Of a DNA stretch of 64,000 nt, positions 1 to 64,000 are shown piece after piece (positions within the stretch are counted from its first letter, which is position 1; each line of letters opens with the position of its first letter). The stretch comes from Pectobacterium aroidearum. GTDB lineage: Bacteria > Pseudomonadota > Gammaproteobacteria > Enterobacterales > Enterobacteriaceae. The stretch is from assembly GCF_041228105.1 (NCBI RefSeq), contig NZ_CP166097.1, forward strand, positions 2,542,001 to 2,606,000, read 5' to 3'. The position numbers and the translations under genes are program-made. The notes beneath the pieces were generated by a model. The model saw only the letters and a program-made list of their open reading frames with translations. It was not told where the DNA came from and ran no database searches.

Positions 1-1415
1 TGATTACCGGCGACAAACTCTACGCGCATGCTGGCGATAACAGCGTAGCGAATCCTGCGCTGGCAAGCCTGCGTGAACAGACGTTGCGTATCGCGAACGA
101 ACTGGGCATCGAACTGTTTACCAACCCAGGGTTAAATGCGAGTTATCCGACAGGAACTGGCTGTTGCAGTGACGGCGATAGCTTCAACGCCGCGTTTGAT
201 ATTCCCGTACTCTATATGGAGGCCACCAACTGGGATATCGGCGATCAGGACGGCTATGAGCAAACCACGAACCCTGCGGTACCGGGGGGCGCGACATGGC
301 ATGACCCTACGGTTGATAACGAAGCCTTTCTTACCAGCGTGCTGGGTCAGGAACGCATTGACCAGCGCCTGCGTGACGTTTCACGGTTGGTGACACGGCT
401 GCTACTGGAAATTTCCAATACCGATTTGCTGCATTCGGCCTATTCCGCCGCTGCGATGCAACAGGCAATGGAGGAGAGCCTAAAGCGTCAGCGCCAATCA
501 TTGAGTGATTTGCATAATCAGCGCTGGCTGCTGCTGCAAAATACCACTCGTAGTGCAGGTATGCTGGATACGGCAGTCGGGATTGAAGGCGATGTGACTC
601 CGTCAAATGGCTTTGACCGCGCACCGCAGCAGCGTTCTCGTCAGGCGATGGCTTATGCGCTGGTCGATTATCAATTAAGTGACAGTGTCACTGTTGGTGG
701 CAGTCTGAGCCTGCTGCGTAGCAAGGATAAGCTTGAGCGTAATGGACATATTGAAAGTGATACCTGGCAAGCTGGCGTATATGGTTTGCTGAATCAGGGA
801 GGCCCAGCCTGGTTGGGTAGCGACGTAACGGTGGGCCGGGCAGCGATTGCGTCACGCCGCTCGGTGTATCTGCAATCTGCGGGCGGTCCGGTGCTGTTGG
901 ACAACACGCTGGATGGCAATACCGAAGCGCAATTTGTCGGTGCTCGCGTAACTGGCGGCTATGATTTTCCGTTAGGCGGACTGCGGACTGGTCCGGTTGC
1001 CGGGTTGGATTATGCGCGTTATCGCATCAATGCGTTTGATGATAAAGGTAACCTGCGAACTGGCGTGCGGTATGAAAAACAAGATGTCGATTCGCTGGAA
1101 GCCAGTCTGGGCTGGCGCGTACGTGGCAAGGTGGAATTCAGCAACAAAGCGTCTCTGCAACCTTATGCTACGGTGGCGTGGGTGCGTGAATTAGCCGATG
1201 GGCTCGATTCCAGCTTTACGGTGAAAGATCACGTCGATGGTGCAAACCGCCGTATTGCGGTTGGGGAGCAGGATAAGAACTTCGGTCGCGCAACCGTTGG
1301 TGTGCAGTGGCTTGCGGCAGAAAATCTGAATCTGTATTCCGAGGTCGGTAGCCGTTTCGGTCATCGGGATGGCGATCAAACGCGCTATAGCGTAGGCGTG
1401 CAGTGGCAATTCTAA
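1..1415 (+). CDS. M28 (Iap-like) aminopeptidase fused to an autotransporter beta-barrel, 5' truncated by window
   Basis: The reading frame is open from base 3, so the gene starts outside the window. The first ~100 visible residues resemble the end of the M28 zinc aminopeptidase Iap (alkaline phosphatase isozyme conversion), including a YPTGTGCCSDGDSF stretch. A helical linker rich in Q, R and E follows (roughly residues 120-150). The last ~260 residues form a repeated amphipathic-strand domain ending in VQWQF, the terminal-Phe signature of outer-membrane autotransporter barrels. The likely role is a surface-displayed or released exopeptidase secreted by the type V route. The catalytic metal ligands would lie mostly upstream of the window, so activity cannot be judged. 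The M28-barrel fusion is read from the sequence; the function is inferred from the families. Confidence 0.8.
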   Translation, partial: ITGDKLYAHAGDNSVANPALASLREQTLRIANELGIELFTNPGLNASYPTGTGCCSDGDSFNAAFDIPVLYMEATNWDIGDQDGYEQTTNPAVPGGATWHDPTVDNEAFLTSVLGQERIDQRLRDVSRLVTRLLLEISNTDLLHSAYSAAAMQQAMEESLKRQRQSLSDLHNQRWLLLQNTTRSAGMLDTAVGIEGDVTPSNGFDRAPQQRSRQAMAYALVDYQLSDSVTVGGSLSLLRSKDKLERNGHIESDTWQAGVYGLLNQGGPAWLGSDVTVGRAAIASRRSVYLQSAGGPVLLDNTLDGNTEAQFVGARVTGGYDFPLGGLRTGPVAGLDYARYRINAFDDKGNLRTGVRYEKQDVDSLEASLGWRVRGKVEFSNKASLQPYATVAWVRELADGLDSSFTVKDHVDGANRRIAVGEQDKNFGRATVGVQWLAAENLNLYSEVGSRFGHRDGDQTRYSVGVQWQF

Positions 1416-1469
1416 GCCTGTTGCTGTGAAGAGCGGACTTAGCTGCTGAAAGGGACATTCGGCGTTAAA

Positions 1470-1489
1470 CGGGGTCTGAAACGACCCCG
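1470..1489. terminator. hairpin between convergent genes
   Basis: A perfect 7-bp stem (CGGGGTC/GACCCCG) with a 6-nt loop lies between the autotransporter gene and the convergent ascG. There is only a weak T run (GTTTAA) on the minus-strand side. It could serve as a terminator for either gene. Confidence 0.4.
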
Positions 1490-1510
1490 CATCGCATTCA
1501 GACGGGTTGG

Positions 1511-2524
1511 TTACAAGTACGGCCCGTTCTGAATGGAATCTCTGACCCGGAGTTCGGACAAGAACAGATTGTCTTTCGAGAAATAGCCGCCGTCCAGCAT
1601 CGCGATCAGGCGGTTAATCACTTCGTTGATCATATCGCTTACCGGATCTTTGACGCTGGAGAGTGACGGCTTTAAAAACGGGGCGGTGGGAATATCATCG
1701 AACCCGACGACAGAAACGTCGTGCGGTACGGCAATGCCAGCGTCATCCAGCGCTTTTATCGCGCCAATTGCCATGTCGTCATTGCTGGCGAGAACGGCGC
1801 TGAACGAGACCCGATTATCGCGCAGCGTGGTAATGGCGAGCGATCCGCAGCGCGGCGTCCATTTTCCTTTCACAATCAATTCATCCCGTACCGTGATATT
1901 CGCCGCCGTCAGTGCCTCTTTATAGCCGGAAAGGCGTTCGATCGCGGTCGGCGAATCCAGCGAACCGGTGATAAAGGCAATATCTCTATGGCCGCGTGCG
2001 ATCAAATGCTGCGTGGCGTTATAGCTGGAACCTTTGTGATCGCAACAGATGCAGTGGCTCTGGTGCTTACGCAGTTTACGGTTGACCACCATGATCGGCT
2101 GCTTGTGTTTCTCGATGATGTCATCCATTTCATCCACGCTAAGAAAACGGGGATAGATGATAATCGCATCACAGCGCAGCCCCAGCAGGAATTGAATCGC
2201 GGCTCGCTCTTCATCGGCGCTGTGTTTGCCATCAACCAGAATCAACTGACGCCCATTATCCTCCAGTTTCTTGGCGGCCAGTGACAGCAGCTCGTTAAAA
2301 TAGCTGCCGTTATAGAGCGTGTTAGTCACTACCAAACCAATACAAGCGGATTTGCTGGTCGCCAGATTCCGTGCCAGTAAATTGGGCCGATATCCCGTCT
2401 CCTCAATGGCCTGATAAACCAGCGCTTTGGTTTCTTCACTGGTATAGCCTTTGCCCGATAGCACGCGCGATACCGTCGCTTTTGATACGCCTGCTTTCTT
2501 CGCCACTTCCTGCATTGTCGACAT
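1511..2524 (-). CDS. ascG: LacI-family repressor AscG of the beta-glucoside operon
   Basis: This is a 337-residue LacI/GalR repressor, the normal size for AscG. The N-terminal HTH reads MSTMQEVAKKAGVSKATVSR, followed by the hinge region and a periplasmic-binding-protein-like effector domain. The start at 2524 is preferred over an ORF start at 2626, because residues upstream of MSTMQ do not look like any LacI protein. AscG represses ascFB and is relieved by aryl-beta-glucosides. The gene is divergent from ascF with about 494 bp between them, which leaves room for a repeat element and operators. The sequence is close to E. coli AscG along its whole length as I remember it. Confidence 0.93.
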   Translation of the reverse strand: MSTMQEVAKKAGVSKATVSRVLSGKGYTSEETKALVYQAIEETGYRPNLLARNLATSKSACIGLVVTNTLYNGSYFNELLSLAAKKLEDNGRQLILVDGKHSADEERAAIQFLLGLRCDAIIIYPRFLSVDEMDDIIEKHKQPIMVVNRKLRKHQSHCICCDHKGSSYNATQHLIARGHRDIAFITGSLDSPTAIERLSGYKEALTAANITVRDELIVKGKWTPRCGSLAITTLRDNRVSFSAVLASNDDMAIGAIKALDDAGIAVPHDVSVVGFDDIPTAPFLKPSLSSVKDPVSDMINEVINRLIAMLDGGYFSKDNLFLSELRVRDSIQNGPYL

Positions 2525-2576
2525 GGGACATCCTGGGACGTTGAACACCTGTATCATTTTACACACTTTATATCCG

Positions 2577-2695
<119 letters not shown>

Positions 2696-2830
2696 GACTG
2701 GCAGCAGGGTGATGAGCGCAGAAGCGAGGCTAGCGGGTAAAGGAAGAGGCTATTCACGACGATCGTTATCACATAAGTAAAATATTCATAACAAATCTAT
2801 TGAAATTGAATCCACATATAAACACTATCA

Positions 2831-2913
2831 TGTGGAACCGGTTACCCATTAGCGTTTCATCACGTTATAGGGAGCAGGAATACCGGCATGAATACTTTCA
2901 TAACTGTATGAAA
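2831..2913 (+). promoter_or_regulatory. candidate AscG operators upstream of ascF
   Basis: Two dyads lie upstream of ascF. One is AACCGGTT at 2836-2843, inside a looser GG..CC dyad with the central CG typical of LacI-family operators. The other is TTTCAT-6 nt-ATGAAA at 2896-2913. The first fits a LacI/GalR operator best. Assignment to AscG is by position and family habit only. Confidence 0.45.
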
Positions 2914-3018
2914 CTGAATAATAAATGTGCGTGCATCAGGTAATGTCCCCGTTTCGAACGCGTTAAGCCGTTTGTTGATTCAGGGAGAGCGTGCGCGATT
3001 ACGAGAGATTGTCTATCC

Positions 3019-4479
3019 ATGTCAAAGAATTATGCGGCTGTATCCCGTTCGATCGTCGATGCCATCGGTGGTGCTGATAACATCGCGGCCGTGACACACT
3101 GTATGACCCGCCTGCGCTTCGTGCTGAAAGATAACGATGCAGCGAATGTGGCTGAATTGAAGGCGATAAGCGGCGTGTTGGGCGTCGTAAAAAACGATAA
3201 CCAGTGCCAGGTCATTATCGGCAACACCGTTTCTCAGGCCTATGCCGAGGTGGTGAAGCTGCTGCCGGAAGGCGCGGCGGCGGAAAAAGCGGTGCCGGTG
3301 AACAATAAAATTACGCTGCGACGCATTGGTGCGGGCATTCTGGATGCGTTGATTGGTACGATGTCGCCGCTCATTCCGGCGATTATCGGCGGATCGATGG
3401 TGAAATTGCTCGCCATGATCCTGGATATGACCGGCATATTTGAGAAGGGATCTTCCACGCTGACGATTCTGAACGTGATTGGCGACGGTGCATTCTTCTT
3501 CCTGCCGATCATGGTGGCAGCATCTGCGGCGGTAAAATTCAAAACCAATATGTCGCTGGCGATTGCTATCGCTGGGGTGCTGGTGCATCCGACGTTTATC
3601 GATTTGATGGCAAAAGCGGCACAGGGGCAGCAAGTGGTGTTTATGGGGCTGTCCGTTACCGCGGTGAAGTACACCTACACTGTGATTCCGGCGCTGTGTA
3701 TGACCTGGATTCTGTCTTACATTGAAAAATGGGTAGATCGCATTACGCCTGCGGTGACCAAAAACTTCCTGAAGCCGATGTTAATCGTGCTGATTGCCTC
3801 CCCGATTGCCATCATGCTTATTGGCCCGATTGGAATCTGGATCGGTAGCGGTATTTCTGCTGTCGTCTACACCGTGCATGATTATCTGGGCTGGCTGTCC
3901 GTTGCCATCATGGGTGCCATTTGGCCGCTGCTGGTGATGACCGGTATGCACCGCGTGTTTACCCCGACTATTATTCAAACCATCGCCGAAACGGGAAAAG
4001 AAGGCATGGTGATGCCGTCTGAAATTGGCGCGAACCTGTCGCTTGGCGGTTCTTCACTGGCGGTCGCCTGGCGCACCAAAAACCCGGAACTGCGCCAGAC
4101 GGCGCTGGCCGCGGCCGCCTCGGCGATTGTTGCCGGGATTTCTGAACCCGCACTGTACGGTGTAGCTTTGCGCCTGAAGCGTCCGCTGATCGCCTGTCTA
4201 ATTACCGGTTTCATCTGTGGCGCCGTTGCCGGTATCGGCGGGCTGGCCAGTCATTCAATGGCATCGCCGGGGCTGTTTACCAGCGTGCAATTCTTCGATC
4301 CCGCGAATCCGATGAGCATTGCCTGGGTGTTCGGCGTCATGATTCTGTCTGTCGTGATTTCTTTCTTCGTCACCTTGCTGCTGGGCTTTGAAGACATTCC
4401 GGTAGAAGAAAAGCCGGAAGAGAAACGCGTGCAGGGTGATGATTTTTCCGCGCCGCAACGCGCCACGAACACGAATTAA
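3019..4479 (+). CDS. ascF: PTS beta-glucoside transporter AscF, EIIBC
   Basis: The protein is 486 residues with an N-terminal EIIB domain carrying the phosphocysteine C28 in THCMTRLRF. A hydrophobic EIIC domain with about ten membrane segments follows, including ISEPALYGV and GMHRVFTPTI, typical of the glucose/beta-glucoside superfamily. There is no fused EIIA, so phosphate must come from another EIIA such as Crr. It imports arbutin, salicin or cellobiose as 6-phospho sugars. It is the first gene of ascFB, with 30 bp before ascB. The 3' end is charged and disordered. The length and sequence match E. coli AscF closely. Confidence 0.93.
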   Translation: MSKNYAAVSRSIVDAIGGADNIAAVTHCMTRLRFVLKDNDAANVAELKAISGVLGVVKNDNQCQVIIGNTVSQAYAEVVKLLPEGAAAEKAVPVNNKITLRRIGAGILDALIGTMSPLIPAIIGGSMVKLLAMILDMTGIFEKGSSTLTILNVIGDGAFFFLPIMVAASAAVKFKTNMSLAIAIAGVLVHPTFIDLMAKAAQGQQVVFMGLSVTAVKYTYTVIPALCMTWILSYIEKWVDRITPAVTKNFLKPMLIVLIASPIAIMLIGPIGIWIGSGISAVVYTVHDYLGWLSVAIMGAIWPLLVMTGMHRVFTPTIIQTIAETGKEGMVMPSEIGANLSLGGSSLAVAWRTKNPELRQTALAAAASAIVAGISEPALYGVALRLKRPLIACLITGFICGAVAGIGGLASHSMASPGLFTSVQFFDPANPMSIAWVFGVMILSVVISFFVTLLLGFEDIPVEEKPEEKRVQGDDFSAPQRATNTN

Positions 4480-4506
4480 ATGAAGCACTAATACGAAGGA
4501 GAATAG

Positions 4507-5940
<1,434 letters not shown>

Positions 5941-5971
5941 ATGAAGTAGTCTCGTTTAGCTATTCTTGTTA

Positions 5972-6007
5972 TAGCCCTCTAACGGTAACGTTTGGGGGCT
6001 ATTTTTT
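5972..6007 (+). terminator. rho-independent terminator of ascFB
   Basis: TAGCCCTCTAACG pairs with CGTTTGGGGGCTA around a GTAA loop (one bulge or mismatch near the centre), followed by six T residues. Confidence 0.85.
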
Positions 6008-6182
6008 ACCCAGACATTTTTTGCCCAGATACAGGGAATATGAATTGTAGTCTTTTGCTTGATTTTGCATGTTTAGTAATATTAATTATGATAATGTCTC
6101 ATAATCGAGCAATAGTGAGCATTGTGGTTTATTATCAATGTCCAATAATACCGTCATATAAACGCGCAGGAAGGTAAACACC

Positions 6183-6983
6183 ATGAGTCAGTTGCTTCCC
6201 GATATTGCCTTCTTTCATGAACTCGCCAGGCTGGCCAGTCAGGAAACGTTACCGCGTTTTCGTTCTCTTACCGCCAATCAAATTGAAACCAAGCCAAAAG
6301 AGGGTTTTCGTTTTGATCCGGTGACGGAAGCCGATCGGGAAGCTGAGCGGGTCATCCGTGAGCACATCACGCGCCATTATCCCGAACACGCGATCATGGG
6401 GGAAGAATTTGGCCTGAGTGGGGAAGGCCCAGTGCGTTGGGTTTTGGATCCGGTTGATGGCACCCGACCTTTCTTGTGTGGGCTACCCGTGTGGGGAACG
6501 CTTATCGGTCTGCTGCACCATGAACGTGCCGTAATGGGGATGATGAGCCAGCCGTTTACCGGAGAGTGTTTCTGGGCTGATGGTTCACAGGCCTGGCGTA
6601 GCGACCGCAATGGGGAAGTGCGTTTAAGCACGCGCAAAGGTGTGTCGCTCGAACAGGCGATTTTGCACACAACTGCGCCAGAAGCGCTGAGCATGCACCC
6701 GACCGTTCGCTTTACTGCACTCACCGAATGCACGTTGATGACGCGCTATGGCGGAGAATGTTACGCCATGGCGATGCTGGCGGCAGGCCAGATTGACATC
6801 TGCGTGGAATTTGCATTGCAGCCCTACGACATTGTCGCGTTGATCCCGATTATTGAACAGGCGGGCGGTATCATCACCGATCTCAACGGGCAGCGAGCGG
6901 AGGCGGGTGGCACGGTAGTTGCGACTGGTAACCCAGCGCTGCATCAGCAGGTTTTAGCCATTCTGAACGGAACGCGGTCATAG
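6183..6983 (+). CDS. inositol-monophosphatase-family phosphatase, HisN-like
   Basis: The protein is 266 residues, the usual size for IMPase/HisN enzymes. Metal-site motifs are visible: EE in IMGEEFG, DPVDGT (followed by RPF, the HisN-type variant), and YDIVALIPIIEQAGG near the C-terminus. It is a Mg-dependent monophosphatase, probably acting on histidinol phosphate or a similar small sugar or polyol phosphate in the cytosol. It stands alone, with an AGGAAG-type ribosome site before 6183 and an AT-rich promoter region upstream. No histidine gene is nearby, so the substrate is uncertain. Confidence 0.8.
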   Translation: MSQLLPDIAFFHELARLASQETLPRFRSLTANQIETKPKEGFRFDPVTEADREAERVIREHITRHYPEHAIMGEEFGLSGEGPVRWVLDPVDGTRPFLCGLPVWGTLIGLLHHERAVMGMMSQPFTGECFWADGSQAWRSDRNGEVRLSTRKGVSLEQAILHTTAPEALSMHPTVRFTALTECTLMTRYGGECYAMAMLAAGQIDICVEFALQPYDIVALIPIIEQAGGIITDLNGQRAEAGGTVVATGNPALHQQVLAILNGTRS

Positions 6984-7040
6984 CCGCCGTTTTGTATCAC
7001 TTACCCCGATGATGTGAAAGACAACGCTTAAGAAGGAATC

Positions 7041-7430
7041 ATGATGAAAGTGGCACACGTTGCGTTATGGACGGCCGACTTGGCCGCGCAGGCAGCATTT
7101 TGGCAGGAATTTTTCGCCGCTCAGGTCGGAGAAAAATATGTGAGCCGGAATCGTCCTGGGTTTGAATCGCATTTCGTTCAACTGAGTGAAGGGGCATCGA
7201 TTGAGTTGATGACGCTGCCGGTGTTGGCGGAAGCGTTAACCAATAAAGAAAGCTGCGGCTGGGCGCACGTGGCGATTTCTGTCGGAAGCAAGGCGGATGT
7301 CGAGGCATTAGCCAGCAAAGCGGCGGAGCGCGGCATTTTGGTTGCCCCACCGCGCATGACGGGAGACGGTTTTTATGAGGCAATCGTCAGCGATCCTGAT
7401 GGTAATCTAATCGAGATAACCTCAGACTGA
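7041..7430 (+). CDS. VOC (glyoxalase/dioxygenase fold) protein
   Basis: 129 residues with the paired beta-alpha-beta-beta-beta fold of the vicinal oxygen chelate family. It starts KVAHVALWTADL and ends SDPDGNLIEIT. Metal ligands of the family are plausible at H6 and the C-terminal E. The start follows AAGAAGGA at good spacing. It is close to the lactoylglutathione-lyase-like and fosfomycin-resistance-like branch, but substrate cannot be read. It lies 17 bp before the next gene and may be co-transcribed with it. Confidence 0.75.
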   Translation: MMKVAHVALWTADLAAQAAFWQEFFAAQVGEKYVSRNRPGFESHFVQLSEGASIELMTLPVLAEALTNKESCGWAHVAISVGSKADVEALASKAAERGILVAPPRMTGDGFYEAIVSDPDGNLIEITSD

Positions 7431-7446
7431 TCCGGAACCCTTCCGT

Positions 7447-7863
7447 ATGCTGCACAAACTGTCCTCATTCGATCAACAACATACCGCGATGCTGATTTAC
7501 GTCGGTGAAATTCGGTTTGGTCCGCCTTATTTTTCACTCTCGATTGACGGTAACGCTCTGGAAGGGCGCGTTTTTGGCAAGGAACTACTGTGGTCGCCGG
7601 ATTCACGCTATCTGGCAGTGCAAGAGTGGCTCTCCACGGCGGAACGCGATGGCCCGCAAACGGCTTTACTCTGTATTGATGTGATCGAAGAAAGGCAGTG
7701 CCAGATTTCTCAGGCGGCGGGAGGATTTATCGTCCCCATACGTTTCGAGGACGATACGTTGATCTATGAAAAACAGTATTTTGGTGCAGAAAGGAACGGT
7801 ACCACAGAATACGAGATCCCATTTACCGCGCTTTCGCGCTGGAGTGCGCTGCGGTTGGGGTGA
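7447..7863 (+). CDS. hypothetical protein, 138 aa
   Basis: I do not recognise the family. The product is soluble and rich in beta-strand-like sequence (LLWSPDSRYLAVQEW recalls a WD/Tol-type propeller blade, without a full repeat). The last ~50 codons are duplicated at 9495-9655, downstream of the zinc chaperone gene. That shows this is the intact copy and that the intervening gene sits in a duplicated segment. Confidence 0.6.
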   Translation: MLHKLSSFDQQHTAMLIYVGEIRFGPPYFSLSIDGNALEGRVFGKELLWSPDSRYLAVQEWLSTAERDGPQTALLCIDVIEERQCQISQAAGGFIVPIRFEDDTLIYEKQYFGAERNGTTEYEIPFTALSRWSALRLG

Positions 7864-7867
7864 ACTC

Positions 7868-8054
7868 TCAATCTTCCCACTGGAATAGCTCATCGAACTG
7901 TGTGACGTCACGATCGGTGAGCATCGTCGGCACGTGAGTGTCGGTGGGCAGCAACGCTGTCAACTGCTCCTTATAAGCGCAAACAAGCCCCCCTTCTCTA
8001 GTTCTGACTGAACCTGCTGGCTCAATGCAATAACAGCGGGTGTCTCCAGCCTAT
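7868..8054 (-). pseudogene. 3' fragment of the 203-aa gene found at 9660-10271
   Basis: On the minus strand this reads the last ~60 codons of the neighbour at 9660, ending QFDELFQWED-stop against QFDALFHWED-stop. The copy has one base fewer in the run GAAGGGGGGC than GAAGCGTGGGC in the intact gene, so the frame is broken. The similarity stops sharply near 8054. It is half of the direct duplication described in the findings. Confidence 0.8.
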
Positions 8055-8104
8055 TTCTTAATATGATTAAACAAAATCAAACGCTCAATGATTTTTCATG
8101 TCTT

Positions 8105-8130
8105 ATTTGTTATGTTATAACATAACAAAT
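8105..8130. promoter_or_regulatory. Zur-like operator upstream of the CobW-type gene
   Basis: This is a perfect 26-bp palindrome with half-site ATTTGTTATGTTA. It matches the Gram-negative Zur-box pattern (TGTTATATTATAACA-like core). It lies 117 bp before the zinc chaperone start, so the gene is probably induced on zinc starvation. Confidence 0.85.
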
Positions 8131-8247
8131 CAAGCGCGGGTGATTATCGCGGCGAGTGTTTAAAAGCGAAATATTCATGGTGCTGAATCATCCCGCAGCG
8201 AAAAAGTAAAACTGCAAACGACTTTAAATCATCAGAGAGTGTGAAAT

Positions 8248-9471
8248 ATGGCTGACGTAGTAGCTCGACAGAGCGCAGATGCAAGATTACCTGTGACCGT
8301 ACTATCTGGCTTTCTCGGTGCGGGAAAGACCACGTTACTTAACCATATTCTGAATAATCGCGCTGGTCTCCGCGTCGCGGTGATCGTCAACGACATGTCA
8401 GAAGTGAATATTGATGCTGCACTGGTGAGGGAGGGTGGCGCTGAACTTTCACGGACGGACGAAAAGTTGGTGGAGATGAGTAACGGCTGTATCTGCTGCA
8501 CGTTGCGTGAAGATCTACTGATCGAGGTTAATCGGCTGGCGAAAGAAGGGCGTTTTGATCAGTTGGTCATTGAATCAACCGGTATCGCGGAGCCGCTTCC
8601 TGTCGCAGAAACGTTCACGTTTGCGGGTGATGATGGAGAAAGCCTTTCTGAAGTGGCGCGGCTGGATACGATGGTGACCGTTGTTGACGGATATAATTTT
8701 TTAAAAGATTACGCTTCAGTGGACAGTATCCGCTCTCGTGGAGAATCGTTAGGAGAGGGTGATGAGCGCAGCGTGGTGGATCTGCTGATCGATCAGATCG
8801 AGTTCTGCAATGTGGTTATTCTCAACAAAATCGACCTTATTGATGTGGCGCAACAGCAGAAGCTGGTTGCGATTATCCGTTCACTGAATCCAGGTGCGAA
8901 AATACTTCATGCACAATTCGGAGCTGTGCCGTTGAACGAGGTGCTCAACACAGGATTATTTGATTTTGACAAAGCGGCGCAGGCCCCCGGATGGTTGAAA
9001 GAATTACGCGGTGAACATACGCCTGAAACTGAGGAGTATGGCATCGCCAGTTTTGTTTTTCGCGCGCGTCGACCATTTCATCCTGCCCGCTTCGCGCAGG
9101 TCATGGAAAATTCGCTCACCGGGGTTGTCAGATCCAAAGGCTATTTTTGGTTAGCAAGCCGCCCGGAATATGCCGGCTCGTGGTCTCAGGCAGGCGGCGT
9201 GGCGCGTCAGGGGCTGGCTGGTTCATGGTGGGTCAGCGTGCCAAAAGCAAAGTGGCCGACAGATAGTGAATCGCTCAATTACATTCGTTCCATATGGGTG
9301 GATGGCGTGGGTGATGCGCGGCAGGAACTGGTGTTTATCGGTATCGATATGGATGAACTCACGTTGCGAGCCCGTCTGGAAACCGCGCTGCTGACGGACA
9401 AAGAAATGGCAGAAGGTCTGGCGGTGTGGTTAGATTATCCGGACCCGATAGAGCCCTGGTTTGCGTCATAA
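8248..9471 (+). CDS. CobW/COG0523 GTPase, ZigA-type zinc metallochaperone
   Basis: The 407-residue G3E GTPase has Walker A in [16 protein letters not shown] (residues ~19-34), the metal-binding CXCC signature in [11 protein letters not shown], switch and Walker B in ESTGIAEP, and NKID as base specificity. A CobW C-terminal domain occupies the last ~120 residues. It hydrolyses GTP to deliver zinc to client enzymes when zinc is scarce. The ZigA subgroup is supported by the length, the N-terminal [12 protein letters not shown] and the Zur-like palindrome upstream. It is bounded by duplicated fragments of its neighbours. Confidence 0.88.
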
Positions 9472-9494
9472 AGCGTGGGGAATCTAGAAAAGAT

Positions 9495-9655
9495 CTGATT
9501 TTTCAGATGGTGGGGGATTTATCGTCCCCGTGCGTTTCGAGGACGATAAATTGATCTATGAAAAACAGTATTTTGGTGCAGAAAGACGCAGTATTACCGA
9601 ATACGAGGCTTCGTTTACCGCGCTTCCTCGCTGGAGTGCGCTGAGGCTGGGTTAA
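9495..9655 (+). pseudogene. 3' fragment of the 138-aa gene at 7447-7863
   Basis: This reads GGFIVPVRFEDDKLIYEKQYF through to RWSALRLG-stop, matching the end of the 138-aa protein. It has a one-base deletion near its left edge and no start. It is the right-hand copy of the direct duplication around the zinc chaperone gene. Confidence 0.8.
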
Positions 9656-9659
9656 ACTC

Positions 9660-10271
9660 TCAATCTTCCCAATGGAACAGCGCATCGAACTGTGTGAAGC
9701 CACGATCTGTGAGCACCGTCGGCACGCGAGTGCCGGTGGGTAGCAGCGATGTCAATTGTTCCTTATAAGCGCGCAGAAGCCCACGCTTCTCCAGTTCTGA
9801 TTGAATCTGTTGGCTTAATGCAATAACTGCGGGTGTCTCCAACCTATCTAGCATTTCCAGTTCCGGAAGCGCCTGATAACCGCCGCCGTGAACATCCCAT
9901 TGTTTCTCGCTTTCCATAAAAACGAAATAGGGTGACAGGCGGCTCAATAGAACAGTTAATCCGGTGTGTTCTTCACCATAGCGAACTGGGCGTTTAGCAT
10001 TGAAATCCGGCGTGTTCTTATAAAACCAGGCGTCGACAAAAGAGGCATAGCCAGAACCGTAGTGATTCCATTCTATCCTCGATTTGGTGTTGGTCAGGCG
10101 CATGACCTGCGCGCAAACCCCTTTAAAATATTTGTCGATTGCCTCTTCATCATTGCTTACCCAAGGATATTCATCAGAAATACACTGTGCCACGGGCTGT
10201 AAAAGACACGTGATATCGTTCGGTGAAAGCAACGGCGAGACGATGTTATTACTTTCTGAAGCACGTGCCAT
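9660..10271 (-). CDS. hypothetical protein, 203 aa
   Basis: The family is not recognised. The product is soluble, with several Trp/Tyr-rich motifs (WNHYGSGYASFVDAWFY) and a helical C-terminus. There is no signal peptide or membrane segment. A TAAGGAGAGAAAA-type ribosome site precedes the start. It converges on the fragment of the 138-aa gene, as it would on the intact 138-aa gene before the duplication, so the two were neighbours originally. Confidence 0.6.
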   Translation of the reverse strand: MARASESNNIVSPLLSPNDITCLLQPVAQCISDEYPWVSNDEEAIDKYFKGVCAQVMRLTNTKSRIEWNHYGSGYASFVDAWFYKNTPDFNAKRPVRYGEEHTGLTVLLSRLSPYFVFMESEKQWDVHGGGYQALPELEMLDRLETPAVIALSQQIQSELEKRGLLRAYKEQLTSLLPTGTRVPTVLTDRGFTQFDALFHWED

Positions 10272-10294
10272 TTTTCTCTCCTTAGATTAATTGC

Positions 10295-11440
10295 TTAGCT
10301 TTCATAGCGAACAACATGTGCTTCCGTCGGTGCGGGAAGCTCCCATTTGGTTAGCATACCTTGCAGTGTTTTATTGCTCAACGTGGTGTCCCGTTTACCG
10401 TTGCGACGCAGTAATTCCTGACGCGGGCGCTCTAGATACACGATCTCCACTTCTGCGCCGTAGGCATAGCACAGATCCAACGTGCGGGTGCGCATTTGCT
10501 GGCTCAGATGCGTGGCATTCCACACGAACGGTTCATGCGTTCGCAGCAGTGAACGTGCTTTATCGGTTGCCCAGTGCACCGCTTTTCCTTCATTCTCGCC
10601 GTGTTTCAACCCCAGTTCTGTTCGCGCATCGTCGAACGAAACCACAGGTAAATCGCGCCGATGCGATCGTACCCAAGTGTCTTTTCCCGCAGCGGGCAAA
10701 CCGCACATCACGGTGACTTTCGATCCCGGCTCCTGAAACAACGGATAGTCTGGATGCACATCAGCACCGCGAAAATAGCTCAGGCGCGTGTGGGCATCGA
10801 CAAACGATCTCGGCTGGCCGTAACAGCCTTCTTCCCGCGCCAGCTCGCGGAACAGCTCAATACTGTCGAGCACTCGTGACTGATCCTGACAGATGCGCCC
10901 ACGCATATCGGCTTCCGCCAGCGTTGCCAGCAGCGGAATGCTTAACTGCCACGATAATTCGCGAATCGTAAAGAGTGGCGACATCCGACGCCGCTCATCT
11001 TCAAGGCAGTAAAACGGCACCTGATGCACCGAAATTAAGCGACAAATCGCTTCCCGAATTGCAAACGGAACGCCGGCATCCCACAGCAGCACCCGAGCAT
11101 CGATGGCGCCTTTGCGTGAATGTCCCGGTTGACCAATTTGCCCTGTCACTGGGTCAATCACTGTCGTGCGGTATTTCGCAACGTCATGCAGCAATGCGGC
11201 AATAAACAAGATTTCCTGCTGCTCGCGAGTGGCCGTCTGGTAATCGGGAAGCTGCAATAGCGATGCGATCACCATCATAGTATGTGTCCAGACATCGCCT
11301 TCACCGTGGTAGCGCGGCTCCTGCGGCGTTTCTTTGGCGCGTTGAAGCACCGGAAACGCGTCCAGACAATCAGCAAAATCTGGCTCTGCGCCAGAAGCGG
11401 GGACCAATCCCCTGATGGTATTCCAATCCATGATTGTCAT
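10295..11440 (-). CDS. HD-domain and P-loop polynucleotide kinase fusion
   Basis: A 381-residue two-domain protein. The N-terminal half is an HD phosphohydrolase: H in GDVWTHTMMV, HD in ALLHDVAKY, further H in QPGHSRKGA and D in EADMRG. The C-terminal ~150 residues are a P-loop kinase of the Pnk type (CGLPAAGKDTW, then SFDDAR and VYLERPRQELLRRN). This architecture fits RNA or DNA end healing: 5'-OH phosphorylation plus phosphate removal. It follows the RNA ligase gene by 5 bp in the same operon. AAGGAG is placed better for the internal ATG at 11431 (MDWNTIRG) than for 11440. The exact substrate is an inference. Confidence 0.82.
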   Translation of the reverse strand: MTIMDWNTIRGLVPASGAEPDFADCLDAFPVLQRAKETPQEPRYHGEGDVWTHTMMVIASLLQLPDYQTATREQQEILFIAALLHDVAKYRTTVIDPVTGQIGQPGHSRKGAIDARVLLWDAGVPFAIREAICRLISVHQVPFYCLEDERRRMSPLFTIRELSWQLSIPLLATLAEADMRGRICQDQSRVLDSIELFRELAREEGCYGQPRSFVDAHTRLSYFRGADVHPDYPLFQEPGSKVTVMCGLPAAGKDTWVRSHRRDLPVVSFDDARTELGLKHGENEGKAVHWATDKARSLLRTHEPFVWNATHLSQQMRTRTLDLCYAYGAEVEIVYLERPRQELLRRNGKRDTTLSNKTLQGMLTKWELPAPTEAHVVRYES

Positions 11441-11445
11441 ACTCC

Positions 11446-12330
11446 TTATTTATCGGGCATGGCGGCGGCGAGTGCATCCAAAGAACGCAGCGTATTCAGC
11501 CCCAGTATTTCCCAGGATACGGTTGGACAAGGTGCGTACAAATCAACGCCTTCAGCCAGTTGGTTCGGCAAAATAGGGCGTCGGGAATGGTGCGAGCCGC
11601 TGTCCAGAATGGTCTGGATGAAGTCATGGCGTACCAGCTTGTAGCGCGCCAGTACCTGTTCATCATCTTCCACCTTCAGATACAGGCCTTCCGAACGATC
11701 CGATTTATCGGTTTGCTGCCAGCACAGCGCGAGCGGCAAACTTTCACGCTGCACGGTGGATTCAAAGACGGTCTTCCAGTCCTGGCTTTTTGCCAGAGAG
11801 CGGAACACCAGCTTCCACAGCAATGCCGGATTTGTTGGCATCTCCCCGGCATAGAGCACCGGAACGGACAACACAGGCGAGCCGGCTAGCATTGCGTGTC
11901 GGCGGGCCGTCGATAAAAAAATGCCGTCACGACGATCGTAAATATCAAACTCATGAAAGTAGTGCGGTAAACGGTCATAAAACACGGAATGCTTGCTGTA
12001 AGCCCATTCGCCGTACATCACGAAGCGGTCTTCCAGTAGCTCAAGAAACCGCATTTCGTGCGCGGTGGCCCAGATCTTGAACTGGTTGAATTGCCGTTCC
12101 CGCGAGCCGCCAGCCAGATAGTGGCCACGCGACTGAAGCAAGAGTTCAGCCGTTTCATTAAAGGACACGCCGCTGTTTGCGCCGTCGATCTTTTCTTCGA
12201 TCACGACGTAACGGCCTGCCAGCGCTTTCAGTGCGATTTGGTCCGACGCATCATCGCCGGGCTGTAAGCGCGAACCTTCCAGATGAGGGGTACGCGGATA
12301 CTTTAATAACGGTATTGAATGTAAATTCAT
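11446..12330 (-). CDS. ATP-dependent RNA ligase family protein
   Basis: 294 residues from the ATG at 12330 (MNLHSIPLLKYPRTPHLEGS). An in-frame upstream ATG at 12369 is less likely. The adenylation motif I is EEKIDGAN (Lys nucleophile). Later motifs are visible as YGEWAYSKHSV (motif III-like), EGLYLKVED (motif IV-like, with the E-G core) and RYKLVRHDF (motif V, K.K-like). It would seal 5'-phosphate/3'-OH RNA nicks left by stress or phage nucleases, after end healing by the adjacent HD-kinase. Both genes are translated in the same direction with 5 bp between them. Confidence 0.82.
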   Translation of the reverse strand: MNLHSIPLLKYPRTPHLEGSRLQPGDDASDQIALKALAGRYVVIEEKIDGANSGVSFNETAELLLQSRGHYLAGGSRERQFNQFKIWATAHEMRFLELLEDRFVMYGEWAYSKHSVFYDRLPHYFHEFDIYDRRDGIFLSTARRHAMLAGSPVLSVPVLYAGEMPTNPALLWKLVFRSLAKSQDWKTVFESTVQRESLPLALCWQQTDKSDRSEGLYLKVEDDEQVLARYKLVRHDFIQTILDSGSHHSRRPILPNQLAEGVDLYAPCPTVSWEILGLNTLRSLDALAAAMPDK

Positions 12331-12829
12331 ATTTTTCGCCTGCTGCGTTATTGGCGCAGCCAGGCCCATCTACGGTAAAAAAGAGGGCCGACGAACGTGT
12401 TCTGGCGCGAGTCAATAGCTGGCCGCTGGCATTCCAGAGGTCAGAGTCGCGGGGGAGGAAGCGGGAGATTCATTCTCTGCTCCGCACAATAGCGGGGAAA
12501 GAAGGGAACTCGTACCGCAGCCAACGCTGGCGCAGACTGCGCCGAATCGAGGCTGCTTAATGCAGTCGTCGGCGGTTAGTGGGAGGCTGACGTACAGGGC
12601 ACTTTGGGGCTCCAAGTAATGCATTGAGGATGAGTAAACGGCGCGATTCTAGCGAAGGAATCCTCCGACAACAAGTTTTTGTATAAAAAATGCTATTCTT
12701 TCCTGTAGTTGTAGAATGCGTTGCTGTGCGTAAACGTGGTAAAAAGGCCAGAGGTTATCCGCGTTAGCGTACTAAGAATAACGCGTGGTGGGATAGGGGA
12801 ATGCACACAATGAATCGTCGAGGAATATA
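12331..12829. other. 499-bp gap upstream of the RNA-repair pair, GC-rich and hairpin-rich
   Basis: There is no convincing ORF. The segment 12,370-12,620 is clearly more GC-rich than its surroundings and holds short dyads such as GGCGCAG/CTGCGCC near 12,530-12,545. It then turns AT-rich near 12,660 with a run that could serve as promoter for the secreted gene at 12,830. It may hold a structured RNA transcribed from the minus strand ahead of the ligase gene. I did not find a canonical tRNA. Confidence 0.35.
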
Positions 12830-13423
12830 ATGAAAATCAGTGTGATAAAGAAAGGGATTGTGGGACTGTTACTGGCGCTGCCGTTGTACGGTGTCGCAGA
12901 GACAAAAGATCCCGATTTGTTCGTCGGCTACACCACGCAGGATTTGACCGATGCATTACCTGCGCAACTGCTGAACATGATTCAGCGAGAAAAAGTGGTC
13001 GATGCGGCAAACCACATGGTGCAGACCGAATATGTCGATCCTACGACAGGCAATAAGGCGCTGGTTTCACTGTATATGCTACCGCCAAACAGCAAGGGCA
13101 CGATTCCCATCGCTTCGACGCCCAGCGATCTGGATGCGGTAATCGCCAGCACGGAAAAAGAGATGCTGCGCCAGCTTATCAAACCCGATCAGCGCGCGGG
13201 GAACATTGACGATGCGACGCCTTTTCGCTGCTTACAAACGATTCTGAACAATAAGGTCCTGCATTCGCTGTGTTCGACGCTGATTAAAGGGCGCGTGCTG
13301 GAAGTGCAGGCCATCAATACGGTCGAAAATATTCAGGATGAAGCCGGGCTGCATAAGGTTATCGGACAGCAGAATGAGTTCGTTATCGGGATGGGAAAAA
13401 CGCTGCTGGCGCTGAAAAAATAA
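12830..13423 (+). CDS. secreted protein of unknown function, 197 aa
   Basis: A Sec signal peptide is clear: basic start KISVIKKG, hydrophobic IVGLLLALPLYG, and a likely cleavage after VAE or GVA near residue 23. The mature part is soluble with two cysteines about 15 residues apart (FRCLQTIL and LHSLCSTL) that could form a disulfide in the periplasm. I recognise no domain. The gene stands alone, with GAGGAATATA before the start and a strong terminator after it. Confidence 0.7.
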   Translation: MKISVIKKGIVGLLLALPLYGVAETKDPDLFVGYTTQDLTDALPAQLLNMIQREKVVDAANHMVQTEYVDPTTGNKALVSLYMLPPNSKGTIPIASTPSDLDAVIASTEKEMLRQLIKPDQRAGNIDDATPFRCLQTILNNKVLHSLCSTLIKGRVLEVQAINTVENIQDEAGLHKVIGQQNEFVIGMGKTLLALKK

Positions 13424-13476
13424 TCAGGCCTGACGCACCAGAACGGGCGTCACGGTGACAGACTCATCAGACCCTA

Positions 13477-13508
13477 AAAGCGAAGACGAGCGCGCCTTCG
13501 CTTTTTTT
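13477..13508 (+). terminator. rho-independent terminator
   Basis: The stem AGCGAAG/CTTCGCT (13479-13502) is followed by a seven-T run. It closes the secreted-protein gene. Confidence 0.85.
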
Positions 13509-13656
13509 GCACCAAAAATCCCTTGATACGCTCTTGCCAGATTCCTGGCGTTCATGCATAACTGCCGGAGCCAGAGAGCCGATACCTGAAATTATCATTA
13601 CGAAAACGTACGCATTACAAACAATTTTCATCACGAAACGACACCGGATAAACCTT

Positions 13657-14721
13657 ATGCTTTTGTTACTCGTTTTGGCTGTGATTGCAGTGGTCGTTTA
13701 CGGCTGGTTAAAGCAGCCACAATATGTGTCACCAGAGGTAGAACCCCAACCGGAAAACCCACTCTTTCGCGATGGTGCGTTTCATAACCCGGTCGCCCGC
13801 CCAACGGTGGCGAGTCAGAACCGCTGGGCTCTGCTGTACCGCTTTCTTTTTGAGAAAGATGCTGGTGCATTGCCCGATACCCGCCTGCCGTCGGAAAAGA
13901 CCGATCTGCATCAGTTAAGTAAAACGGAAAACGTCATTATTTGGATGGGACATTCCAGCTATTTTATTCAACTGGAAGGGAAAACTTTCCTGCTGGATCC
14001 GGTATTTAGCGACAACGCTTCACCAGTGCCGCGTACTAATATCGCCTTCAAAGGCAGCAATGTGTATTCACCGGAAGACGTTCCCGAAATCGACTATCTG
14101 TTGATTACCCACGATCACTGGGATCATCTGGATTACCCCACTCTGAATGCGCTACGCGGAAAAATACGCCGCATCGTCACGCCAACCGGTGTGGGTTCCT
14201 ATTTTGTAAAGTGGGGTTTCCCACAGAAAGATATTACGGAAGGTGGCTGGTTCAGCAACCTGAAAGAGAACGGGATAGAAATTCATGTGCTGCCGACACA
14301 GCATTTTTCCGGCCGACTCCTCAAGCATAACCAAACGCTGTGGGGATCGTTTGCGTTGATCACGCGACAGCATCGGTTGTATCTCGGCGGGGACAGCGGC
14401 TATGGCGCACACTACAAAGAGATCGCCGCGCGTCTGGGCGGGTTCGATATCGCGATACTGGAATGCGGACAATACGATCGGGACTGGCCTCATGTGCACA
14501 TGACGCCGGAAGAGAGCGCACTGGCTGCCAATGATTTGCGGGCTAAAGCGGTACTACCGAGCCATAACAGCAAATTTAAGTTGGCGCACCACCGCTGGAA
14601 CGATCCGTTGGAGCGTATTTCGCAGGCGAGTGAAAATCAGGACTGGCGGCTGATGACGCCGCGCATTGGTGAACGTGTTCAGGTTGATAACCCGCAGCAG
14701 TCGTTTAGTCAGTGGTGGTAG
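13657..14721 (+). CDS. membrane-anchored metallo-beta-lactamase-fold hydrolase (NAPE-PLD-like)
   Basis: 354 residues from the ATG at 13657. An upstream in-frame ATG at 13507 lies inside the preceding terminator and is rejected. It opens with an N-terminal anchor (LLLLVLAVIAVVVYGWL). The metallo-beta-lactamase signature is THDHWDHLDYPT (HXHXDH), with later ligands in LPTQHFSGR, GDSGYG and LPSHNSKF. The layout is that of the UlaG/NAPE-PLD-like group acting on phosphodiesters or lactones. The active site should face the periplasm, given the anchor. The substrate is unknown. Confidence 0.78.
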   Translation: MLLLLVLAVIAVVVYGWLKQPQYVSPEVEPQPENPLFRDGAFHNPVARPTVASQNRWALLYRFLFEKDAGALPDTRLPSEKTDLHQLSKTENVIIWMGHSSYFIQLEGKTFLLDPVFSDNASPVPRTNIAFKGSNVYSPEDVPEIDYLLITHDHWDHLDYPTLNALRGKIRRIVTPTGVGSYFVKWGFPQKDITEGGWFSNLKENGIEIHVLPTQHFSGRLLKHNQTLWGSFALITRQHRLYLGGDSGYGAHYKEIAARLGGFDIAILECGQYDRDWPHVHMTPEESALAANDLRAKAVLPSHNSKFKLAHHRWNDPLERISQASENQDWRLMTPRIGERVQVDNPQQSFSQWW

Positions 14722-14900
14722 CACTAAGGTTCGTATGAGCGGGAATCACTGTGCTGCAAACATAATACGTAGGCGTTATTCGGGGTTATTAATGAAATGA
14801 CCCGTGTTGAGTGACAAACAGAATGGCTGCTCCCACCCGTCTGGATAGACGTTGAGATAGGTGGAAACAGACCACTTTTGATAAATACCGCCATTCCCGA

Positions 14901-16136
14901 TTATGCCGCGCAGCGCATTTCCAGCGTAAAGCGGCAGCCTTTTTCTGAGCTTTCGACCGCCATGTTCCACCCCAGATGCTCCACGATGCGCTGCACAATG
15001 GATAAGCCAAGCCCTTCGCCACTTTCACGTGAGCTAGGCAGAAAACGTTGAAATTGCTGCGGGTCGATGCTGGGCGGCAGGCCTGGCCCGGTGTCAGAAA
15101 TGATCAGAGTTGTGCCATGCAGGGCAATGCGCACTTCGCCTTCATCCGTGTACTGGCAGGCATTGCGCAGTAGATTCCAGACCACACTGCGCGCCAGTTC
15201 GGCATTGGTGTGCACATGGACGTTTTGCGGGACATCCAGTGTGAGTGCCACCGGCTTTTTCGCCAGCCAGGGGTGGCAACGCGTGATGCATTCCTCGAAC
15301 AATGGACGTAGAGGCACGTCGGCGAGAGGTAAGGTTTGCGGATCGCGCGAAAGCAGCAACAGGCAAGTCAACTGGCGTTGCATTTCCTGCGTAGTGCGCA
15401 CGATGCGCTCAGCACTAGGCATCAGGTGACTACCGGTAGGCAATTGGTGCACGATGGTTTCCGCCGCACCGCCAATGATGGCCAGCGGTGTGCGCAATTC
15501 ATGGCTGGCATCGCTCACAAAGCATCGCTCTCGCTGCAGAAACCGCTCCAGCTCATCGCTGTGTTGCGCAAATGCGCGCGCGAGCACGCCGATTTCGTCA
15601 CTAGAATCCTGAAAAGGGAAGGGTTTTTGCTTGCGTTGCACGACGTCGGCCAAGCGTGTGATGGGAACGGTAACGCGTGCTGAAGTCAGTCGTCCAATCC
15701 AGAACGCACACAGAATGCACAGCAAGATGACCAGCGGCGCGAAGCCGTCAATCATGTACTCCAGATACTCGTAATCCTTACCATCCTGCAACAGGTAGTA
15801 GCGCCGATCGTTGAGTTCAAACACAAGCAGGTGCCAGCCAGCGGGTTTTTCCATGCGGTGGTAGCCCGGTGCGTACTGACGCAGAACATCGGGCGCGCTC
15901 TGCGCATCATAGAGCAGATTACCTTCAGGCATGATAGGGGTGATGCCTTTGGTAATATCAGCCTCCAGCCGAGGCTGCACCTCGTTGCGCAGATTCTCCG
16001 AGATCACATAGGCTCTCAATTCATCGTAGTCGAGTTGATCCGCGACAACCACAAATGCCATAACGGCTACCATCAGCAGCACGAAGGAAACCATAATGCG
16101 CGTCTTGAGCGTCACCTGTTGGTAAATGGATTTCAT
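14901..16136 (-). CDS. sensor histidine kinase of an OmpR-type two-component system
   Basis: 411 residues: a membrane helix near residues 12-30, a periplasmic sensor of about 100 residues, a second helix (APLVILLCILCAFWIG), HAMP, then the H-box FVSDASHELRTPLAII. An N-box NLLRNACQYT and G-boxes DTGPGLPP and GEGLGLSI follow. It phosphorylates the response regulator encoded 25 bp upstream. The divergent eptA gene suggests control of lipid A modification, as for PmrB or similar kinases. The sensor domain lacks an obvious PmrB iron-binding ExxE, so the signal is open. Confidence 0.85.
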   Translation of the reverse strand: MKSIYQQVTLKTRIMVSFVLLMVAVMAFVVVADQLDYDELRAYVISENLRNEVQPRLEADITKGITPIMPEGNLLYDAQSAPDVLRQYAPGYHRMEKPAGWHLLVFELNDRRYYLLQDGKDYEYLEYMIDGFAPLVILLCILCAFWIGRLTSARVTVPITRLADVVQRKQKPFPFQDSSDEIGVLARAFAQHSDELERFLQRERCFVSDASHELRTPLAIIGGAAETIVHQLPTGSHLMPSAERIVRTTQEMQRQLTCLLLLSRDPQTLPLADVPLRPLFEECITRCHPWLAKKPVALTLDVPQNVHVHTNAELARSVVWNLLRNACQYTDEGEVRIALHGTTLIISDTGPGLPPSIDPQQFQRFLPSSRESGEGLGLSIVQRIVEHLGWNMAVESSEKGCRFTLEMRCAA

Positions 16137-16161
16137 GATGATTACTCTGCCCTTTATATGA

Positions 16162-16857
16162 TTATTCCGGTGCAGCCTTTTCAGGCTTATGCAGGCGTAA
16201 ACCTACGCCATGCACCGTTTCTATCAGCGCAGATGTGAAGTTTTTGTCAATCCGCTGACGCAAGTCATGAATGTGTGTGCGCAAAGCGCCACTGTCAGGT
16301 GGTTCGTCGCCCCAAAGTAAGTACTCCATCTCCTGTTTTTTAACGACATCAGGTGCGGATCGTATCAGGCACAGCAGCAATTTATGCGTGGTAGGGGTCA
16401 GGTTGATAGTGTGGCCCTGTCGCTGGGCCTGTGGGGCACGGGTGTCCACCTGTAGATCTTCCCAGACTAGCGTGCCTTGCACCTGTCGGCCTTGGGAGCG
16501 GCGCACCAGTGCCTTGATACGCGCGTCCAGTTCCTTGAGTGAAAAGGGTTTCACCAGATAATCGTCAGCGCCCAGGGCAAGGCCCTGCACGCGGTCATCT
16601 ATCGGATCGCGTGCGGTCAGCATCAACACCGGTACCGGGTTTTGAAATTCCTGGCGGAGTTTTCGGCACAGCGTCATGCCGTCCAGTCGCGGTAGCATCA
16701 GGTCCAACAAAATGGCGTCGTAATCATTTTGCGTGGCCATACGCAGACCAGTGGCACCATCGCGTGCATCATCCAGCACATAGCCCAGCGGCTCGAAAAA
16801 TTCGTATAGGTTGGCCACCAACTCCGGGTTGTCTTCGATGATGAGCAGACGTGTCAT
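16162..16857 (-). CDS. OmpR/PhoB-family response regulator
   Basis: 231 residues from the ATG at 16857 (MTRLLIIEDNPE); the longer reading from 16917 adds unrelated residues. The receiver has the acidic pair in IIEDN, the phospho-Asp in AILLDLMLPRLDG, T in MLTARD and K in YLVKPF. A winged-helix DNA-binding domain ends in LIETVHGVGLRL. It is partner of the kinase just downstream and is divergent from eptA, with 117 bp of shared promoter region, so eptA is the likely target. Confidence 0.88.
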   Translation of the reverse strand: MTRLLIIEDNPELVANLYEFFEPLGYVLDDARDGATGLRMATQNDYDAILLDLMLPRLDGMTLCRKLRQEFQNPVPVLMLTARDPIDDRVQGLALGADDYLVKPFSLKELDARIKALVRRSQGRQVQGTLVWEDLQVDTRAPQAQRQGHTINLTPTTHKLLLCLIRSAPDVVKKQEMEYLLWGDEPPDSGALRTHIHDLRQRIDKNFTSALIETVHGVGLRLHKPEKAAPE

Positions 16858-16974
16858 AGTAAGCAGACTTATAGATAAATAATCGAAATTATAAATAGAT
16901 AATCGATATCCTAACAACTTCCTGACATACGCTTTTTGATACTACGCGCACTTTCAACTCATTGGGGATTGCGC

Positions 16975-18624
16975 GTGTTTCAACGTCTGTCATCCTTGCG
17001 GCTCAACCCGATACAACTGACTTGGGTAGCCGCTCTGTTCTTTACCACCATTGGCAACGTTGGACTGTGGCAAATGCTATGGTCCAAAGTGGAGATTAAC
17101 AGCCTGCACAGCTTGCTGTTTTTCATCAGCCTACCGGTTTTCTTTTTCTGTCTTATCAACCTGTTGCTTACGCCCGTTCTGGCATTACCTTACGTGCGCA
17201 AGCCGCTATTGGCACTATTGGTCGTCATCAGCGCCAGCTGCAGTTACTTCATGTTCAACTATAACGTGCTGATCGATCGCAGCATGGTGCAGAACGTCTT
17301 CGAGACCAATCAGGCAGAACTCGCCTCGTACTTTTCAATTCCCTTGCTGCTCACCATTCTTGTACTGGGTGTGCTACCTGCGGCGGTGATGGTTTGTTTA
17401 CCCACCAAACAGACTGAGCATCCCTTGCAAAACGCGCTATGGTGGCTGGGCAATGTACTGGTGACATTCGTCGTGCTGGCTGCGGTGACGATGCTGTTCT
17501 ACAAGGACTACGCCTCGTTGCTGCGCAACAACCTGCAAATCAGGGATCAAGTGCTACCCTTCAATTTTGTGCGTAACACCAACGGCTACCTGAAACGCTA
17601 CCTGAAACGCACGACATCTCAGCTGTTGCGAACTGTGGCAGAAGATGCCACGCGCCCTGAGACCGGGGAGCGGCCCAAACTCGTGATTGCCGTGGTGGGG
17701 GAAACCGCGCGGGCACAGAACTTTCAGCTTAATGGTTATCCGCGAGCGACCAATCCATCTCTGTCGCAGCGTGAAAACATCATCAGTTTCAAAAACGTCT
17801 CATCCTGTGGCACGGCTACGGCCATTTCACTGCCCTGTATGTTCTCCCGTATGACTCGTACGCAATACGATGAAGTACGTGCAGCGACGGAAGAGAACCT
17901 GCTCGATATCCTGCGACGCACCGGTGTGCAAATACTTTGGCGAAACAACAATAATGGCGGTTGTAAAGGCGTGTGCGAGCGCGTGCCCACCGATGACATG
18001 CCGATACTGAAAATTACTGAACAATGCGTCAACAAGGACGGTACCTGTTATGACGACGTACTACTGCACCAACTCAGTTCACGCATTGATGCCATGTCGG
18101 GCGACGCATTAATCGTGCTGCACCAGTTGGGCAGTCATGGGCCAACCTATTTCGAACGTTATCCGGCGCAGGAAAAAATCTTCAGCCCCACCTGTGATAG
18201 CAACCAGATTCAGAAGTGCAGCAACGAAGCGCTGACCAACACTTACGACAATACGCTGGTCTACACCGATCGGATGTTGGGTAAAACCATCGATTTGTTG
18301 CAACGCTATTCGGGGCAACGTGATGTAGCCATGATCTACCTTTCCGATCACGGTGAGTCCTTAGGTGAGCGCGGGATCTACCTGCATGGCACTCCATACC
18401 TGATTGCGCCTAAAGAGCAAACGCAGGTGCCCATGGTGATGTGGTTCTCACCGAAATTTGTGCAAGATGCTGGTTTCAATCTTGCCTGCCTGCGTAATAA
18501 CGCGGACAACAAAGATTACAGTCACGACAATTTTTATCACTCCATGCTGGGCTTATTTGGTGTTCACAGCCGCGTATACCAACCCGAACTGGATGTGTTT
18601 TCGCCATGTCGTGAGGCGATTTGA
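16975..18624 (+). CDS. eptA: lipid A phosphoethanolamine transferase EptA-like
   Basis: 549 residues from the GTG at 16975, which has GGGGA seven bases upstream; a TTG at 16936 would add 13 residues. Five N-terminal membrane helices precede a periplasmic alkaline-phosphatase-fold domain. Catalytic Thr and metal motifs are VVGETARAQNF, SCGTATAISLPCMFS (nucleophile Thr) and YLSDHGESLGE, plus a lone LHG. Paired cysteines for disulfides are present (GGCKGVCERV, CVNKDGTCYDD). It transfers phosphoethanolamine to lipid A at the outer face of the inner membrane, giving cationic-peptide resistance. The length and sequence match the EptA group well. Confidence 0.9.
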   Translation: MFQRLSSLRLNPIQLTWVAALFFTTIGNVGLWQMLWSKVEINSLHSLLFFISLPVFFFCLINLLLTPVLALPYVRKPLLALLVVISASCSYFMFNYNVLIDRSMVQNVFETNQAELASYFSIPLLLTILVLGVLPAAVMVCLPTKQTEHPLQNALWWLGNVLVTFVVLAAVTMLFYKDYASLLRNNLQIRDQVLPFNFVRNTNGYLKRYLKRTTSQLLRTVAEDATRPETGERPKLVIAVVGETARAQNFQLNGYPRATNPSLSQRENIISFKNVSSCGTATAISLPCMFSRMTRTQYDEVRAATEENLLDILRRTGVQILWRNNNNGGCKGVCERVPTDDMPILKITEQCVNKDGTCYDDVLLHQLSSRIDAMSGDALIVLHQLGSHGPTYFERYPAQEKIFSPTCDSNQIQKCSNEALTNTYDNTLVYTDRMLGKTIDLLQRYSGQRDVAMIYLSDHGESLGERGIYLHGTPYLIAPKEQTQVPMVMWFSPKFVQDAGFNLACLRNNADNKDYSHDNFYHSMLGLFGVHSRVYQPELDVFSPCREAI

Positions 18625-18675
18625 GTTGTTTCGTTACTCAGCCGTTAGCCTATTCACTCTCATAAGGAGTATCTT

Positions 18676-18927
18676 GTGTCAAAAATCAACGTGGAAAAAT
18701 TCGCTGCTGGAAGTCTGGAAAACAGTTTTGGTGTGCCCGCATTCGCCGTAAACATGCTTGCTCAGATTTTGCCAGCGTCTGCAATGAGTGAACTTGCGAG
18801 TCGAGGTATAGACATCCAGGCTATTCTCAGCGCCAACAAACTGGGTACGCTATATTCCTCTTCGTTCGAGGTGACCGAGGAGGGAGTGCAAAAAACAATC
18901 ATCATATCCGTTACCACAAGCGGGTGA
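18676..18927 (+). CDS. small hypothetical protein, 83 aa
   Basis: The GTG start lies five to six bases after AAGGAGT, a strong ribosome site. The product is small, soluble and helical at its start (MLAQILPASAMSELASRGI), ending in a beta-like segment VQKTIIISVTTSG. The family is not recognised. It lies 51 bp after eptA on the same strand and may be co-transcribed with it. Confidence 0.5.
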   Translation: MSKINVEKFAAGSLENSFGVPAFAVNMLAQILPASAMSELASRGIDIQAILSANKLGTLYSSSFEVTEEGVQKTIIISVTTSG

Positions 18928-18991
18928 TAAGTCCCACTCCCGTCAACGTCCCTGAGTCACTGTCGCAACGAGTGTGAAGTCACCAGCCGCG

Positions 18992-19124
18992 TCTCATTTT
19001 TGACTGCACTGCCATGAGATAAAATGAGACGCCATGAAAAGAAAAATCCACGCAGTTGCGTGGGTTTTTTGAGGTTTGTCAGTCTTCATGCGATGCTGTG
19101 AGATCGCATGAGACAACAGAAGCT
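18992..19124. repeat. att-like repeat, copy A
   Basis: This is one of three related blocks (A here, B at 24854-24992, C at 55011-55157). It shares CTCATTTTTGACTGC and CATGAGATAA with copy C. All three share the stem AATCCACGCA/TGCGTGG(A/G)TT (a terminator in its own right here at 19044-19070) and GATCGCATGAGACAA. Copy A carries the arm of copy C on its left side, so it resembles the right end of an earlier integration rather than the left end of a new one. A truncated gene starts immediately to its right. Confidence 0.75.
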
Positions 19125-19524
19125 TCATGTGCGCGTCACACATCTCACTTCCGTTGCTGACTCTGCACTTCCTCCTGATAACTTGCCTGCATCAGGAGAT
19201 GAAGTCGTCCTCGATATTGTTCTCGGTCCGCGTACTGACTGGTTTACGACAGAAGCACCGCATTTACTGCAAAATAAGAACTGGAAGGTTTCACCGAAAC
19301 CAAACTGCGTTGTAATGCGCCTGACAGTTGATCAACCAATCAAAAGGACCATTGTTCATGAGCTTCCCAGTGAAGGCGTCGTACCCGGTTCTGTCCAGGT
19401 CCCTCCGAGTGGTCAGCCCGTGCTTTTTCTGGCAGATCATCCGCAGACCGGAGGTTATCCGGTTGTCGGTGCATTGCGTCCTATCATCTGGACCTTGCAG
19501 GACAAATTCCTCCAGGGGCAATAG
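19120..19524 (+). pseudogene. 3' remnant of a biotin-dependent carboxyltransferase (PxpC/KipA-like)
   Basis: About 134 codons read as the C-terminal part of the PxpC (5-oxoprolinase subunit C)/urea-amidolyase family: GSVQVPPSGQPVLFLADHPQ followed by TGGYPVVGALRPI is the family signature. The upstream half is missing. The homologous reading begins directly at the edge of repeat copy A, as if recombination there removed the rest. An ATG inside the repeat could allow translation but would give a partial domain. Confidence 0.72.
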
Positions 19525-19749
19525 CGCGTTTTAATGTTATCCACTCATATGAAGAATATTTTCCCTCTCTGCCTTAACGCACAGTGTAGTGACATAGGAA
19601 CGTCGGATCGGCAAGCTAACCATACTCATCTACGTTTCCTATGAGCGTCGCATTAATGAAAATATTTATTTGCGAATAATAACGTTTTGAAAATCATCAA
19701 CGTTCTATGGTGTTGCCTGAAAATTTACTGACCCGAAAACGTGGAAACA

Positions 19750-21075
19750 ATGAGAACGACGTTATCTTTATTGCCTGTATGTATCAGTTTCGCTTTCTTA
19801 TCATTGGATGCTCAGGCATCCGTGCAGGTATGCCGCCCTCCGGTTGTTAGCGAAGGGAACGCCCTCGCAACATCGGCTATTCAGCATGCGATTGACCAAT
19901 GTTCACAAGCTGGCGGTGGCCGCGTCGAGCTTTCTGCTGGGGTATGGCAAAGTGGACCGTTGTTATTAAAAGATAATGTAGAATTGTATCTGGCGGCGGG
20001 AAGCCGGTTGACAGCCAGTTATCAGGGCGATGCGTTTAAACCGGGGTTCATTTCGGCGCCGGCGCATGAAGGTGAAGCGTTTATTCTGGCGAAAGATGTA
20101 AACAACATTGCGATTGCAGGGCCCGGTGTCATTGATGGTCAGGGGCAGCAGCGTTGGTGGCCGCTTGCCACCGAGGCGCGTAATCACCTTAAGCATGGGG
20201 ATACCAACTGGTTTACCCAACATTATCCAGGCATTCCGACGGCCAATGGCATGCCACGCCCATGGCTGATTGAATTTGCCAATGTGTCACAGGGGAAAAT
20301 CTCCGGTATCGGGATAGAAAACTCCCCCATGTGGAATCTGGTCATCCGCGACAGTCACCATATAGAAGTTACTAACAGCACCATCACCAATCCGTCCGAT
20401 TCACCCAATACCGATGGCATCGATATTATTTCCTCTCGTCAGGTCCACCTCCACCATCTGAATATCTCCACCGGTGATGACAACATTTCGGTTAAGTCGG
20501 GTCTGGCAAAACGGGCTGATGATGCAGAAAGCCGTGATATCACTATTGACCATATTCAGTCGGAAAATGGACACGGCATCTCAATTGGCAGTGAAACCAT
20601 TAATGGTATTGGCAAGGTCACCCTACAGGACCTGCATTTTACGGGTACCGAAAACGGTGTGCGCATTAAGTCCGGGCGCGATCGTGGCGCAAATATCGGC
20701 CCGGTGATTATCCGTAATGTCACGATGCAGCAGGTTAAAACACCACTGGTGATCACCGACAGTTATGGTGGCAATGGGGGGTACTCGTCTGACAGCGTTA
20801 GCCCGATAAAATACCAGACGCTGACCGCCACCACTCCCAACATTCACGATGTTACCCTTCAACATATTGAGGCAAGCGGTGCAACCCATGCTGGGATTAT
20901 AAGTGGATTACCGGAGGCACCGTTAAAGAATATCCATCTGGAATCGGTACATATTACGGCGAAATCGGGGTTACAGAGCCGTTATGTATCGGGTTGGCAA
21001 AAGCAGGTGGCGGTGGATGTTCAGGATGGAGAAGCGCAGTTATCCGGGAACAATGTTGACTGGGTTTCGCCGTGA
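19750..21075 (+). CDS. secreted GH28 polygalacturonase
   Basis: 441 residues from ATG 19750 (a GTG three codons earlier is possible). The Sec signal peptide is MRTTLSLLPVCISFAFLSLD with cleavage after AQA. GH28 catalytic motifs are NTDGIDI, STGDDNISV, GHGISIGSE and RIKSGRDRG, in the right order on a parallel beta-helix. It cleaves polygalacturonate in plant cell walls, so it is a likely virulence or nutrition factor. It would be secreted by the type II pathway in a soft-rot species. It is longer than the classical ~400-residue PehA. I would not assign PehN or PehX by eye. Confidence 0.85.
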   Translation: MRTTLSLLPVCISFAFLSLDAQASVQVCRPPVVSEGNALATSAIQHAIDQCSQAGGGRVELSAGVWQSGPLLLKDNVELYLAAGSRLTASYQGDAFKPGFISAPAHEGEAFILAKDVNNIAIAGPGVIDGQGQQRWWPLATEARNHLKHGDTNWFTQHYPGIPTANGMPRPWLIEFANVSQGKISGIGIENSPMWNLVIRDSHHIEVTNSTITNPSDSPNTDGIDIISSRQVHLHHLNISTGDDNISVKSGLAKRADDAESRDITIDHIQSENGHGISIGSETINGIGKVTLQDLHFTGTENGVRIKSGRDRGANIGPVIIRNVTMQQVKTPLVITDSYGGNGGYSSDSVSPIKYQTLTATTPNIHDVTLQHIEASGATHAGIISGLPEAPLKNIHLESVHITAKSGLQSRYVSGWQKQVAVDVQDGEAQLSGNNVDWVSP

Positions 21076-21185
21076 AAACCTCTCCAACCCTCGTGTTGTT
21101 ATAGCAAAAAGAGCCATGTTAGGTGCATACATGGCTAAATCCACGCTGTGGATAGTATTGAACAGGATTTAATCGGACTGTATTA

Positions 21186-22892
21186 ATGGCTGTTGTTAAC
21201 AAAAAGAATGTGAATAAAAATGCTCGTACATACTTTAATCCTTACCGATACCAATTAGTGTGTGCTGGTATCGCGGTTTTTTTAGTGACTTTGCTTGTAA
21301 GGACAGCCGATTTACAAATAGTAAAAAGCAAAATGCTTGAGCACGAAGCCGATTTACGCTCTCTGCGCACCACCGTTGTCACGGCCAACCGGGGGACAAT
21401 CACCGATCGGAATGGAAATCCTTTAGCGGTGAGTGTCCCTTCCAAGGATATTATTGCCGACCCTGCCAGGGTTATTGAATCATCGCCAGATATTAAAAAC
21501 CCCAAATGGCAATACCTCGCCTCCGTGCTGAATACGACACCTGACGAGATCTATCATGACATTCTGGAGCATCCCAAACGGCATTTTCTCTTTATTAAGA
21601 AGAATGTTGACCTGGAGACATCATCAGGCATAAGCAATCTTCATCTTTCTGGCATCAGTGAAGAAGATGATGAAAAACGGTTTTACCCAGCGAGCGAAGC
21701 TGCCGCGCCATTGATCGGTATTGTGGGGGCTGAAAATGATGGTGTCGAAGGAATTGAGCGTAGTTACAACGCTATCTTGCAAGGTGCCTCAGGGAAGAAA
21801 ACCTACCGTCAGGATTCTTTGGGGAACCAGATTTCTGTCAGTAATGATGATGAGCCACCGATCACCCCACAAGTGCAGCTCAGTATCGACAATTTTGAAC
21901 AATACGCCGTGTATACTGCCCTGAAAAAGGGCGTATTACTGAACAAGGCCGAGTCTGGCACCGCCGTATTGGTTAAAATCGAGACCGGCGAAATACTGGC
22001 TATGGCATCCTACCCATCGTTTAATCCCAATAATTTTGCCACGGCAACGCCTGTAGAAATGCGAAATGTTGCCATTAATGACAGCTTTGAGCCGGGATCA
22101 ACGGTCAAACCCCTTGTGGTATTGGCGGGTCTGGAACATCACATCATTCAACCTAACACGTTGCTGAATACTTCACCTTACCAGATTAACGGGCATTTAA
22201 TCCGTGACGTAGGCGCCTGGCCCCGCCTGACGATCACCGGGATCCTGCAAAAATCGAGTGATATAGGGGTTTCTCACATCGCTCTGGCCATGCCAGCGTC
22301 AGTACTGGTCAATCTGTATCATGACTTTGGTCTCGGCAAATCGACAAATCTTGGTCTGACCGGAGAAAGTGTGGGTTACTTTCCTCTTCACCGACAACGC
22401 TGGAGCGATATTGAACGAGCAACGTTTTCGTTTGGATATGGGCTGCGCGTGACTCCCCTGCAAATAGCGCGAGAATATGCAACGCTCGGGGCTTTTGGTT
22501 TTTATCGAAATCTGTCAATCACCAAAGTGACTCCGCCGGTAACCGGGGTTCAGGTGGCCGATCCTGATACCGTCAAGACCGTCGTTCACATGATGGAAAG
22601 TGATGTCCTTCCCGGGGGGACTGGGGTCAAGGCTGCAATTCCAGGTTACTGCATGGCAACAAAAACAGGAACGGCGGAAAAACTCGGGGAGAAGGGGAAA
22701 TACGACGGTGGGTATGTTAACTACATGGCCGGCGTTGTTCCTGTGGATCACCCAACACTGGCGTTAGTGGTGTTGGTAAACAACCCTACGGCCGGAGCCC
22801 ACTTTGGTGGTTCTGTAGCGGCGCCTATTTTTGGCGATATTCTGAAATCGGTGTTGCCGCATATGAATATTCCTCCCGATTGCCTGAAATGA
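21186..22892 (+). CDS. PBP3/FtsI-like peptidoglycan transpeptidase (class B)
   Basis: 568 residues with a short cytoplasmic N-terminus, one membrane helix (LVCAGIAVFLVTLLV), a pedestal domain with RGTITDRNG, and a transpeptidase domain. The active-site SXXK is GSTVKP, the second motif is SSD (SSDIGVS, where FtsI has SSN), and the third is KTG (ATKTGTAEK). The length matches FtsI (588) and its paralogues. It is located outside the mra cluster, so it is a second copy, like the inducible PBP3 paralogue of some enterobacteria. It may act under special conditions such as acid. Preceded by a weak ribosome site. Confidence 0.82.
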   Translation: MAVVNKKNVNKNARTYFNPYRYQLVCAGIAVFLVTLLVRTADLQIVKSKMLEHEADLRSLRTTVVTANRGTITDRNGNPLAVSVPSKDIIADPARVIESSPDIKNPKWQYLASVLNTTPDEIYHDILEHPKRHFLFIKKNVDLETSSGISNLHLSGISEEDDEKRFYPASEAAAPLIGIVGAENDGVEGIERSYNAILQGASGKKTYRQDSLGNQISVSNDDEPPITPQVQLSIDNFEQYAVYTALKKGVLLNKAESGTAVLVKIETGEILAMASYPSFNPNNFATATPVEMRNVAINDSFEPGSTVKPLVVLAGLEHHIIQPNTLLNTSPYQINGHLIRDVGAWPRLTITGILQKSSDIGVSHIALAMPASVLVNLYHDFGLGKSTNLGLTGESVGYFPLHRQRWSDIERATFSFGYGLRVTPLQIAREYATLGAFGFYRNLSITKVTPPVTGVQVADPDTVKTVVHMMESDVLPGGTGVKAAIPGYCMATKTGTAEKLGEKGKYDGGYVNYMAGVVPVDHPTLALVVLVNNPTAGAHFGGSVAAPIFGDILKSVLPHMNIPPDCLK

Positions 22893-23160
22893 TTTCGGCA
22901 TGCTTCAGAATCTTGGGATGATGAATAAGCATGCGAGGACTGTATGGGCGCTCCTGGCCAAAGAGACTAATGATAAGCGCTTAAGCTTCTTAGTCAGTAA
23001 GACAGAAACAACCCCACCGATTGCCCAGACAGGGATGACATGACTACCTCGCTGTGAGTATTTTTTCAACTTAAGCTCAACGGCCGTCTCGCCGGAGTTG
23101 TTCGTCCTCTCGTTTTGATGAAAAATCGTTATGTAAAAAAATACATAATGAGGCAGTTCG

Positions 23161-24084
23161 ATGGTTTCAGGAAAAATGAAGTACGGGATTTTGGCACTGA
23201 TGGTTTGCACACCAACAGTATTCGCAAAAGATATCCGCGTCACTTATGCTGGCTCAATGGGTAAAGTGATGGATCAAGGTCTCGGTCCAGCCTTTAGTAA
23301 GGCTGAGAGCGGCGAATATCAAGGCCAAGGGCAGGGAGCTTACGGTATGGCTCGTCTGTTAGCCAGCCACAAAATTGAGGCAGATGTATTTGTTTCTATC
23401 AACCCAGGTCCAATGCAGATCCTGAAAGATGCTGGGCTGATTGACGAGGCGGTTCCCGTTGCCAGTACCAGCATGGTGCTTGCCTACAACCCGAAAGGCA
23501 AATATGGCGAGCAGTTTGCCGAAGCCAGCAAGAAAAACGATGGCTCATGGCTAAACCTGCTGGCGAAGAAAGATATCAGTTTCGGGCGTACCGACCCGTA
23601 CGTCGATCCAAAAGGCCAGAACATCGTCTTTACTCTGATGTTGGCAGAAAAATATTATCAGCAGCCTGGCATCGCGATGAAGATCCTCGGCAGCCTGCAA
23701 AACCCACAGCAGACCCACCAGGAAGGTGGTCTGATATCGCGTCTTGAAAGCGGGCAGGTTGATGCCGCCGCTGGCTATGAAAGCGAAATTCGCTCCGCAC
23801 ACCAGCCATACGTGACGCTGCCGGATGAAATTAACCTGAGCAATCCGGCGATGGCGAAGCAGTGGTATGACACTGTGAGCTTCACCATCAAAGACAGCCA
23901 AGGCAAAGATCTGGTTCTGCATACTCAACCAATGGTGTTCTACGCTGCCGTGCTGAAAAATGCGCCTAACGGCGTTGAGCAGGGGGAGAAATTCGTCAAA
24001 TTTATGCAGAGCGCTCAGGGGCAGGCTCTATTTAAACAATACGGCTACGCGGAGCCTAAAGGGGACAACCTATACGCTCGTTAA
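23161..24084 (+). CDS. periplasmic substrate-binding protein of an oxyanion (molybdate/tungstate-like) ABC transporter
   Basis: 307 residues with a signal peptide (MKYGILALMVCTPTVFA) and a type II periplasmic binding fold. GSMGKVMDQGLGPAF and GRTDPYVDPKGQNIV fit the ModA/WtpA/TupA family, which binds tungstate, molybdate or similar oxyanions. Start supported by GAGG seven bases upstream. It is followed after 50 bp by the permease gene. No Cys lipobox is visible. The exact ligand cannot be told from sequence by eye. Confidence 0.75.
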   Translation: MVSGKMKYGILALMVCTPTVFAKDIRVTYAGSMGKVMDQGLGPAFSKAESGEYQGQGQGAYGMARLLASHKIEADVFVSINPGPMQILKDAGLIDEAVPVASTSMVLAYNPKGKYGEQFAEASKKNDGSWLNLLAKKDISFGRTDPYVDPKGQNIVFTLMLAEKYYQQPGIAMKILGSLQNPQQTHQEGGLISRLESGQVDAAAGYESEIRSAHQPYVTLPDEINLSNPAMAKQWYDTVSFTIKDSQGKDLVLHTQPMVFYAAVLKNAPNGVEQGEKFVKFMQSAQGQALFKQYGYAEPKGDNLYAR

Positions 24085-24134
24085 GTCGTCCAGGCAGAAT
24101 AGCTGGCTGGCTTTCCCTGCCTGCTATTCTCCTA

Positions 24135-24851
24135 TTGAGCCTTCCGTTTATTACTCTGCTTAGCGTAACTCCGTGGCACAATTTACAGTTGGCATGGCGA
24201 GATGATAACGCGATTGCCGTGTCGATGGGGCTAGGCGGACTAGCGCTCTGCATTACGGTCGCTATCGGCTTACCCGTTTCCTGGTGGCTGTCGCAGGCCA
24301 CCGGAAAATATAGGTTGATAGGTGAGTTGCTAGTCATGATCCCACTGCTCACGCCACCACTGGCGATGGGGATCCTGCTGGTTTCCGCGCTGGGGCCATA
24401 CGGGCTGTTCGGATCGTGGGTATCAAAAATTGGAATTACGCTGGTCAACAACCCGGCGGCTTTTGTGTTGGCGCAAATATACGGCTCACTACCTTATTTC
24501 ATTGTGGTGGCACGCTCCGCATTTGCCACGGTGCCGAAAGATATCCTCGAGGCCGGTCAAACTCTTGGCGCATCAGCGTGGAACCGCTTTCGCTATCTAG
24601 CTCTGCCCATCGCCTTTCCCGGCTTGGCCTCCGCCGTAACCCTGGCATGGGTTCGCGCTGTCGGTGAGTTTGGTATTGTGATGATCTTCGCTTACTTCCC
24701 TCAAGGAATTCCCGTCAAGCTGTACACCAATCTACAAAATGACGGGGTGGATGCCGTGTATACGCTGTTATGGATGCTGCTTATTGTCACGCTCCCTCTG
24801 CCCATGATGTGCTTTGCACTAGGGAGACGAAACGCGGAAAAGCGGCGTTGA
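24135..24851 (+). CDS. ABC transporter permease (ModB/CysT-type), operon lacks ATPase
   Basis: At least 238 residues with six hydrophobic segments and the inner-membrane EAA loop AGQTLGASAWNRFRYLALPI. The protein-like frame continues upstream of TTG 24135 to about 24060 (…GWLSLPAILLLSLPF…) with no ATG or GTG, so the real start may be a rare codon (CTG 24117, ATA 24099) or the TTG. No ATP-binding gene follows: the repeat copy B begins at once, 3 bp downstream. The operon may have lost its third gene when the island inserted, or borrow an ATPase from elsewhere. Confidence 0.75.
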   Translation: MSLPFITLLSVTPWHNLQLAWRDDNAIAVSMGLGGLALCITVAIGLPVSWWLSQATGKYRLIGELLVMIPLLTPPLAMGILLVSALGPYGLFGSWVSKIGITLVNNPAAFVLAQIYGSLPYFIVVARSAFATVPKDILEAGQTLGASAWNRFRYLALPIAFPGLASAVTLAWVRAVGEFGIVMIFAYFPQGIPVKLYTNLQNDGVDAVYTLLWMLLIVTLPLPMMCFALGRRNAEKRR

Positions 24852-24853
24852 TT

Positions 24854-24992
24854 CATTACGGGACATTTATGAGATGAAATGAGAGTCATGAAAACAAAAA
24901 TCCACGCAATTGCGTGGATTTTAAAATGTTTATTAGTCTTCATGTGATGCTGTGAGATCGCATGAGACAATAGAAGCTATTTAGACGTTGAA
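24854..24992. repeat. att-like repeat, copy B: left end (attL) of the 30-kb island
   Basis: It shares with copies A and C the terminator stem TCCACGCAATTGCGTGGA (24901-24918) and GATCGCATGAGACAA. It ends in TATTTAGACGTTGAA (24978-24992), which is identical to 55143-55157, where the same bases hold the stop and last codons of ychF on the minus strand. So this end carries a displaced copy of the ychF 3' end. The island runs from here to copy C. Confidence 0.8.
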
Positions 24993-25131
24993 TTGTGATT
25001 TTTGCATTATTTGTTTGTTATATAATGTTTTTTTTATTTTAAGTATTATTTAATACTCATTGACCTGCTCCCCATTGATTAACACACGACGATGTTAGTA
25101 ATGTCTTCATCAGCAACATGAGGACAACCCC

Positions 25132-25395
25132 ATGAAGAAGCGTTTTTCCGACGAACAGATCATCAATATTCTTCGCGAAGCCGAGGCGGGTGTTTCCGCC
25201 CGCGAACTTTGCCGTAAGCACGCCATCTCCGACGCCACGTTTTATACGTGGCGTAAGAAGTTTGGTGGCATGGAAGTACCTGAAATAAAAAGGCTTAAGT
25301 CACTTGAAGAAGAGAACGCCCGCCTCAAGAAGCTGCTCGCCGAAGCCATGCTGGATAAAGAGGCACTACAGGTGGCTCTGGGCCGAAAGTACTGA
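25132..25395 (+). CDS. IS3-family OrfA (HTH/leucine-zipper) transposase subunit
   Basis: 87 residues: [22 protein letters not shown] with [20 protein letters not shown], then a short coiled coil ([22 protein letters not shown]). It binds the terminal repeats. The normal transposase is an OrfAB fusion made by programmed -1 frameshifting near the end of this gene, although a separate OrfA is also made. Confidence 0.9.
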
Positions 25396-25418
25396 CGACA
25401 GACCAGAAGCGGGAAGCC

Positions 25419-26252
25419 GTGACAGTGATGTGCAAAGCAATAGGTCTGTCGCAACGGCGTGCCTGCAGGCTGACAGGTTTGTCTCTGTCGACCTGCCGTT
25501 ATGATGCGCACCGCCCGGCTACTGATGCGTATCTGTCTGCACGTATCACCGAACTGGCAATGGAACGCCGACGTTTCGGTTACCGGCGTATCTGGCAGCT
25601 TCTGCGTCGTGAAGGCCTTTGCGTTAACCACAAACGGGTCTACCGCATTTATCATCTCAATGGCCTGGGCGTAAAACGCAGACGGCGCCGTAAGGGGCTG
25701 GCAACTGAGCGGCTTCCGCTGTTGCGTCCGGCAGGTCCCAACCTGACGTGGTCAATGGATTTTGTCATGGATGCGCTGGCCAGTGGTCGCCGGATTAAAT
25801 GCCTGACCTGCGTTGATGATTTCACGAAGGAGTGTCTGACGATCAGCGTTGCTTTCGGGATTACAGGCGTTCAGGTATCACGCATTCTGGACAGCGTTGC
25901 GCTGTTTCGTGGCTATCCGGCGACGATAAGAACAGATCAGGGGCCTGAGTTTACCTGCCGTGCGCTGGATCAGTGGGCCTTTGAACATAATGTTGAGCTG
26001 CGGCTTATTCAGCCGGGCAAGCCGACACAGAATGGCTTTATCGAGAGTTTTAATGGTCGTTTTCGCGATGAATGCCTGAATGAGCACTGGTTCCACGATG
26101 TTGTTCATGCAAAAGAAATTATAAGCGCATGGCGGCAGGACTATAACGAATGTCGGCCTCATTCTTCGTTGAATTATCAGACCCCTTCAGAGTTTGCAGC
26201 GGGATGGCGAAACGGAGAATACGGGAGTAAATCAACCGACATTACTAACTGA
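25419..26252 (+). CDS. IS3-family OrfB DDE transposase
   Basis: The frame reads from upstream of 25419, so 25419 is only the first available start; the real product is probably OrfAB. It has an HTH_21-like region ([13 protein letters not shown]) and an rve/DDE integrase domain with D in [10 protein letters not shown] in RTDQGPEF and E in [13 protein letters not shown]-terminal [15 protein letters not shown] is typical. The gene looks intact. Confidence 0.9.
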
Positions 26253-26290
26253 TTATTGTGTTTAATACTGGGGGCAGGTCATCATCTCTG

Positions 26291-26302
26291 TACTCATTTT
26301 TG
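26291..26302. promoter_or_regulatory. left-end integrase arm-type motif (split by the IS)
   Basis: TACTCATTTTTG at 26291-26302 is preceded, once the IS and one copy of its duplication are removed, by TACTCAT at 25054-25060 with a 5-nt spacer. The same TACTCAT-5-TACTCATTTTTG layout is at 54998-55021 near the integrase. This looks like a shared integrase arm-binding site at both island ends. Confidence 0.6.
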
Positions 26303-26450
26303 TTGATGTTAGTATTTGAGACTAGTCATCACTGTTCCCAATCAATTCTTGTACATCCGGATTGGGTAGCACCATTTCTTATCTCCATGAATGAAAATTC
26401 ATATTTTCGCAATCTGTTCTCACACCAAAAATGACCGCAAAGGGATTATT

Positions 26451-26682
26451 GTGAACACAATATACATACCATTAGACAGCGGGAGGTCTGCGGTTCTTAA
26501 GGATCGAGATACCTTACTTCCCCAAGATATTTACGAACAGCTCACAACTTCGTCTCTTCGCCCGTTGCGCTTGTGCGCGACTGGAGGAAGAGCTCGCCAA
26601 GCTTGAGCCATTAACGTTAACTGGCGAGATCTTGACTACTTACCGCCATATTTATGGTCTACAGGCACTTCAGCTTAGATAG
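26451..26682 (+). pseudogene. small frameshifted gene remnant
   Basis: A GTG start after AAAGGGA reads NTIYIPLDSGRSAVL and DIYEQLTT, then needs a frame change near 26,580 to continue as ARLEEELAKLEPLTLTGEI to a stop at 26682. The coding-like sequence on both sides of the change suggests a broken gene of about 75 codons. The end overlaps an inverted repeat GGCACTTCAG (26664-26673 and 26699-26708). I do not recognise the family. Confidence 0.35.
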
Positions 26683-26769
26683 TTGTTATTAGAATAAACT
26701 GAAGTGCCAAAAGATATAAGTGTGTATTTTTTATTATAATCGCAATTTAAGCATTGCACGTTCAAAGGG

Positions 26770-29397
26770 TTAGAAGCGGAAGCGTTTGGATGTTTTGTTA
26801 ATGCGCTCAAGGATCTCCATTGCCTCATGGCCCGCTCCATTGGCCTCCAATGCACGAAGTATGTGCGCGTATTCTCCTCTTAGACTTGTTGCGAAAATAC
26901 CAGGATCATCTGATCCTAGAACAACAGAGGTTGGGCCGAAGTTTCGCCCATATCCTAACCAACCTATAGCATGATGATCATCGTAAGATTGATGGATACT
27001 GATCCGCACATTACTACTAGGTAGGGTTTCGATAGCAATACGCCGTTCCTGTAATAACTCTAGCGTTGCCAATTGTAGAGCTTCCAGAACCTCAAGATCT
27101 AAAATATCAGTATCACGAGTAATCAAGATATGCTTCCCACTCCTCAATATGGCGTCTCTGGACACAGCAACGCCATGGCGACGAAGAAACTGCATATGGG
27201 CATCAGGTTCTCGAAGCTTGCAGTCCTCGTACATTTTGATCTCGCAGTCACGGTCCCGATCAACATCATGGCTTCCATAATTGCGAACAATCGGATCTAT
27301 ATGTCGCATATGCCAAGCTCTTAAAAGAAGCTCTGGTGTCAGCAAAGGGTCTTGCCAAATTTGCATGGACAATCGCCTTATCTCTAAATCGAGCCGAGGT
27401 AGTCTGTCGAGCAAAATGCCTTTCTGTACCAAAGCCCCCCAAGCAAAAACTAAATCATCGAGCCTATCCTCAAGCGTCTGGAGCACCGTTCCACCGATGG
27501 ATGACCACCATTTGGCAGGAATCAACCCCGCAGCTGTACCATGCCCAATGCGACAACCAGCCGATAATTCCAGAAACCGAACTGCCTCGTTGATCGCCCG
27601 AAGACCCGAAGCAATATGCACAAAATCTTCGCCGGCGTGATAAGTAAAACGCTTGATACCCGCCCGTCGCATCCTTCTAAATACTTGGGCAAAGACTTCT
27701 GGACCAGCATGCCGCTCGTTGCTGGCTGCATCGACGCCTCGTATTATCTCGGAAAGCCCAGTTGTTTTATTCATCAGCGCAACCATCGCTCGAGCGGCTT
27801 GGTCAGCTTCCCGCCGAGCCTTACTATCCCTGCACACCGGTGCAAGATATCCACCTTCTTTGAAGCGTTTGCGTTCTGACAGATCAGTTCGTTTGATAAA
27901 GTGCACAACAAGTCCGAGCCGAAGTCGGCGTAAACTTCGTGGCACTATTTCGCTACCATTTTCAAACTTCCCTTCTTCGAGTGAGCGCACTAAGAGCAAG
28001 AGTTCTGAAAGTGAAAAATGAGGTATATCCGGATTGGAAAATATCTTTGCGAGCTCACCGCGCGATTTACCGCTCGGTTCTTCATCTAAAAACTTGAGAT
28101 AACCTCGCAGGATCTGAATTAGTCTGTATGCATTTCCATCAGGCGTAGCCTTAGGTGCAAAACGGCCCTCAAGAAAGTCCACTGGTTGCTGAGTTCCACG
28201 ATCGATCTGTCGGAAACGTTCTGCAAAGTCTTTCTCTGTTGTCTCTCGCAACTCGTTGAAGGTGATGTACTGGAATTGATCAAAACCCGTTTGGCCGACC
28301 TGCTGAACCAAAAGCCTACAGAATTGGGCTCGGATAAGTGCGTACCAGAGGAAAGCTACTCCTTGAATACCACCACCATGGCAGTCTCTTAGGTTAGTGA
28401 TTATATCAACTAATTGCAGCGCTTCGGCAGTAATCACGGATAACCCACTCTCTGCAGGTCTGCTTCGAACCGCGATAGCATATCGTTCTTCCAAGCTTAG
28501 ATCCCTTGAAACATGTAATCCAGTTTGGTTACAGGCTTCAAGCAAGAAAGTTTTTAGTACAACGGCTTTCTCAACCCTCTCTTTCAGGATTTTTGGTGTT
28601 AGTGTCGACTCTTCCTGACGCAAGAGTCGGTTGACACCGTTCCCAATCGCAGCATGAATCCCATCTTCGCGCTTGATAACTCCGCTGATTGCTCCCACCA
28701 CCTGAGACGTATTTCTAAGAGCATCTATCCAAACTTTTTCAGCCTCTGTGGTTCCGTTGAGATGCATATGAGTTTCATCTAATCCCTCTACTCTACAAAG
28801 TTGATCGAGCAGTGGATCATCGTCTACAGGCAACGTGCTGTCGCAAAGCCAGCTCTGAACTTTCCGTTGAAAATATCTGCGTTCTGAGACAGTTTTCCTC
28901 TCTATGTTCGATTGGGCAGCTATCCAGGCAGTGGAAACTAGCATTGGCGGAATGACAAGAATAAGGTCCTGCCATTCATCTAAAAATCGCGACTTTACGC
29001 GCAATGAGCCATCATTAGCCTCGCATAGAAAAGCCTCCGCAAGGCGAGTAAGTAAAAGTACAAGACAACGTGAAGGATCATCCAGGTTTTTCTTTTCTTG
29101 TTCCGATAGTTGTTGGTTTGCACCAGTCAAACTCCAGGCAATCTTATTTTCCAGCGCTTCATCAGTAAGATAGGGAAACAACTTACGAAACTGCAGAAAT
29201 CGACCGGTGACATAGGCGTTTACGATTGAGGCTCGACCTTCAGTAGTACCATAGAGCATCTTTAGATGCAGGTCTGCAGAACTATTAGTTGCTGCTAGTT
29301 CTAGATGAGATAGCAGATCTATATTTGTGAAAATGGCCTTTACAAGCGCCACTTGAGCACGAATCTGAAATCGCTCTTCTGTAGTTTCCTCCATCAT
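26770..29397 (-). CDS. large adenosine-deaminase-fold protein (RdrB-like), partner of the SIR2 gene
   Basis: 875 residues, much longer than a normal adenosine deaminase (~330-350). All five metal and catalytic motifs of the amidohydrolase/ADA fold are present in order: HMHLNG (H210, H212), YHAGED (H587, E590), RIGHG (H619), SSNVRI, and SDDP (D830, D831). The ~370 residues between the first and second motif hold a large helical insert. This size and arrangement are those of RdrB, the deaminase of RADAR phage defence. Here its partner is not the RdrA ATPase but a SIR2 protein whose stop overlaps this start by 4 bp (ATGA). Likely action: deamination of (d)adenosine nucleotides, or use of the product of SIR2. 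Catalysis is inferred, not shown. Confidence 0.85.
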   Translation of the reverse strand: MMEETTEERFQIRAQVALVKAIFTNIDLLSHLELAATNSSADLHLKMLYGTTEGRASIVNAYVTGRFLQFRKLFPYLTDEALENKIAWSLTGANQQLSEQEKKNLDDPSRCLVLLLTRLAEAFLCEANDGSLRVKSRFLDEWQDLILVIPPMLVSTAWIAAQSNIERKTVSERRYFQRKVQSWLCDSTLPVDDDPLLDQLCRVEGLDETHMHLNGTTEAEKVWIDALRNTSQVVGAISGVIKREDGIHAAIGNGVNRLLRQEESTLTPKILKERVEKAVVLKTFLLEACNQTGLHVSRDLSLEERYAIAVRSRPAESGLSVITAEALQLVDIITNLRDCHGGGIQGVAFLWYALIRAQFCRLLVQQVGQTGFDQFQYITFNELRETTEKDFAERFRQIDRGTQQPVDFLEGRFAPKATPDGNAYRLIQILRGYLKFLDEEPSGKSRGELAKIFSNPDIPHFSLSELLLLVRSLEEGKFENGSEIVPRSLRRLRLGLVVHFIKRTDLSERKRFKEGGYLAPVCRDSKARREADQAARAMVALMNKTTGLSEIIRGVDAASNERHAGPEVFAQVFRRMRRAGIKRFTYHAGEDFVHIASGLRAINEAVRFLELSAGCRIGHGTAAGLIPAKWWSSIGGTVLQTLEDRLDDLVFAWGALVQKGILLDRLPRLDLEIRRLSMQIWQDPLLTPELLLRAWHMRHIDPIVRNYGSHDVDRDRDCEIKMYEDCKLREPDAHMQFLRRHGVAVSRDAILRSGKHILITRDTDILDLEVLEALQLATLELLQERRIAIETLPSSNVRISIHQSYDDHHAIGWLGYGRNFGPTSVVLGSDDPGIFATSLRGEYAHILRALEANGAGHEAMEILERINKTSKRFRF

Positions 29398-31226
29398 TTT
29401 GTACTACCGGAATTAGGATAGTATCGAGGAACAACGTTAAGTAGGTCAAAAAAGCCTTCTTGTTTGACTGTTCGTGGGTTTGCAACATTTAAGCGTCCTA
29501 CTACGATGGATAGCTCAGGTGGATTTAACCATGCAACATCGAAACACGCTTCTTCTGTCCCGTATTTGGCTTGGAATACATTGAGGGCTTCTTCCGCCTG
29601 AGTACGTAGTTTTTCGACGGTAGATCCACTGGCTTTGTAATCCTCTTTTGGATTCAGGAAAGCCCAAACTAGGGGGCATGAAAGTACGATTGCGGCGAGA
29701 GGATGAAAAGCACAAGCCTCTCTTTCCGCCGCACGCTTCAGTGCTTCTCCCAATGGACGGTCCGAAGATTTCGGTGAAGCCAGTCGGCCAGTACTACCCG
29801 ACGTTGTGACAAGTAAGGCATGCAATATATTGGTGATCTGGCGATGTAGGATATGTCCAGCTTTCCATTTGAGGGTAACTTCCTCATCCAACGAAAGTAG
29901 CTGATCGTGCATTCGTTCAGCAATATGAGCCAACTCAGATGCAGAGACTTCTGCGGTTTTCTTGTTTGGTTGCTCAATCCCCCCAGCCAAGCGATGGTAA
30001 TCTGACGGATTATCATCTTTGTTACGCCATTCAAGGAGATTATCGTTACTCACCCCACGTTTACGTTCATCGTCAGAGATATCTTGTTGATCGTCATCAA
30101 GTCCATAAACTTCTTGCGGATTGAAGGTCTCTGTATTGCTGTCATTAAGCTCGTAATACCTTTTCTTCTGTTTGGCTGACCGAATATTCGCATCCATTAC
30201 ACAAAGCCATTCTGGATGGGGGTGGGGAATAGCTTCAGAGAACAATTTCGCGCCTTGTACAGTGCGAAGTATATGGGCAACTTGACCACGTTCATACGGA
30301 GCTAGAGCTTTCGGGTCTTGCTGGCTTTTAGCGATAACAGAAGCTCGCCATCGACGCGGATCATCTGCTCGCTCAGCCCATGCTTCCAAACTCTTCCAAA
30401 GGACCGGATGATCTGAATAGGCTATTGCAGTGACTCCTTTGTCACGCCATTTGGCTTCGATATCCTCGGCAAGGCCACGATCAAATGCATAAAGTCTGGA
30501 ACGATCATACTGGCCATCATGATTGAGACCTTGAAGGAGGTATTTAACTGGAGGGTCTTCTGCCTGGTAACCGACCAAAACAACGATGTATCGTTCCAGA
30601 AGAAGCTTGATAAAGTTGGTCGCCCATCCATCTGAAAGGTAAGCTCGTCCAAAGTCAGCACTGCTCAGCACATAAGGATGGTTTACAGCGTTCTCGTCGA
30701 CCAAACGACCGTGAAGATAAGTAATTCCCTCAATTGTCGAACCGAAATTCAGATTGGGGAAAGCAGGCGGCACATATCGAGTTAGGCTATCTTGCTCTTG
30801 GTTAACCTCGAACAGTCGGTCAAAGTTCGTCGTGACAATCTGTGGAATTCCACTCTGATTTGAGGAAATTCTTTTAATCAGGGCATGCTCACGCCCAATC
30901 TCTATGTCAGTCCTTGAAGCCTCCAGACGCTTTGTAACCAAAGCATTTACCTCATCTTTGCCATATTCCAGATGAAGAAGGTTGAAAATTTGGTCGAGAG
31001 GGACATTCGCTGAAGATTGATCATGAAGCCATGGGTGAAATGCAGCCATGATTTCTGAGTCGTGTGGTGGGTCAAAGTATTCAATTACGTACCGAGTAAG
31101 GTCTACAAAGGTTGGCATCCCTGAAGGTAACGAAACCCCAGCACCACACAGGAATACTACTCGTCCAGCATCACAGCGTTCTAAAAGGATGTCCGGTATG
31201 GCAGGGCCTTCGGAATGGAATCTCAT
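29394..31226 (-). CDS. SIR2-family NADase-like effector protein
   Basis: 610 residues. The N-terminal ~260 residues are a SIR2_2-type domain: FLCGAGVSLPSG (NAD-binding GAG at 28-30), TTNFD (N134, D136), YLHG (H172, the catalytic His position) and VVLVGYQAEDPPVKYLL. Catalytic residues look intact. The C-terminal ~350 residues match nothing I can name; part is acidic (DDDQQDISDDERKRG) and part helical. SIR2 proteins of this type in defence systems (DSR1, DSR2, ThsA, SIR2-HerA) deplete NAD+ when a phage is sensed. It is the first gene of the pair, with the deaminase start overlapping its stop. No ATPase or other partner is adjacent. Confidence 0.88.
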   Translation of the reverse strand: MRFHSEGPAIPDILLERCDAGRVVFLCGAGVSLPSGMPTFVDLTRYVIEYFDPPHDSEIMAAFHPWLHDQSSANVPLDQIFNLLHLEYGKDEVNALVTKRLEASRTDIEIGREHALIKRISSNQSGIPQIVTTNFDRLFEVNQEQDSLTRYVPPAFPNLNFGSTIEGITYLHGRLVDENAVNHPYVLSSADFGRAYLSDGWATNFIKLLLERYIVVLVGYQAEDPPVKYLLQGLNHDGQYDRSRLYAFDRGLAEDIEAKWRDKGVTAIAYSDHPVLWKSLEAWAERADDPRRWRASVIAKSQQDPKALAPYERGQVAHILRTVQGAKLFSEAIPHPHPEWLCVMDANIRSAKQKKRYYELNDSNTETFNPQEVYGLDDDQQDISDDERKRGVSNDNLLEWRNKDDNPSDYHRLAGGIEQPNKKTAEVSASELAHIAERMHDQLLSLDEEVTLKWKAGHILHRQITNILHALLVTTSGSTGRLASPKSSDRPLGEALKRAAEREACAFHPLAAIVLSCPLVWAFLNPKEDYKASGSTVEKLRTQAEEALNVFQAKYGTEEACFDVAWLNPPELSIVVGRLNVANPRTVKQEGFFDLLNVVPRYYPNSGSTK

Positions 31227-31415
31227 AAGCTCAACCTTGAATGGTGATATTTAATCCCTTGATTTTACTCTTTGCAGTACGCTGATGAATACCAGCATAA
31301 TAAAAAATCCTTTCTTTTCCATTGATATGGCTCAAAAGAATTATAAAACTAGTGATTTCCCCTCTTGTACATCTTGTAAGACCTTGACTTAAAAGGTTTA
31401 ATTTGCATCGTGGCG

Positions 31416-31491
31416 TGAATCGCCACAGATTTAACAGACACCTTAGAGTCATTAACGGCTCGAAACTGCCTAGATTATCCGTGGCGATTCG
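31416..31491. repeat. short inverted-repeat mini-element upstream of the SIR2 gene
   Basis: TGAATCGCCACAGAT (31416-31430) and ATCCGTGGCGATTCG (31477-31491) are inverted copies with one mismatch inside and one at the end. The left arm also forms its own hairpin with GTGGCG (31410-31415). The pattern resembles the two ends of an IS with the middle deleted. It lies in the promoter region of the SIR2-deaminase pair. Confidence 0.5.
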
Positions 31492-31569
31492 TATGGCTAG
31501 GGAAAAAATATGGAAATGATATAAAGACTTTAAAAGAGGAATTATGTGATATGTAAATCTATACCCATT

Positions 31570-32178
31570 TTAGTCATTATTGGATTTAACCGGTCCTGCC
31601 TGAAAATACGGAATATTCGAAAACGCAAGATTCAATATTCCCCCCAGTATCATCCGCTCTGGCAAGTGAGTTGCCCGAGTGCCCAGCATTTTCAAATCAC
31701 CACCCACCGTCAGATCTGACGGTGGGGTTCTAAGTATTGAACCGGTAACATCCATTACCCCTTTAACTACGAAGATCTCAGGAAGGCTTTTGATGTCTGA
31801 GTATATCCAGAAAAAATGCCCATTAATGGCGCTGATATTGATCGGCCACCGCCCGTTGTAGTGGTACAGGTATACGTTTGAACCGACTTTCAATGATGCC
31901 GGTATAGTGATTTTCGAGTTATAACGGCAAAGTGGGGAGCCATGAATATACAGGCTTCCCGTTACCTCGATGTTTTTCGGGATTTTGCTGTATTCAGCAA
32001 AGTGAACATCGCCGTGAACACAGAGGTTGGTAGGAACCTTGAAGCGATTGCCCTGGTGTTGGTGTAAATGAAGACTACCGAAAACTGCTGTCGTTTTTCC
32101 GTTTCTTTTCCACTGGATACCTTTCGCATCAAGATACGCAAAGAATGCAGAGCGCTTGTTAGGTGTATTTTTTCGCAT
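31570..32178 (-). CDS. repeat protein of unknown function, 202 aa
   Basis: The sequence is built from ~20-residue units of the form VPTNLCVHGDVHF, IPKNIEVTGSLYI, LPEIFVVKGVMDV and LTVGGDLKMLGT, predicting a short beta-solenoid. There is no signal peptide or membrane segment. The N-terminal stretch is basic (RKNTPNKR). It sits apart from the SIR2-deaminase genes by 343 bp and on the same strand. Similar solenoid proteins occur in phages and islands; the function is unknown. Confidence 0.6.
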   Translation of the reverse strand: MRKNTPNKRSAFFAYLDAKGIQWKRNGKTTAVFGSLHLHQHQGNRFKVPTNLCVHGDVHFAEYSKIPKNIEVTGSLYIHGSPLCRYNSKITIPASLKVGSNVYLYHYNGRWPINISAINGHFFWIYSDIKSLPEIFVVKGVMDVTGSILRTPPSDLTVGGDLKMLGTRATHLPERMILGGILNLAFSNIPYFQAGPVKSNND

Positions 32179-32235
32179 GGATTATCCAGTGGAGTTCTAT
32201 TTTATTGGTGTGCCGTGTCCCTGTGTGAATAATGG

Positions 32236-32613
32236 TTATAAGCCGACAACGTTGACGAGAAACTGTTTGCGGTCATCAGTTTGTTGCACAGTGTAGGTGA
32301 TAGGGAGTGTTGTTGATTGTTCCGGCCCCGTCATCAGTAAATTTGCCGCGCACTCATAAATTTCCGGTGATTTTTGGTGTTGCATTGTCCTGACGGTGTT
32401 CACCGAGAATCTAATCTGTTCGATATTCTTGGGGGCTAAACCAGATAATTGTGATTTTTTCAGCATCGCGGTTTGTTTTGCCAGTTGTTCCGTTGCGATG
32501 CTGACCACCAGATTTTTGGCATCATCGCTGTTGCATTCTGGCGTTCCGGTGTTGCATCCAGTCAGAAGTATTCCGGTAGTCATGGCAATAAGCATTTTGT
32601 GTACAGAAGACAT
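32236..32613 (-). CDS. predicted lipoprotein, 125 aa
   Basis: The ATG at 32613 is preferred over an upstream start at 32730 because it follows AGGGAAAA and opens a lipoprotein signal: MLIAMTTGILLTGC with lipobox LTGC. The mature part is small and soluble, with two more Cys. No family recognised. It may be co-transcribed with its neighbours on the minus strand. A 31-residue longer form is also possible but would hide the signal. Confidence 0.65.
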   Translation of the reverse strand: MSSVHKMLIAMTTGILLTGCNTGTPECNSDDAKNLVVSIATEQLAKQTAMLKKSQLSGLAPKNIEQIRFSVNTVRTMQHQKSPEIYECAANLLMTGPEQSTTLPITYTVQQTDDRKQFLVNVVGL

Positions 32614-32759
32614 TGAGATTTTCCCTGCGTTGGCCGTAAAGTTTCTGCATAGCGGCGTCGGTTTAAAGAGTTTGGCGACATGTTGTTTTTTCTGGCAGTG
32701 TTGCCATGTCGTGATCTGTGCCATATCCAATCCTCACCTTGAGCATAAAGGGTGCTGTT

Positions 32760-33140
32760 TTATTTTTTTCTGGCGGTATAAACGCCATCAATAGAGTTCT
32801 CTGCGCCTACGCCACAAAACCCGAGTGGGAGCAGACTGAGTACCGCCCAATTGTCGTCTGAACGGCCTTTAATCAGCACCATGGTCTTTTTATCTTGCGA
32901 CAGATACATCCACGCTAAACCAGAGTCAGTTCCTGCCCAAAATGTGGCTTCACCACTGATTTCACAGACTCCGGGCATACCGTTAATAGCAGGTCCGTTA
33001 CCCATGATTCCAAATTTAATTGGCGACTTTGACTGATCGCTCATTTCAATGGTCATGGTGGCGGTTTTGCTGGCCAGATGGAACGTGGTAGACATTGCCA
33101 GCGGTGAGAACAAGGCAGCAGCCAATAGCAGAGGTTTCAT
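32760..33140 (-). CDS. small secreted protein, 126 aa
   Basis: The Sec signal peptide is MKPLLLAAALFSPLAMS. The mature chain is beta-rich with two Cys (GVCEISGEA and LGFCGVGAE), which could form a disulfide. AGGAG lies before the start. Family not recognised. It precedes the predicted lipoprotein gene on the same strand. Confidence 0.65.
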   Translation of the reverse strand: MKPLLLAAALFSPLAMSTTFHLASKTATMTIEMSDQSKSPIKFGIMGNGPAINGMPGVCEISGEATFWAGTDSGLAWMYLSQDKKTMVLIKGRSDDNWAVLSLLPLGFCGVGAENSIDGVYTARKK

Positions 33141-33230
33141 AAACGAAGCTCCTTTATATTAATCGTGATATCAAAGCGTCATGGACGTTATTTGCGCGGC
33201 CATGATGGAACTGGGTGCTAGCTTTAGCGG

Positions 33231-33755
33231 CTACTGCACCCGGATATTTTTAGTGATTTTGTGAAACGTCAGTGGTCGTCTCGTGGTGTAGAAATAGGCC
33301 ACATTAAACGCCGACTTTTTATGGTTCCCTTTACCCAGTGAGGGCCAGTCACGAAATGAGTCCAGTTGTTCTTCGGTCCATGGCGTGCTGGAGAAATCAA
33401 ACAGCACCAGCAGTGACTTACCGTCATACTTCATCAATTTCTTGATTTCTGTGCTGTTCACGGTCGCCGAGATCACTGACCGAGCAGCAGTGGGGCGTCT
33501 TACTGCAAATTCCACCGCCACATCGTCGATGATGAAATCAATGTAACCATTGCCGCGCACCGTGCCCGGCAACTTGCTTTTAACTTCCGGCGTTACCTGA
33601 TCGGCAAACCACCCAAGTAGGTAGCAACGTACCAGTGGTAATAATTCCCTTTCGCTGCATTCGTTCAGGCGTAATGTCCTGACAAAATCCTTCCGGTAGA
33701 GTGACGAGAACAGGTATTCAAAACTCTCAACCACCTGAGTCACCGTAGTACTCAT
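33231..33755 (-). CDS. 174-aa protein, possible nuclease-like domain, coupled to an HTH gene
   Basis: No family is certain. The stretch GYIDFIIDDVAVEFAVRRP has the acid-hydrophobic-acid spacing seen in PD-(D/E)XK-like domains, but the expected Lys is not clear. Its start overlaps the stop of the upstream HTH gene by 4 bp, so the two are translated together. A DNA-binding regulator plus an effector in this layout recalls toxin-antitoxin or phage-immunity modules. This is an inference from layout. Confidence 0.5.
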   Translation of the reverse strand: MSTTVTQVVESFEYLFSSLYRKDFVRTLRLNECSERELLPLVRCYLLGWFADQVTPEVKSKLPGTVRGNGYIDFIIDDVAVEFAVRRPTAARSVISATVNSTEIKKLMKYDGKSLLVLFDFSSTPWTEEQLDSFRDWPSLGKGNHKKSAFNVAYFYTTRRPLTFHKITKNIRVQ

Positions 33756-34024
33756 TCCTGCTTCCCTTTTGACTTTTTATCAAGGTAACGGCTCGGCCAG
33801 AGTTCTTCCGGCCTCATGCCTAATGCTTGGGCAATCAATCCTTCAGCACGTGGATAGTGCCGTTCAAAGGCGTTATTGAGTGTTCGCGCCGCAAGCCCCT
33901 GTTCACGGGAAAGCTGCGAAAGTGTCAGACCACGTTTATGCAGCGCTGCCACGATATCGGCACGGTGCCAGTCCTGTGGACTTCCCTTGCTTCGCTTTTT
34001 TTGCGATGCTGATGAGTTATTCAC
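33752..34024 (-). CDS. Ner/SfsB-type HTH DNA-binding protein, 90 aa
   Basis: The sequence DWHRADIVAALHKRGLTLSQ, with RAEGLIAQALGMRPEELWPSRY, is the Nlp/Ner (SfsB) HTH family of phage-Mu-like regulators. Size and pattern fit well. It is divergent from the HTH gene at 34145, which suggests a divergently controlled pair, and is translationally coupled to the 174-aa gene downstream. Confidence 0.85.
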   Translation of the reverse strand: MNNSSASQKKRSKGSPQDWHRADIVAALHKRGLTLSQLSREQGLAARTLNNAFERHYPRAEGLIAQALGMRPEELWPSRYLDKKSKGKQE

Positions 34025-34144
34025 TGTATTAACTCCATTGAATCAGTACATGGATATTAAAAGCGAATAAAGAGGACTTATCAAGTTCCTTTTAATTGGT
34101 TTTTTGTTCTTTTTTACAACGCATTGATATCTGGTGAGATTTTT

Positions 34145-34549
34145 ATGACTAAAAACATGATCAGTAACTCGGAATCCCAGCTACCCGCAGAGCAGGTGAA
34201 TGACGGGCAGGCATGGCTGACAGCAGAAGAGTTCGTCGGTATGGAAGGTATGCCAGGAACGGCTAAAGGTGCTCGTCTGCGCCTGGAAAAACTGGCTGAT
34301 CTGCATCCCGAAATCAAACGCAAACGGACCCGGGGAAAGGGGTTCGTGTACCATATTAGTGCGGCGGGAATGTCGCTGAAAAGTGAGCGTGAGGCTGTTC
34401 AGTTGACAGTGGATGAAAAGCTGAATCTTTGGATACAACTTTTCAAAACCATGAGTCCGTCATCACGTGACAAATTGCTGCAACAGGCATTGAACCAAGT
34501 GGCAGAGGATTTGGCAACGACTCAACCGAATGCAGTTGATGATGAGTGA
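34145..34549 (+). CDS. Mu-type HTH DNA-binding protein, 134 aa
   Basis: The ATG at 34145 follows GGTGAG; a TTG at 34124 is the longer alternative. The sequence LTAEEFVGMEGMPGTAKGAR, followed by HPEIKRKRTRGKGFVYHI, matches the Mu transposase/repressor-type winged HTH. The C-terminus is helical and acidic. It lies upstream of the DUF2787/protease/RadC genes and is divergent from the Ner-like gene. It is probably a regulator of the mobile element. Confidence 0.75.
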   Translation: MTKNMISNSESQLPAEQVNDGQAWLTAEEFVGMEGMPGTAKGARLRLEKLADLHPEIKRKRTRGKGFVYHISAAGMSLKSEREAVQLTVDEKLNLWIQLFKTMSPSSRDKLLQQALNQVAEDLATTQPNAVDDE

Positions 34550-34749
34550 TGTGGTCGTAACCATCTGATTAATAAATAGTTTCATGTTGCGATTATTTTA
34601 CTTGAAACTACAATTTTGATATAATACCAACACTGGCTCATATATATGTATGGGCTAACATACACCACCAGCATCCATGTTTTATTTATTCCCTGCTATC
34701 CGGGCGGATGATGTGTGCCGTTTATATTGTAATAGAGAATTCGGAATTA

Positions 34750-35175
34750 ATGATGAAACGGAAAATGACAATACACCAGTCAGGGCTACGCTTGCCTGTT
34801 AGCCAGGCATTTCTTAATATCATGTGCGACGTATTACCGACGTATCCAGATATTCCTTCAGCAACTATTATTCATTTTCATGATCCCCAATATACGGCGG
34901 AACAGGGCGGCTTTCACCCCATAGAGATTCGTCTGTATTCCCGACCGAATGGATGGCATTTTGACTATCTGACAGATTTTAGTTATATGGGGGGGCCATG
35001 GCCTGAACTGGAAAAGGAATTGGATATTAGCTGGAGTCAGTCTTATGTCTGGCACTATTTAATGGGCGATATTGATGTAGAGGAGGGCGGCGCGCTATTT
35101 GAACTCTGGCAACGTAACTTTATCCGCTATTGGAAAATGAAAATTTACACGGTTTCTGTTCATCAAAAACGCTAA
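34750..35175 (+). CDS. DUF2787-family protein
   Basis: Recognised by IIHFHDPQYTAEQGGFHPIE and by WHFDYLTDFSYMGGPWPELE, which are the conserved core of DUF2787. About 141 residues from ATG 34750. The family is common on integrative elements of gammaproteobacteria; its role is unknown. It precedes the papain-like and RadC genes. Confidence 0.75.
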   Translation: MMKRKMTIHQSGLRLPVSQAFLNIMCDVLPTYPDIPSATIIHFHDPQYTAEQGGFHPIEIRLYSRPNGWHFDYLTDFSYMGGPWPELEKELDISWSQSYVWHYLMGDIDVEEGGALFELWQRNFIRYWKMKIYTVSVHQKR

Positions 35176-35220
35176 TTTCCAAGTTAATAACGCGCGCGCA
35201 AAAAATATATTCATGACGTC

Positions 35221-35796
35221 ATGAGCAACAATAATGTGGCTCTTAAAATGAAACAATTCAAAAAACTCACTCCCGCTGTGCAAGGAACACTAGACAGCTT
35301 ATGCGGAATATACAGTGTTGTTAATTCGCTGTACTGGCTTTATGGACCTCGAATCAAACGGACTCCGCTATTTAGGGCACTCGTTGATCACCTCCATCAA
35401 CGCCATGATGTAGTGGATTACCTGGCTTATGGCATGGAAACCCCTGCGATAGTCTCAATGCTGCGTTTCCTGCAATCCAGTCGCTATCGGCGCTATCCCA
35501 TTACTGTTCAGCGTCCCTTTATACATAAACCTGCACGTACAGCACGGTCTACGTTGGTACGGTGTCAACGGTGGCTATCTCAACACCCCGGACGCGTGAT
35601 CTTGATCAGCGACCAATATCATTGGACGGTGCTGATCCATATCGATGACGAATGGCTGTATTTCTTCGATAGCAGTACTTACACTCGTATCCGCCGCAGA
35701 CGCTGTTCTCTGCGAGAACGGGCAGGTATGCACCAATTGTTCCTCGACGCTATTTTCTTCATCACACGGGAGGAACCGCACAATGACGACTGCTGA
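35221..35796 (+). CDS. papain-like (C39-type fold) cysteine peptidase-like protein
   Basis: 191 residues. The pattern GTLDSLCGIYSVVNSLYWL has the Gln (VQG)-Cys spacing of papain-like peptidases (Q then C about 7 residues on), with His in ISDQYHWTVLIHI and Asp in YFFDSSTY. The triad C-H-D is complete in order. No signal peptide, so it acts in the cytosol. Its 3' end overlaps radC by 14 bp. Similar proteins accompany RadC on islands, but substrate and role are unknown. An alternative is an inactive structural relative. Confidence 0.6.
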   Translation: MSNNNVALKMKQFKKLTPAVQGTLDSLCGIYSVVNSLYWLYGPRIKRTPLFRALVDHLHQRHDVVDYLAYGMETPAIVSMLRFLQSSRYRRYPITVQRPFIHKPARTARSTLVRCQRWLSQHPGRVILISDQYHWTVLIHIDDEWLYFFDSSTYTRIRRRRCSLRERAGMHQLFLDAIFFITREEPHNDDC

Positions 35797-36226
35797 ACGC
35801 TCGCTGATTGAACAAGCAAGAAAGCTGCTCAGCGCAACGGTGCGCCGTGGACGCCAATTAACGTCACCGGATGCGGTTAGAGACTTTCTATTATTTACGC
35901 TGGCACTACGCGAACAGGAGGTTTTTGGTGTGGTGCTGCTGGATAACCAGAATCGCGTATTGCTGTGGCGTGAGCTGTTCCAGGGCACGATAAGCCATAC
36001 TCCGGTCTATCCGCGTGAGGTGGTAAAACAGGCTCTATATCATAACGCCGCAGCAGTCATCTTGGTGCATAACCACCCATCGGGCAGCACCGAAGTCAGC
36101 CAGCAGGATATCAAGATCACGCAATCGCTCCAGCAGGCGCTGGCGCTGGTTGATGTGCGGGTACTGGATCACTTTATCGTTGCAGGAGACTGCACTGTCT
36201 CGATGGCTGAACGGGGCCTGCTGTAA
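35783..36226 (+). CDS. RadC-family JAB/MPN protein
   Basis: 147 residues from the ATG at 35783 (GGGAGGAA ribosome site; the longer ORF from 35645 reads the other frame of the upstream gene). The JAMM metalloprotease-like site is HNHPSGSTEVSQQDIKIT with a preceding Glu in the helix. The family lacks the HhH domain of the chromosomal RadC and is common on mobile elements. It overlaps the papain-like gene and is probably co-translated with it. Confidence 0.85.
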   Translation: MTTAERSLIEQARKLLSATVRRGRQLTSPDAVRDFLLFTLALREQEVFGVVLLDNQNRVLLWRELFQGTISHTPVYPREVVKQALYHNAAAVILVHNHPSGSTEVSQQDIKITQSLQQALALVDVRVLDHFIVAGDCTVSMAERGLL

Positions 36227-36262
36227 TGCTGGCTTGTGTTAATGTGCATTAATGAGGCTGTT

Positions 36263-37207
36263 ATGGGTCAGAATAAGAAATCAGGAACGTTAAGCGCACG
36301 TCAGCCGGAAGTGCTTTCATCCGCTACGGTGCTGAATGTCTGGTTAGGCAGTTTGGCACCCAGTGGGCGGCGCAGTATGCGCTCATTACTGAATTTGAGT
36401 GCGGGCATCCTTAAATGTGGTGTTGAGGCCGAACATTATGACTGGGCAGGGCTGCGCTATCTTCACGTTGCGAAGGTCCGGGCTTCCCTGCTGGATAATG
36501 GGTATGCGGTGGCGACGATCAACATGGCACTGGCGGCATTGAAGGGCGTGGGCCAAACCGCCTTCAACTTGCAATTATTAGACGCGGACGCCCTTGCACG
36601 TATCAAAACGGTAAAACGTGTCCGGGGCGATAGTTGTAACAAAGGAAGGGCTCTCAGCCGGGAAGAGATCAAATTGCTGCTCGCTGCCGCAAAACAGCAC
36701 CGGTACGCAACTCGCCAAAAACGGGACCGAGCTATTCTCCTGACGCTGTGTGGCGCAGGATTACGTGCCGGTGAGTTAGTGGCGCTAAACTCCCTAGACT
36801 ATGATGCCGCTAGCCGGACACTGACTGTCCGGCAGGGAAAAGGGCGCAAGTTCCGGCAAATCGCCCTGGCTCCGGTAGTCGCTAAAGCTATTCAGGCATG
36901 GATCGCCGTTAAGGGGAATGGTGAAACACTGTTCACGCGGATACATCGCACTGGTAAACCGGAGCCCCATTTACTGACCACTGCGGGATTGACCAGCATA
37001 CTTCAGCAATTAGGGGGGAGCGCTGGCATCAACGGTTTTACCCCTCACGACCTTCGTCGGACGTTCATTACTCGCTTACTGGAGCAGGGCGCTGATATCA
37101 ACATTGTGCGCCAGTTGGCGGGGCATAGTGATATCAGCACGACGGTGCTGTATGACAGACGTCCATCACATTTGATAGCGCGGATATCGTCAACGATTCG
37201 GCTATGA
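36263..37207 (+). CDS. tyrosine recombinase/integrase (XerD-like)
   Basis: 314 residues from ATG 36263 (TGAGG eight bases upstream). Catalytic residues are visible: R in GAGLRAGEL, K in GKGRKFRQI, HXXR in TPHDLRRTF, H in AGHSDISTT and the Tyr in VLYDRR. It is smaller and of a different type than the P4-type integrase at the right end. It probably belongs to an older element nested inside the island, or acts on other sites. It follows radC after 36 bp. Confidence 0.88.
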   Translation: MGQNKKSGTLSARQPEVLSSATVLNVWLGSLAPSGRRSMRSLLNLSAGILKCGVEAEHYDWAGLRYLHVAKVRASLLDNGYAVATINMALAALKGVGQTAFNLQLLDADALARIKTVKRVRGDSCNKGRALSREEIKLLLAAAKQHRYATRQKRDRAILLTLCGAGLRAGELVALNSLDYDAASRTLTVRQGKGRKFRQIALAPVVAKAIQAWIAVKGNGETLFTRIHRTGKPEPHLLTTAGLTSILQQLGGSAGINGFTPHDLRRTFITRLLEQGADINIVRQLAGHSDISTTVLYDRRPSHLIARISSTIRL

Positions 37208-37235
37208 CGTCATGTGGGACAAGTTAGCGTACCCA

Positions 37236-37766
37236 CTATTTCTTGGATTTATCAAGTTGCACCAAAGTATTAGCAACCCAACAGTAATCCGATAATTGGT
37301 CAAGGTGCTTAGTGTTCCATTGGGCCGTATTTACTGTGAGTTTGCCTTTAGCAATCGCATCAGGAGTCGGGAATAGTTTAGATAATTGTGCCTTTCGTTT
37401 CATTTTGGTCATGTTATCTAGCCTGTGAAGCTTATAGTGCTCTCGATATAACTCTGCCAGTTTTTTGGCTGCTTTTGTCCTCGGGGAACAGATAGTGTCT
37501 ATATAGAACATATTGATAAGGTGACTCACCGCTTCACGATAGATTTTCCCTTTCCCACGCTTAATAGTGCGGTAGTCGCTCTCATCTAGCCATTGAGCGA
37601 TTTCAAGCAGCCTGCCTTGATCATCTTCATGCATGTTGAATGCAAGCCTGGGGCCAAACTCCCCTGAAAGGCTACTTCGGCTCTTACGCTTGACCATTGC
37701 GTTGTCAGGTCGTTTTTTTTTCTTGTCATCAGATTTATTCATACGTTTCTCGATAGTGTTCCTCAT
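37236..37766 (-). CDS. basic hypothetical protein, 176 aa
   Basis: Very Lys/Arg-rich at the start (KKKKRPDNAMVKRKSRSSL) and without a recognised domain; the middle reads HEDDQGRLLEIAQWLDESDY, which might be a ribbon-helix-helix or other DNA-binding fold. Three copies of a 13-bp palindrome lie just upstream (37774-37872). This suggests autoregulation by this protein or by a companion. The initiator codon at 37766 gives a basic leader, but a downstream ATG at the MNKSDDKK residue would also work. Confidence 0.5.
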   Translation of the reverse strand: MRNTIEKRMNKSDDKKKKRPDNAMVKRKSRSSLSGEFGPRLAFNMHEDDQGRLLEIAQWLDESDYRTIKRGKGKIYREAVSHLINMFYIDTICSPRTKAAKKLAELYREHYKLHRLDNMTKMKRKAQLSKLFPTPDAIAKGKLTVNTAQWNTKHLDQLSDYCWVANTLVQLDKSKK

Positions 37767-37773
37767 GAGGTTT

Positions 37774-37872
37774 TATGACCGTCATAAATGTGGTTTCAAA
37801 AACATATCTATGACCGTCATAACACATGTCTATATCTGGGAAAAGACGCTTTTGATTGTTATGACCGTCATA
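37774..37872. promoter_or_regulatory. three copies of the palindrome TATGACCGTCATA
   Basis: Exact copies lie at 37774-37786, 37809-37821 and 37860-37872 (35 and 51 bp apart, centre to centre). Each is a perfect dyad around a central C. They are placed upstream of the divergent 176-aa gene and 120-220 bp before alpA. They look like operators or a small set of iterons, not a CRISPR array. Confidence 0.75.
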
Positions 37873-37994
37873 CCATCAGAGAAATACCAATTTTAGGTCG
37901 AATGTGCCGCTAAAACGCCGGAAGTGAATAAGAAAACGAAAGTTGTAAAGGCGCTACGTGCACGCTTCGCACGTAACCAAAGACACTTATCGAT

Positions 37995-38195
37995 ATGAAA
38001 AACGTACAACTTATTCCCCTAAAAATGGTTTTGGAAATCTATCCGGTATCACGAGCAACACTGTATCGCCAGATCAAAGCAGGGTTCTTTCCTGAACCCG
38101 TGCAGATTGGTGCCCGTCGTGTCGCTTGGCGCATGGATGAGATCCAGGAACGCATCGATAACCTGCAAAAAGTAGCGCTATCTGATCGCCACTAA
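37995..38195 (+). CDS. AlpA-type HTH regulator, 66 aa
   Basis: A typical AlpA/phage MerR-like excisionase fold: LIPLKMVLEIYPVSRATLYR followed by IKAGFFPEPVQIGARRVAWR. These regulators activate integrase or excision functions of P4-like and satellite elements. It lies upstream of the replication-like genes. Confidence 0.85.
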   Translation: MKNVQLIPLKMVLEIYPVSRATLYRQIKAGFFPEPVQIGARRVAWRMDEIQERIDNLQKVALSDRH

Positions 38196-38340
38196 CTTGC
38201 ATCTGTAAGCCTCATATAGCCCCTGGGTAAAGAAGCTATATGAGGCTACGTATTCACAGAGCAATAGTGGTGATAATCCCCTTATCCGTGGGTAACTGCT
38301 ATTGCCTATCAGCCGGTCATTGAAATACCGGGAGTTGGCA

Positions 38341-39444
38341 ATGAAAAAAATATTTAATCGTGAACGTGTGGACAACCTGACTCATTCAGTTTCTCTGGGG
38401 CATAGCTGTATCGGTCATTCCTGCTTAGCTCGTTTGGATAAACTGGCACTGGTCATTGACCTGCACAGCCGTCGACAAAATAAAAAGTTGGTTGAATGCT
38501 TATTCGGGCTCCAGTCCAGTAGTAAATACACGGTTAAGTGCCGTCCTGCTGGTCGTGAGGAGTGTGGTGGACTGTATCGCTCCGTTGTAGAGATCCGCCT
38601 TGCGAATAAAGTGGCCAATCATCCGTTGATGTTGGTAATTCACTTTGCTCCGACGGGCAAGGATCGCGGTGTTGTTCGCATGGAGCTCAGTCCTCAGCAC
38701 TGCGCAGCCACTGAGATTACAGACCTATTCATTTGGTTGGGACGTGAAGGACGGTTGGGAGAATATCTCTACAAAGGATTACGAGGCGCATGGGTCACGA
38801 CCATTCATTATGCGCTGGATGTCATTGGGTTGAAGCTGCATGACTACCTAATCAGCCTTTCGAAGGTACATGATGGCAAATTCAATGATCTGCATGGAGA
38901 GCAGGAGGGTCTGCGGCTGGGTTCAACAACTCTGGTTCTCTCCGCCTACGAGAAAGCAAACGCGCCTACGCTGAGTGACAAGAAACGGTATGCAACTGCG
39001 CAGATAGTGTTGAAAAAACACCAATTTGAAGATTTTCTACGTATGGAGCTGCGTTTATCTCCGGGTAAACAGGAACTAATGCTGAGAAGCCTGTCACAGT
39101 TGGATAATCTTGTATCCCGATTAGCGTTCTATGACAGGAAACTGCTACAGGATTGCAGGCTGGACCCTGACTTTGTGCAACGTCTGAAACATATGCCGGT
39201 TCCAAAGGCCCGAGCAACGTTCTTGCCAGCCGATACATTGAACGGGAAGGCTGTTAGTCCAAGCAAAAAGGCGGCAAAGAAACGCGTGGATAAAGTCATG
39301 AAAGAGTATCGTGTGGAGTTGATCGACGCGAATGCTGTTTGGGCTTACCTGCCGCAGGTATTGAAAAAGCTCGGTATTCTGGCTCAGCCAAAGTACTGGG
39401 AGCGCGACCATCGCCGGAAATGGCTTGAATCACGCAGGAAATAA
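38341..39444 (+). CDS. replication-initiation-like protein (Rep), 367 aa
   Basis: Start at ATG 38341 after CGGGAG; a 13-residue longer form from 38302 is less likely. The region WVTTIHYALDVIGLKLHDYL resembles the catalytic-site strand of Rep_trans/RstA-type replication initiators (hydrophobic-D), though the family match is partial. The protein is basic and ends in a lysine-rich tail (KKAAKKRVDKVMKEYRVELI). Located between alpA and the polymerase-like gene, where a replication initiator would fit. No ssDNA nick-site Tyr motif can be fixed by eye. Confidence 0.5.
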   Translation: MKKIFNRERVDNLTHSVSLGHSCIGHSCLARLDKLALVIDLHSRRQNKKLVECLFGLQSSSKYTVKCRPAGREECGGLYRSVVEIRLANKVANHPLMLVIHFAPTGKDRGVVRMELSPQHCAATEITDLFIWLGREGRLGEYLYKGLRGAWVTTIHYALDVIGLKLHDYLISLSKVHDGKFNDLHGEQEGLRLGSTTLVLSAYEKANAPTLSDKKRYATAQIVLKKHQFEDFLRMELRLSPGKQELMLRSLSQLDNLVSRLAFYDRKLLQDCRLDPDFVQRLKHMPVPKARATFLPADTLNGKAVSPSKKAAKKRVDKVMKEYRVELIDANAVWAYLPQVLKKLGILAQPKYWERDHRRKWLESRRK

Positions 39445-39823
39445 AAAAACAGAGTCTCATGGCAGGGAAGCCATGTTAATTCATTGCCCTGTTTGTTGCT
39501 CAGGTATCAGGGAATAAGCTTTTCACACATAACACAGAATTGTTATTCCTACTTGCTGACCGCTATTCTACCAAAAGAGTAAGTTACTAACGGCCGTGAA
39601 GTTGTTTGACGGTCTAACGTTGTATTTACCAGTATATAGTGTGTGTATGACTTACCATATTAATAGTGATATGCGAAAGAGCGAAATAGAGCGGGGAGGA
39701 GCGGAGCGTTAGTAAAATGAGTATTGAGTAGCATGAGACAAAAAATTAGCCGTCGTAATTGAAGTTGTAAAAAAACACTAGTGCTTTCTGTGTTATGCAA
39801 CGGTCAAACTACGAGGCGGTATT
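39445..39823. other. 379-bp gap between Rep-like and polymerase-like genes
   Basis: It is AT-rich with a hairpin CATGGC/GCCATG near 39,458-39,474 that may end the Rep-like transcript, and a purine-rich segment near 39,680-39,715. A ribosome site GAGGCGG precedes 39824. No gene is visible. An origin of replication would fit here, but I see no clear iterons. Confidence 0.4.
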
Positions 39824-41254
39824 ATGGGCTACATCATTAAGCGTGGTATTCTAGTTACACAGCAAACCTACGACAGATTCATTGAAGATGTATATACCAT
39901 TCCCTTTCAGGGACAAGATAAAAGGCAATCGCCATCATTCTATTTGGATATACAAAGAATCCTTCAACACTTGATTTGCAATAACTTCCTTTATGCGAAA
40001 GAAACGCCTGCGGATACCCCATGGACGCAATACTCGCCAATACCCAGTGTATTAGGGAAAAAGAAACTGCCTTTTGTATTTGAGCAATCAAGAAATCTGT
40101 GTTGTAACAGAGCGCTTGAGTTACTTAAAGATGCGGGGATTATTGATATTAATCCGCACTCATTCGAAAAACATAAGTGCCGTACGTTTTCTTTATCTAA
40201 AGCCCATCTCAAACGCTGGTTTAATGTGTCTCCGCGTGAGTATAAACAGCGAGACGATCGTTATATTTACCTGTCTACAGGAAAACGCCAGCGAGACACT
40301 AAACTCATGTCAGAAGAGCAACTGATACAACAGGCGCTGTCTCACTGTAAAAAGCCCAGGCATGCTACCCGGCATGCATCGCGCGAAACTCACGACTATA
40401 TGCGCCAGGTTTATGCCAATATGGGCGGTTTGCGTATTAATCTGGATAAGCTACAAGCGTATCAGCCAAAGAACGAAAGGGAAGTGCTGCAAAAGACTCA
40501 TTTCCTGCATCATCTTGTCGATCGCGGATGTCGAATGGTTTCCAGCGTTCCGCTGGTCGTCGAGTATTTTCCTGAGTATAAGCTAGCAAACCGGGGGACA
40601 CGTTCCTTCGAGAAGAATGGGGGTTTTCAGGCGCTAAAATCCGTCATCAAATGGGCTGTGTTTGAGGGGTATAACTACGATATCAAAAGTAGTCAGCTAA
40701 CCATTATCCGGCATGAACTTGAGCGATATGGTATCAGTTGCAAACGCCTGACGAAGATCACCAAAAAGAAAATCATGAGCCGATTCAATGTTGATGATAA
40801 AACCGCCAAACTGTTTATCTATACGCTAATCTACTCGCTTGGCGAGTTTCGCAAGCATCAGGACAGCAATGCATTCAAAGCATTGTGTGAGATTTATGGA
40901 TATGATCAAGCGGTTGTTAAGGCCGATGAATGGGTTGCATTTGTCCGGCCAGTGAGAAGGGCGCTTAAGCGGTTAGTGAACCGTTATTTGAACGAGCATG
41001 TTAACTGCCCTGGCCGTGGTTGGGCCATACGTAATGCCGTTCGCCAGACTTATATGGTGAAACCTGAGAAGATCACTGCGGCCGTGCGTCGGCGCATCTT
41101 GTCCCACATGATTCAGGGCGTTGAAAGCAAAGCCGTCTATGAGGCAATTTTGGCTAATCCCGGCGTTTGTGGTTCGATTGAGCATGATGGGATGGTGAGC
41201 AGTAAACCGATAAAATGGAAGCATCCTTATCTTGAATTGACTAAGAAGCACTAA
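39824..41254 (+). CDS. diverged family A polymerase-like protein, 476 aa
   Basis: The C-terminal half carries the three palm motifs of the family A DNA polymerase/T7-type RNA polymerase fold in the right order. Motif A: YDIKSSQLTIIRHEL (D286, like D-SQ-E in Pol I). Motif B: K329-FIY-TLIYS-LG with K to Y at +8 (Y337), the Pol I/T7 spacing (Taq K663-Y671), and Y333 at +4. Motif C: IEHDG (H454, D455). The N-terminal ~280 residues lack a recognisable exonuclease. The -4 Arg of motif B is replaced by D. If it is active it would be a very small replicase for the element. This is my inference; a database search could assign another family. Confidence 0.55.
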   Translation: MGYIIKRGILVTQQTYDRFIEDVYTIPFQGQDKRQSPSFYLDIQRILQHLICNNFLYAKETPADTPWTQYSPIPSVLGKKKLPFVFEQSRNLCCNRALELLKDAGIIDINPHSFEKHKCRTFSLSKAHLKRWFNVSPREYKQRDDRYIYLSTGKRQRDTKLMSEEQLIQQALSHCKKPRHATRHASRETHDYMRQVYANMGGLRINLDKLQAYQPKNEREVLQKTHFLHHLVDRGCRMVSSVPLVVEYFPEYKLANRGTRSFEKNGGFQALKSVIKWAVFEGYNYDIKSSQLTIIRHELERYGISCKRLTKITKKKIMSRFNVDDKTAKLFIYTLIYSLGEFRKHQDSNAFKALCEIYGYDQAVVKADEWVAFVRPVRRALKRLVNRYLNEHVNCPGRGWAIRNAVRQTYMVKPEKITAAVRRRILSHMIQGVESKAVYEAILANPGVCGSIEHDGMVSSKPIKWKHPYLELTKKH

Positions 41255-41477
41255 AGACTCTTTCGTGAATAGGGCGGCTGGGCACGGGGAGGCAACCAGC
41301 CGCCTATAATGCTGTGTATTCAGCAGAGTGTTTCGTACTGGATGTCTTGCTAAAAGGGCTGGCACTATAAGCCATTAGTAGGGTATCTACTCGTTTGATT
41401 ATGTGAAGTTGCGCGGAAAACTTGGTATAATGTTTACAGGGTGGTTTTGAGCCTAAAAATTCAGACTTTCAGGAGCC

Positions 41478-41651
41478 ATGATGAGCAACGACAAAAAAAC
41501 GCGAGTTTCTTATGCTAAGCCTTCCCGCGCTGATATTGCCCGTTCAGTCGCTACCTCAACAGCGGTAGAGACAGGTCAGTCCTCGACCAAAATTGAAGCC
41601 TCACTTGAGGCAATTCGTAAGAAGTTTGCTCATCTTCGTCTTGCGGTTTGA
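41478..41651 (+). CDS. small basic protein, 56-57 aa
   Basis: Too short for a standard ORF list. A TCAGGAG site lies a few bases before two adjacent ATGs (41478 and 41481). The product is hydrophilic: MSNDKKTRVSYAKPSRAD, then Ser/Thr/Ala-rich and ending EAIRKKFAHLRLAV. The ribosome site and composition favour a real gene. Function unknown. It is the last gene before a 470-bp gap and the defence operon. Confidence 0.5.
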   Translation: MMSNDKKTRVSYAKPSRADIARSVATSTAVETGQSSTKIEASLEAIRKKFAHLRLAV

Positions 41652-42122
41652 TAAATCTATTGATTTAGACGTGGGCCATAAATTGTGGTTACTCTGCATT
41701 TGAGTAGGGTTGGCAGTCGGCTCAGTGCCTAGGCTGTATGAAATCTTTTTTGTCACGGATACTGCCACAAATAAAATAGTGCTGATAACCGCGCCCATGC
41801 GTAAAATCCGGTGCCTAACCAGTCGATCAATTTCAGATTTTACATATTACACATGCATTTCAGTTCTTGGTCAGGTTTTTCACATAGCCAGTGCCAAAGC
41901 AGACATCGTTGTCAATAGTGTGGAGATGATCTTGTGACCAAAGCCACATAAAAATGTGATGTCTCGATTCATCAAAAACCTAAACCAGATGCAGTGGTAG
42001 CTTTTCGGCACTTTTTTGCGTACGCACATTGATGGCGCTAATGTACTCATAGCATTGAAAATGGTTGAGCTCAGCTGTGCTAATGCAAGTACAAGGCACC
42101 TACTCTATGCTCGAATAATCTG
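41652..42122. other. 471-bp gap upstream of the six-gene defence-like run
   Basis: I see no gene. Possible ORFs here are short and uncharacteristic. It is likely to hold the promoter for the run that starts at 42123, but no promoter can be fixed by eye. Confidence 0.4.
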
Positions 42123-42914
42123 ATGGAGGTTGCATTGATCGTTCCTCTTCAAAAAAAAACCGAGGCTGGAAAGCCGTACACACGCATACCTATAAATGAA
42201 TCCAGATTATCGGAACTTAGTATTCTTACTGACAGAGATCTGGTAGCTCTGTGTAAGCAGAGTAGGACACATTCTCAATACATACCCAGCGAATGTCTTC
42301 TTTATTTCGTTCGACGAAGCGTATCAACTAACCCATCTCTTTTTGAACAGCTCTTCAGGGTTCTGTCGGAACGAGTGCTTAGGACGCTTCCTAGAGCCGA
42401 AAGTCTAGGCAGAAATACTATATCAATGACGAATAGCGACATTCGAGAGGGGGTGTTTGACCGCTTCGTTGAGATGCTTATGCTTGACAAAGCAGGCTAC
42501 GAGGAGCGGTTGGACATGTTCGAAATACGTTTTGATCTGGCTTTGTTGAGTTTAAAAAACGACGCTCTAAAGAGGTCTTATCGATCCGAGAACAGAAATA
42601 CTGATTTGGGGTTTGACGATGATTCGGCAGACATTGCACCAGAGGTTGAGGCTGCGTTAGAAGGTTATGATCCTTTTGAAAAAACAGCATTCGATAATTA
42701 TCGTTACCGTTGTAATCTAGATGCGGCGATTGAGTCTCTACCCGAACTGCAGCAGAGAATCATTGAGATGACCCGGTTAGATATTCCAATAGACTCGACG
42801 GACCCGAATGAGATAACCATTTCTAAGGCACTCGATAAGGCTGAAAAGACTATTCGTAATCATAAAAAGAAGGCACTCTCACATCTTCGTATATTACTTC
42901 AAGGGGGAATATGA
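42123..42914 (+). CDS. sigma-70-like protein (region 4-type HTH), first gene of the ubiquitin-like/helicase run
   Basis: 263 residues. The C-terminal ~60 residues have a sigma region 4-like HTH: ESLPELQQRIIEMTRLDIPI followed by ISKALDKAEKTIRNHKKKAL. The N-terminal part is helical without a clear region 2 promoter-melting signature. An ATG at 42123 overlaps GGAGG at 42126-42130, so a TTG at 42135 with a 4-nt gap is also possible. It overlaps the next gene by 4 bp (ATGA), so it is co-translated. Such small sigma-like genes are found with ImmA/IrrE-UvrD fusions in defence islands; whether this one initiates transcription or only binds DNA is unknown. Confidence 0.7.
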   Translation: MEVALIVPLQKKTEAGKPYTRIPINESRLSELSILTDRDLVALCKQSRTHSQYIPSECLLYFVRRSVSTNPSLFEQLFRVLSERVLRTLPRAESLGRNTISMTNSDIREGVFDRFVEMLMLDKAGYEERLDMFEIRFDLALLSLKNDALKRSYRSENRNTDLGFDDDSADIAPEVEAALEGYDPFEKTAFDNYRYRCNLDAAIESLPELQQRIIEMTRLDIPIDSTDPNEITISKALDKAEKTIRNHKKKALSHLRILLQGGI

Positions 42915-43492
42915 TGACGGGACTTTCACCTCAGGCATCCCTGGAAGAGGTACTGGAGTCATTTTCGATAGAGCATGACGTGGGTAAAGCCACTCTGCAA
43001 AAGTACCTTCTGGCCTATCCAGCATTTTCCTCTGATATTATTGATCTATCTCGCGAAATGTCCAGAACATTAACCGAGGATGAAACCCCGCTCTCAGAGT
43101 CTGATCGACGTTTAATCAACTCGGCCGTCACACGCATTCAAATTGCACCGGGAAAAACGATTGCAGATCCATTCGCTGATCTGTCGGTTCAAAAAATGCG
43201 CGATATCTCAAAAGATCTGAACCTGCCTCGACAGGTGATCATGGCATTTAAGGAGCGAAACGTAGTTGCCGAATCCGTTCCCCAGCGACTTCTGATTAGG
43301 TTTGCTGAATTGCTGCAGACCAGCGTGCAGCAACTCTTTGCCTCACTTGAACAGCCAGCCATGGCGGTCTCAGGAAGTTATAAGTCCGACTTTAAACCGG
43401 GTGATGTAGAGAAGATTACTTTCGAACAACTCCTCCGAGATGCTGATTTGTCTGAGGAAGAAATCACGATCTTAATGGACGGGGACATCTAA
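42911..43492 (+). CDS. 193-aa HTH/anti-sigma-like protein
   Basis: A helical protein. The segment DLSVQKMRDISKDLNLPRQV resembles a DNA-binding helix-turn-helix, followed by FAELLQTSVQQLFASL. The C-terminus FEQLLRDADLSEEEITILMD is acidic. It overlaps the sigma-like gene by 4 bp at its start and ends 1 bp before the helicase gene. This tight coupling suggests a regulator or antitoxin-like partner of its neighbours. Not firmly assigned to a family. Confidence 0.55.
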   Translation: MMTGLSPQASLEEVLESFSIEHDVGKATLQKYLLAYPAFSSDIIDLSREMSRTLTEDETPLSESDRRLINSAVTRIQIAPGKTIADPFADLSVQKMRDISKDLNLPRQVIMAFKERNVVAESVPQRLLIRFAELLQTSVQQLFASLEQPAMAVSGSYKSDFKPGDVEKITFEQLLRDADLSEEEITILMDGDI

Positions 43493-43493
43493 C

Positions 43494-46400
43494 GTGCAAG
43501 CAGTGGAATTGGCCCGTAAGGCCGCTGCTGCCCTACATGACCAGGCTGTTGCTGCTGGACATGACCCGTGGACCTCCTACGAATTTGCTGTTGCTGAGGC
43601 AAAGAGGCGGGGCTTTGACGTAGAGAGCACAAATAAAGGCTCACCTAGTCTGAGAGGCGCGCGAGCACGTTTTTTCCCAAATGAGAAGTTCATTCTCCAC
43701 GAAAAATGCACAACCCTTTTTGAACAAGCGTTCCTAGTTGCCCATGAAATTGGTCACGCTGAACTTGGCGACGGCATTGAAGAGGATGACCAAGGCTATA
43801 TTATAGACCCAACAAGAACCTCAGAAGCTTCTCCGATGGGAGTTGAGCGGGTTGTAGACTATAGTCGCAGGCAGCGTCGAGAGGTCCAAATGGATCTATT
43901 TGCTCGTGAGTTTCTGCTTCCCCGGCATGTAGTAAAAGCGCTTTATCTGGATGGGATGAGTGCGTTAAGTATTGCAGAGAAGCTTGGTGCTCCATTCGAT
44001 GTGGTTGCTCAACAGATCTTTGATGCATTGTTACTACCCCCACCTTTACCTGAAGATATAGAGCCCGCGATTGAATACCCATTGAACGCAGAGCAGGATA
44101 AAGCCGCCGCCCATCGAGGCCCGGCCTTTCTGCTTGAGGCCGGGCCTGGTACGGGCAAGACTCAGACTCTAGTGGGACGGGTAAAAGGATTGCTTTCCGA
44201 TGGCGTAGATCCACGAAAAATTCTTTTGCTGACGTTCTCTAACAAAGCTGCGGGAGAAATGGCTGAAAGGATCGCTCGCGTTGACACGCAAGCTGCAGCT
44301 GCAATGTGGATTGGCACTTTCCACTCATTCGGCCTCGATCTGATTCGTCGATTTCACGACGAACTGAATTTGCCGCTCGACCCTCGACTGCTGGACCGGA
44401 CGGAAGCAGTAGAACTGCTGGAACATGAGTTTCCTGTATTAGATCTGGTTCATTATCGCAATCTTTACGATCCAACCCGGATGATTGCTGACATCCTCAC
44501 CGGCATCTCTCGTGCCAAGGACGAGGTAGTCGATGCAAATACCTACCTCGCGTTGGCACAGGCCATGCGCGATAGAGCTGTTGGTATTGAAGATATAGCA
44601 ACGGCAGAAAAAGCCATTGAAGTCGCCAAAGTATACGCCACTTACGAAACCATCAAAAAGCAGGCTCGATGCATTGACTTTGGGGACTTGGTTTCATTGC
44701 CAGTGACGCTTCTTGAAGAAAATGAAGCCATTCGATCTCACATCCAATCCACTTATGAGCACGTTCTAGTCGATGAATATCAGGATGTGAACCATAGTAG
44801 CGTACGACTGCTAAAAGCCCTTTGTGGCGATGGCGAAAACTTGTGGGTGGTTGGAGACGCTAAGCAGTCAATCTATCGCTTCAGAGGCGCTTCGTCGTTC
44901 AACATGACTCGTTTTGGGAATGAGGATTTCCCCGGCGGGTTGCGATATCGTTTAAAAACGAACTACCGGTCCGTACCCGAAATAGTGTCGGCATTTTCAA
45001 ATTTTGCGCTGAATATGGCTGTAGGGGATGCTGACAGTGGTTTAAACGCAGAACGGACAAGTGATGCCCAGAAACCTGAGCTGCGTTGCGTAGATCAAGG
45101 ATTTCTTCAAGCGCCCTCTATTGCGGACGCGATAAAGGAGATGCAGAACTCCGGTTACAAATACAGTGATCAGGCAATCCTGTGCACAGGCAATGAGAAG
45201 CTTTCAGAAATCGGGCAACAACTCGAGCTCTTAGGCATCCCTGTACTTTACTTGGGTAGTGTATTTGAGCGCCCCGAGATTAAGGATTGGCTGACACTGC
45301 TCTCCCTCTTAGTAGATCGTCGTGCAATGGGCTTGGTGCGAATAGCTTGCCTGCCTGAGTTTACGATGTCACTGGATGATGTTGGCAGTATCCTTACACA
45401 TCTGCGTGAAGATGAAACCGGAAGTGATTGGAAAACCAAAATCGATGACTTTCAGATCTCAGACAATGGGCGCACAGCCTTAAATCAGCTTGTTAAAACA
45501 CTTAGCGGTTTTAGTGCAAATGACTCCCCCTGGAGCGTGCTGGCAACTGTACTTTTAGACAGGACACGAATCACGGCCCGTATGGCAACATCAACAGACT
45601 GCAGTGTCCGCTCCCAATGTATCGCAACTTGGCAGTTGCTCAATTTTTTACGAGCACAACCCCTTAGCGGGGAAGGGGTATTTATCACTCGCACATTAGA
45701 TCGCATCCGCCGTTTGGTTCGGCTAGGGGATGATCGCGATCTTCGGCAGCTTCCGACGGCAGCACAAAGCATTGATGCAGTGCGTCTCATGACCATTCAT
45801 GGGGCAAAGGGACTCGAATTCCCCGTGATTCACTTACCCGGCATGAACGCAGATACTTTACCAGGTAATCCGCAGAAGCAGGTTTGCCCACCACCCAATG
45901 GCATGATTGCAGGGGGTGGGTCCAACGCCAAGGAGCAATTTAATCTGGAGTATAAGGCGGAGAGAGAATGCTTATTCTACGTTGCCTTGTCCAGAGCTGA
46001 AGATCGGCTATTTCTCTATGCTACTACGCGGAATGCTGCTGGCAGCACCCGAAAGTTATCTGACTTTTTAAACCGTATAGGGTCCAGCTTAGTTCAAAAT
46101 AACGTAAAGCCTCTACATGCGGTAATCGAAAAGCCCGAGTCATTACCTGTGGATTGGGTTATCAGCGGAGACCTAGTTCTAAGTGGTGCTCAGATTTCCC
46201 TGTATGAGTCCTGCCCTCGCCGTTTCTTCTATACGCACATTCTCCAAATTGGAGGACGGCGTACTCCAACGCCATTCCTAAAGATGCACGATGCTGTTCG
46301 CAATGTATTCCAGGAGTTGGCCAACACTGTGCCCGTACAAATAACGGACATAGAAGATAGGGTCACGCAGGCATTTGCTGTCGAAGGCCTAGCTGAACAC

Positions 46401-46883
46401 GGTTACGCTCCTGAATTTAAGTCACTAGCTATTGGTATGGTTAGTTATTTCGCTTCGATTAGGGAAGGCCACAACTCTGAAGCAACTTGTGCCTTTACAA
46501 TGAAGCTTGGGGAAACGTCTATCACCGTACAGCCTGACGATGTATTGGTTCATCCAGATGGACGCAAAACATTTCGCCGGGTTAGAACAGGACATAAAAG
46601 AGATAAAGAAGAATCTGACTTAGGCGCGGCGGCCTTTGTACTCGCAGCACGACAGGCTTTTCCAGATGCAATAGTGGAGTTAGTACACCTTTCTGACCAA
46701 ACTGTGACCCCAATCGTCCTGTCCGCTAAGCAGTTGGATAATAGGCATAAAAAAATCCTTAACACCCTTGACTCAATAGTTAAAGGAGCCTTTCCAGCAG
46801 AGCCATCATCTCGAGTATGTCCCTCCTGTCCGGCATTTTTCGTCTGCGGATTGACTCCTTCAGGCGTGCTAAAAAAAATCTAA
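43494..46883 (+). CDS. ImmA/IrrE metallopeptidase - UvrD helicase - degenerate PD-(D/E)XK/Fe-S nuclease fusion
   Basis: 1129 residues from GTG 43494. The N-terminal ~190 residues are ImmA/IrrE-like, with zinc motif HEIGH (H84, E85, H88) and a third-ligand region FAREFLLP. Then SF1A/UvrD helicase motifs: Walker A AGPGTGKTQT (K222), DEYQD (D427), GDAKQSIYRF, YRLKTNYRS, MTIHGAKGLEFP and FYVALSRAEDR. The C-terminal ~250 residues are an AddB/Cas4-type nuclease with the four Fe-S cysteines (C907; C1109, C1112, C1118). The usual IVDYKTG strand reads FRRVRTG, so cleavage may be lost. It lies 2 bp after the 193-aa gene. Protease and helicase together recall SOS-like or phage-triggered regulators of defence islands. 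Confidence 0.88.
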   Translation: MQAVELARKAAAALHDQAVAAGHDPWTSYEFAVAEAKRRGFDVESTNKGSPSLRGARARFFPNEKFILHEKCTTLFEQAFLVAHEIGHAELGDGIEEDDQGYIIDPTRTSEASPMGVERVVDYSRRQRREVQMDLFAREFLLPRHVVKALYLDGMSALSIAEKLGAPFDVVAQQIFDALLLPPPLPEDIEPAIEYPLNAEQDKAAAHRGPAFLLEAGPGTGKTQTLVGRVKGLLSDGVDPRKILLLTFSNKAAGEMAERIARVDTQAAAAMWIGTFHSFGLDLIRRFHDELNLPLDPRLLDRTEAVELLEHEFPVLDLVHYRNLYDPTRMIADILTGISRAKDEVVDANTYLALAQAMRDRAVGIEDIATAEKAIEVAKVYATYETIKKQARCIDFGDLVSLPVTLLEENEAIRSHIQSTYEHVLVDEYQDVNHSSVRLLKALCGDGENLWVVGDAKQSIYRFRGASSFNMTRFGNEDFPGGLRYRLKTNYRSVPEIVSAFSNFALNMAVGDADSGLNAERTSDAQKPELRCVDQGFLQAPSIADAIKEMQNSGYKYSDQAILCTGNEKLSEIGQQLELLGIPVLYLGSVFERPEIKDWLTLLSLLVDRRAMGLVRIACLPEFTMSLDDVGSILTHLREDETGSDWKTKIDDFQISDNGRTALNQLVKTLSGFSANDSPWSVLATVLLDRTRITARMATSTDCSVRSQCIATWQLLNFLRAQPLSGEGVFITRTLDRIRRLVRLGDDRDLRQLPTAAQSIDAVRLMTIHGAKGLEFPVIHLPGMNADTLPGNPQKQVCPPPNGMIAGGGSNAKEQFNLEYKAERECLFYVALSRAEDRLFLYATTRNAAGSTRKLSDFLNRIGSSLVQNNVKPLHAVIEKPESLPVDWVISGDLVLSGAQISLYESCPRRFFYTHILQIGGRRTPTPFLKMHDAVRNVFQELANTVPVQITDIEDRVTQAFAVEGLAEHGYAPEFKSLAIGMVSYFASIREGHNSEATCAFTMKLGETSITVQPDDVLVHPDGRKTFRRVRTGHKRDKEESDLGAAAFVLAARQAFPDAIVELVHLSDQTVTPIVLSAKQLDNRHKKILNTLDSIVKGAFPAEPSSRVCPSCPAFFVCGLTPSGVLKKI

Positions 46884-46967
46884 AAAAAATTTACCGGTTT
46901 GATTGACCTGCATCGATTGAGTAGTAGAGCCAGACATCGTCTGGCCAAACTCAAAAGGTGATGCAAA

Positions 46968-47723
46968 ATGAATACTGAAAATATAAACGATATTGACGAT
47001 GTAGGAGAGGCAATTCGCGAAGGCCGCGATCTGCGTTCGGCACGCGCATTCCGAATCCTCTTCGCACAGGAAAACCTGGATTTTCGCGCAATCGAAGTCA
47101 ATGATCCTGTACCACTGGGTCGTCAGATCCTGATTGCTGCTGGCCTACGTGCAAATGATGATTATAGCCTGTTTGCTATTCTTGAAACGGGGGATTTCGA
47201 AGACTTGCGCCTTGATGAACCCTTCGATTTACGCGGTCGAGGCGCAGAGCGCTTTGTAGCCTTCCAGACCGATCGCGATTTCAAACTGACTATCAATGAG
47301 AGCCAAGTATCATGGGGTAAGCCCGCAATTTCAGGTTCCGCGTTATACGACCTGGCGAAACCCAGTGACGGAGATGCCGTTTTCATGGTTATTCGTGGTG
47401 GAAACGATCGTCAGATTGAACTGAACGAAGCCGTAGATCTTACCGCCCCGGGGGTTGAGCACTTCATCACTGCACCAAAGCGCAAACCGAAAATTGACAT
47501 CGTAGTCAATGGTCGCGAAGTCCAGGTATGTGATAGTCACCAAACATTCGATCAGTTAGTCGCTATCGCTTACCCGGGGGAAGCTCCAACACCTGAGATC
47601 GTGTACTCAATTACGTATCGCGGGGTGAGCTCAAAACCACACAGTGGTGAATTGGCTACTGGTGCCTTTGTTGAAGTAAAGAATGGGAGCGTGATCAATG
47701 TCAGCCGCACCATTCAGTCTTAA
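46968..47723 (+). CDS. three-repeat ubiquitin-like protein (multiubiquitin family)
   Basis: 251 residues with three Ubl-type repeats at about 25-101, 102-171 and 173-251 (RAFRILFAQE..., RDFKLTINES..., KIDIVVNGRE...). The third has the multiubiquitin signature TFDQLVAIAYPGEAPTPEIVY. The C-terminus is VINVSRTIQS, with no di-Gly, so conjugation would need another mode or be absent. It is the probable substrate of the E1-like enzyme that follows. It overlaps the E1 gene by 26 bp. An 84-bp gap separates it from the helicase gene, so a promoter may start here. Members of the same gene set were predicted as bacterial ubiquitin-like systems by comparative genomics. Confidence 0.85.
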   Translation: MNTENINDIDDVGEAIREGRDLRSARAFRILFAQENLDFRAIEVNDPVPLGRQILIAAGLRANDDYSLFAILETGDFEDLRLDEPFDLRGRGAERFVAFQTDRDFKLTINESQVSWGKPAISGSALYDLAKPSDGDAVFMVIRGGNDRQIELNEAVDLTAPGVEHFITAPKRKPKIDIVVNGREVQVCDSHQTFDQLVAIAYPGEAPTPEIVYSITYRGVSSKPHSGELATGAFVEVKNGSVINVSRTIQS

Positions 47724-48873
47724 TAGTGATCTTAAGCGCTTGCGCGAGGAAGGGTACTACGTACAAATCGTAGGGGGTTTCTTGGTTATGCGTGAAGTGC
47801 CGTACGTTAACGCACAGTTGGAGGTTAAGACTGGCACGCTCATATCGAGCCTTTGCATGTCTGGAAACGTTACGCAAAAGCCCGAGCCGCACACGATTCA
47901 CTTCGATGGAGATTTTCCGTGCACAGCCCAAGGTGCACCCATCCAGGCTATTGCTAATCAGAGCTTAGCGGTGAATCTGGGACATGGGCTGAGTGCTCAG
48001 CACATGTTCTCCAGCAAACCTGGGCCAGAGGGTTACCGCGATTACCACCAGAAGATGACTACGTATGCGACAATCATTTCTGGCCACGCGGCTACCCTCA
48101 AACCTGGCGTTACTCCGCGAGTATTTAAAAATCCCGACGATGAAGAGGGCTGCGTATTCAACTATCTGGAAACTGCATCGGACCGAGTAGGCATTGGTGC
48201 GTTGACCGCACGGCTTGAAGGTCAGCGCATCGCTATCCTCGGTGTTGGTGGCACCGGTTCCTATGTTCTGGACCAGGTGGCGAAAACACCAGTGAGCGAG
48301 ATACGTCTAATTGACGGTGATGATTTTCTTCAACATAACGCTTTCCGCGCCCCAGGAGCACCTTCAATCGACATTCTCCGCGAGGTACCTAAGAAAGTAG
48401 ATTACTTGGCAGGCATCTACGGTAAGATGCACCGTCATATCGTGCCTCATGCAGTGCAAATCGACGCTGGTAATCTCAACCTTCTGGACGGAATCACCTT
48501 CGCCTTCCTTTGCATGGACTCTGGTGAGTCGAAGCGCTTGGTGGTACAGAAGCTAGAAGATATGGGAGTGTCCTTTGTGGATGTGGGAATGGGCCTCGAA
48601 CTAGTAAACGGTTCGCTTGGTGGCATCCTTCGTGTGACGGTTAGTACCCCAAACAAGCGTGATCACATTCGTAAGCGAGTGTCTTTCGAAGGGGGGGGCG
48701 CAGAAAATATTTATGCATCAAATATCCAAGTCGCTGAATTAAATATGATGAATGCGGCACTTGCCGTAATTAAATGGAAGAAACTCCTTGGTTTTTATCG
48801 TGACCTTGAAAATGAGCACCACTGTTCCTATACGACTGACGGAAATATGCTGCTGAATGGTGATTCGCTATGA
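47698..48873 (+). CDS. E1-like (ThiF-fold) activating enzyme with DUF6791-type N-terminal domain
   Basis: 391 residues. The N-terminal ~165 residues read like the DUF6791 domain that precedes many ThiF proteins (EVPYVNAQLEVKTGTL and SKPGPEGYRDYHQKMTTY). The C-terminal ThiF adenylation domain has the glycine-rich AILGVGGTGSYVLDQ (residues 179-193), the acidic LIDGDDFLQHNAFR with the adenylation Arg, and SGESKR after MD. A UBA3/MoeB-like catalytic Cys is not obvious; HHCSY near the C-terminus is one candidate. It should adenylate the Ubl C-terminus. It starts inside the Ubl gene and overlaps the next gene by 4 bp. Confidence 0.85.
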   Translation: MSAAPFSLNSDLKRLREEGYYVQIVGGFLVMREVPYVNAQLEVKTGTLISSLCMSGNVTQKPEPHTIHFDGDFPCTAQGAPIQAIANQSLAVNLGHGLSAQHMFSSKPGPEGYRDYHQKMTTYATIISGHAATLKPGVTPRVFKNPDDEEGCVFNYLETASDRVGIGALTARLEGQRIAILGVGGTGSYVLDQVAKTPVSEIRLIDGDDFLQHNAFRAPGAPSIDILREVPKKVDYLAGIYGKMHRHIVPHAVQIDAGNLNLLDGITFAFLCMDSGESKRLVVQKLEDMGVSFVDVGMGLELVNGSLGGILRVTVSTPNKRDHIRKRVSFEGGGAENIYASNIQVAELNMMNAALAVIKWKKLLGFYRDLENEHHCSYTTDGNMLLNGDSL

Positions 48874-49328
48874 TACGTCATAACCAGCTTACTCCTCGCT
48901 TCGTAAAGGGGATTCCGCGTGAACTTGAACCTGGTATTTTGTATGTTTCAATGGAGTACGGCACCGTGGTCCATAGTTGTTGTTGCGGCTGTGGCCTTGA
49001 AGTAGTGACACCACTGACTCCAACAGACTGGAAACTAACCTTTGACGGCGAGACAATTTCGCTTTGGCCATCGGTCGGCAATTGGAATTTGCCCTGTCGA
49101 TCTCACTATGTTATTCAAGGTAACAGGGTGATAGCCGCTGGGCCTTGGGACAAAGCTAAGATCGAGGCGGAGAAGCGTCGCGACAAGGCAGCTAAGGCGC
49201 GTTACTACTCACAAACTGAACCGACCACAGATCCTGGAGAGTTGAAGACAGATTCTACTAAGGAGTCTGCGGGGACGAAGGGCAAGCCGACCACCATTTG
49301 GGCCAAGTTACGGCGGTGGTTGGGTTAG
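48870..49328 (+). CDS. DUF6527-type zinc-binding protein
   Basis: 152 residues. The core is SCCCGCGLEVVTPLTPTDWK followed by ISLWPSVGNWNLPCRSHYVI, with clustered cysteines that should bind zinc; this is the signature I know for DUF6527. The C-terminal ~45 residues are Lys-rich and probably disordered. In predicted bacterial Ubl systems it accompanies the E1-like gene and may act as a ligase- or adaptor-like partner. That role is inferred. The start overlaps the E1 stop (ATGA). Confidence 0.85.
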   Translation: MIRHNQLTPRFVKGIPRELEPGILYVSMEYGTVVHSCCCGCGLEVVTPLTPTDWKLTFDGETISLWPSVGNWNLPCRSHYVIQGNRVIAAGPWDKAKIEAEKRRDKAAKARYYSQTEPTTDPGELKTDSTKESAGTKGKPTTIWAKLRRWLG

Positions 49329-49746
49329 GCTTTAAAAGCCTTTCATGTTGCTGCAACTGTATACTGAGTAAGGATCAATCACTGAGTTCTTTATGCGATA
49401 ATAATCACTACGTTCAATTGCATTAACCGGCAACAACAAAAATCAGGCTTTATCACTTAAAAATTTGGGGCGGGTAATCACGCCCCCCTAAATAAAAAAT
49501 CGACAAATAAAACTTTGAGAGAATACCAGCCAAGTATGGGGAACTGGGCTTTAATCATACCTTAACGCCAATCCAACCCAGTGTTTCATCGGTCCATGGT
49601 TAGGAGACTGGAAAAGCGTTTTAAAAATATCCTGACCATGAACATAGTATTCTGGAGAGCAGTGATAGCGGGCGATAATGCCACTTATGGCGATAAAATG
49701 CGGTTTTCGGTGACTTTTTGACCTGACACCCATTTTTCAGGCGCAC
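49329..49746. other. 418-bp gap before the IS91-type element
   Basis: It starts with AT-rich sequence and has a C-rich run (GCCCCCC). On the minus strand (49551-49733) a 60-codon reading looks like a protein fragment, ending GLALRYD, but has no clear start or family. The left end of the IS91-type element probably lies near 49,720, just after the transposase stop on the other strand. Confidence 0.4.
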
Positions 49747-50961
49747 TTATCCTGCAGCCTGTGCCAGAAGCCATCGTTTCCGGTCGATGCCGTGCAGCCT
49801 TTCTGCCACTAATTCGGTCGCATGCCTACCAGCCTCTGCGCCGCTGAAGCGCAGCCGGTTACCGCACAGAATGCATTTGTAGGGATCTGTGCGCAGAAAT
49901 TCCTTCATCAGCGCGGCGAAGCCCGGCTGCTCTGGTTTTTCCCGCGCTTCCATCTGCAGGGCGTCATACACCTTCGGCAGCAGCTCGCCCCGTTTCCGGT
50001 TGGACAAAAAGCCGTAGTAGCGCACCATTTTAAAATGCTTCGCCGGCACGTGGCTGATGTAGCGCCTGAGCATCTCTTCCTGGGTCAGCGTCTGTTTCCG
50101 GTGCTGCTGCGTGCGGTGATCGTAATAGTGGTGCACCACGGCGCCGCCGCTGTAGTGTCTCAGCTTCGCCGCCGATACCGGTGGCCGCTTCAGATACCGC
50201 CCGAGATATTTGACGCTCCGCCAGGCACCCCGGGTCTTTTTCGCGAAGTGGACCTTCCAGTAGCGCCCGTACTGCGCATCCAGATAGCGGCGCCACTGTT
50301 TTTCATCCCGGAGGTGACCATAGCCGGGCAGGCTGGCGGGGTTGATCTGGTCATAACTTTCCCGCAGCAGGCGGATGACGGCACCGCGCCAGATCTCCTC
50401 CACGGCATGCTTTTTAAAGAAGAGGTCTCGCCAGACGCCGTGTTTTACATCAAGTCCGCCGCGTGTGACGGAGACATGAATGTGCGGATGCTGGTTGAGC
50501 TGGCGGCCGTAGGTATGCAGGGCGCAGAAGATGCCGACTTCCACGCCCTGCTTACGTGCCCAGCGGAGCATGGCCCGGGTGGCGGCCTGAAAAAGCTGGT
50601 TGAGCAGGGGCCAGTGGTTGTTAAAAAACGGCCATAGCAGATGGGGCATGGTAAAGGTAATGTGCTGCCAGTCGCAGTCGGGGAGGATGTGGCTCTGCTG
50701 CGACACCCACTGCTCCGTGGCTTTGAAGCCGCAGGAGCTGCAGGCCTTTGACTTGCAGCTCTGGCAGAAAAAGCGGGAGTGGGTGCAGTCTGCCGATGCG
50801 CAGCAGTAGCGGCGAACGCCCATGGCGGCGGTGCCGCAGGCGAGCATGCGCTCTACGCAGAGTCGGGTCCAGGGCGTTATGCTGTCGCCATTCGAACCGA
50901 GATACCTGTTCCAGCCGTCATCGACGGTGAAGAGCAGTTTGGCAGGGCGGGGAATATACAT
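49747..50961 (-). CDS. IS91-family transposase (Y2 HUH-like)
   Basis: 404 residues. N-terminal zinc-finger cysteines (RRYCCASADCTHSRFFCQSC) are followed by HPHIHVSVTRGG (HUH metal site near residue 160) and GRYLKRPPV with a candidate Tyr. It is the normal size for this family. It nicks and rolling-circle-transposes with no target duplication, moving neighbouring DNA. A remnant of the same gene start lies at 52810-53016, so the DNA between is bounded by two IS91-like ends. Confidence 0.9.
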   Translation of the reverse strand: MYIPRPAKLLFTVDDGWNRYLGSNGDSITPWTRLCVERMLACGTAAMGVRRYCCASADCTHSRFFCQSCKSKACSSCGFKATEQWVSQQSHILPDCDWQHITFTMPHLLWPFFNNHWPLLNQLFQAATRAMLRWARKQGVEVGIFCALHTYGRQLNQHPHIHVSVTRGGLDVKHGVWRDLFFKKHAVEEIWRGAVIRLLRESYDQINPASLPGYGHLRDEKQWRRYLDAQYGRYWKVHFAKKTRGAWRSVKYLGRYLKRPPVSAAKLRHYSGGAVVHHYYDHRTQQHRKQTLTQEEMLRRYISHVPAKHFKMVRYYGFLSNRKRGELLPKVYDALQMEAREKPEQPGFAALMKEFLRTDPYKCILCGNRLRFSGAEAGRHATELVAERLHGIDRKRWLLAQAAG

Positions 50962-51068
50962 GCCGCAGAGTATAAAGTCGGGCTCGGGACATGCAAACCC
51001 CCGGAACCGCGAAGCGGTGACGCTCGTCCAGCAGTGGCACCAGACGAAGCCTTAATGCAACAGAACCC

Positions 51069-52673
51069 TTATGGCCTGTAGCTGTCAAAAAATTCTTCTT
51101 GTTTTTCGACTATAAACTTTGCAACAGCAGCGTCAAGTAAGCTTGAGTCGTCATAAGATCTGTAAATTCTCAATAACGTTGTTTTTATGGATACTTTCTC
51201 TTTATCTTTGAACCTTTGATCGTAAGCGTAAAGTAAAAGATCATATATATTATAATCGTGCGACTGAGTCAAAATTGCTAAAAGCAACTCAAAGGTATGA
51301 ATGCCAAGAGAATAAAAGCTTCTACTACTATCTACACTATTAAAAATCATTCTAGGCGTTATGTAAGACAGCGGGATTTCATTCATTGTTATGATGGCAA
51401 ACATATAGGCATTGCCTTGTGTTATTTTAGGATGACGCTTTTGCTTTACTATCTTGCCTATAGATTTATAAACTTGCTCCCACGGTGTAAATAATAGTTT
51501 ATCTAAACTTTTCTCTATAGCTTCAGTTTGATTATCACCAGTAAGTATTACATCTAAATATCTTGCCGATTTCACCTCAAGGGCAAGAAGCGTTTTATTC
51601 TTAGGACACAGGATCATTGCATCCGGTGATTTTGATTTAGATTTACCATACGAAAACTCAGGAATGTATTCATACCGACCATCCCCTTTTATAGCGCAGG
51701 CATCTCTACATAATCCCTGAACGTAATGTTCAAAATCAGCCCCGAAGTCCTTCATGAACCCTTCGTTTTTCCCTGAGTGAAGATGAACCTTATGAAAGAG
51801 ATTATCGAAAACCAGTTCTTCAACAAGGCGCCCTTCAACGGGTAAATATTCTGTTGGCGAAAGCCTCAGAAAAGGTTTATTTCTGAAAAGACTATAGTCA
51901 TTCAGGTTATTGAGAGTGGAGACAGAAAATTCAGCCCCTTCCCGAAGGTCGAAGGATACCGACTCCATGATGGATGTCAGTAAACTAAGCTCAACGCCCG
52001 TGTCATGACTGAACTGGTGCAGATCTATAACCCACTCTGAAAATTCCAGTACCCTGAAGTCTTCGGAGTTACGCATCATCCGGATCCGAAGAACTATAGC
52101 GAAAATTACATTAACGTAAGCTTCTACAGAAAAACCGGTGTCTCTTTCATACGCACTGACATAACTGGCGATATTCTTCCCACTGCAAAATATCTTATGC
52201 GCCCGATACAATTTAAACTTGAAATCATCTCTGGCGGTTTGAATGGCATTCTTTACAAAGTAAGTTCCAGTATCCTCATGAACGTCGTAATCATTTATAT
52301 GCGTTAATAACTGATGCAGGACATTTAATGAATCGCTGGCACTCATGCTATTTCCAGCCCACCTGTCAGGATTTTCACTGGAGAGAATCAGCTTCCAGCA
52401 TTCAAGCGCCTGAATCCTGCCATATATAAAACCATTGCTGAAATCACCTCTCTTCCCCGATAAATTCCCTAAGAAAAAGCGCCTGAACTTTTTTTCCTCA
52501 TTGCTCAAAAATGACAATATTGAAAGCTGTGAAAGAGTTTCTTTACTGACCTTATTCTTGAGTATTTCATCTGCAGAACCGGGCTTACCGTAATATTCTT
52601 TATGCGATAAAAGAATATTCTTATTCGCAAACTCATCAGCACTGTCGTTTTTGCACTCGTTACTTTCTGACAT
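51069..52673 (-). CDS. PD-(D/E)XK nuclease-like protein, possible IS91 cargo
   Basis: 534 residues from ATG 52673 (GGAG five bases upstream; a longer start at 52700 is possible). A restriction-endonuclease-like core is visible: SPDAMILCPKNKTLLALEVK (D and E-X-K spacing). The rest is helical and AT-rich compared with its neighbours. It lies between the complete IS91-type gene (left) and the IS91 remnant (right), so it may be a passenger mobilised by them. Function could be defence or island maintenance; not shown. Confidence 0.55.
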   Translation of the reverse strand: MSESNECKNDSADEFANKNILLSHKEYYGKPGSADEILKNKVSKETLSQLSILSFLSNEEKKFRRFFLGNLSGKRGDFSNGFIYGRIQALECWKLILSSENPDRWAGNSMSASDSLNVLHQLLTHINDYDVHEDTGTYFVKNAIQTARDDFKFKLYRAHKIFCSGKNIASYVSAYERDTGFSVEAYVNVIFAIVLRIRMMRNSEDFRVLEFSEWVIDLHQFSHDTGVELSLLTSIMESVSFDLREGAEFSVSTLNNLNDYSLFRNKPFLRLSPTEYLPVEGRLVEELVFDNLFHKVHLHSGKNEGFMKDFGADFEHYVQGLCRDACAIKGDGRYEYIPEFSYGKSKSKSPDAMILCPKNKTLLALEVKSARYLDVILTGDNQTEAIEKSLDKLLFTPWEQVYKSIGKIVKQKRHPKITQGNAYMFAIITMNEIPLSYITPRMIFNSVDSSRSFYSLGIHTFELLLAILTQSHDYNIYDLLLYAYDQRFKDKEKVSIKTTLLRIYRSYDDSSLLDAAVAKFIVEKQEEFFDSYRP

Positions 52674-52809
52674 AAAAACTCCATTTTTACCTGCATTCAT
52701 TGATAAACCCTGTGGCCTGCTTTATCTGTTAAACCCACCGAGATGATTAATAACACTGTTTCCAGCCTCCCGCCGAAACTTTTTGGGTATGGAGCGGGCC
52801 AGCCACTTC

Positions 52810-53098
52810 TTAATCCCGTCCGCCGAATGCGTCAGCGCGCCGTCGGCCGGCGACTGTCATCGGACTCCTGCAGAACGTAGCGCCCCTACCGCAGGCGAGC
52901 ATGTGCTCGACACAGAGGCGGGTCCAGGGAGTGACGTTGTCGCGGAACCTGACGAGGAACAGGTTCCAGGCGTCATCGACGGTGAAGAGCAACTTTGTGG
53001 GACGCGGAATATACATGCCGCAGAGTATAAAACGGAGCTCAGGGCATGAACACCATCGGAACGGCAGAGCCGTGACGCTCGCCCTGCAAGGGCGCTAC
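52810..53098 (-). mobile_element. IS91-like element remnant
   Basis: The reading from 53016 leftward (MYIPRPTKLLFTVDDAWNLF, then ITPWTRLC-like and ending CGR near 52,857) matches the first ~45 residues of the intact transposase at 50961, then decays. The DNA to its right up to about 53098 also resembles the sequence flanking that copy (GTGACGCTCG). It joins the truncated fic gene at a GAAC. Confidence 0.75.
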
Positions 53099-53675
53099 GT
53101 TCATAATCCATTGCCATACCAGCATGGATAGCAGCAATATACTCCGTCTTATTCTGCTCCCAGCTTTGGTAATCTAAGGGCTTGTATCCCCCCTGAACCG
53201 CCATCACATCGGCTAAAAGTCGTGATAAGCGACCGTTCCCCTCTCTGAAGGGATGAATGAGGATCAGCTCTACGTGGATTATGGCAATCGCTTCGATGAG
53301 CTGTTCTCTGCTCATGCTGGCACAGGGCGTATAACGGGCCAGATATTGGGTGTCAAATTCGTGCAGTAATTTTGGCAATTGTGCCGACGGGGCGAACATA
53401 AAGCCGCCTTTGCTGATATTTACCGTCCTTTCATGTCCCGCCCATTCGTAGATGTTGCCTAACCAACGGCGATGCCAGCCTTTCAACGTATTGACGGTAA
53501 TCTGCTCCAGAGGAAACTGCTCTTCAAAAACAGAATGATAAAGTTGTTCCAGAAGTACCAGTTCAGCGCCGTTAATCTCATCAGGATCGGAGATGCCCAA
53601 TTTATTGGCTAAAACCTGTTCACTAGAGTCTTTCTCATATTGGCCTTCACTACTGGAAACATGGTATCGGCTCAT
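53099..53675 (-). pseudogene. fic gene, 3' end removed by an IS91-like end
   Basis: Fic domain protein from ATG 53675 (MSRYHVSSS). The AMPylation core HPFREGNGRLSRLL is intact, and KGGFMFAPS is the flap. The natural reading continues to GMAMDYE and then crosses GAAC (53099-53102) into IS91-like sequence, so the native C-terminus is lost, though an ORF runs on to 52857 with foreign residues. No inhibitory (S/T)XXXE(G/N) motif is visible. It might still be a partial toxin. Confidence 0.75.
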
Positions 53676-53749
53676 GTAAAAACCCTGAATTGGTGGGATA
53701 GGAGGAATAGAAAAATTATAACGCCGAGTCAGTACCCGCGCTTCTGAAA

Positions 53750-54931
53750 TTATACCTCGACAGTGGCCTGAACCCATCTATCAAGCTTATCTGCCCAATC
53801 CTGCATCATCACTTTGCGTTCATCAAGATAAGTCGCGTGGTTATACGTGCGGCGAACATTATTGGTATCAGCATGGGCAAGCTGAGCCTCGATAGCATCA
53901 GGCCGATAGCCCATCTCGTTTAAACGTGTGCTGCCGGTGGTTCGGGTGGCATGCGGGCTATACGTTCCGCTCCAGCCGAGGCTTTTCAGTAGCTGGCGTA
54001 GCGAGTGCGATGTCATCGGACCACGCGGGTTATCTCGGCCCGGAAAAAGGTGCTGTCGATGCCCGGTTAATCCCTGTAGCGTTCTGAGCATGCTGATGGC
54101 TTGTGAGGGAAGGGGAATGACGTGTTCTCTGCGGGCTTTCATTCGCGTTGCCGGAATGGTCCACAGCGCATTATCGAGATCGAACTCTGCCCATTCCGCT
54201 TCGGTAGCTTCGGCAGGGCGCGCCAGCGTCCACCACATGAGCCACATGCAATAGTTAACCTGGTATGAGCCACGACTGTTGTCAAAACAGCTTAATAGTT
54301 TCCCGATTTGCTGTGGGATCAAGGCCTGTTTGTGCTGCGTTTTATTTGCCGGAATCGCCTTACGCACCGGCCATACAGGATCGCTGTCTGCTCTGAGCGT
54401 CGCCACCGCCAGCTCAAAAACCGATGAAATAGTGCGGCGGGCTTCAGCGGCAACGGTCGGAGCGCCGCGCTTAGCCGTTTCCTGAAGAATTTTAAGAATG
54501 TGGTGCGGGGTGATTTCCCTGATAGGAAGTTTGCCGATGGCGGGGAAAACCACACGCTCCAGCATATCGAGGCGGCGCGTTTTGGTGATGTCGGCCCAGT
54601 CTTTCATCTGCAACCACTCTTTGGCGATAAGCTCAAAGGTGTTGGAGGCATCGTTGACCTTGCGGATTTTATCTAGTTGCTTAGCCTGTGCCGGGTTGAC
54701 TCCCTCTGCAACTTGCTTACGTGCTTGCTCGCATTTCTCCCGCGCCTCGGCAAGTTTTACTGCTGGATACTCGCCCAACGCAAACATGCTGGATTTGCCG
54801 TTGAGTTTAAACCGATAGCGCCATGCCTTTTTGCCGTTGGGTTTCACTTCGAGGTAGAGACCGTTGAAGTCATTGAGTCGATAGAGTTTTTCTTTCGGCT
54901 TAGCAGTGCGGCATTGCGTATCAGTGAGCAT
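53750..54931 (-). CDS. P4-type tyrosine integrase of the island
   Basis: 393 residues with the DUF4102 N-terminal arm-binding region (LTDTQCRTAKPKEKLYRLND), a SAM-like core-binding domain and the catalytic domain. Arg in LARPAEATE, HXXR in SPHATRTTG, H in AHADTNN and Tyr in RTYNHATYL are visible. The gene sits 80-100 bp from repeat copy C and reads away from it, the usual position for an integrase next to its att site. It is the likely enzyme for insertion at the ychF 3' end. Three TGTACTCA motifs upstream (54964, 54997, 55008) look like its arm sites. Confidence 0.92.
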   Translation of the reverse strand: MLTDTQCRTAKPKEKLYRLNDFNGLYLEVKPNGKKAWRYRFKLNGKSSMFALGEYPAVKLAEAREKCEQARKQVAEGVNPAQAKQLDKIRKVNDASNTFELIAKEWLQMKDWADITKTRRLDMLERVVFPAIGKLPIREITPHHILKILQETAKRGAPTVAAEARRTISSVFELAVATLRADSDPVWPVRKAIPANKTQHKQALIPQQIGKLLSCFDNSRGSYQVNYCMWLMWWTLARPAEATEAEWAEFDLDNALWTIPATRMKARREHVIPLPSQAISMLRTLQGLTGHRQHLFPGRDNPRGPMTSHSLRQLLKSLGWSGTYSPHATRTTGSTRLNEMGYRPDAIEAQLAHADTNNVRRTYNHATYLDERKVMMQDWADKLDRWVQATVEV

Positions 54932-54997
54932 AGCGAGTCCTTGTCTATTTCTTATACCGCTATTGTACTCACCTAAAATGAAGATGGAAACTGATTG

Positions 54998-55021
54998 TAC
55001 TCATGCCTGTACTCATTTTTG
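54998..55021. promoter_or_regulatory. right-end integrase arm-type motif
   Basis: TACTCAT, 5-nt spacer, TACTCATTTTTG. The same layout is at the left end of the island when the IS3 copy is removed (25054-25060 plus 26291-26302). Position between integrase and att core fits an arm-binding site. Confidence 0.6.
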
Positions 55022-55157
55022 ACTGCGCTGCCATGAGATAACATGAGACGCTATGAAAGAAAAAATCCACGCAACTGCGTGGATTTCAAAGGGTTTATTG
55101 GTCTTTATGCGATGCAGTGATATCGCATGAGACAACAAATTTTATTTAGACGTTGAA
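55011..55157. repeat. att-like repeat, copy C: right end (attR) at the ychF 3' end
   Basis: Contains CTCATTTTTGACTGC and CATGAGATAA (shared with copy A), the stem AATCCACGCA/TGCGTGGATT at 55064-55085 with T-rich flank (also a terminator for ychF), CATGAGACAA, and TATTTAGACGTTGAA at 55143-55157. The last covers the ychF stop and is identical to the end of copy B. Confidence 0.85.
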
Positions 55158-56237
55158 CAGGAAGTTCATGACGTCGCCATCTTTTACGATGTAGTCCTTG
55201 CCTTCTGAACGCATTTTTCCGGCTTCTTTCGCGCCTTGCTCACCTTTGTAGGTAATGAAATCTTCATAGGCGATAGTTTGCGCGCGGATGAAGCCTTTCT
55301 CGAAGTCGGTGTGAATCTTACCAGCGGCCTGCGGGGCGGTAGCGCCGACAGGGATGGTCCATGCACGAACCTCTTTCACGCCCGCGGTGAAGTAGGTTTG
55401 CAGGTTCAGCAGTTCATAGCCCGCACGGATAACACGGTTCAGTCCCGGTTCTTCTAGGCCTAACTCAGCCATAAACTCTTCGCGGTCAGCGTCATCCAGT
55501 TCCGCGATATCTGATTCAACGGCGGCACAGACGGCCACGACGACAGAACCTTCAGCGGCAGCGATTTCGCGCACTTTATCGAGGTACGGGTTATTTTCGA
55601 AACCGTCTTCGTTGACGTTGGCGATGTACATGGTTGGTTTCAGCGTCAGGAAGCTCAGGTATTTGATCGCTGCTTTATCTTCATCGCTTAAATCCAGCGA
55701 ACGCAGCATACCGGCGTTCTCCAACTGCGGTAAACATTTCTCCAGCGCGGCCAGTTCAGCTTTAGCATCTTTATCGCCGCCTTTGGCTCTTTTCTGCACG
55801 CGATGAATGGCGCGTTCACAGGTATCGAGGTCAGACAACGCCAGCTCAGTGTTGATCACGTCGATGTCATCCGCTGGGTCAACTTTGTTGTTTACGTGGA
55901 TGATATTGTCATTTTCGAAGCAGCGCACAACGTGGCCAATAGCTTCCGTTTCACGGATGTTGGTCAGGAACTGGTTACCCAAACCTTCACCTTTAGACGC
56001 GCCTTTTACCAGACCGGCGATATCAACAAATTCCATGGTGGTAGGGAGGATACGCTGTGGCTTAACAATTTCGGCCAGTTTGTCCAGACGTGGATCGGGC
56101 ATCGGCACGACGCCAGTATTTGGCTCGATGGTACAAAACGGGAAGTTGGCCGCTTCGATGCCGGCTTTGGTCAACGCATTGAACAGAGTGGATTTACCGA
56201 CGTTAGGCAGCCCAACGATACCGCATTTGAATCCCAT
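55146..56237 (-). CDS. ychF: OBG-family GTPase/ATPase YchF
   Basis: 363 residues, standard length. G1 is [17 protein letters not shown] and the Obg-like TGS-type C-terminus reads [19 protein letters not shown]. It is redox-responsive and associates with ribosomes; it hydrolyses ATP more readily than GTP. It forms the usual pair with pth (130 bp upstream). The 3' end is the integration site of the island and is repeated, in part, at 24978-24992. The gene itself is intact. Confidence 0.97.
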
Positions 56238-56366
56238 GTTTATATCACCTTAAATAACTTATTAATCAGGCAATTGCTATATTTTGCCTGTCAGAATGGA
56301 AACATTTCGGCCGATTATACACGGAATGGCGATTTATCTCGATCTCCCATCCGCATTCTGACCAGT

Positions 56367-56954
56367 TTATGCCGGTTTGAAGGCATGCAAGCGGTTCATC
56401 GCTTTGATCATGTCTTCTTTCATCAGAATTTCTGTGCAGCGTACTGCTTCGTCAATAGCATCGTCGATCAACGTCTGCTCGCTTGTCGGTGGTTTTCCCA
56501 ACACAAAGCCAGTAACTTTGCTTTTATCACCCGGATGGCCGATACCAATGCGTAAACGATGAAAGTTCGGGTTATTACCCAATTTACTAATGATGTCTTT
56601 CAGCCCGTTGTGACCGCCGTGTCCGCCACCCAGTTTAAGTTTGGCAATCCCCGGTAATAAATCCAGTTCATCGTGTGCAACCAGAATTTCATCGGGCTGG
56701 ATGCGATAGAAGGTCGCCATTGCCGCGACGGCCTTACCACTCAGGTTCATGAACGTGGTGGGAACCAGCAGGCGTACATCTTGCCCAGCCAGATTCAGGC
56801 GGGATGTGTAACCAAAAAATTTGCTTTCTTCTTTCAGCGGTTGACGGTACGCGTCCGCCAGACGATCAACAAACCAGGCGCCCGCATTATGGCGGGTGGC
56901 GGCATATTCAGCGCCGGGATTCGCCAGGCCGACAATTAATTTAATACTGCTCAC
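56367..56954 (-). CDS. pth: peptidyl-tRNA hydrolase
   Basis: 195 residues. [20 protein letters not shown] contains the catalytic His region and [20 protein letters not shown] the conserved Asp and His region. It frees tRNA from stalled peptidyl-tRNA. It lies in the standard order pth-ychF on the minus strand. Length is normal. Confidence 0.97.
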
Positions 56955-57268
56955 GGTATATTCCAGATTACGTGCTTAAACTTACGCAGGGTAGCGTGAT
57001 AAACGAAAGCGCTAGTTTACACACCGTGTGGTGGATAGCAAAATCTCGGTGTTGGAATGTAAATACAATGTTATTTGTTTAGCGATGTGACTATTCCGAG
57101 TTTCGTCTATTTATTTGTTTAAACGTAAAAAAATATTAATCATTCCTTTTATCTGTGATCCCTCCCGCAATCATCCAAGCATACTATTGTCTATAATTAC
57201 ATCAATAATAAGAAAGTCAGCGGTAATGGCACTCCGATTCATCCACAGAATTAATCTGGAGGTGGCAG

Positions 57269-57538
57269 ATGAAACGTAAAAACGTGACAGTATTGGGTAA
57301 CATGTTGATGGGGCTCGGTATGATTCTGATGATTGGCGGTATTGGTTTTTCCATCGCCAGCCAGTTCCCTAAACTGAATGTCCCTGAATATATGACTTAT
57401 ATTGATCTGGTCGGTATTTTTTCTGGTGCAATATTTTGGTTAGTGGGAGCACGTATTAGCGGGCGTGAGGAAGTCGCAGATCGTTATTGGTGGGTTAAAC
57501 ACTTTGATAAGCGTTGCCGCCGCCAACGTCACCCATAA
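57269..57538 (+). CDS. ychH: small inner-membrane protein YchH
   Basis: 89 residues with two membrane segments (MLMGLGMILMIGGIGFSIA and IDLVGIFSGAIFWLVG) and the conserved end VADRYWWVKHFDKRCRR. Known as a stress-induced (CRP-controlled) protein in enterobacteria. It is divergent from pth as in E. coli. A GGAGG site is six to seven bases before the start. It ends at a terminator. Confidence 0.92.
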   Translation: MKRKNVTVLGNMLMGLGMILMIGGIGFSIASQFPKLNVPEYMTYIDLVGIFSGAIFWLVGARISGREEVADRYWWVKHFDKRCRRQRHP

Positions 57539-57580
57539 CCGTTAAGGCGCCATCGGCGCTAATGAAAATTGAACATGAGA

Positions 57581-57610
57581 GCCGCTGTAGCTTTGCTATG
57601 GCGGTTTTTT
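57581..57610 (+). terminator. terminator of ychH
   Basis: The stem GCCGCTGTAGC/GCTATGGCGG (two mismatches) is followed by TTTTTT. Confidence 0.7.
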
Positions 57611-57649
57611 GTTTTTTATAGTGATAGCGTTTTTTACAGTGATAAAAAT

Positions 57650-57676
57650 AAGAAAGCCACCTTGTTACAGGTGGCT
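57650..57676 (-). terminator. terminator of prs
   Basis: On the minus strand AGCCACC/GGTGGCT forms a 7-bp stem with an 8-nt loop, followed by a T-rich run (TTTCTTATTTTT). Confidence 0.85.
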
Positions 57677-57717
57677 CCCTCATTATCGTTTGCGAGCGGT
57701 TACCCGATCAGCAACGA

Positions 57718-59674
<1,957 letters not shown>

Positions 59675-59677
59675 CGC

Positions 59678-60301
59678 TTATTTAACCATCCAGTTATTCA
59701 TTTTCAGCTTAATACGCTGTTCGCCCTGAACCAGCTCCAGACTGGTTGGGAGCGGCGGCGTCAGCTCGGTGTTGTAGCTTTGATAGCTGACATTCCAGTT
59801 TTGGTTACCCTGACGGTAGGTGACGGTTTTCAGCAGATAGCGTTCATCCAGCGTGAATTCGGTGGCGTCGCCTGGGATACCGAGGATCCACTGACGCAGA
59901 TTGTTCAGTGGGATCGCCATGCCGGTGAGCTGCTGAATCATGTATTCAGCATCTTTCCCCACGTAGCGTTTGCCTTGGTTATCGGTGATCTGTACGCCGT
60001 CAGGCTGGGCGCGCAGTTCTAATTCGGTGCTGCCGAGCGGGTTGGTCAGCAGCAGTCGATAACGCTGCGGCGGTGTGTCCTGCCAGAAAAAATTGGCTGA
60101 TACTCTTTTGCTATCGGAGATATAGGCAAAAGCGCCGCGAGTTTGATATTGGCTGAGTTGCTGTACTTTTTGCTGATGCTGTTGCCACTCTGGCGAGGTG
60201 GGGCTTTTACCCGTTTGGGTGGGTTGATGAACGCTACAGGCGACTAGCAATACGCTGGCTAAAGGCAGTAAACGCAGGCATCGGACGGTTTGGGTTGGCA
60301 T
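59678..60301 (-). CDS. lolB: outer-membrane lipoprotein receptor LolB
   Basis: 207 residues from ATG 60301, the normal length. The lipobox is LLVAC at Cys ~21. It accepts lipoproteins from LolA and inserts them into the outer membrane. A longer ORF from 60373 is rejected as it lacks a signal at its start. Divergent from hemA. Confidence 0.95.
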
Positions 60302-60533
60302 GTCGGTCGTATCCTGTAAATGAACGGAGTTCGTGAAATACGTCACGCTAACGGGCTTACCGCTCAGCGTCAATCATTGTTATTCGTTAATGGCGTTTAT
60401 TGTTTTTTGTCAAAAAGTGACTACCTCAGACGAGGTGTATCGCGTGCTGTCGCTTTTCTTGCACCCCTGCATCAAGTAGAATGCGATTCAAACGAAATCC
60501 ATACTAAGACCGGTATTACTCAGAAACAGCCTA

Positions 60534-61790
60534 ATGACCCTGCTTGCGCTTGGTATTAATCACAAAACCGCACCGGTTTCTCTGCGTGAACGCGTTGTGT
60601 TCTCACCAGATAAACTCGGAGTGGCCCTCGACAGTCTGCTACAGCAACCGCTGGTGCAGGGCGGCGTTGTGCTGTCTACCTGCAATCGTACGGAACTCTA
60701 TCTTAGCGTTGACGAACAGGAAAACCAGCGTGAACAGTTGATTCGCTGGTTGTGTGAATATCATCAATTGCGCCCGGAAGACGTCAACGGCAGTCTTTAC
60801 TGGCATCAGGATAATGCCGCTGTTAGTCATCTGATGCGCGTGGCGAGCGGTCTGGATTCTCTGGTATTAGGCGAACCGCAGATTTTGGGGCAGGTGAAGA
60901 AAGCGTTTGCCGAATCACAGCGTGGTCATTCCCTGTCCAGCGAGTTGGAACGGTTGTTCCAAAAGTCTTTTACCGTGGCCAAACGCGTTCGTACGGAAAC
61001 GGATATCGGTGCCAGCGCGGTGTCGGTGGCATTTGCTGCCTGTACGCTGGCACGGCAGATTTTTGAGTCACTGGCGGATGTCACGGTGCTGCTGGTCGGT
61101 GCCGGAGAAACCATTGAACTGGTCGCTCGCTATCTTCGTGAACACAACGTACAGAAAATGGTGATCGCAAACCGTACCCGTGAACGTGCGCAGGCGCTGG
61201 CAACGGAAGTGGGCGCAGAAGTCATCACGCTGGCAGAGTTGGATGAACAGCTCGTTCAGGCTGATATTGTGATCAGTTCAACGGCCAGCACGCTGCCGAT
61301 TATCGGAAAAGGGATGATGGAACGGACGCTGAAGGCGAGACGGAATCAGCCAATGCTGATGGTGGATATTGCGGTTCCGCGTGATATTGAGCCGGAAGTC
61401 GGCAAATTGCCGAACGTTTATCTCTACAGCGTGGACGATCTGCACGCGATTATTCAGCATAACCTCGCGCAGCGCAAAGCGGCGGCGGTGCAGGCCGAAT
61501 CCATCGTGCAGCAGGAAAGTTCCGACTTCATGGCGTGGCTGCGTGCGCAGTCCGCGGTGGAGACCATTCGCGATTATCGCGCTCAGGCCGATGAGCTGCG
61601 TGCGGAAATGACGGCCAAGGCGCTGGCTGCCATTCAACAAGGCAATGACGTTGAAGCGGTGATTCAGGAACTGACGCACCGTTTAACCAACCGTCTGATT
61701 CACGCGCCGACCAAATCCCTTCAGCAAGCCGCTCGTGACGGCGACCAAAATCGGTTACAAATTTTACGTGACAGCCTTGGGCTGGACTAG
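60534..61790 (+). CDS. hemA: glutamyl-tRNA reductase
   Basis: 418 residues. The catalytic Cys is in [10 protein letters not shown]; the NADPH fold reads [13 protein letters not shown] and [10 protein letters not shown] precedes it. First committed step of tetrapyrrole synthesis in the C5 pathway. The gene is the first of hemA-prfA-prmC-sirB, divergent from lolB over 232 bp that hold its promoters. Confidence 0.97.
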
Positions 61791-61823
61791 CATTCATCTC
61801 TATTACAGGATTTAACCGCCCGC

Positions 61824-62906
61824 ATGAAGCCTTCTATTGTTGCTAAACTGGAAGCGTTACAAGAACGCCATGAAGAAGTCCAGGCGTTACTCGGTGAGCC
61901 CAGCGTCATCGCTGATATGGACCGTTTTCGCGCGTTGTCGCGAGAATATGCTCAGCTCACTGATATTACTCGCTGTTTCCAGCAATGGCAGCAGGCGCAA
62001 GAGGATCAGCAAACCGCAGAAATGATGCTGGACGATCCTGAAATGCGCGATATGGCGCAGGAAGAATTGAAAGAGGGTAAAGCGACGATTGAAGCGTTGG
62101 AGCAACAGCTTCAGGTGCTGCTGTTGCCGAAAGATCCCGACGATGAGCGCGGCTGTTTTCTGGAAGTGCGTGCAGGAACGGGCGGCGACGAAGCCGCGAT
62201 TTTTGCCGGCGACCTGTTCCGTATGTACAGTCGTTATGCCGAGTCTCGCCGCTGGCGTGTTGAGGTGATGAGCGCCAGCGATGGCGAACATGGCGGTTAT
62301 AAAGAAGTTATCGCTAAAATCTCCGGCGACGGCGTGTACGGCCAGCTTAAATTTGAATCCGGCGGCCATCGCGTGCAGCGCGTTCCTGCCACAGAATCTC
62401 AAGGACGTATTCATACCTCAGCCTGTACGGTCGCCGTGATGGCGGAAGTGCCGGAAGCGGAACTGCCGGACATCAACCCTGCGGATTTGCGTATCGATAC
62501 CTTCCGTTCTTCTGGCGCGGGCGGTCAGCACGTTAACACCACCGATTCGGCCATTCGTATTACTCACTTGCCAACGGGTATTGTCGTGGAATGCCAGGAC
62601 GAACGTTCACAGCACAAGAACAAAGCCAAAGCGCTGTCGGTGTTGGGCGCGCGTATTCGTGCCGCAGAAGTGCAGAAACGTCAGCAGGAAGAAGCCTCAA
62701 CCCGCCGTAACCTGCTCGGTAGTGGCGATCGTTCTGACCGCATCCGCACCTATAACTTCCCACAGGGAAGGGTGACCGATCACCGAATTAACCTGACGTT
62801 ATACCGCCTGGACGAAGTCATGGAAGGAAAATTGGATACGTTGATTCAGCCAGTAGTGCAGGAATACCAGGCCGATCAGCTTGCCGCGCTGTCCGAGCAG
62901 GAATAA
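61824..62906 (+). CDS. prfA: peptide chain release factor 1
   Basis: 360 residues. GGQ motif in [18 protein letters not shown] and the PAT region [10 protein letters not shown] are clear. Terminates translation at UAG and UAA. It starts 33 bp after hemA and its stop overlaps the prmC start by one base. Confidence 0.97.
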
Positions 62907-63751
62907 TGACCTATCAGGATTGGTTAATCTCTGCGACGGCACGGCTTGCGGCGGGAGAAAGTCCGAAGCGAGATGCGGAAATTTTGCTGGGCTTTGTGAC
63001 CGGAAAGCGCCGTACGTTCCTGCTGGCATTTGGTGAAACAGCGCTAAGCGCGGCTGAACAGCAGCGGTTAGCTGAACTGTTGGCTCGCCGCGAACAGGGC
63101 GAACCGATTGCCTATTTGATCGGCGAGCGTGAGTTCTGGTCACTGCCGCTGTCTGTGTCGCCCGCGACGCTGATTCCCCGTCCCGATACCGAGTGCCTGG
63201 TTGAACAGGCACTGCTGCGCTTGCCTCAAATGCCGTGTGCCGTGTTGGATTTGGGTACCGGAACCGGAGCAATCGCGCTGGCGCTGGCCAGTGAGCGACG
63301 CGATTGCCGGGTGACGGGCGTTGATGTTCAACCGGATGCCGTCGCGTTAGCAACAAAAAACGCCCAGCAATTGGGCCTCGATAACGCCCATTTCTTATCC
63401 GGAAGCTGGTATTCACCGCTTGATCAAACACGCTTTGCGCTCATCGCCAGTAATCCACCCTATATCGATGCGGATGATGTGCATCTGTCGCAGGGCGATG
63501 TTCGTTTTGAACCGGCCAGCGCACTGATTGCTGCCGACAACGGATTGGCGGATTTACGCACCATTATTGAATCTGCCCCGCATTATTTAGCGGCCGGTGG
63601 TTGGCTGCTATTGGAACATGGCTGGCAACAGGCTGATGCTGTGCGCCAGCTTTTACAAGCACGCGGATTCACACAAATAGAAACTTGTCAGGACTATGGT
63701 GGTAATGACCGCGTGTCGTTAGGACGCTGGTTGGATGCCCCAACTCATTAG
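62906..63751 (+). CDS. prmC: release factor glutamine methyltransferase
   Basis: 281 residues with SAM motif DLGTGTGAIALALASE and catalytic SNPPYID. Methylates the GGQ glutamine of RF1 and RF2. Start overlaps the prfA stop, so it is co-translated. Confidence 0.96.
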   Translation: MTYQDWLISATARLAAGESPKRDAEILLGFVTGKRRTFLLAFGETALSAAEQQRLAELLARREQGEPIAYLIGEREFWSLPLSVSPATLIPRPDTECLVEQALLRLPQMPCAVLDLGTGTGAIALALASERRDCRVTGVDVQPDAVALATKNAQQLGLDNAHFLSGSWYSPLDQTRFALIASNPPYIDADDVHLSQGDVRFEPASALIAADNGLADLRTIIESAPHYLAAGGWLLLEHGWQQADAVRQLLQARGFTQIETCQDYGGNDRVSLGRWLDAPTH

Positions 63752-63756
63752 GAGCA

Positions 63757-64000
63757 ATGGACGTGATAACTCTTTACCCAGCCACGATATATCTGCATCT
63801 GGCAACGGTTGGCATCAGTATTTCTCTGTTTATTATTCGTTTTTTCTGGCTGTGCCGGCAATCAACGCTGCTGCAACAGCGTTGGGTGAAAATCCTGCCG
63901 CACATTAACGATACCTTGTTATTAATCAGCGGTATTGGTTTAATCACGCTTAGCCATACTTATCCGTTTACTCCCGAGCAAAGCTGGCTGACGGAAAAAC
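63757..64000 (+). CDS. sirB2: SirB2-family inner-membrane protein, 3' truncated by window
   Basis: About 80 residues visible, with two or three membrane helices (ATIYLHLATVGISISLFIIR, NDTLLLISGIGLITLSH). It follows prmC after 5 bp, the standard place for sirB2. Start could be ATG 63757 or, with better GGAG spacing, GTG 63763. Confidence 0.85.
   Translation, partial: MDVITLYPATIYLHLATVGISISLFIIRFFWLCRQSTLLQQRWVKILPHINDTLLLISGIGLITLSHTYPFTPEQSWLTEK

Follow-up and report, generated by a model that had tools for sequence, protein, structure and literature searches.

The window analysed here, a stretch of 64,000 nucleotides from Pectobacterium aroidearum, carries six genes on its forward strand between positions 42123 and 49328 (Table 1), which form two blocks, block 1 comprising g1, g2 and g3 and block 2 comprising g4, g5 and g6. 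An earlier note on this DNA had described six same-strand genes and a gap of 84 bp separating the blocks, and both were found, the gap lying between g3 and g4. The note had further given 4-bp overlaps or 1-2 bp gaps within each block, which holds for g1/g2 (4-bp overlap), g2-g3 (1-bp gap) and g5/g6 (4-bp overlap) but not for g4/g5, whose overlap is 26 bp here and in 12 of 12 contig loci with both genes called. The six genes are real, and the observation as a whole is partly confirmed, with corrections. Genes for IS91, Fic and an integrase adjoin the run.

Table 1. Features of the six-gene run, in window positions
Feature	Position	Strand	Description
g1	42123..42914	+	sigma-70 family (ECF-like) sigma factor, sigma2 + sigma4
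P1	42705..42731	+	TACCGT-N16-CGATT within g1; candidate sigma-dependent promoter driving g2-g3
g2	42911..43492	+	Xre-like HTH protein, 193 aa; may be a repressor or anti-sigma, and an ImmA substrate
HTH region of g2	43160..43354	+	VIA-align rows, middling Z
g3	43494..46883	+	ImmA/IrrE peptidase + UvrD helicase + PDDEXK_1/4-Cys domain
Peptidase_M78 (ImmA) domain of g3	43605..44018	+	family match
PDDEXK_1 domain of g3	46179..46847	+	catalytic D-x-K lost, four Cys kept
P2	46892..46918	+	TACCGG-N16-CGATT; candidate sigma-dependent promoter ahead of block 2
Leader hairpin	46929..46945	+	GCCAGAC-ATC-GTCTGGC, after P2
g4	46968..47723	+	triple ubiquitin-like protein, Multi_ubiq x3
g5	47698..48873	+	DUF6791 + ThiF (E1), PRK06153 family
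g6	48870..49328	+	DUF6527

The triple ubiquitin-like (Ubl) protein, E1-like protein and DUF6527 protein that had been assigned to block 2 were all recovered by family matches. The g4 product matched PF14452 in three stretches (1.2e-53) and the multi-ubiquitin structure 9cd2 (6.3e-27), the PRK06153 score of g5 was 689 bits (cut-off 601) and the DUF6527 score of g6 was 82.9 bits (cut-off 23.6). The best solved relative of g5 by profile is Citrobacter BubCD (8.5e-8, covering the E1 domain only, residues 169-300), and its DUF6791 domain, the candidate for an E2-like part, spans residues 10-159, with H65 invariant and C75 present in 14 of 15 sequence rows. One E. coli record calls a relative of g6 a 'ubiquitination-like system serine protease', and no E1 match was obtained in phage records. 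Judged by these matches, block 2 is a Bub-type operon, a kind already known, where we take DUF6527 to be a member of Bub and assume the gene content that defines Bub. Such Bub (bacterial ubiquitination-like) operons, of which hundreds are known, have reportedly been described by the Corbett laboratory (Ye 2026 and Gong 2025, cited in PMC13373217).

In block 1, the sigma-70 region 4 match of g1 falls below the Pfam cut-off when the sequence profile is used alone, while its predicted model and VIA-align rows contain both sigma2 and sigma4 domains with middling Z values. The protein, earlier described as a sigma-like HTH, looks on predicted structure like a two-domain sigma factor, which is more than an HTH. 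No Foldseek match reached E 0.001 for g1 (best 0.034) or for g2, the latter also being without any family match above cut-off, and a sigma profile search of viral contigs returned no relative.

The g3 protein had been presented as a protease-helicase-nuclease fusion, and matches to Peptidase_M78, UvrD and PDDEXK_1 support the three domains but not an intact nuclease. Its HExxH, Walker A and four Cys residues are conserved in 17/17 rows, and Walker B reads DEYQDVN in 16/17 and DEFQDVN in one. The PDDEXK_1 fold is retained in all 16 relatives, but the catalytic D-x-K is absent from every one, the equivalent site, as aligned by eye, reading R/K/T/Q-x-R/K/N/Q/M with D or E at its first position in 0/16. 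For comparison, an AddB-like PDDEXK_1 protein in locus L048 has LDLK in its segment, again with equivalence judged by eye; hhalign found no match between this protein and the g3 nuclease domain, and searching the PDB with a profile of the g3 C-terminus gave nothing useful. Using PADLOC on ten proteins (the six genes and four neighbours), strong matches of g3 to GajB and DRT helicases were observed, the GajB ones lying over UvrD, and GajA was matched by none of the ten (for g3, among the best 25 of 55 families). Conserved helicase motifs, these PADLOC matches and the retained fold speak for block 1 being itself an effector, whose UvrD-nuclease would attack phage DNA in a Gabija- or RecB-like manner; the sigma factor and HTH protein would then regulate block 1 itself, and block 2 would be a second, partner effector. 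The loss of D-x-K, the restriction of GajB similarity to the helicase without GajA, and the finding that among inspected loci block 1 genes lacked a ubiquitin-like system only in L042, of which part is seen, make such a role unlikely.

The gap between the blocks contains a directional, bipartite motif, whose interpretation follows general knowledge of ECF promoters. In its strict form, T[A/T]CCGG-N16-CGATT, the motif was present in 26/26 gaps before the Ubl gene (0.033 expected from shuffles), these being the same loci from which the pattern was derived. This count left out L014, whose contig starts inside g3, L042, L049, L050 and L051, which have no complete same-strand g3-g4 pair; upon rechecking, L049 and L050 had a motif match, L014 matched only the relaxed form with the sixth base free (26/27 strict when it is added), L051 had none and L042 has no block 2. 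Nine later loci, which make up five clusters, two of them already holding earlier loci, provided ten gaps since L100 has two, with 5/10 strict matches (0.014 expected) and 10/10 relaxed ones (0.05 expected). The relatives are not independent; at 80% g3 identity they form 22 clusters, and the relaxed motif occurs in 22/22. Among Ubl loci without block 1 neither form was found (0/14 strict, 0/14 relaxed), controls L066, L071 and L076, in which the Ubl profile detected no gene, not being counted. A stem was predicted within 60 nt after P2 in 23/23 folded loci, the signal being weak (z -0.4 to -4.5).

A second copy of the motif lies inside or before the sigma gene, except in L059, which is without P1, and in the window this copy differs from the commonest form at the sixth base. 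The motif precedes both g1 and bilA in L050 and both divergent Ubl operons in L100, and was not found, strict or relaxed, before the divergent block 2 of Robbsia L051. Codon choice across P1 was counted in 27 genes, with near-identical loci kept and each site counted only where the residue is the same (n 21 to 25), and CGG was used at 18/25 Arg sites (4.5 expected), GCG at 22/23 (6.8) and ATT at 21/24 (9.1). This choice lies far above expectation and argues for a DNA-level constraint on P1 inside the coding sequence, in addition to the conserved YR.....AI residues of which P1 might otherwise look like a by-product. The P1 and P2 variants also agree within loci, at base 2 in 21/21 and over five positions in 78/105 against 50.2 permuted (0/20000 permutations reach 78), with L051 left out for want of a g1 profile match, and this agreement is partly a matter of lineage. 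Outside the 21, the second Ubl promoter of L100 has TAC against TTC in its other two copies.

The motif could alternatively be an operator bound by the HTH of g2 as a repressor, block 2 being read by the housekeeping sigma factor. ImmR works as a repressor-type HTH protein. CapH, as cited in PMC13373217, and DdrO, according to PMC10904395, act as such repressors, and g2 does carry an HTH. An operator is nevertheless difficult to reconcile with an asymmetric motif that faces the gene in all counted loci and has nearly fixed -35/-10-like spacing, and that begins 76 nt ahead of the Ubl start codon in the window, 75-80 nt in the eight single-operon later loci, and 69 and 75 nt in L100. Moreover, sigma-70 promoters are not enriched in this region (10 against 10.3 after shuffling) and the module includes a conserved sigma factor, so that we consider operator function quite improbable. 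A scan of the window's own genome for further copies of the motif yielded 27 hits, with 18 from the reversed control, and hence no clear sign of a wider regulon.

The joining of the two blocks was followed in a class sample of 369 genomes and a partly overlapping phylum sample of 398. All seven distinct genomes carrying g2 over both samples have block 1 directly followed by the Ubl gene and E1 (7/7), the E1 being diverged in three of them. Among 74 plasmid records with g2, ten divergent or unclear ones were inspected, and nine of these have a ubiquitin-like system beside g2, eight Bub-type and one BilABCD. Many copies are plasmid-borne. The BilABCD case, plasmid L050, has the g1-g2 pair without g3 and an opposite-strand gene between g2 and bilA. 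In Polymorphum L042 the block 1 genes are IS-broken and cut by the record end, and no block 2 occurs in the parts seen. Gene order and orientation are constant among inspected loci except L051, which has a different first gene and a divergent block 2, and L100, with its two divergent Ubl operons. The order is more than chance since it recurs in records named Pseudomonadota, Planctomycetes, an Acidobacteria bin and Cyanobacteriota, the phylum of some genera being presumed by us. The blocks can be exchanged, as in L003. That the blocks are joined as one system, as the earlier note proposed, is thus well supported. Block 2 does not depend on block 1: 12/14 Multi_ubiq genomes in the class sample are without g2 and 2/14 carry it. 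That they are mere neighbours in mobile defence islands, as the adjoining mobile genes, plasmid copies and exchangeability might suggest, is extremely improbable given the 7/7 linkage, the constant arrangement and a P2 motif that none of the 14 controls without block 1 shares.

We therefore regard block 1 as probably a dedicated controller that switches the Bub-type operon on. This view is based on the gene linkage, a sigma fold predicted for g1, a directional motif conserved at P2 and P1 whose variants match in most loci, and a g3 that keeps its ImmA and helicase motifs but has lost that of the nuclease. Under the proposed scheme, g1 would be the alternative sigma factor of block 2 and would read the motif, while g2, as inhibitor and ImmA substrate, would keep the sigma factor or the promoters silent. 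Upon meeting damaged or single-stranded DNA, g3 would cleave g2 through its ImmA domain, and the freed sigma factor would bring RNA polymerase to P2 and to P1, leading to synthesis of the Ubl, E1 and DUF6527 proteins and their conjugation to targets. That infection or DNA damage, or ssDNA, may be the signal is suggested by analogy with the relatives ImmA, PprI and CapP, of which PprI is activated by ssDNA according to PMC10904395; the outcome may be defence or stress protection. Of the earlier proposal that block 1 controls or acts with block 2, which is partly supported overall, control is favoured by the sigma-type motif in the gap, and the loss of the nuclease motif speaks against action as an effector nuclease. 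Block 2 putatively has a promoter of its own, P2, which had been set against a joint system but looks like the link instead.

New here is the directional bipartite motif, placed before the Ubl gene and a second time within or ahead of the sigma gene. On balance we lean towards a new class of controller, in which an ImmA protease-DNA helicase sensor gates a dedicated sigma factor with a promoter code before Bub or Bil operons and inside the sigma gene, the Bil share being one case (L050). The sigma module was not found in print, although Bub papers may mention it or count some loci as CapH+CapP; text searches found no mention of UvrD, sigma or helicase in PMC1779556 and nothing on Bub in PMC11354881 and PMC12355090. 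If true, a dedicated sigma factor would mean a different logic, activation through a promoter code, with the motif predicting regulon membership, and a single expressed gene would give a direct handle on the targets of Ubl attachment.

Among known systems, Bub operons share the set of multiubiquitin protein, E1 and DUF6527, with Citrobacter BubCD as nearest solved relative of g5, but the window operon is additionally accompanied by the proposed sigma-HTH-ImmA/UvrD controller. IrrE/PprI-DdrO and ImmA-ImmR likewise pair an M78 protease with an Xre-type partner, and to our knowledge have neither a sigma factor nor a helicase fusion. Gabija GajB and the RecB-AddB helicase-nucleases have the UvrD-PDDEXK architecture, whereas g3 has lost the catalytic motif and gained M78, and Gabija further differs by GajA, unmatched in PADLOC among the ten proteins (best 25 of 55 families for g3). 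BilABCD in L050 follows a g1-g2 pair and motif as in the window, but with no g3 and the intervening opposite-strand gene, while the window genes are Bub-type. CapK+CapS, a ssDNA-activated kinase and a STAS-wHTH repressor, occupy the same upstream slot in related Ubl operons (CapK/CapS-like genes in L004, L008, L010 and L013, with E1 59-74% identical), in place of the sigma factor, HTH protein and protease-helicase of the window. CapH+CapP, an HTH repressor with a ssDNA-activated peptidase, similarly combine an HTH gene with a neighbouring ImmA/M78 peptidase in front of an operon of immune type, but form a stand-alone two-gene pair, whereas in the window M78 is fused to UvrD and a PDDEXK_1 domain without D-x-K, and a sigma factor gene stands in front, for which positive promoter control is proposed and not repression alone.

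The six open reading frames at 42123-49328 of the window comprise block 1, with the predicted ECF-like sigma factor g1, the Xre-like g2 and the ImmA-UvrD-nuclease fusion g3, and block 2, a Bub-type operon of g4 (triple ubiquitin-like, Ubl), g5 (E1) and g6. The layout proposed earlier was borne out in strand, coordinates and spacing except at the Ubl/E1 junction, where instead of a 4-bp overlap or a 1-2 bp gap the genes overlap by 26 bp, as in 12/12 contig loci with both genes called. For g1 and g2, Pfam matches were obtained below threshold only.

Features of the window, with P1 and P2 as putative promoters of g2-g3 and block 2
Feature	Position	Strand	Description
Six ORFs	42123-49328	+	ORF calling
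g3			M78 + UvrD + PDDEXK_1 (Pfam)
g4			Multi_ubiq, three stretches (Pfam)
g5			DUF6791 + ThiF (Pfam)
g6			DUF6527 (Pfam)
P1	42705-42731		TACCGT-N16-CGATT, inside g1
P2	46892-46918		TACCGG-N16-CGATT, within 84-bp g3-g4 gap
Leader hairpin	46929-46945		downstream of P2
Mobile defence-like island	49747-54931		downstream of the six genes
IS91-type transposase	49747-50961
Weak GapS1 similarity	51069-52700		far under cut-off (42.6 of 320 bits)
Fic protein	52857-53777
PRK09692-like tyrosine integrase	53750-54931		under that model's cut-off

Among 16 loci from an E1 scan of genome contigs, all six genes occur in one order in ten (L002, L003, L005, L006, L007, L009, L011, L012, L015 and L016), L014 is truncated by a contig end with the g3 C-terminus visible, and block 2 lacks block 1 in L004, L008, L010, L013 and likewise the diverged L017. 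Record names at these loci include Pseudomonadota, Planctomycetes and an Acidobacteria bin, with a fourth phylum added by a cyanobacterial plasmid; L007 and L009 form one 80% cluster though their bins are named for different phyla, and hence a binning error is possible. In the class sample, Multi_ubiq matched 14/369 genomes (13 above cut-off) and g2 two, both within the 14, while g2 was found in 6/398 genomes of the overlapping phylum sample, giving seven distinct genomes combined. All seven carry g1-g2-g3 followed directly by the Ubl gene and E1 (a weak match, 0.004, in L063), with the DUF6527 profile matched in five and a diverged E1 type present in three. Thus, the joining of the two blocks in the earlier note holds in one direction: within both samples block 1 implies block 2, but not the converse, since 12/14 Multi_ubiq genomes of the class sample lack g2.

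Matches to g2 were also present in 74 plasmid records, and in eight of the ten examined, which were the divergent or unclear ones, the multiubiquitin/E1/DUF6527 set adjoins block 1 (L043, L044, L045, L046, L047, L048, L049 and L051), with a separate E2 in L046, a Ubl gene interrupted by IS66 in L049 and block 2 on the opposite strand in L051. No block 2 was seen in the visible part of L042, cut by IS21 and the record end, and in L050 (Cupriavidus sp. EM10 plasmid p352-2, 8225-13940) g1-g2 without g3 are followed, beyond an opposite-strand gene, by BilA, BilB, BilC and BilD (PADLOC). Nine further records were selected for the known or likely presence of both blocks and hence are no test of linkage. 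L100 (Rhizobium beringeri plasmid, 405-9622) has a single block 1 flanked by two Ubl operons on opposite strands, one with a JAB gene. The alphaproteobacterial plasmids L042, L096 and L101 carry a UvrD, DUF6088 and AbiEii set directly 5' of g1.

The strict P2 pattern, T[AT]CCGG-N14..16-[CG]GAT, drawn from the same loci first counted, occurs in 26/26 g3-g4 gaps versus 0.033 predicted by shuffles, and, over 400 bp of upstream sequence, in 0/14 Ubl loci that lack block 1. Outside these 26, L014 has only the relaxed form, with a different sixth base (26/27 strict overall). The ten gaps of nine later loci gave five strict (0.014 expected) and ten relaxed matches (0.05 expected), and the relaxed form was likewise found in 0/14 controls and in 22/22 clusters (g3 at 80% identity). 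It precedes both Ubl operons of L100, 69 and 75 nt ahead of the start codons, in copies differing at base 2; in L050 the motif lies upstream of g1 and of bilA, and in Robbsia L051, whose first gene is different, neither form precedes block 2. The motif form resembles ECF promoters. Leader stems differing in sequence were predicted in 23/23 folded loci, with modest z-scores.

P1 is present in 21 of the 22 clusters. This second copy lies within g1, 188-215 bp upstream of g2, and overlies codons of YR.....AI which depart strongly from the genes' own usage (CGG 18/25 versus 4.5 expected, GCG 22/23 versus 6.8, ATT 21/24 versus 9.1, TAC 21/21 versus 13.2). In L063 and L050 the copy is ahead of g1 rather than inside, and in L043 at both places. 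With L050 added to the clusters, P1 and P2 agree within loci at base 2 in 21/21 and at 78/105 variable -35 positions versus 50.2 permuted (0/20000 permutations reach 78), an agreement inflated by shared ancestry, but the simple account is that one factor reads both.

ssDNA activates the ImmA relative PprI, whose target for cleavage is the repressor DdrO (PMC10904395, available part), and CapP acts likewise on CapH (cited in PMC13373217, available part). The fused helicase of g3 may carry the protease to DNA, upon which g2 would be cleaved and g1 released as a sigma factor reading P1 and P2. Of this scheme the analysis shows the linkage of the blocks and the motif, the other steps being inference. 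In E. coli, g3-g6 DNA matched 3/5426 genomes, one with six genes; L040 and L041 (STEC383, ES2) lack g1, g2 and a 5' portion of g3 beside an IS1 but retain an intact block 2 and P2, and the model predicts a silent block 2, providing a natural test of sigma dependence. The blocks appear exchangeable near the gap, as the E1 of L003 (Pseudomonas) is 91% identical to that of the window and its g3 only 60%. L003 is a mosaic with a break near the g3-g4 gap (g4 and g5 88-91%, g6 71%, block 1 only 47-60%).

The available part of PMC13373217 describes 219/544 Bub operons with CapW or CapH+CapP and 59/544 with CapK+CapS, CapK being activated by ssDNA, and contains no sigma factor controller of Bub operons. 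In the diverged L017 (6380-7459), the place of block 1 is taken by an HTH-M78 fusion protein ~2 kb upstream. The Ubl operons of L004, L008 (assigned by sequence likeness only) and L010 are preceded by an HTH/HATPase protein of ~365 aa and a protein of ~185 aa with a MarR-like wHTH (weak Pfam matches), the latter without a Pfam STAS match in these loci; at L013 the comparison covered the first gene of the pair, which is present there. In L004, L008 and L010 this pair, upstream of relatives of block 2, resembles CapK/CapS.
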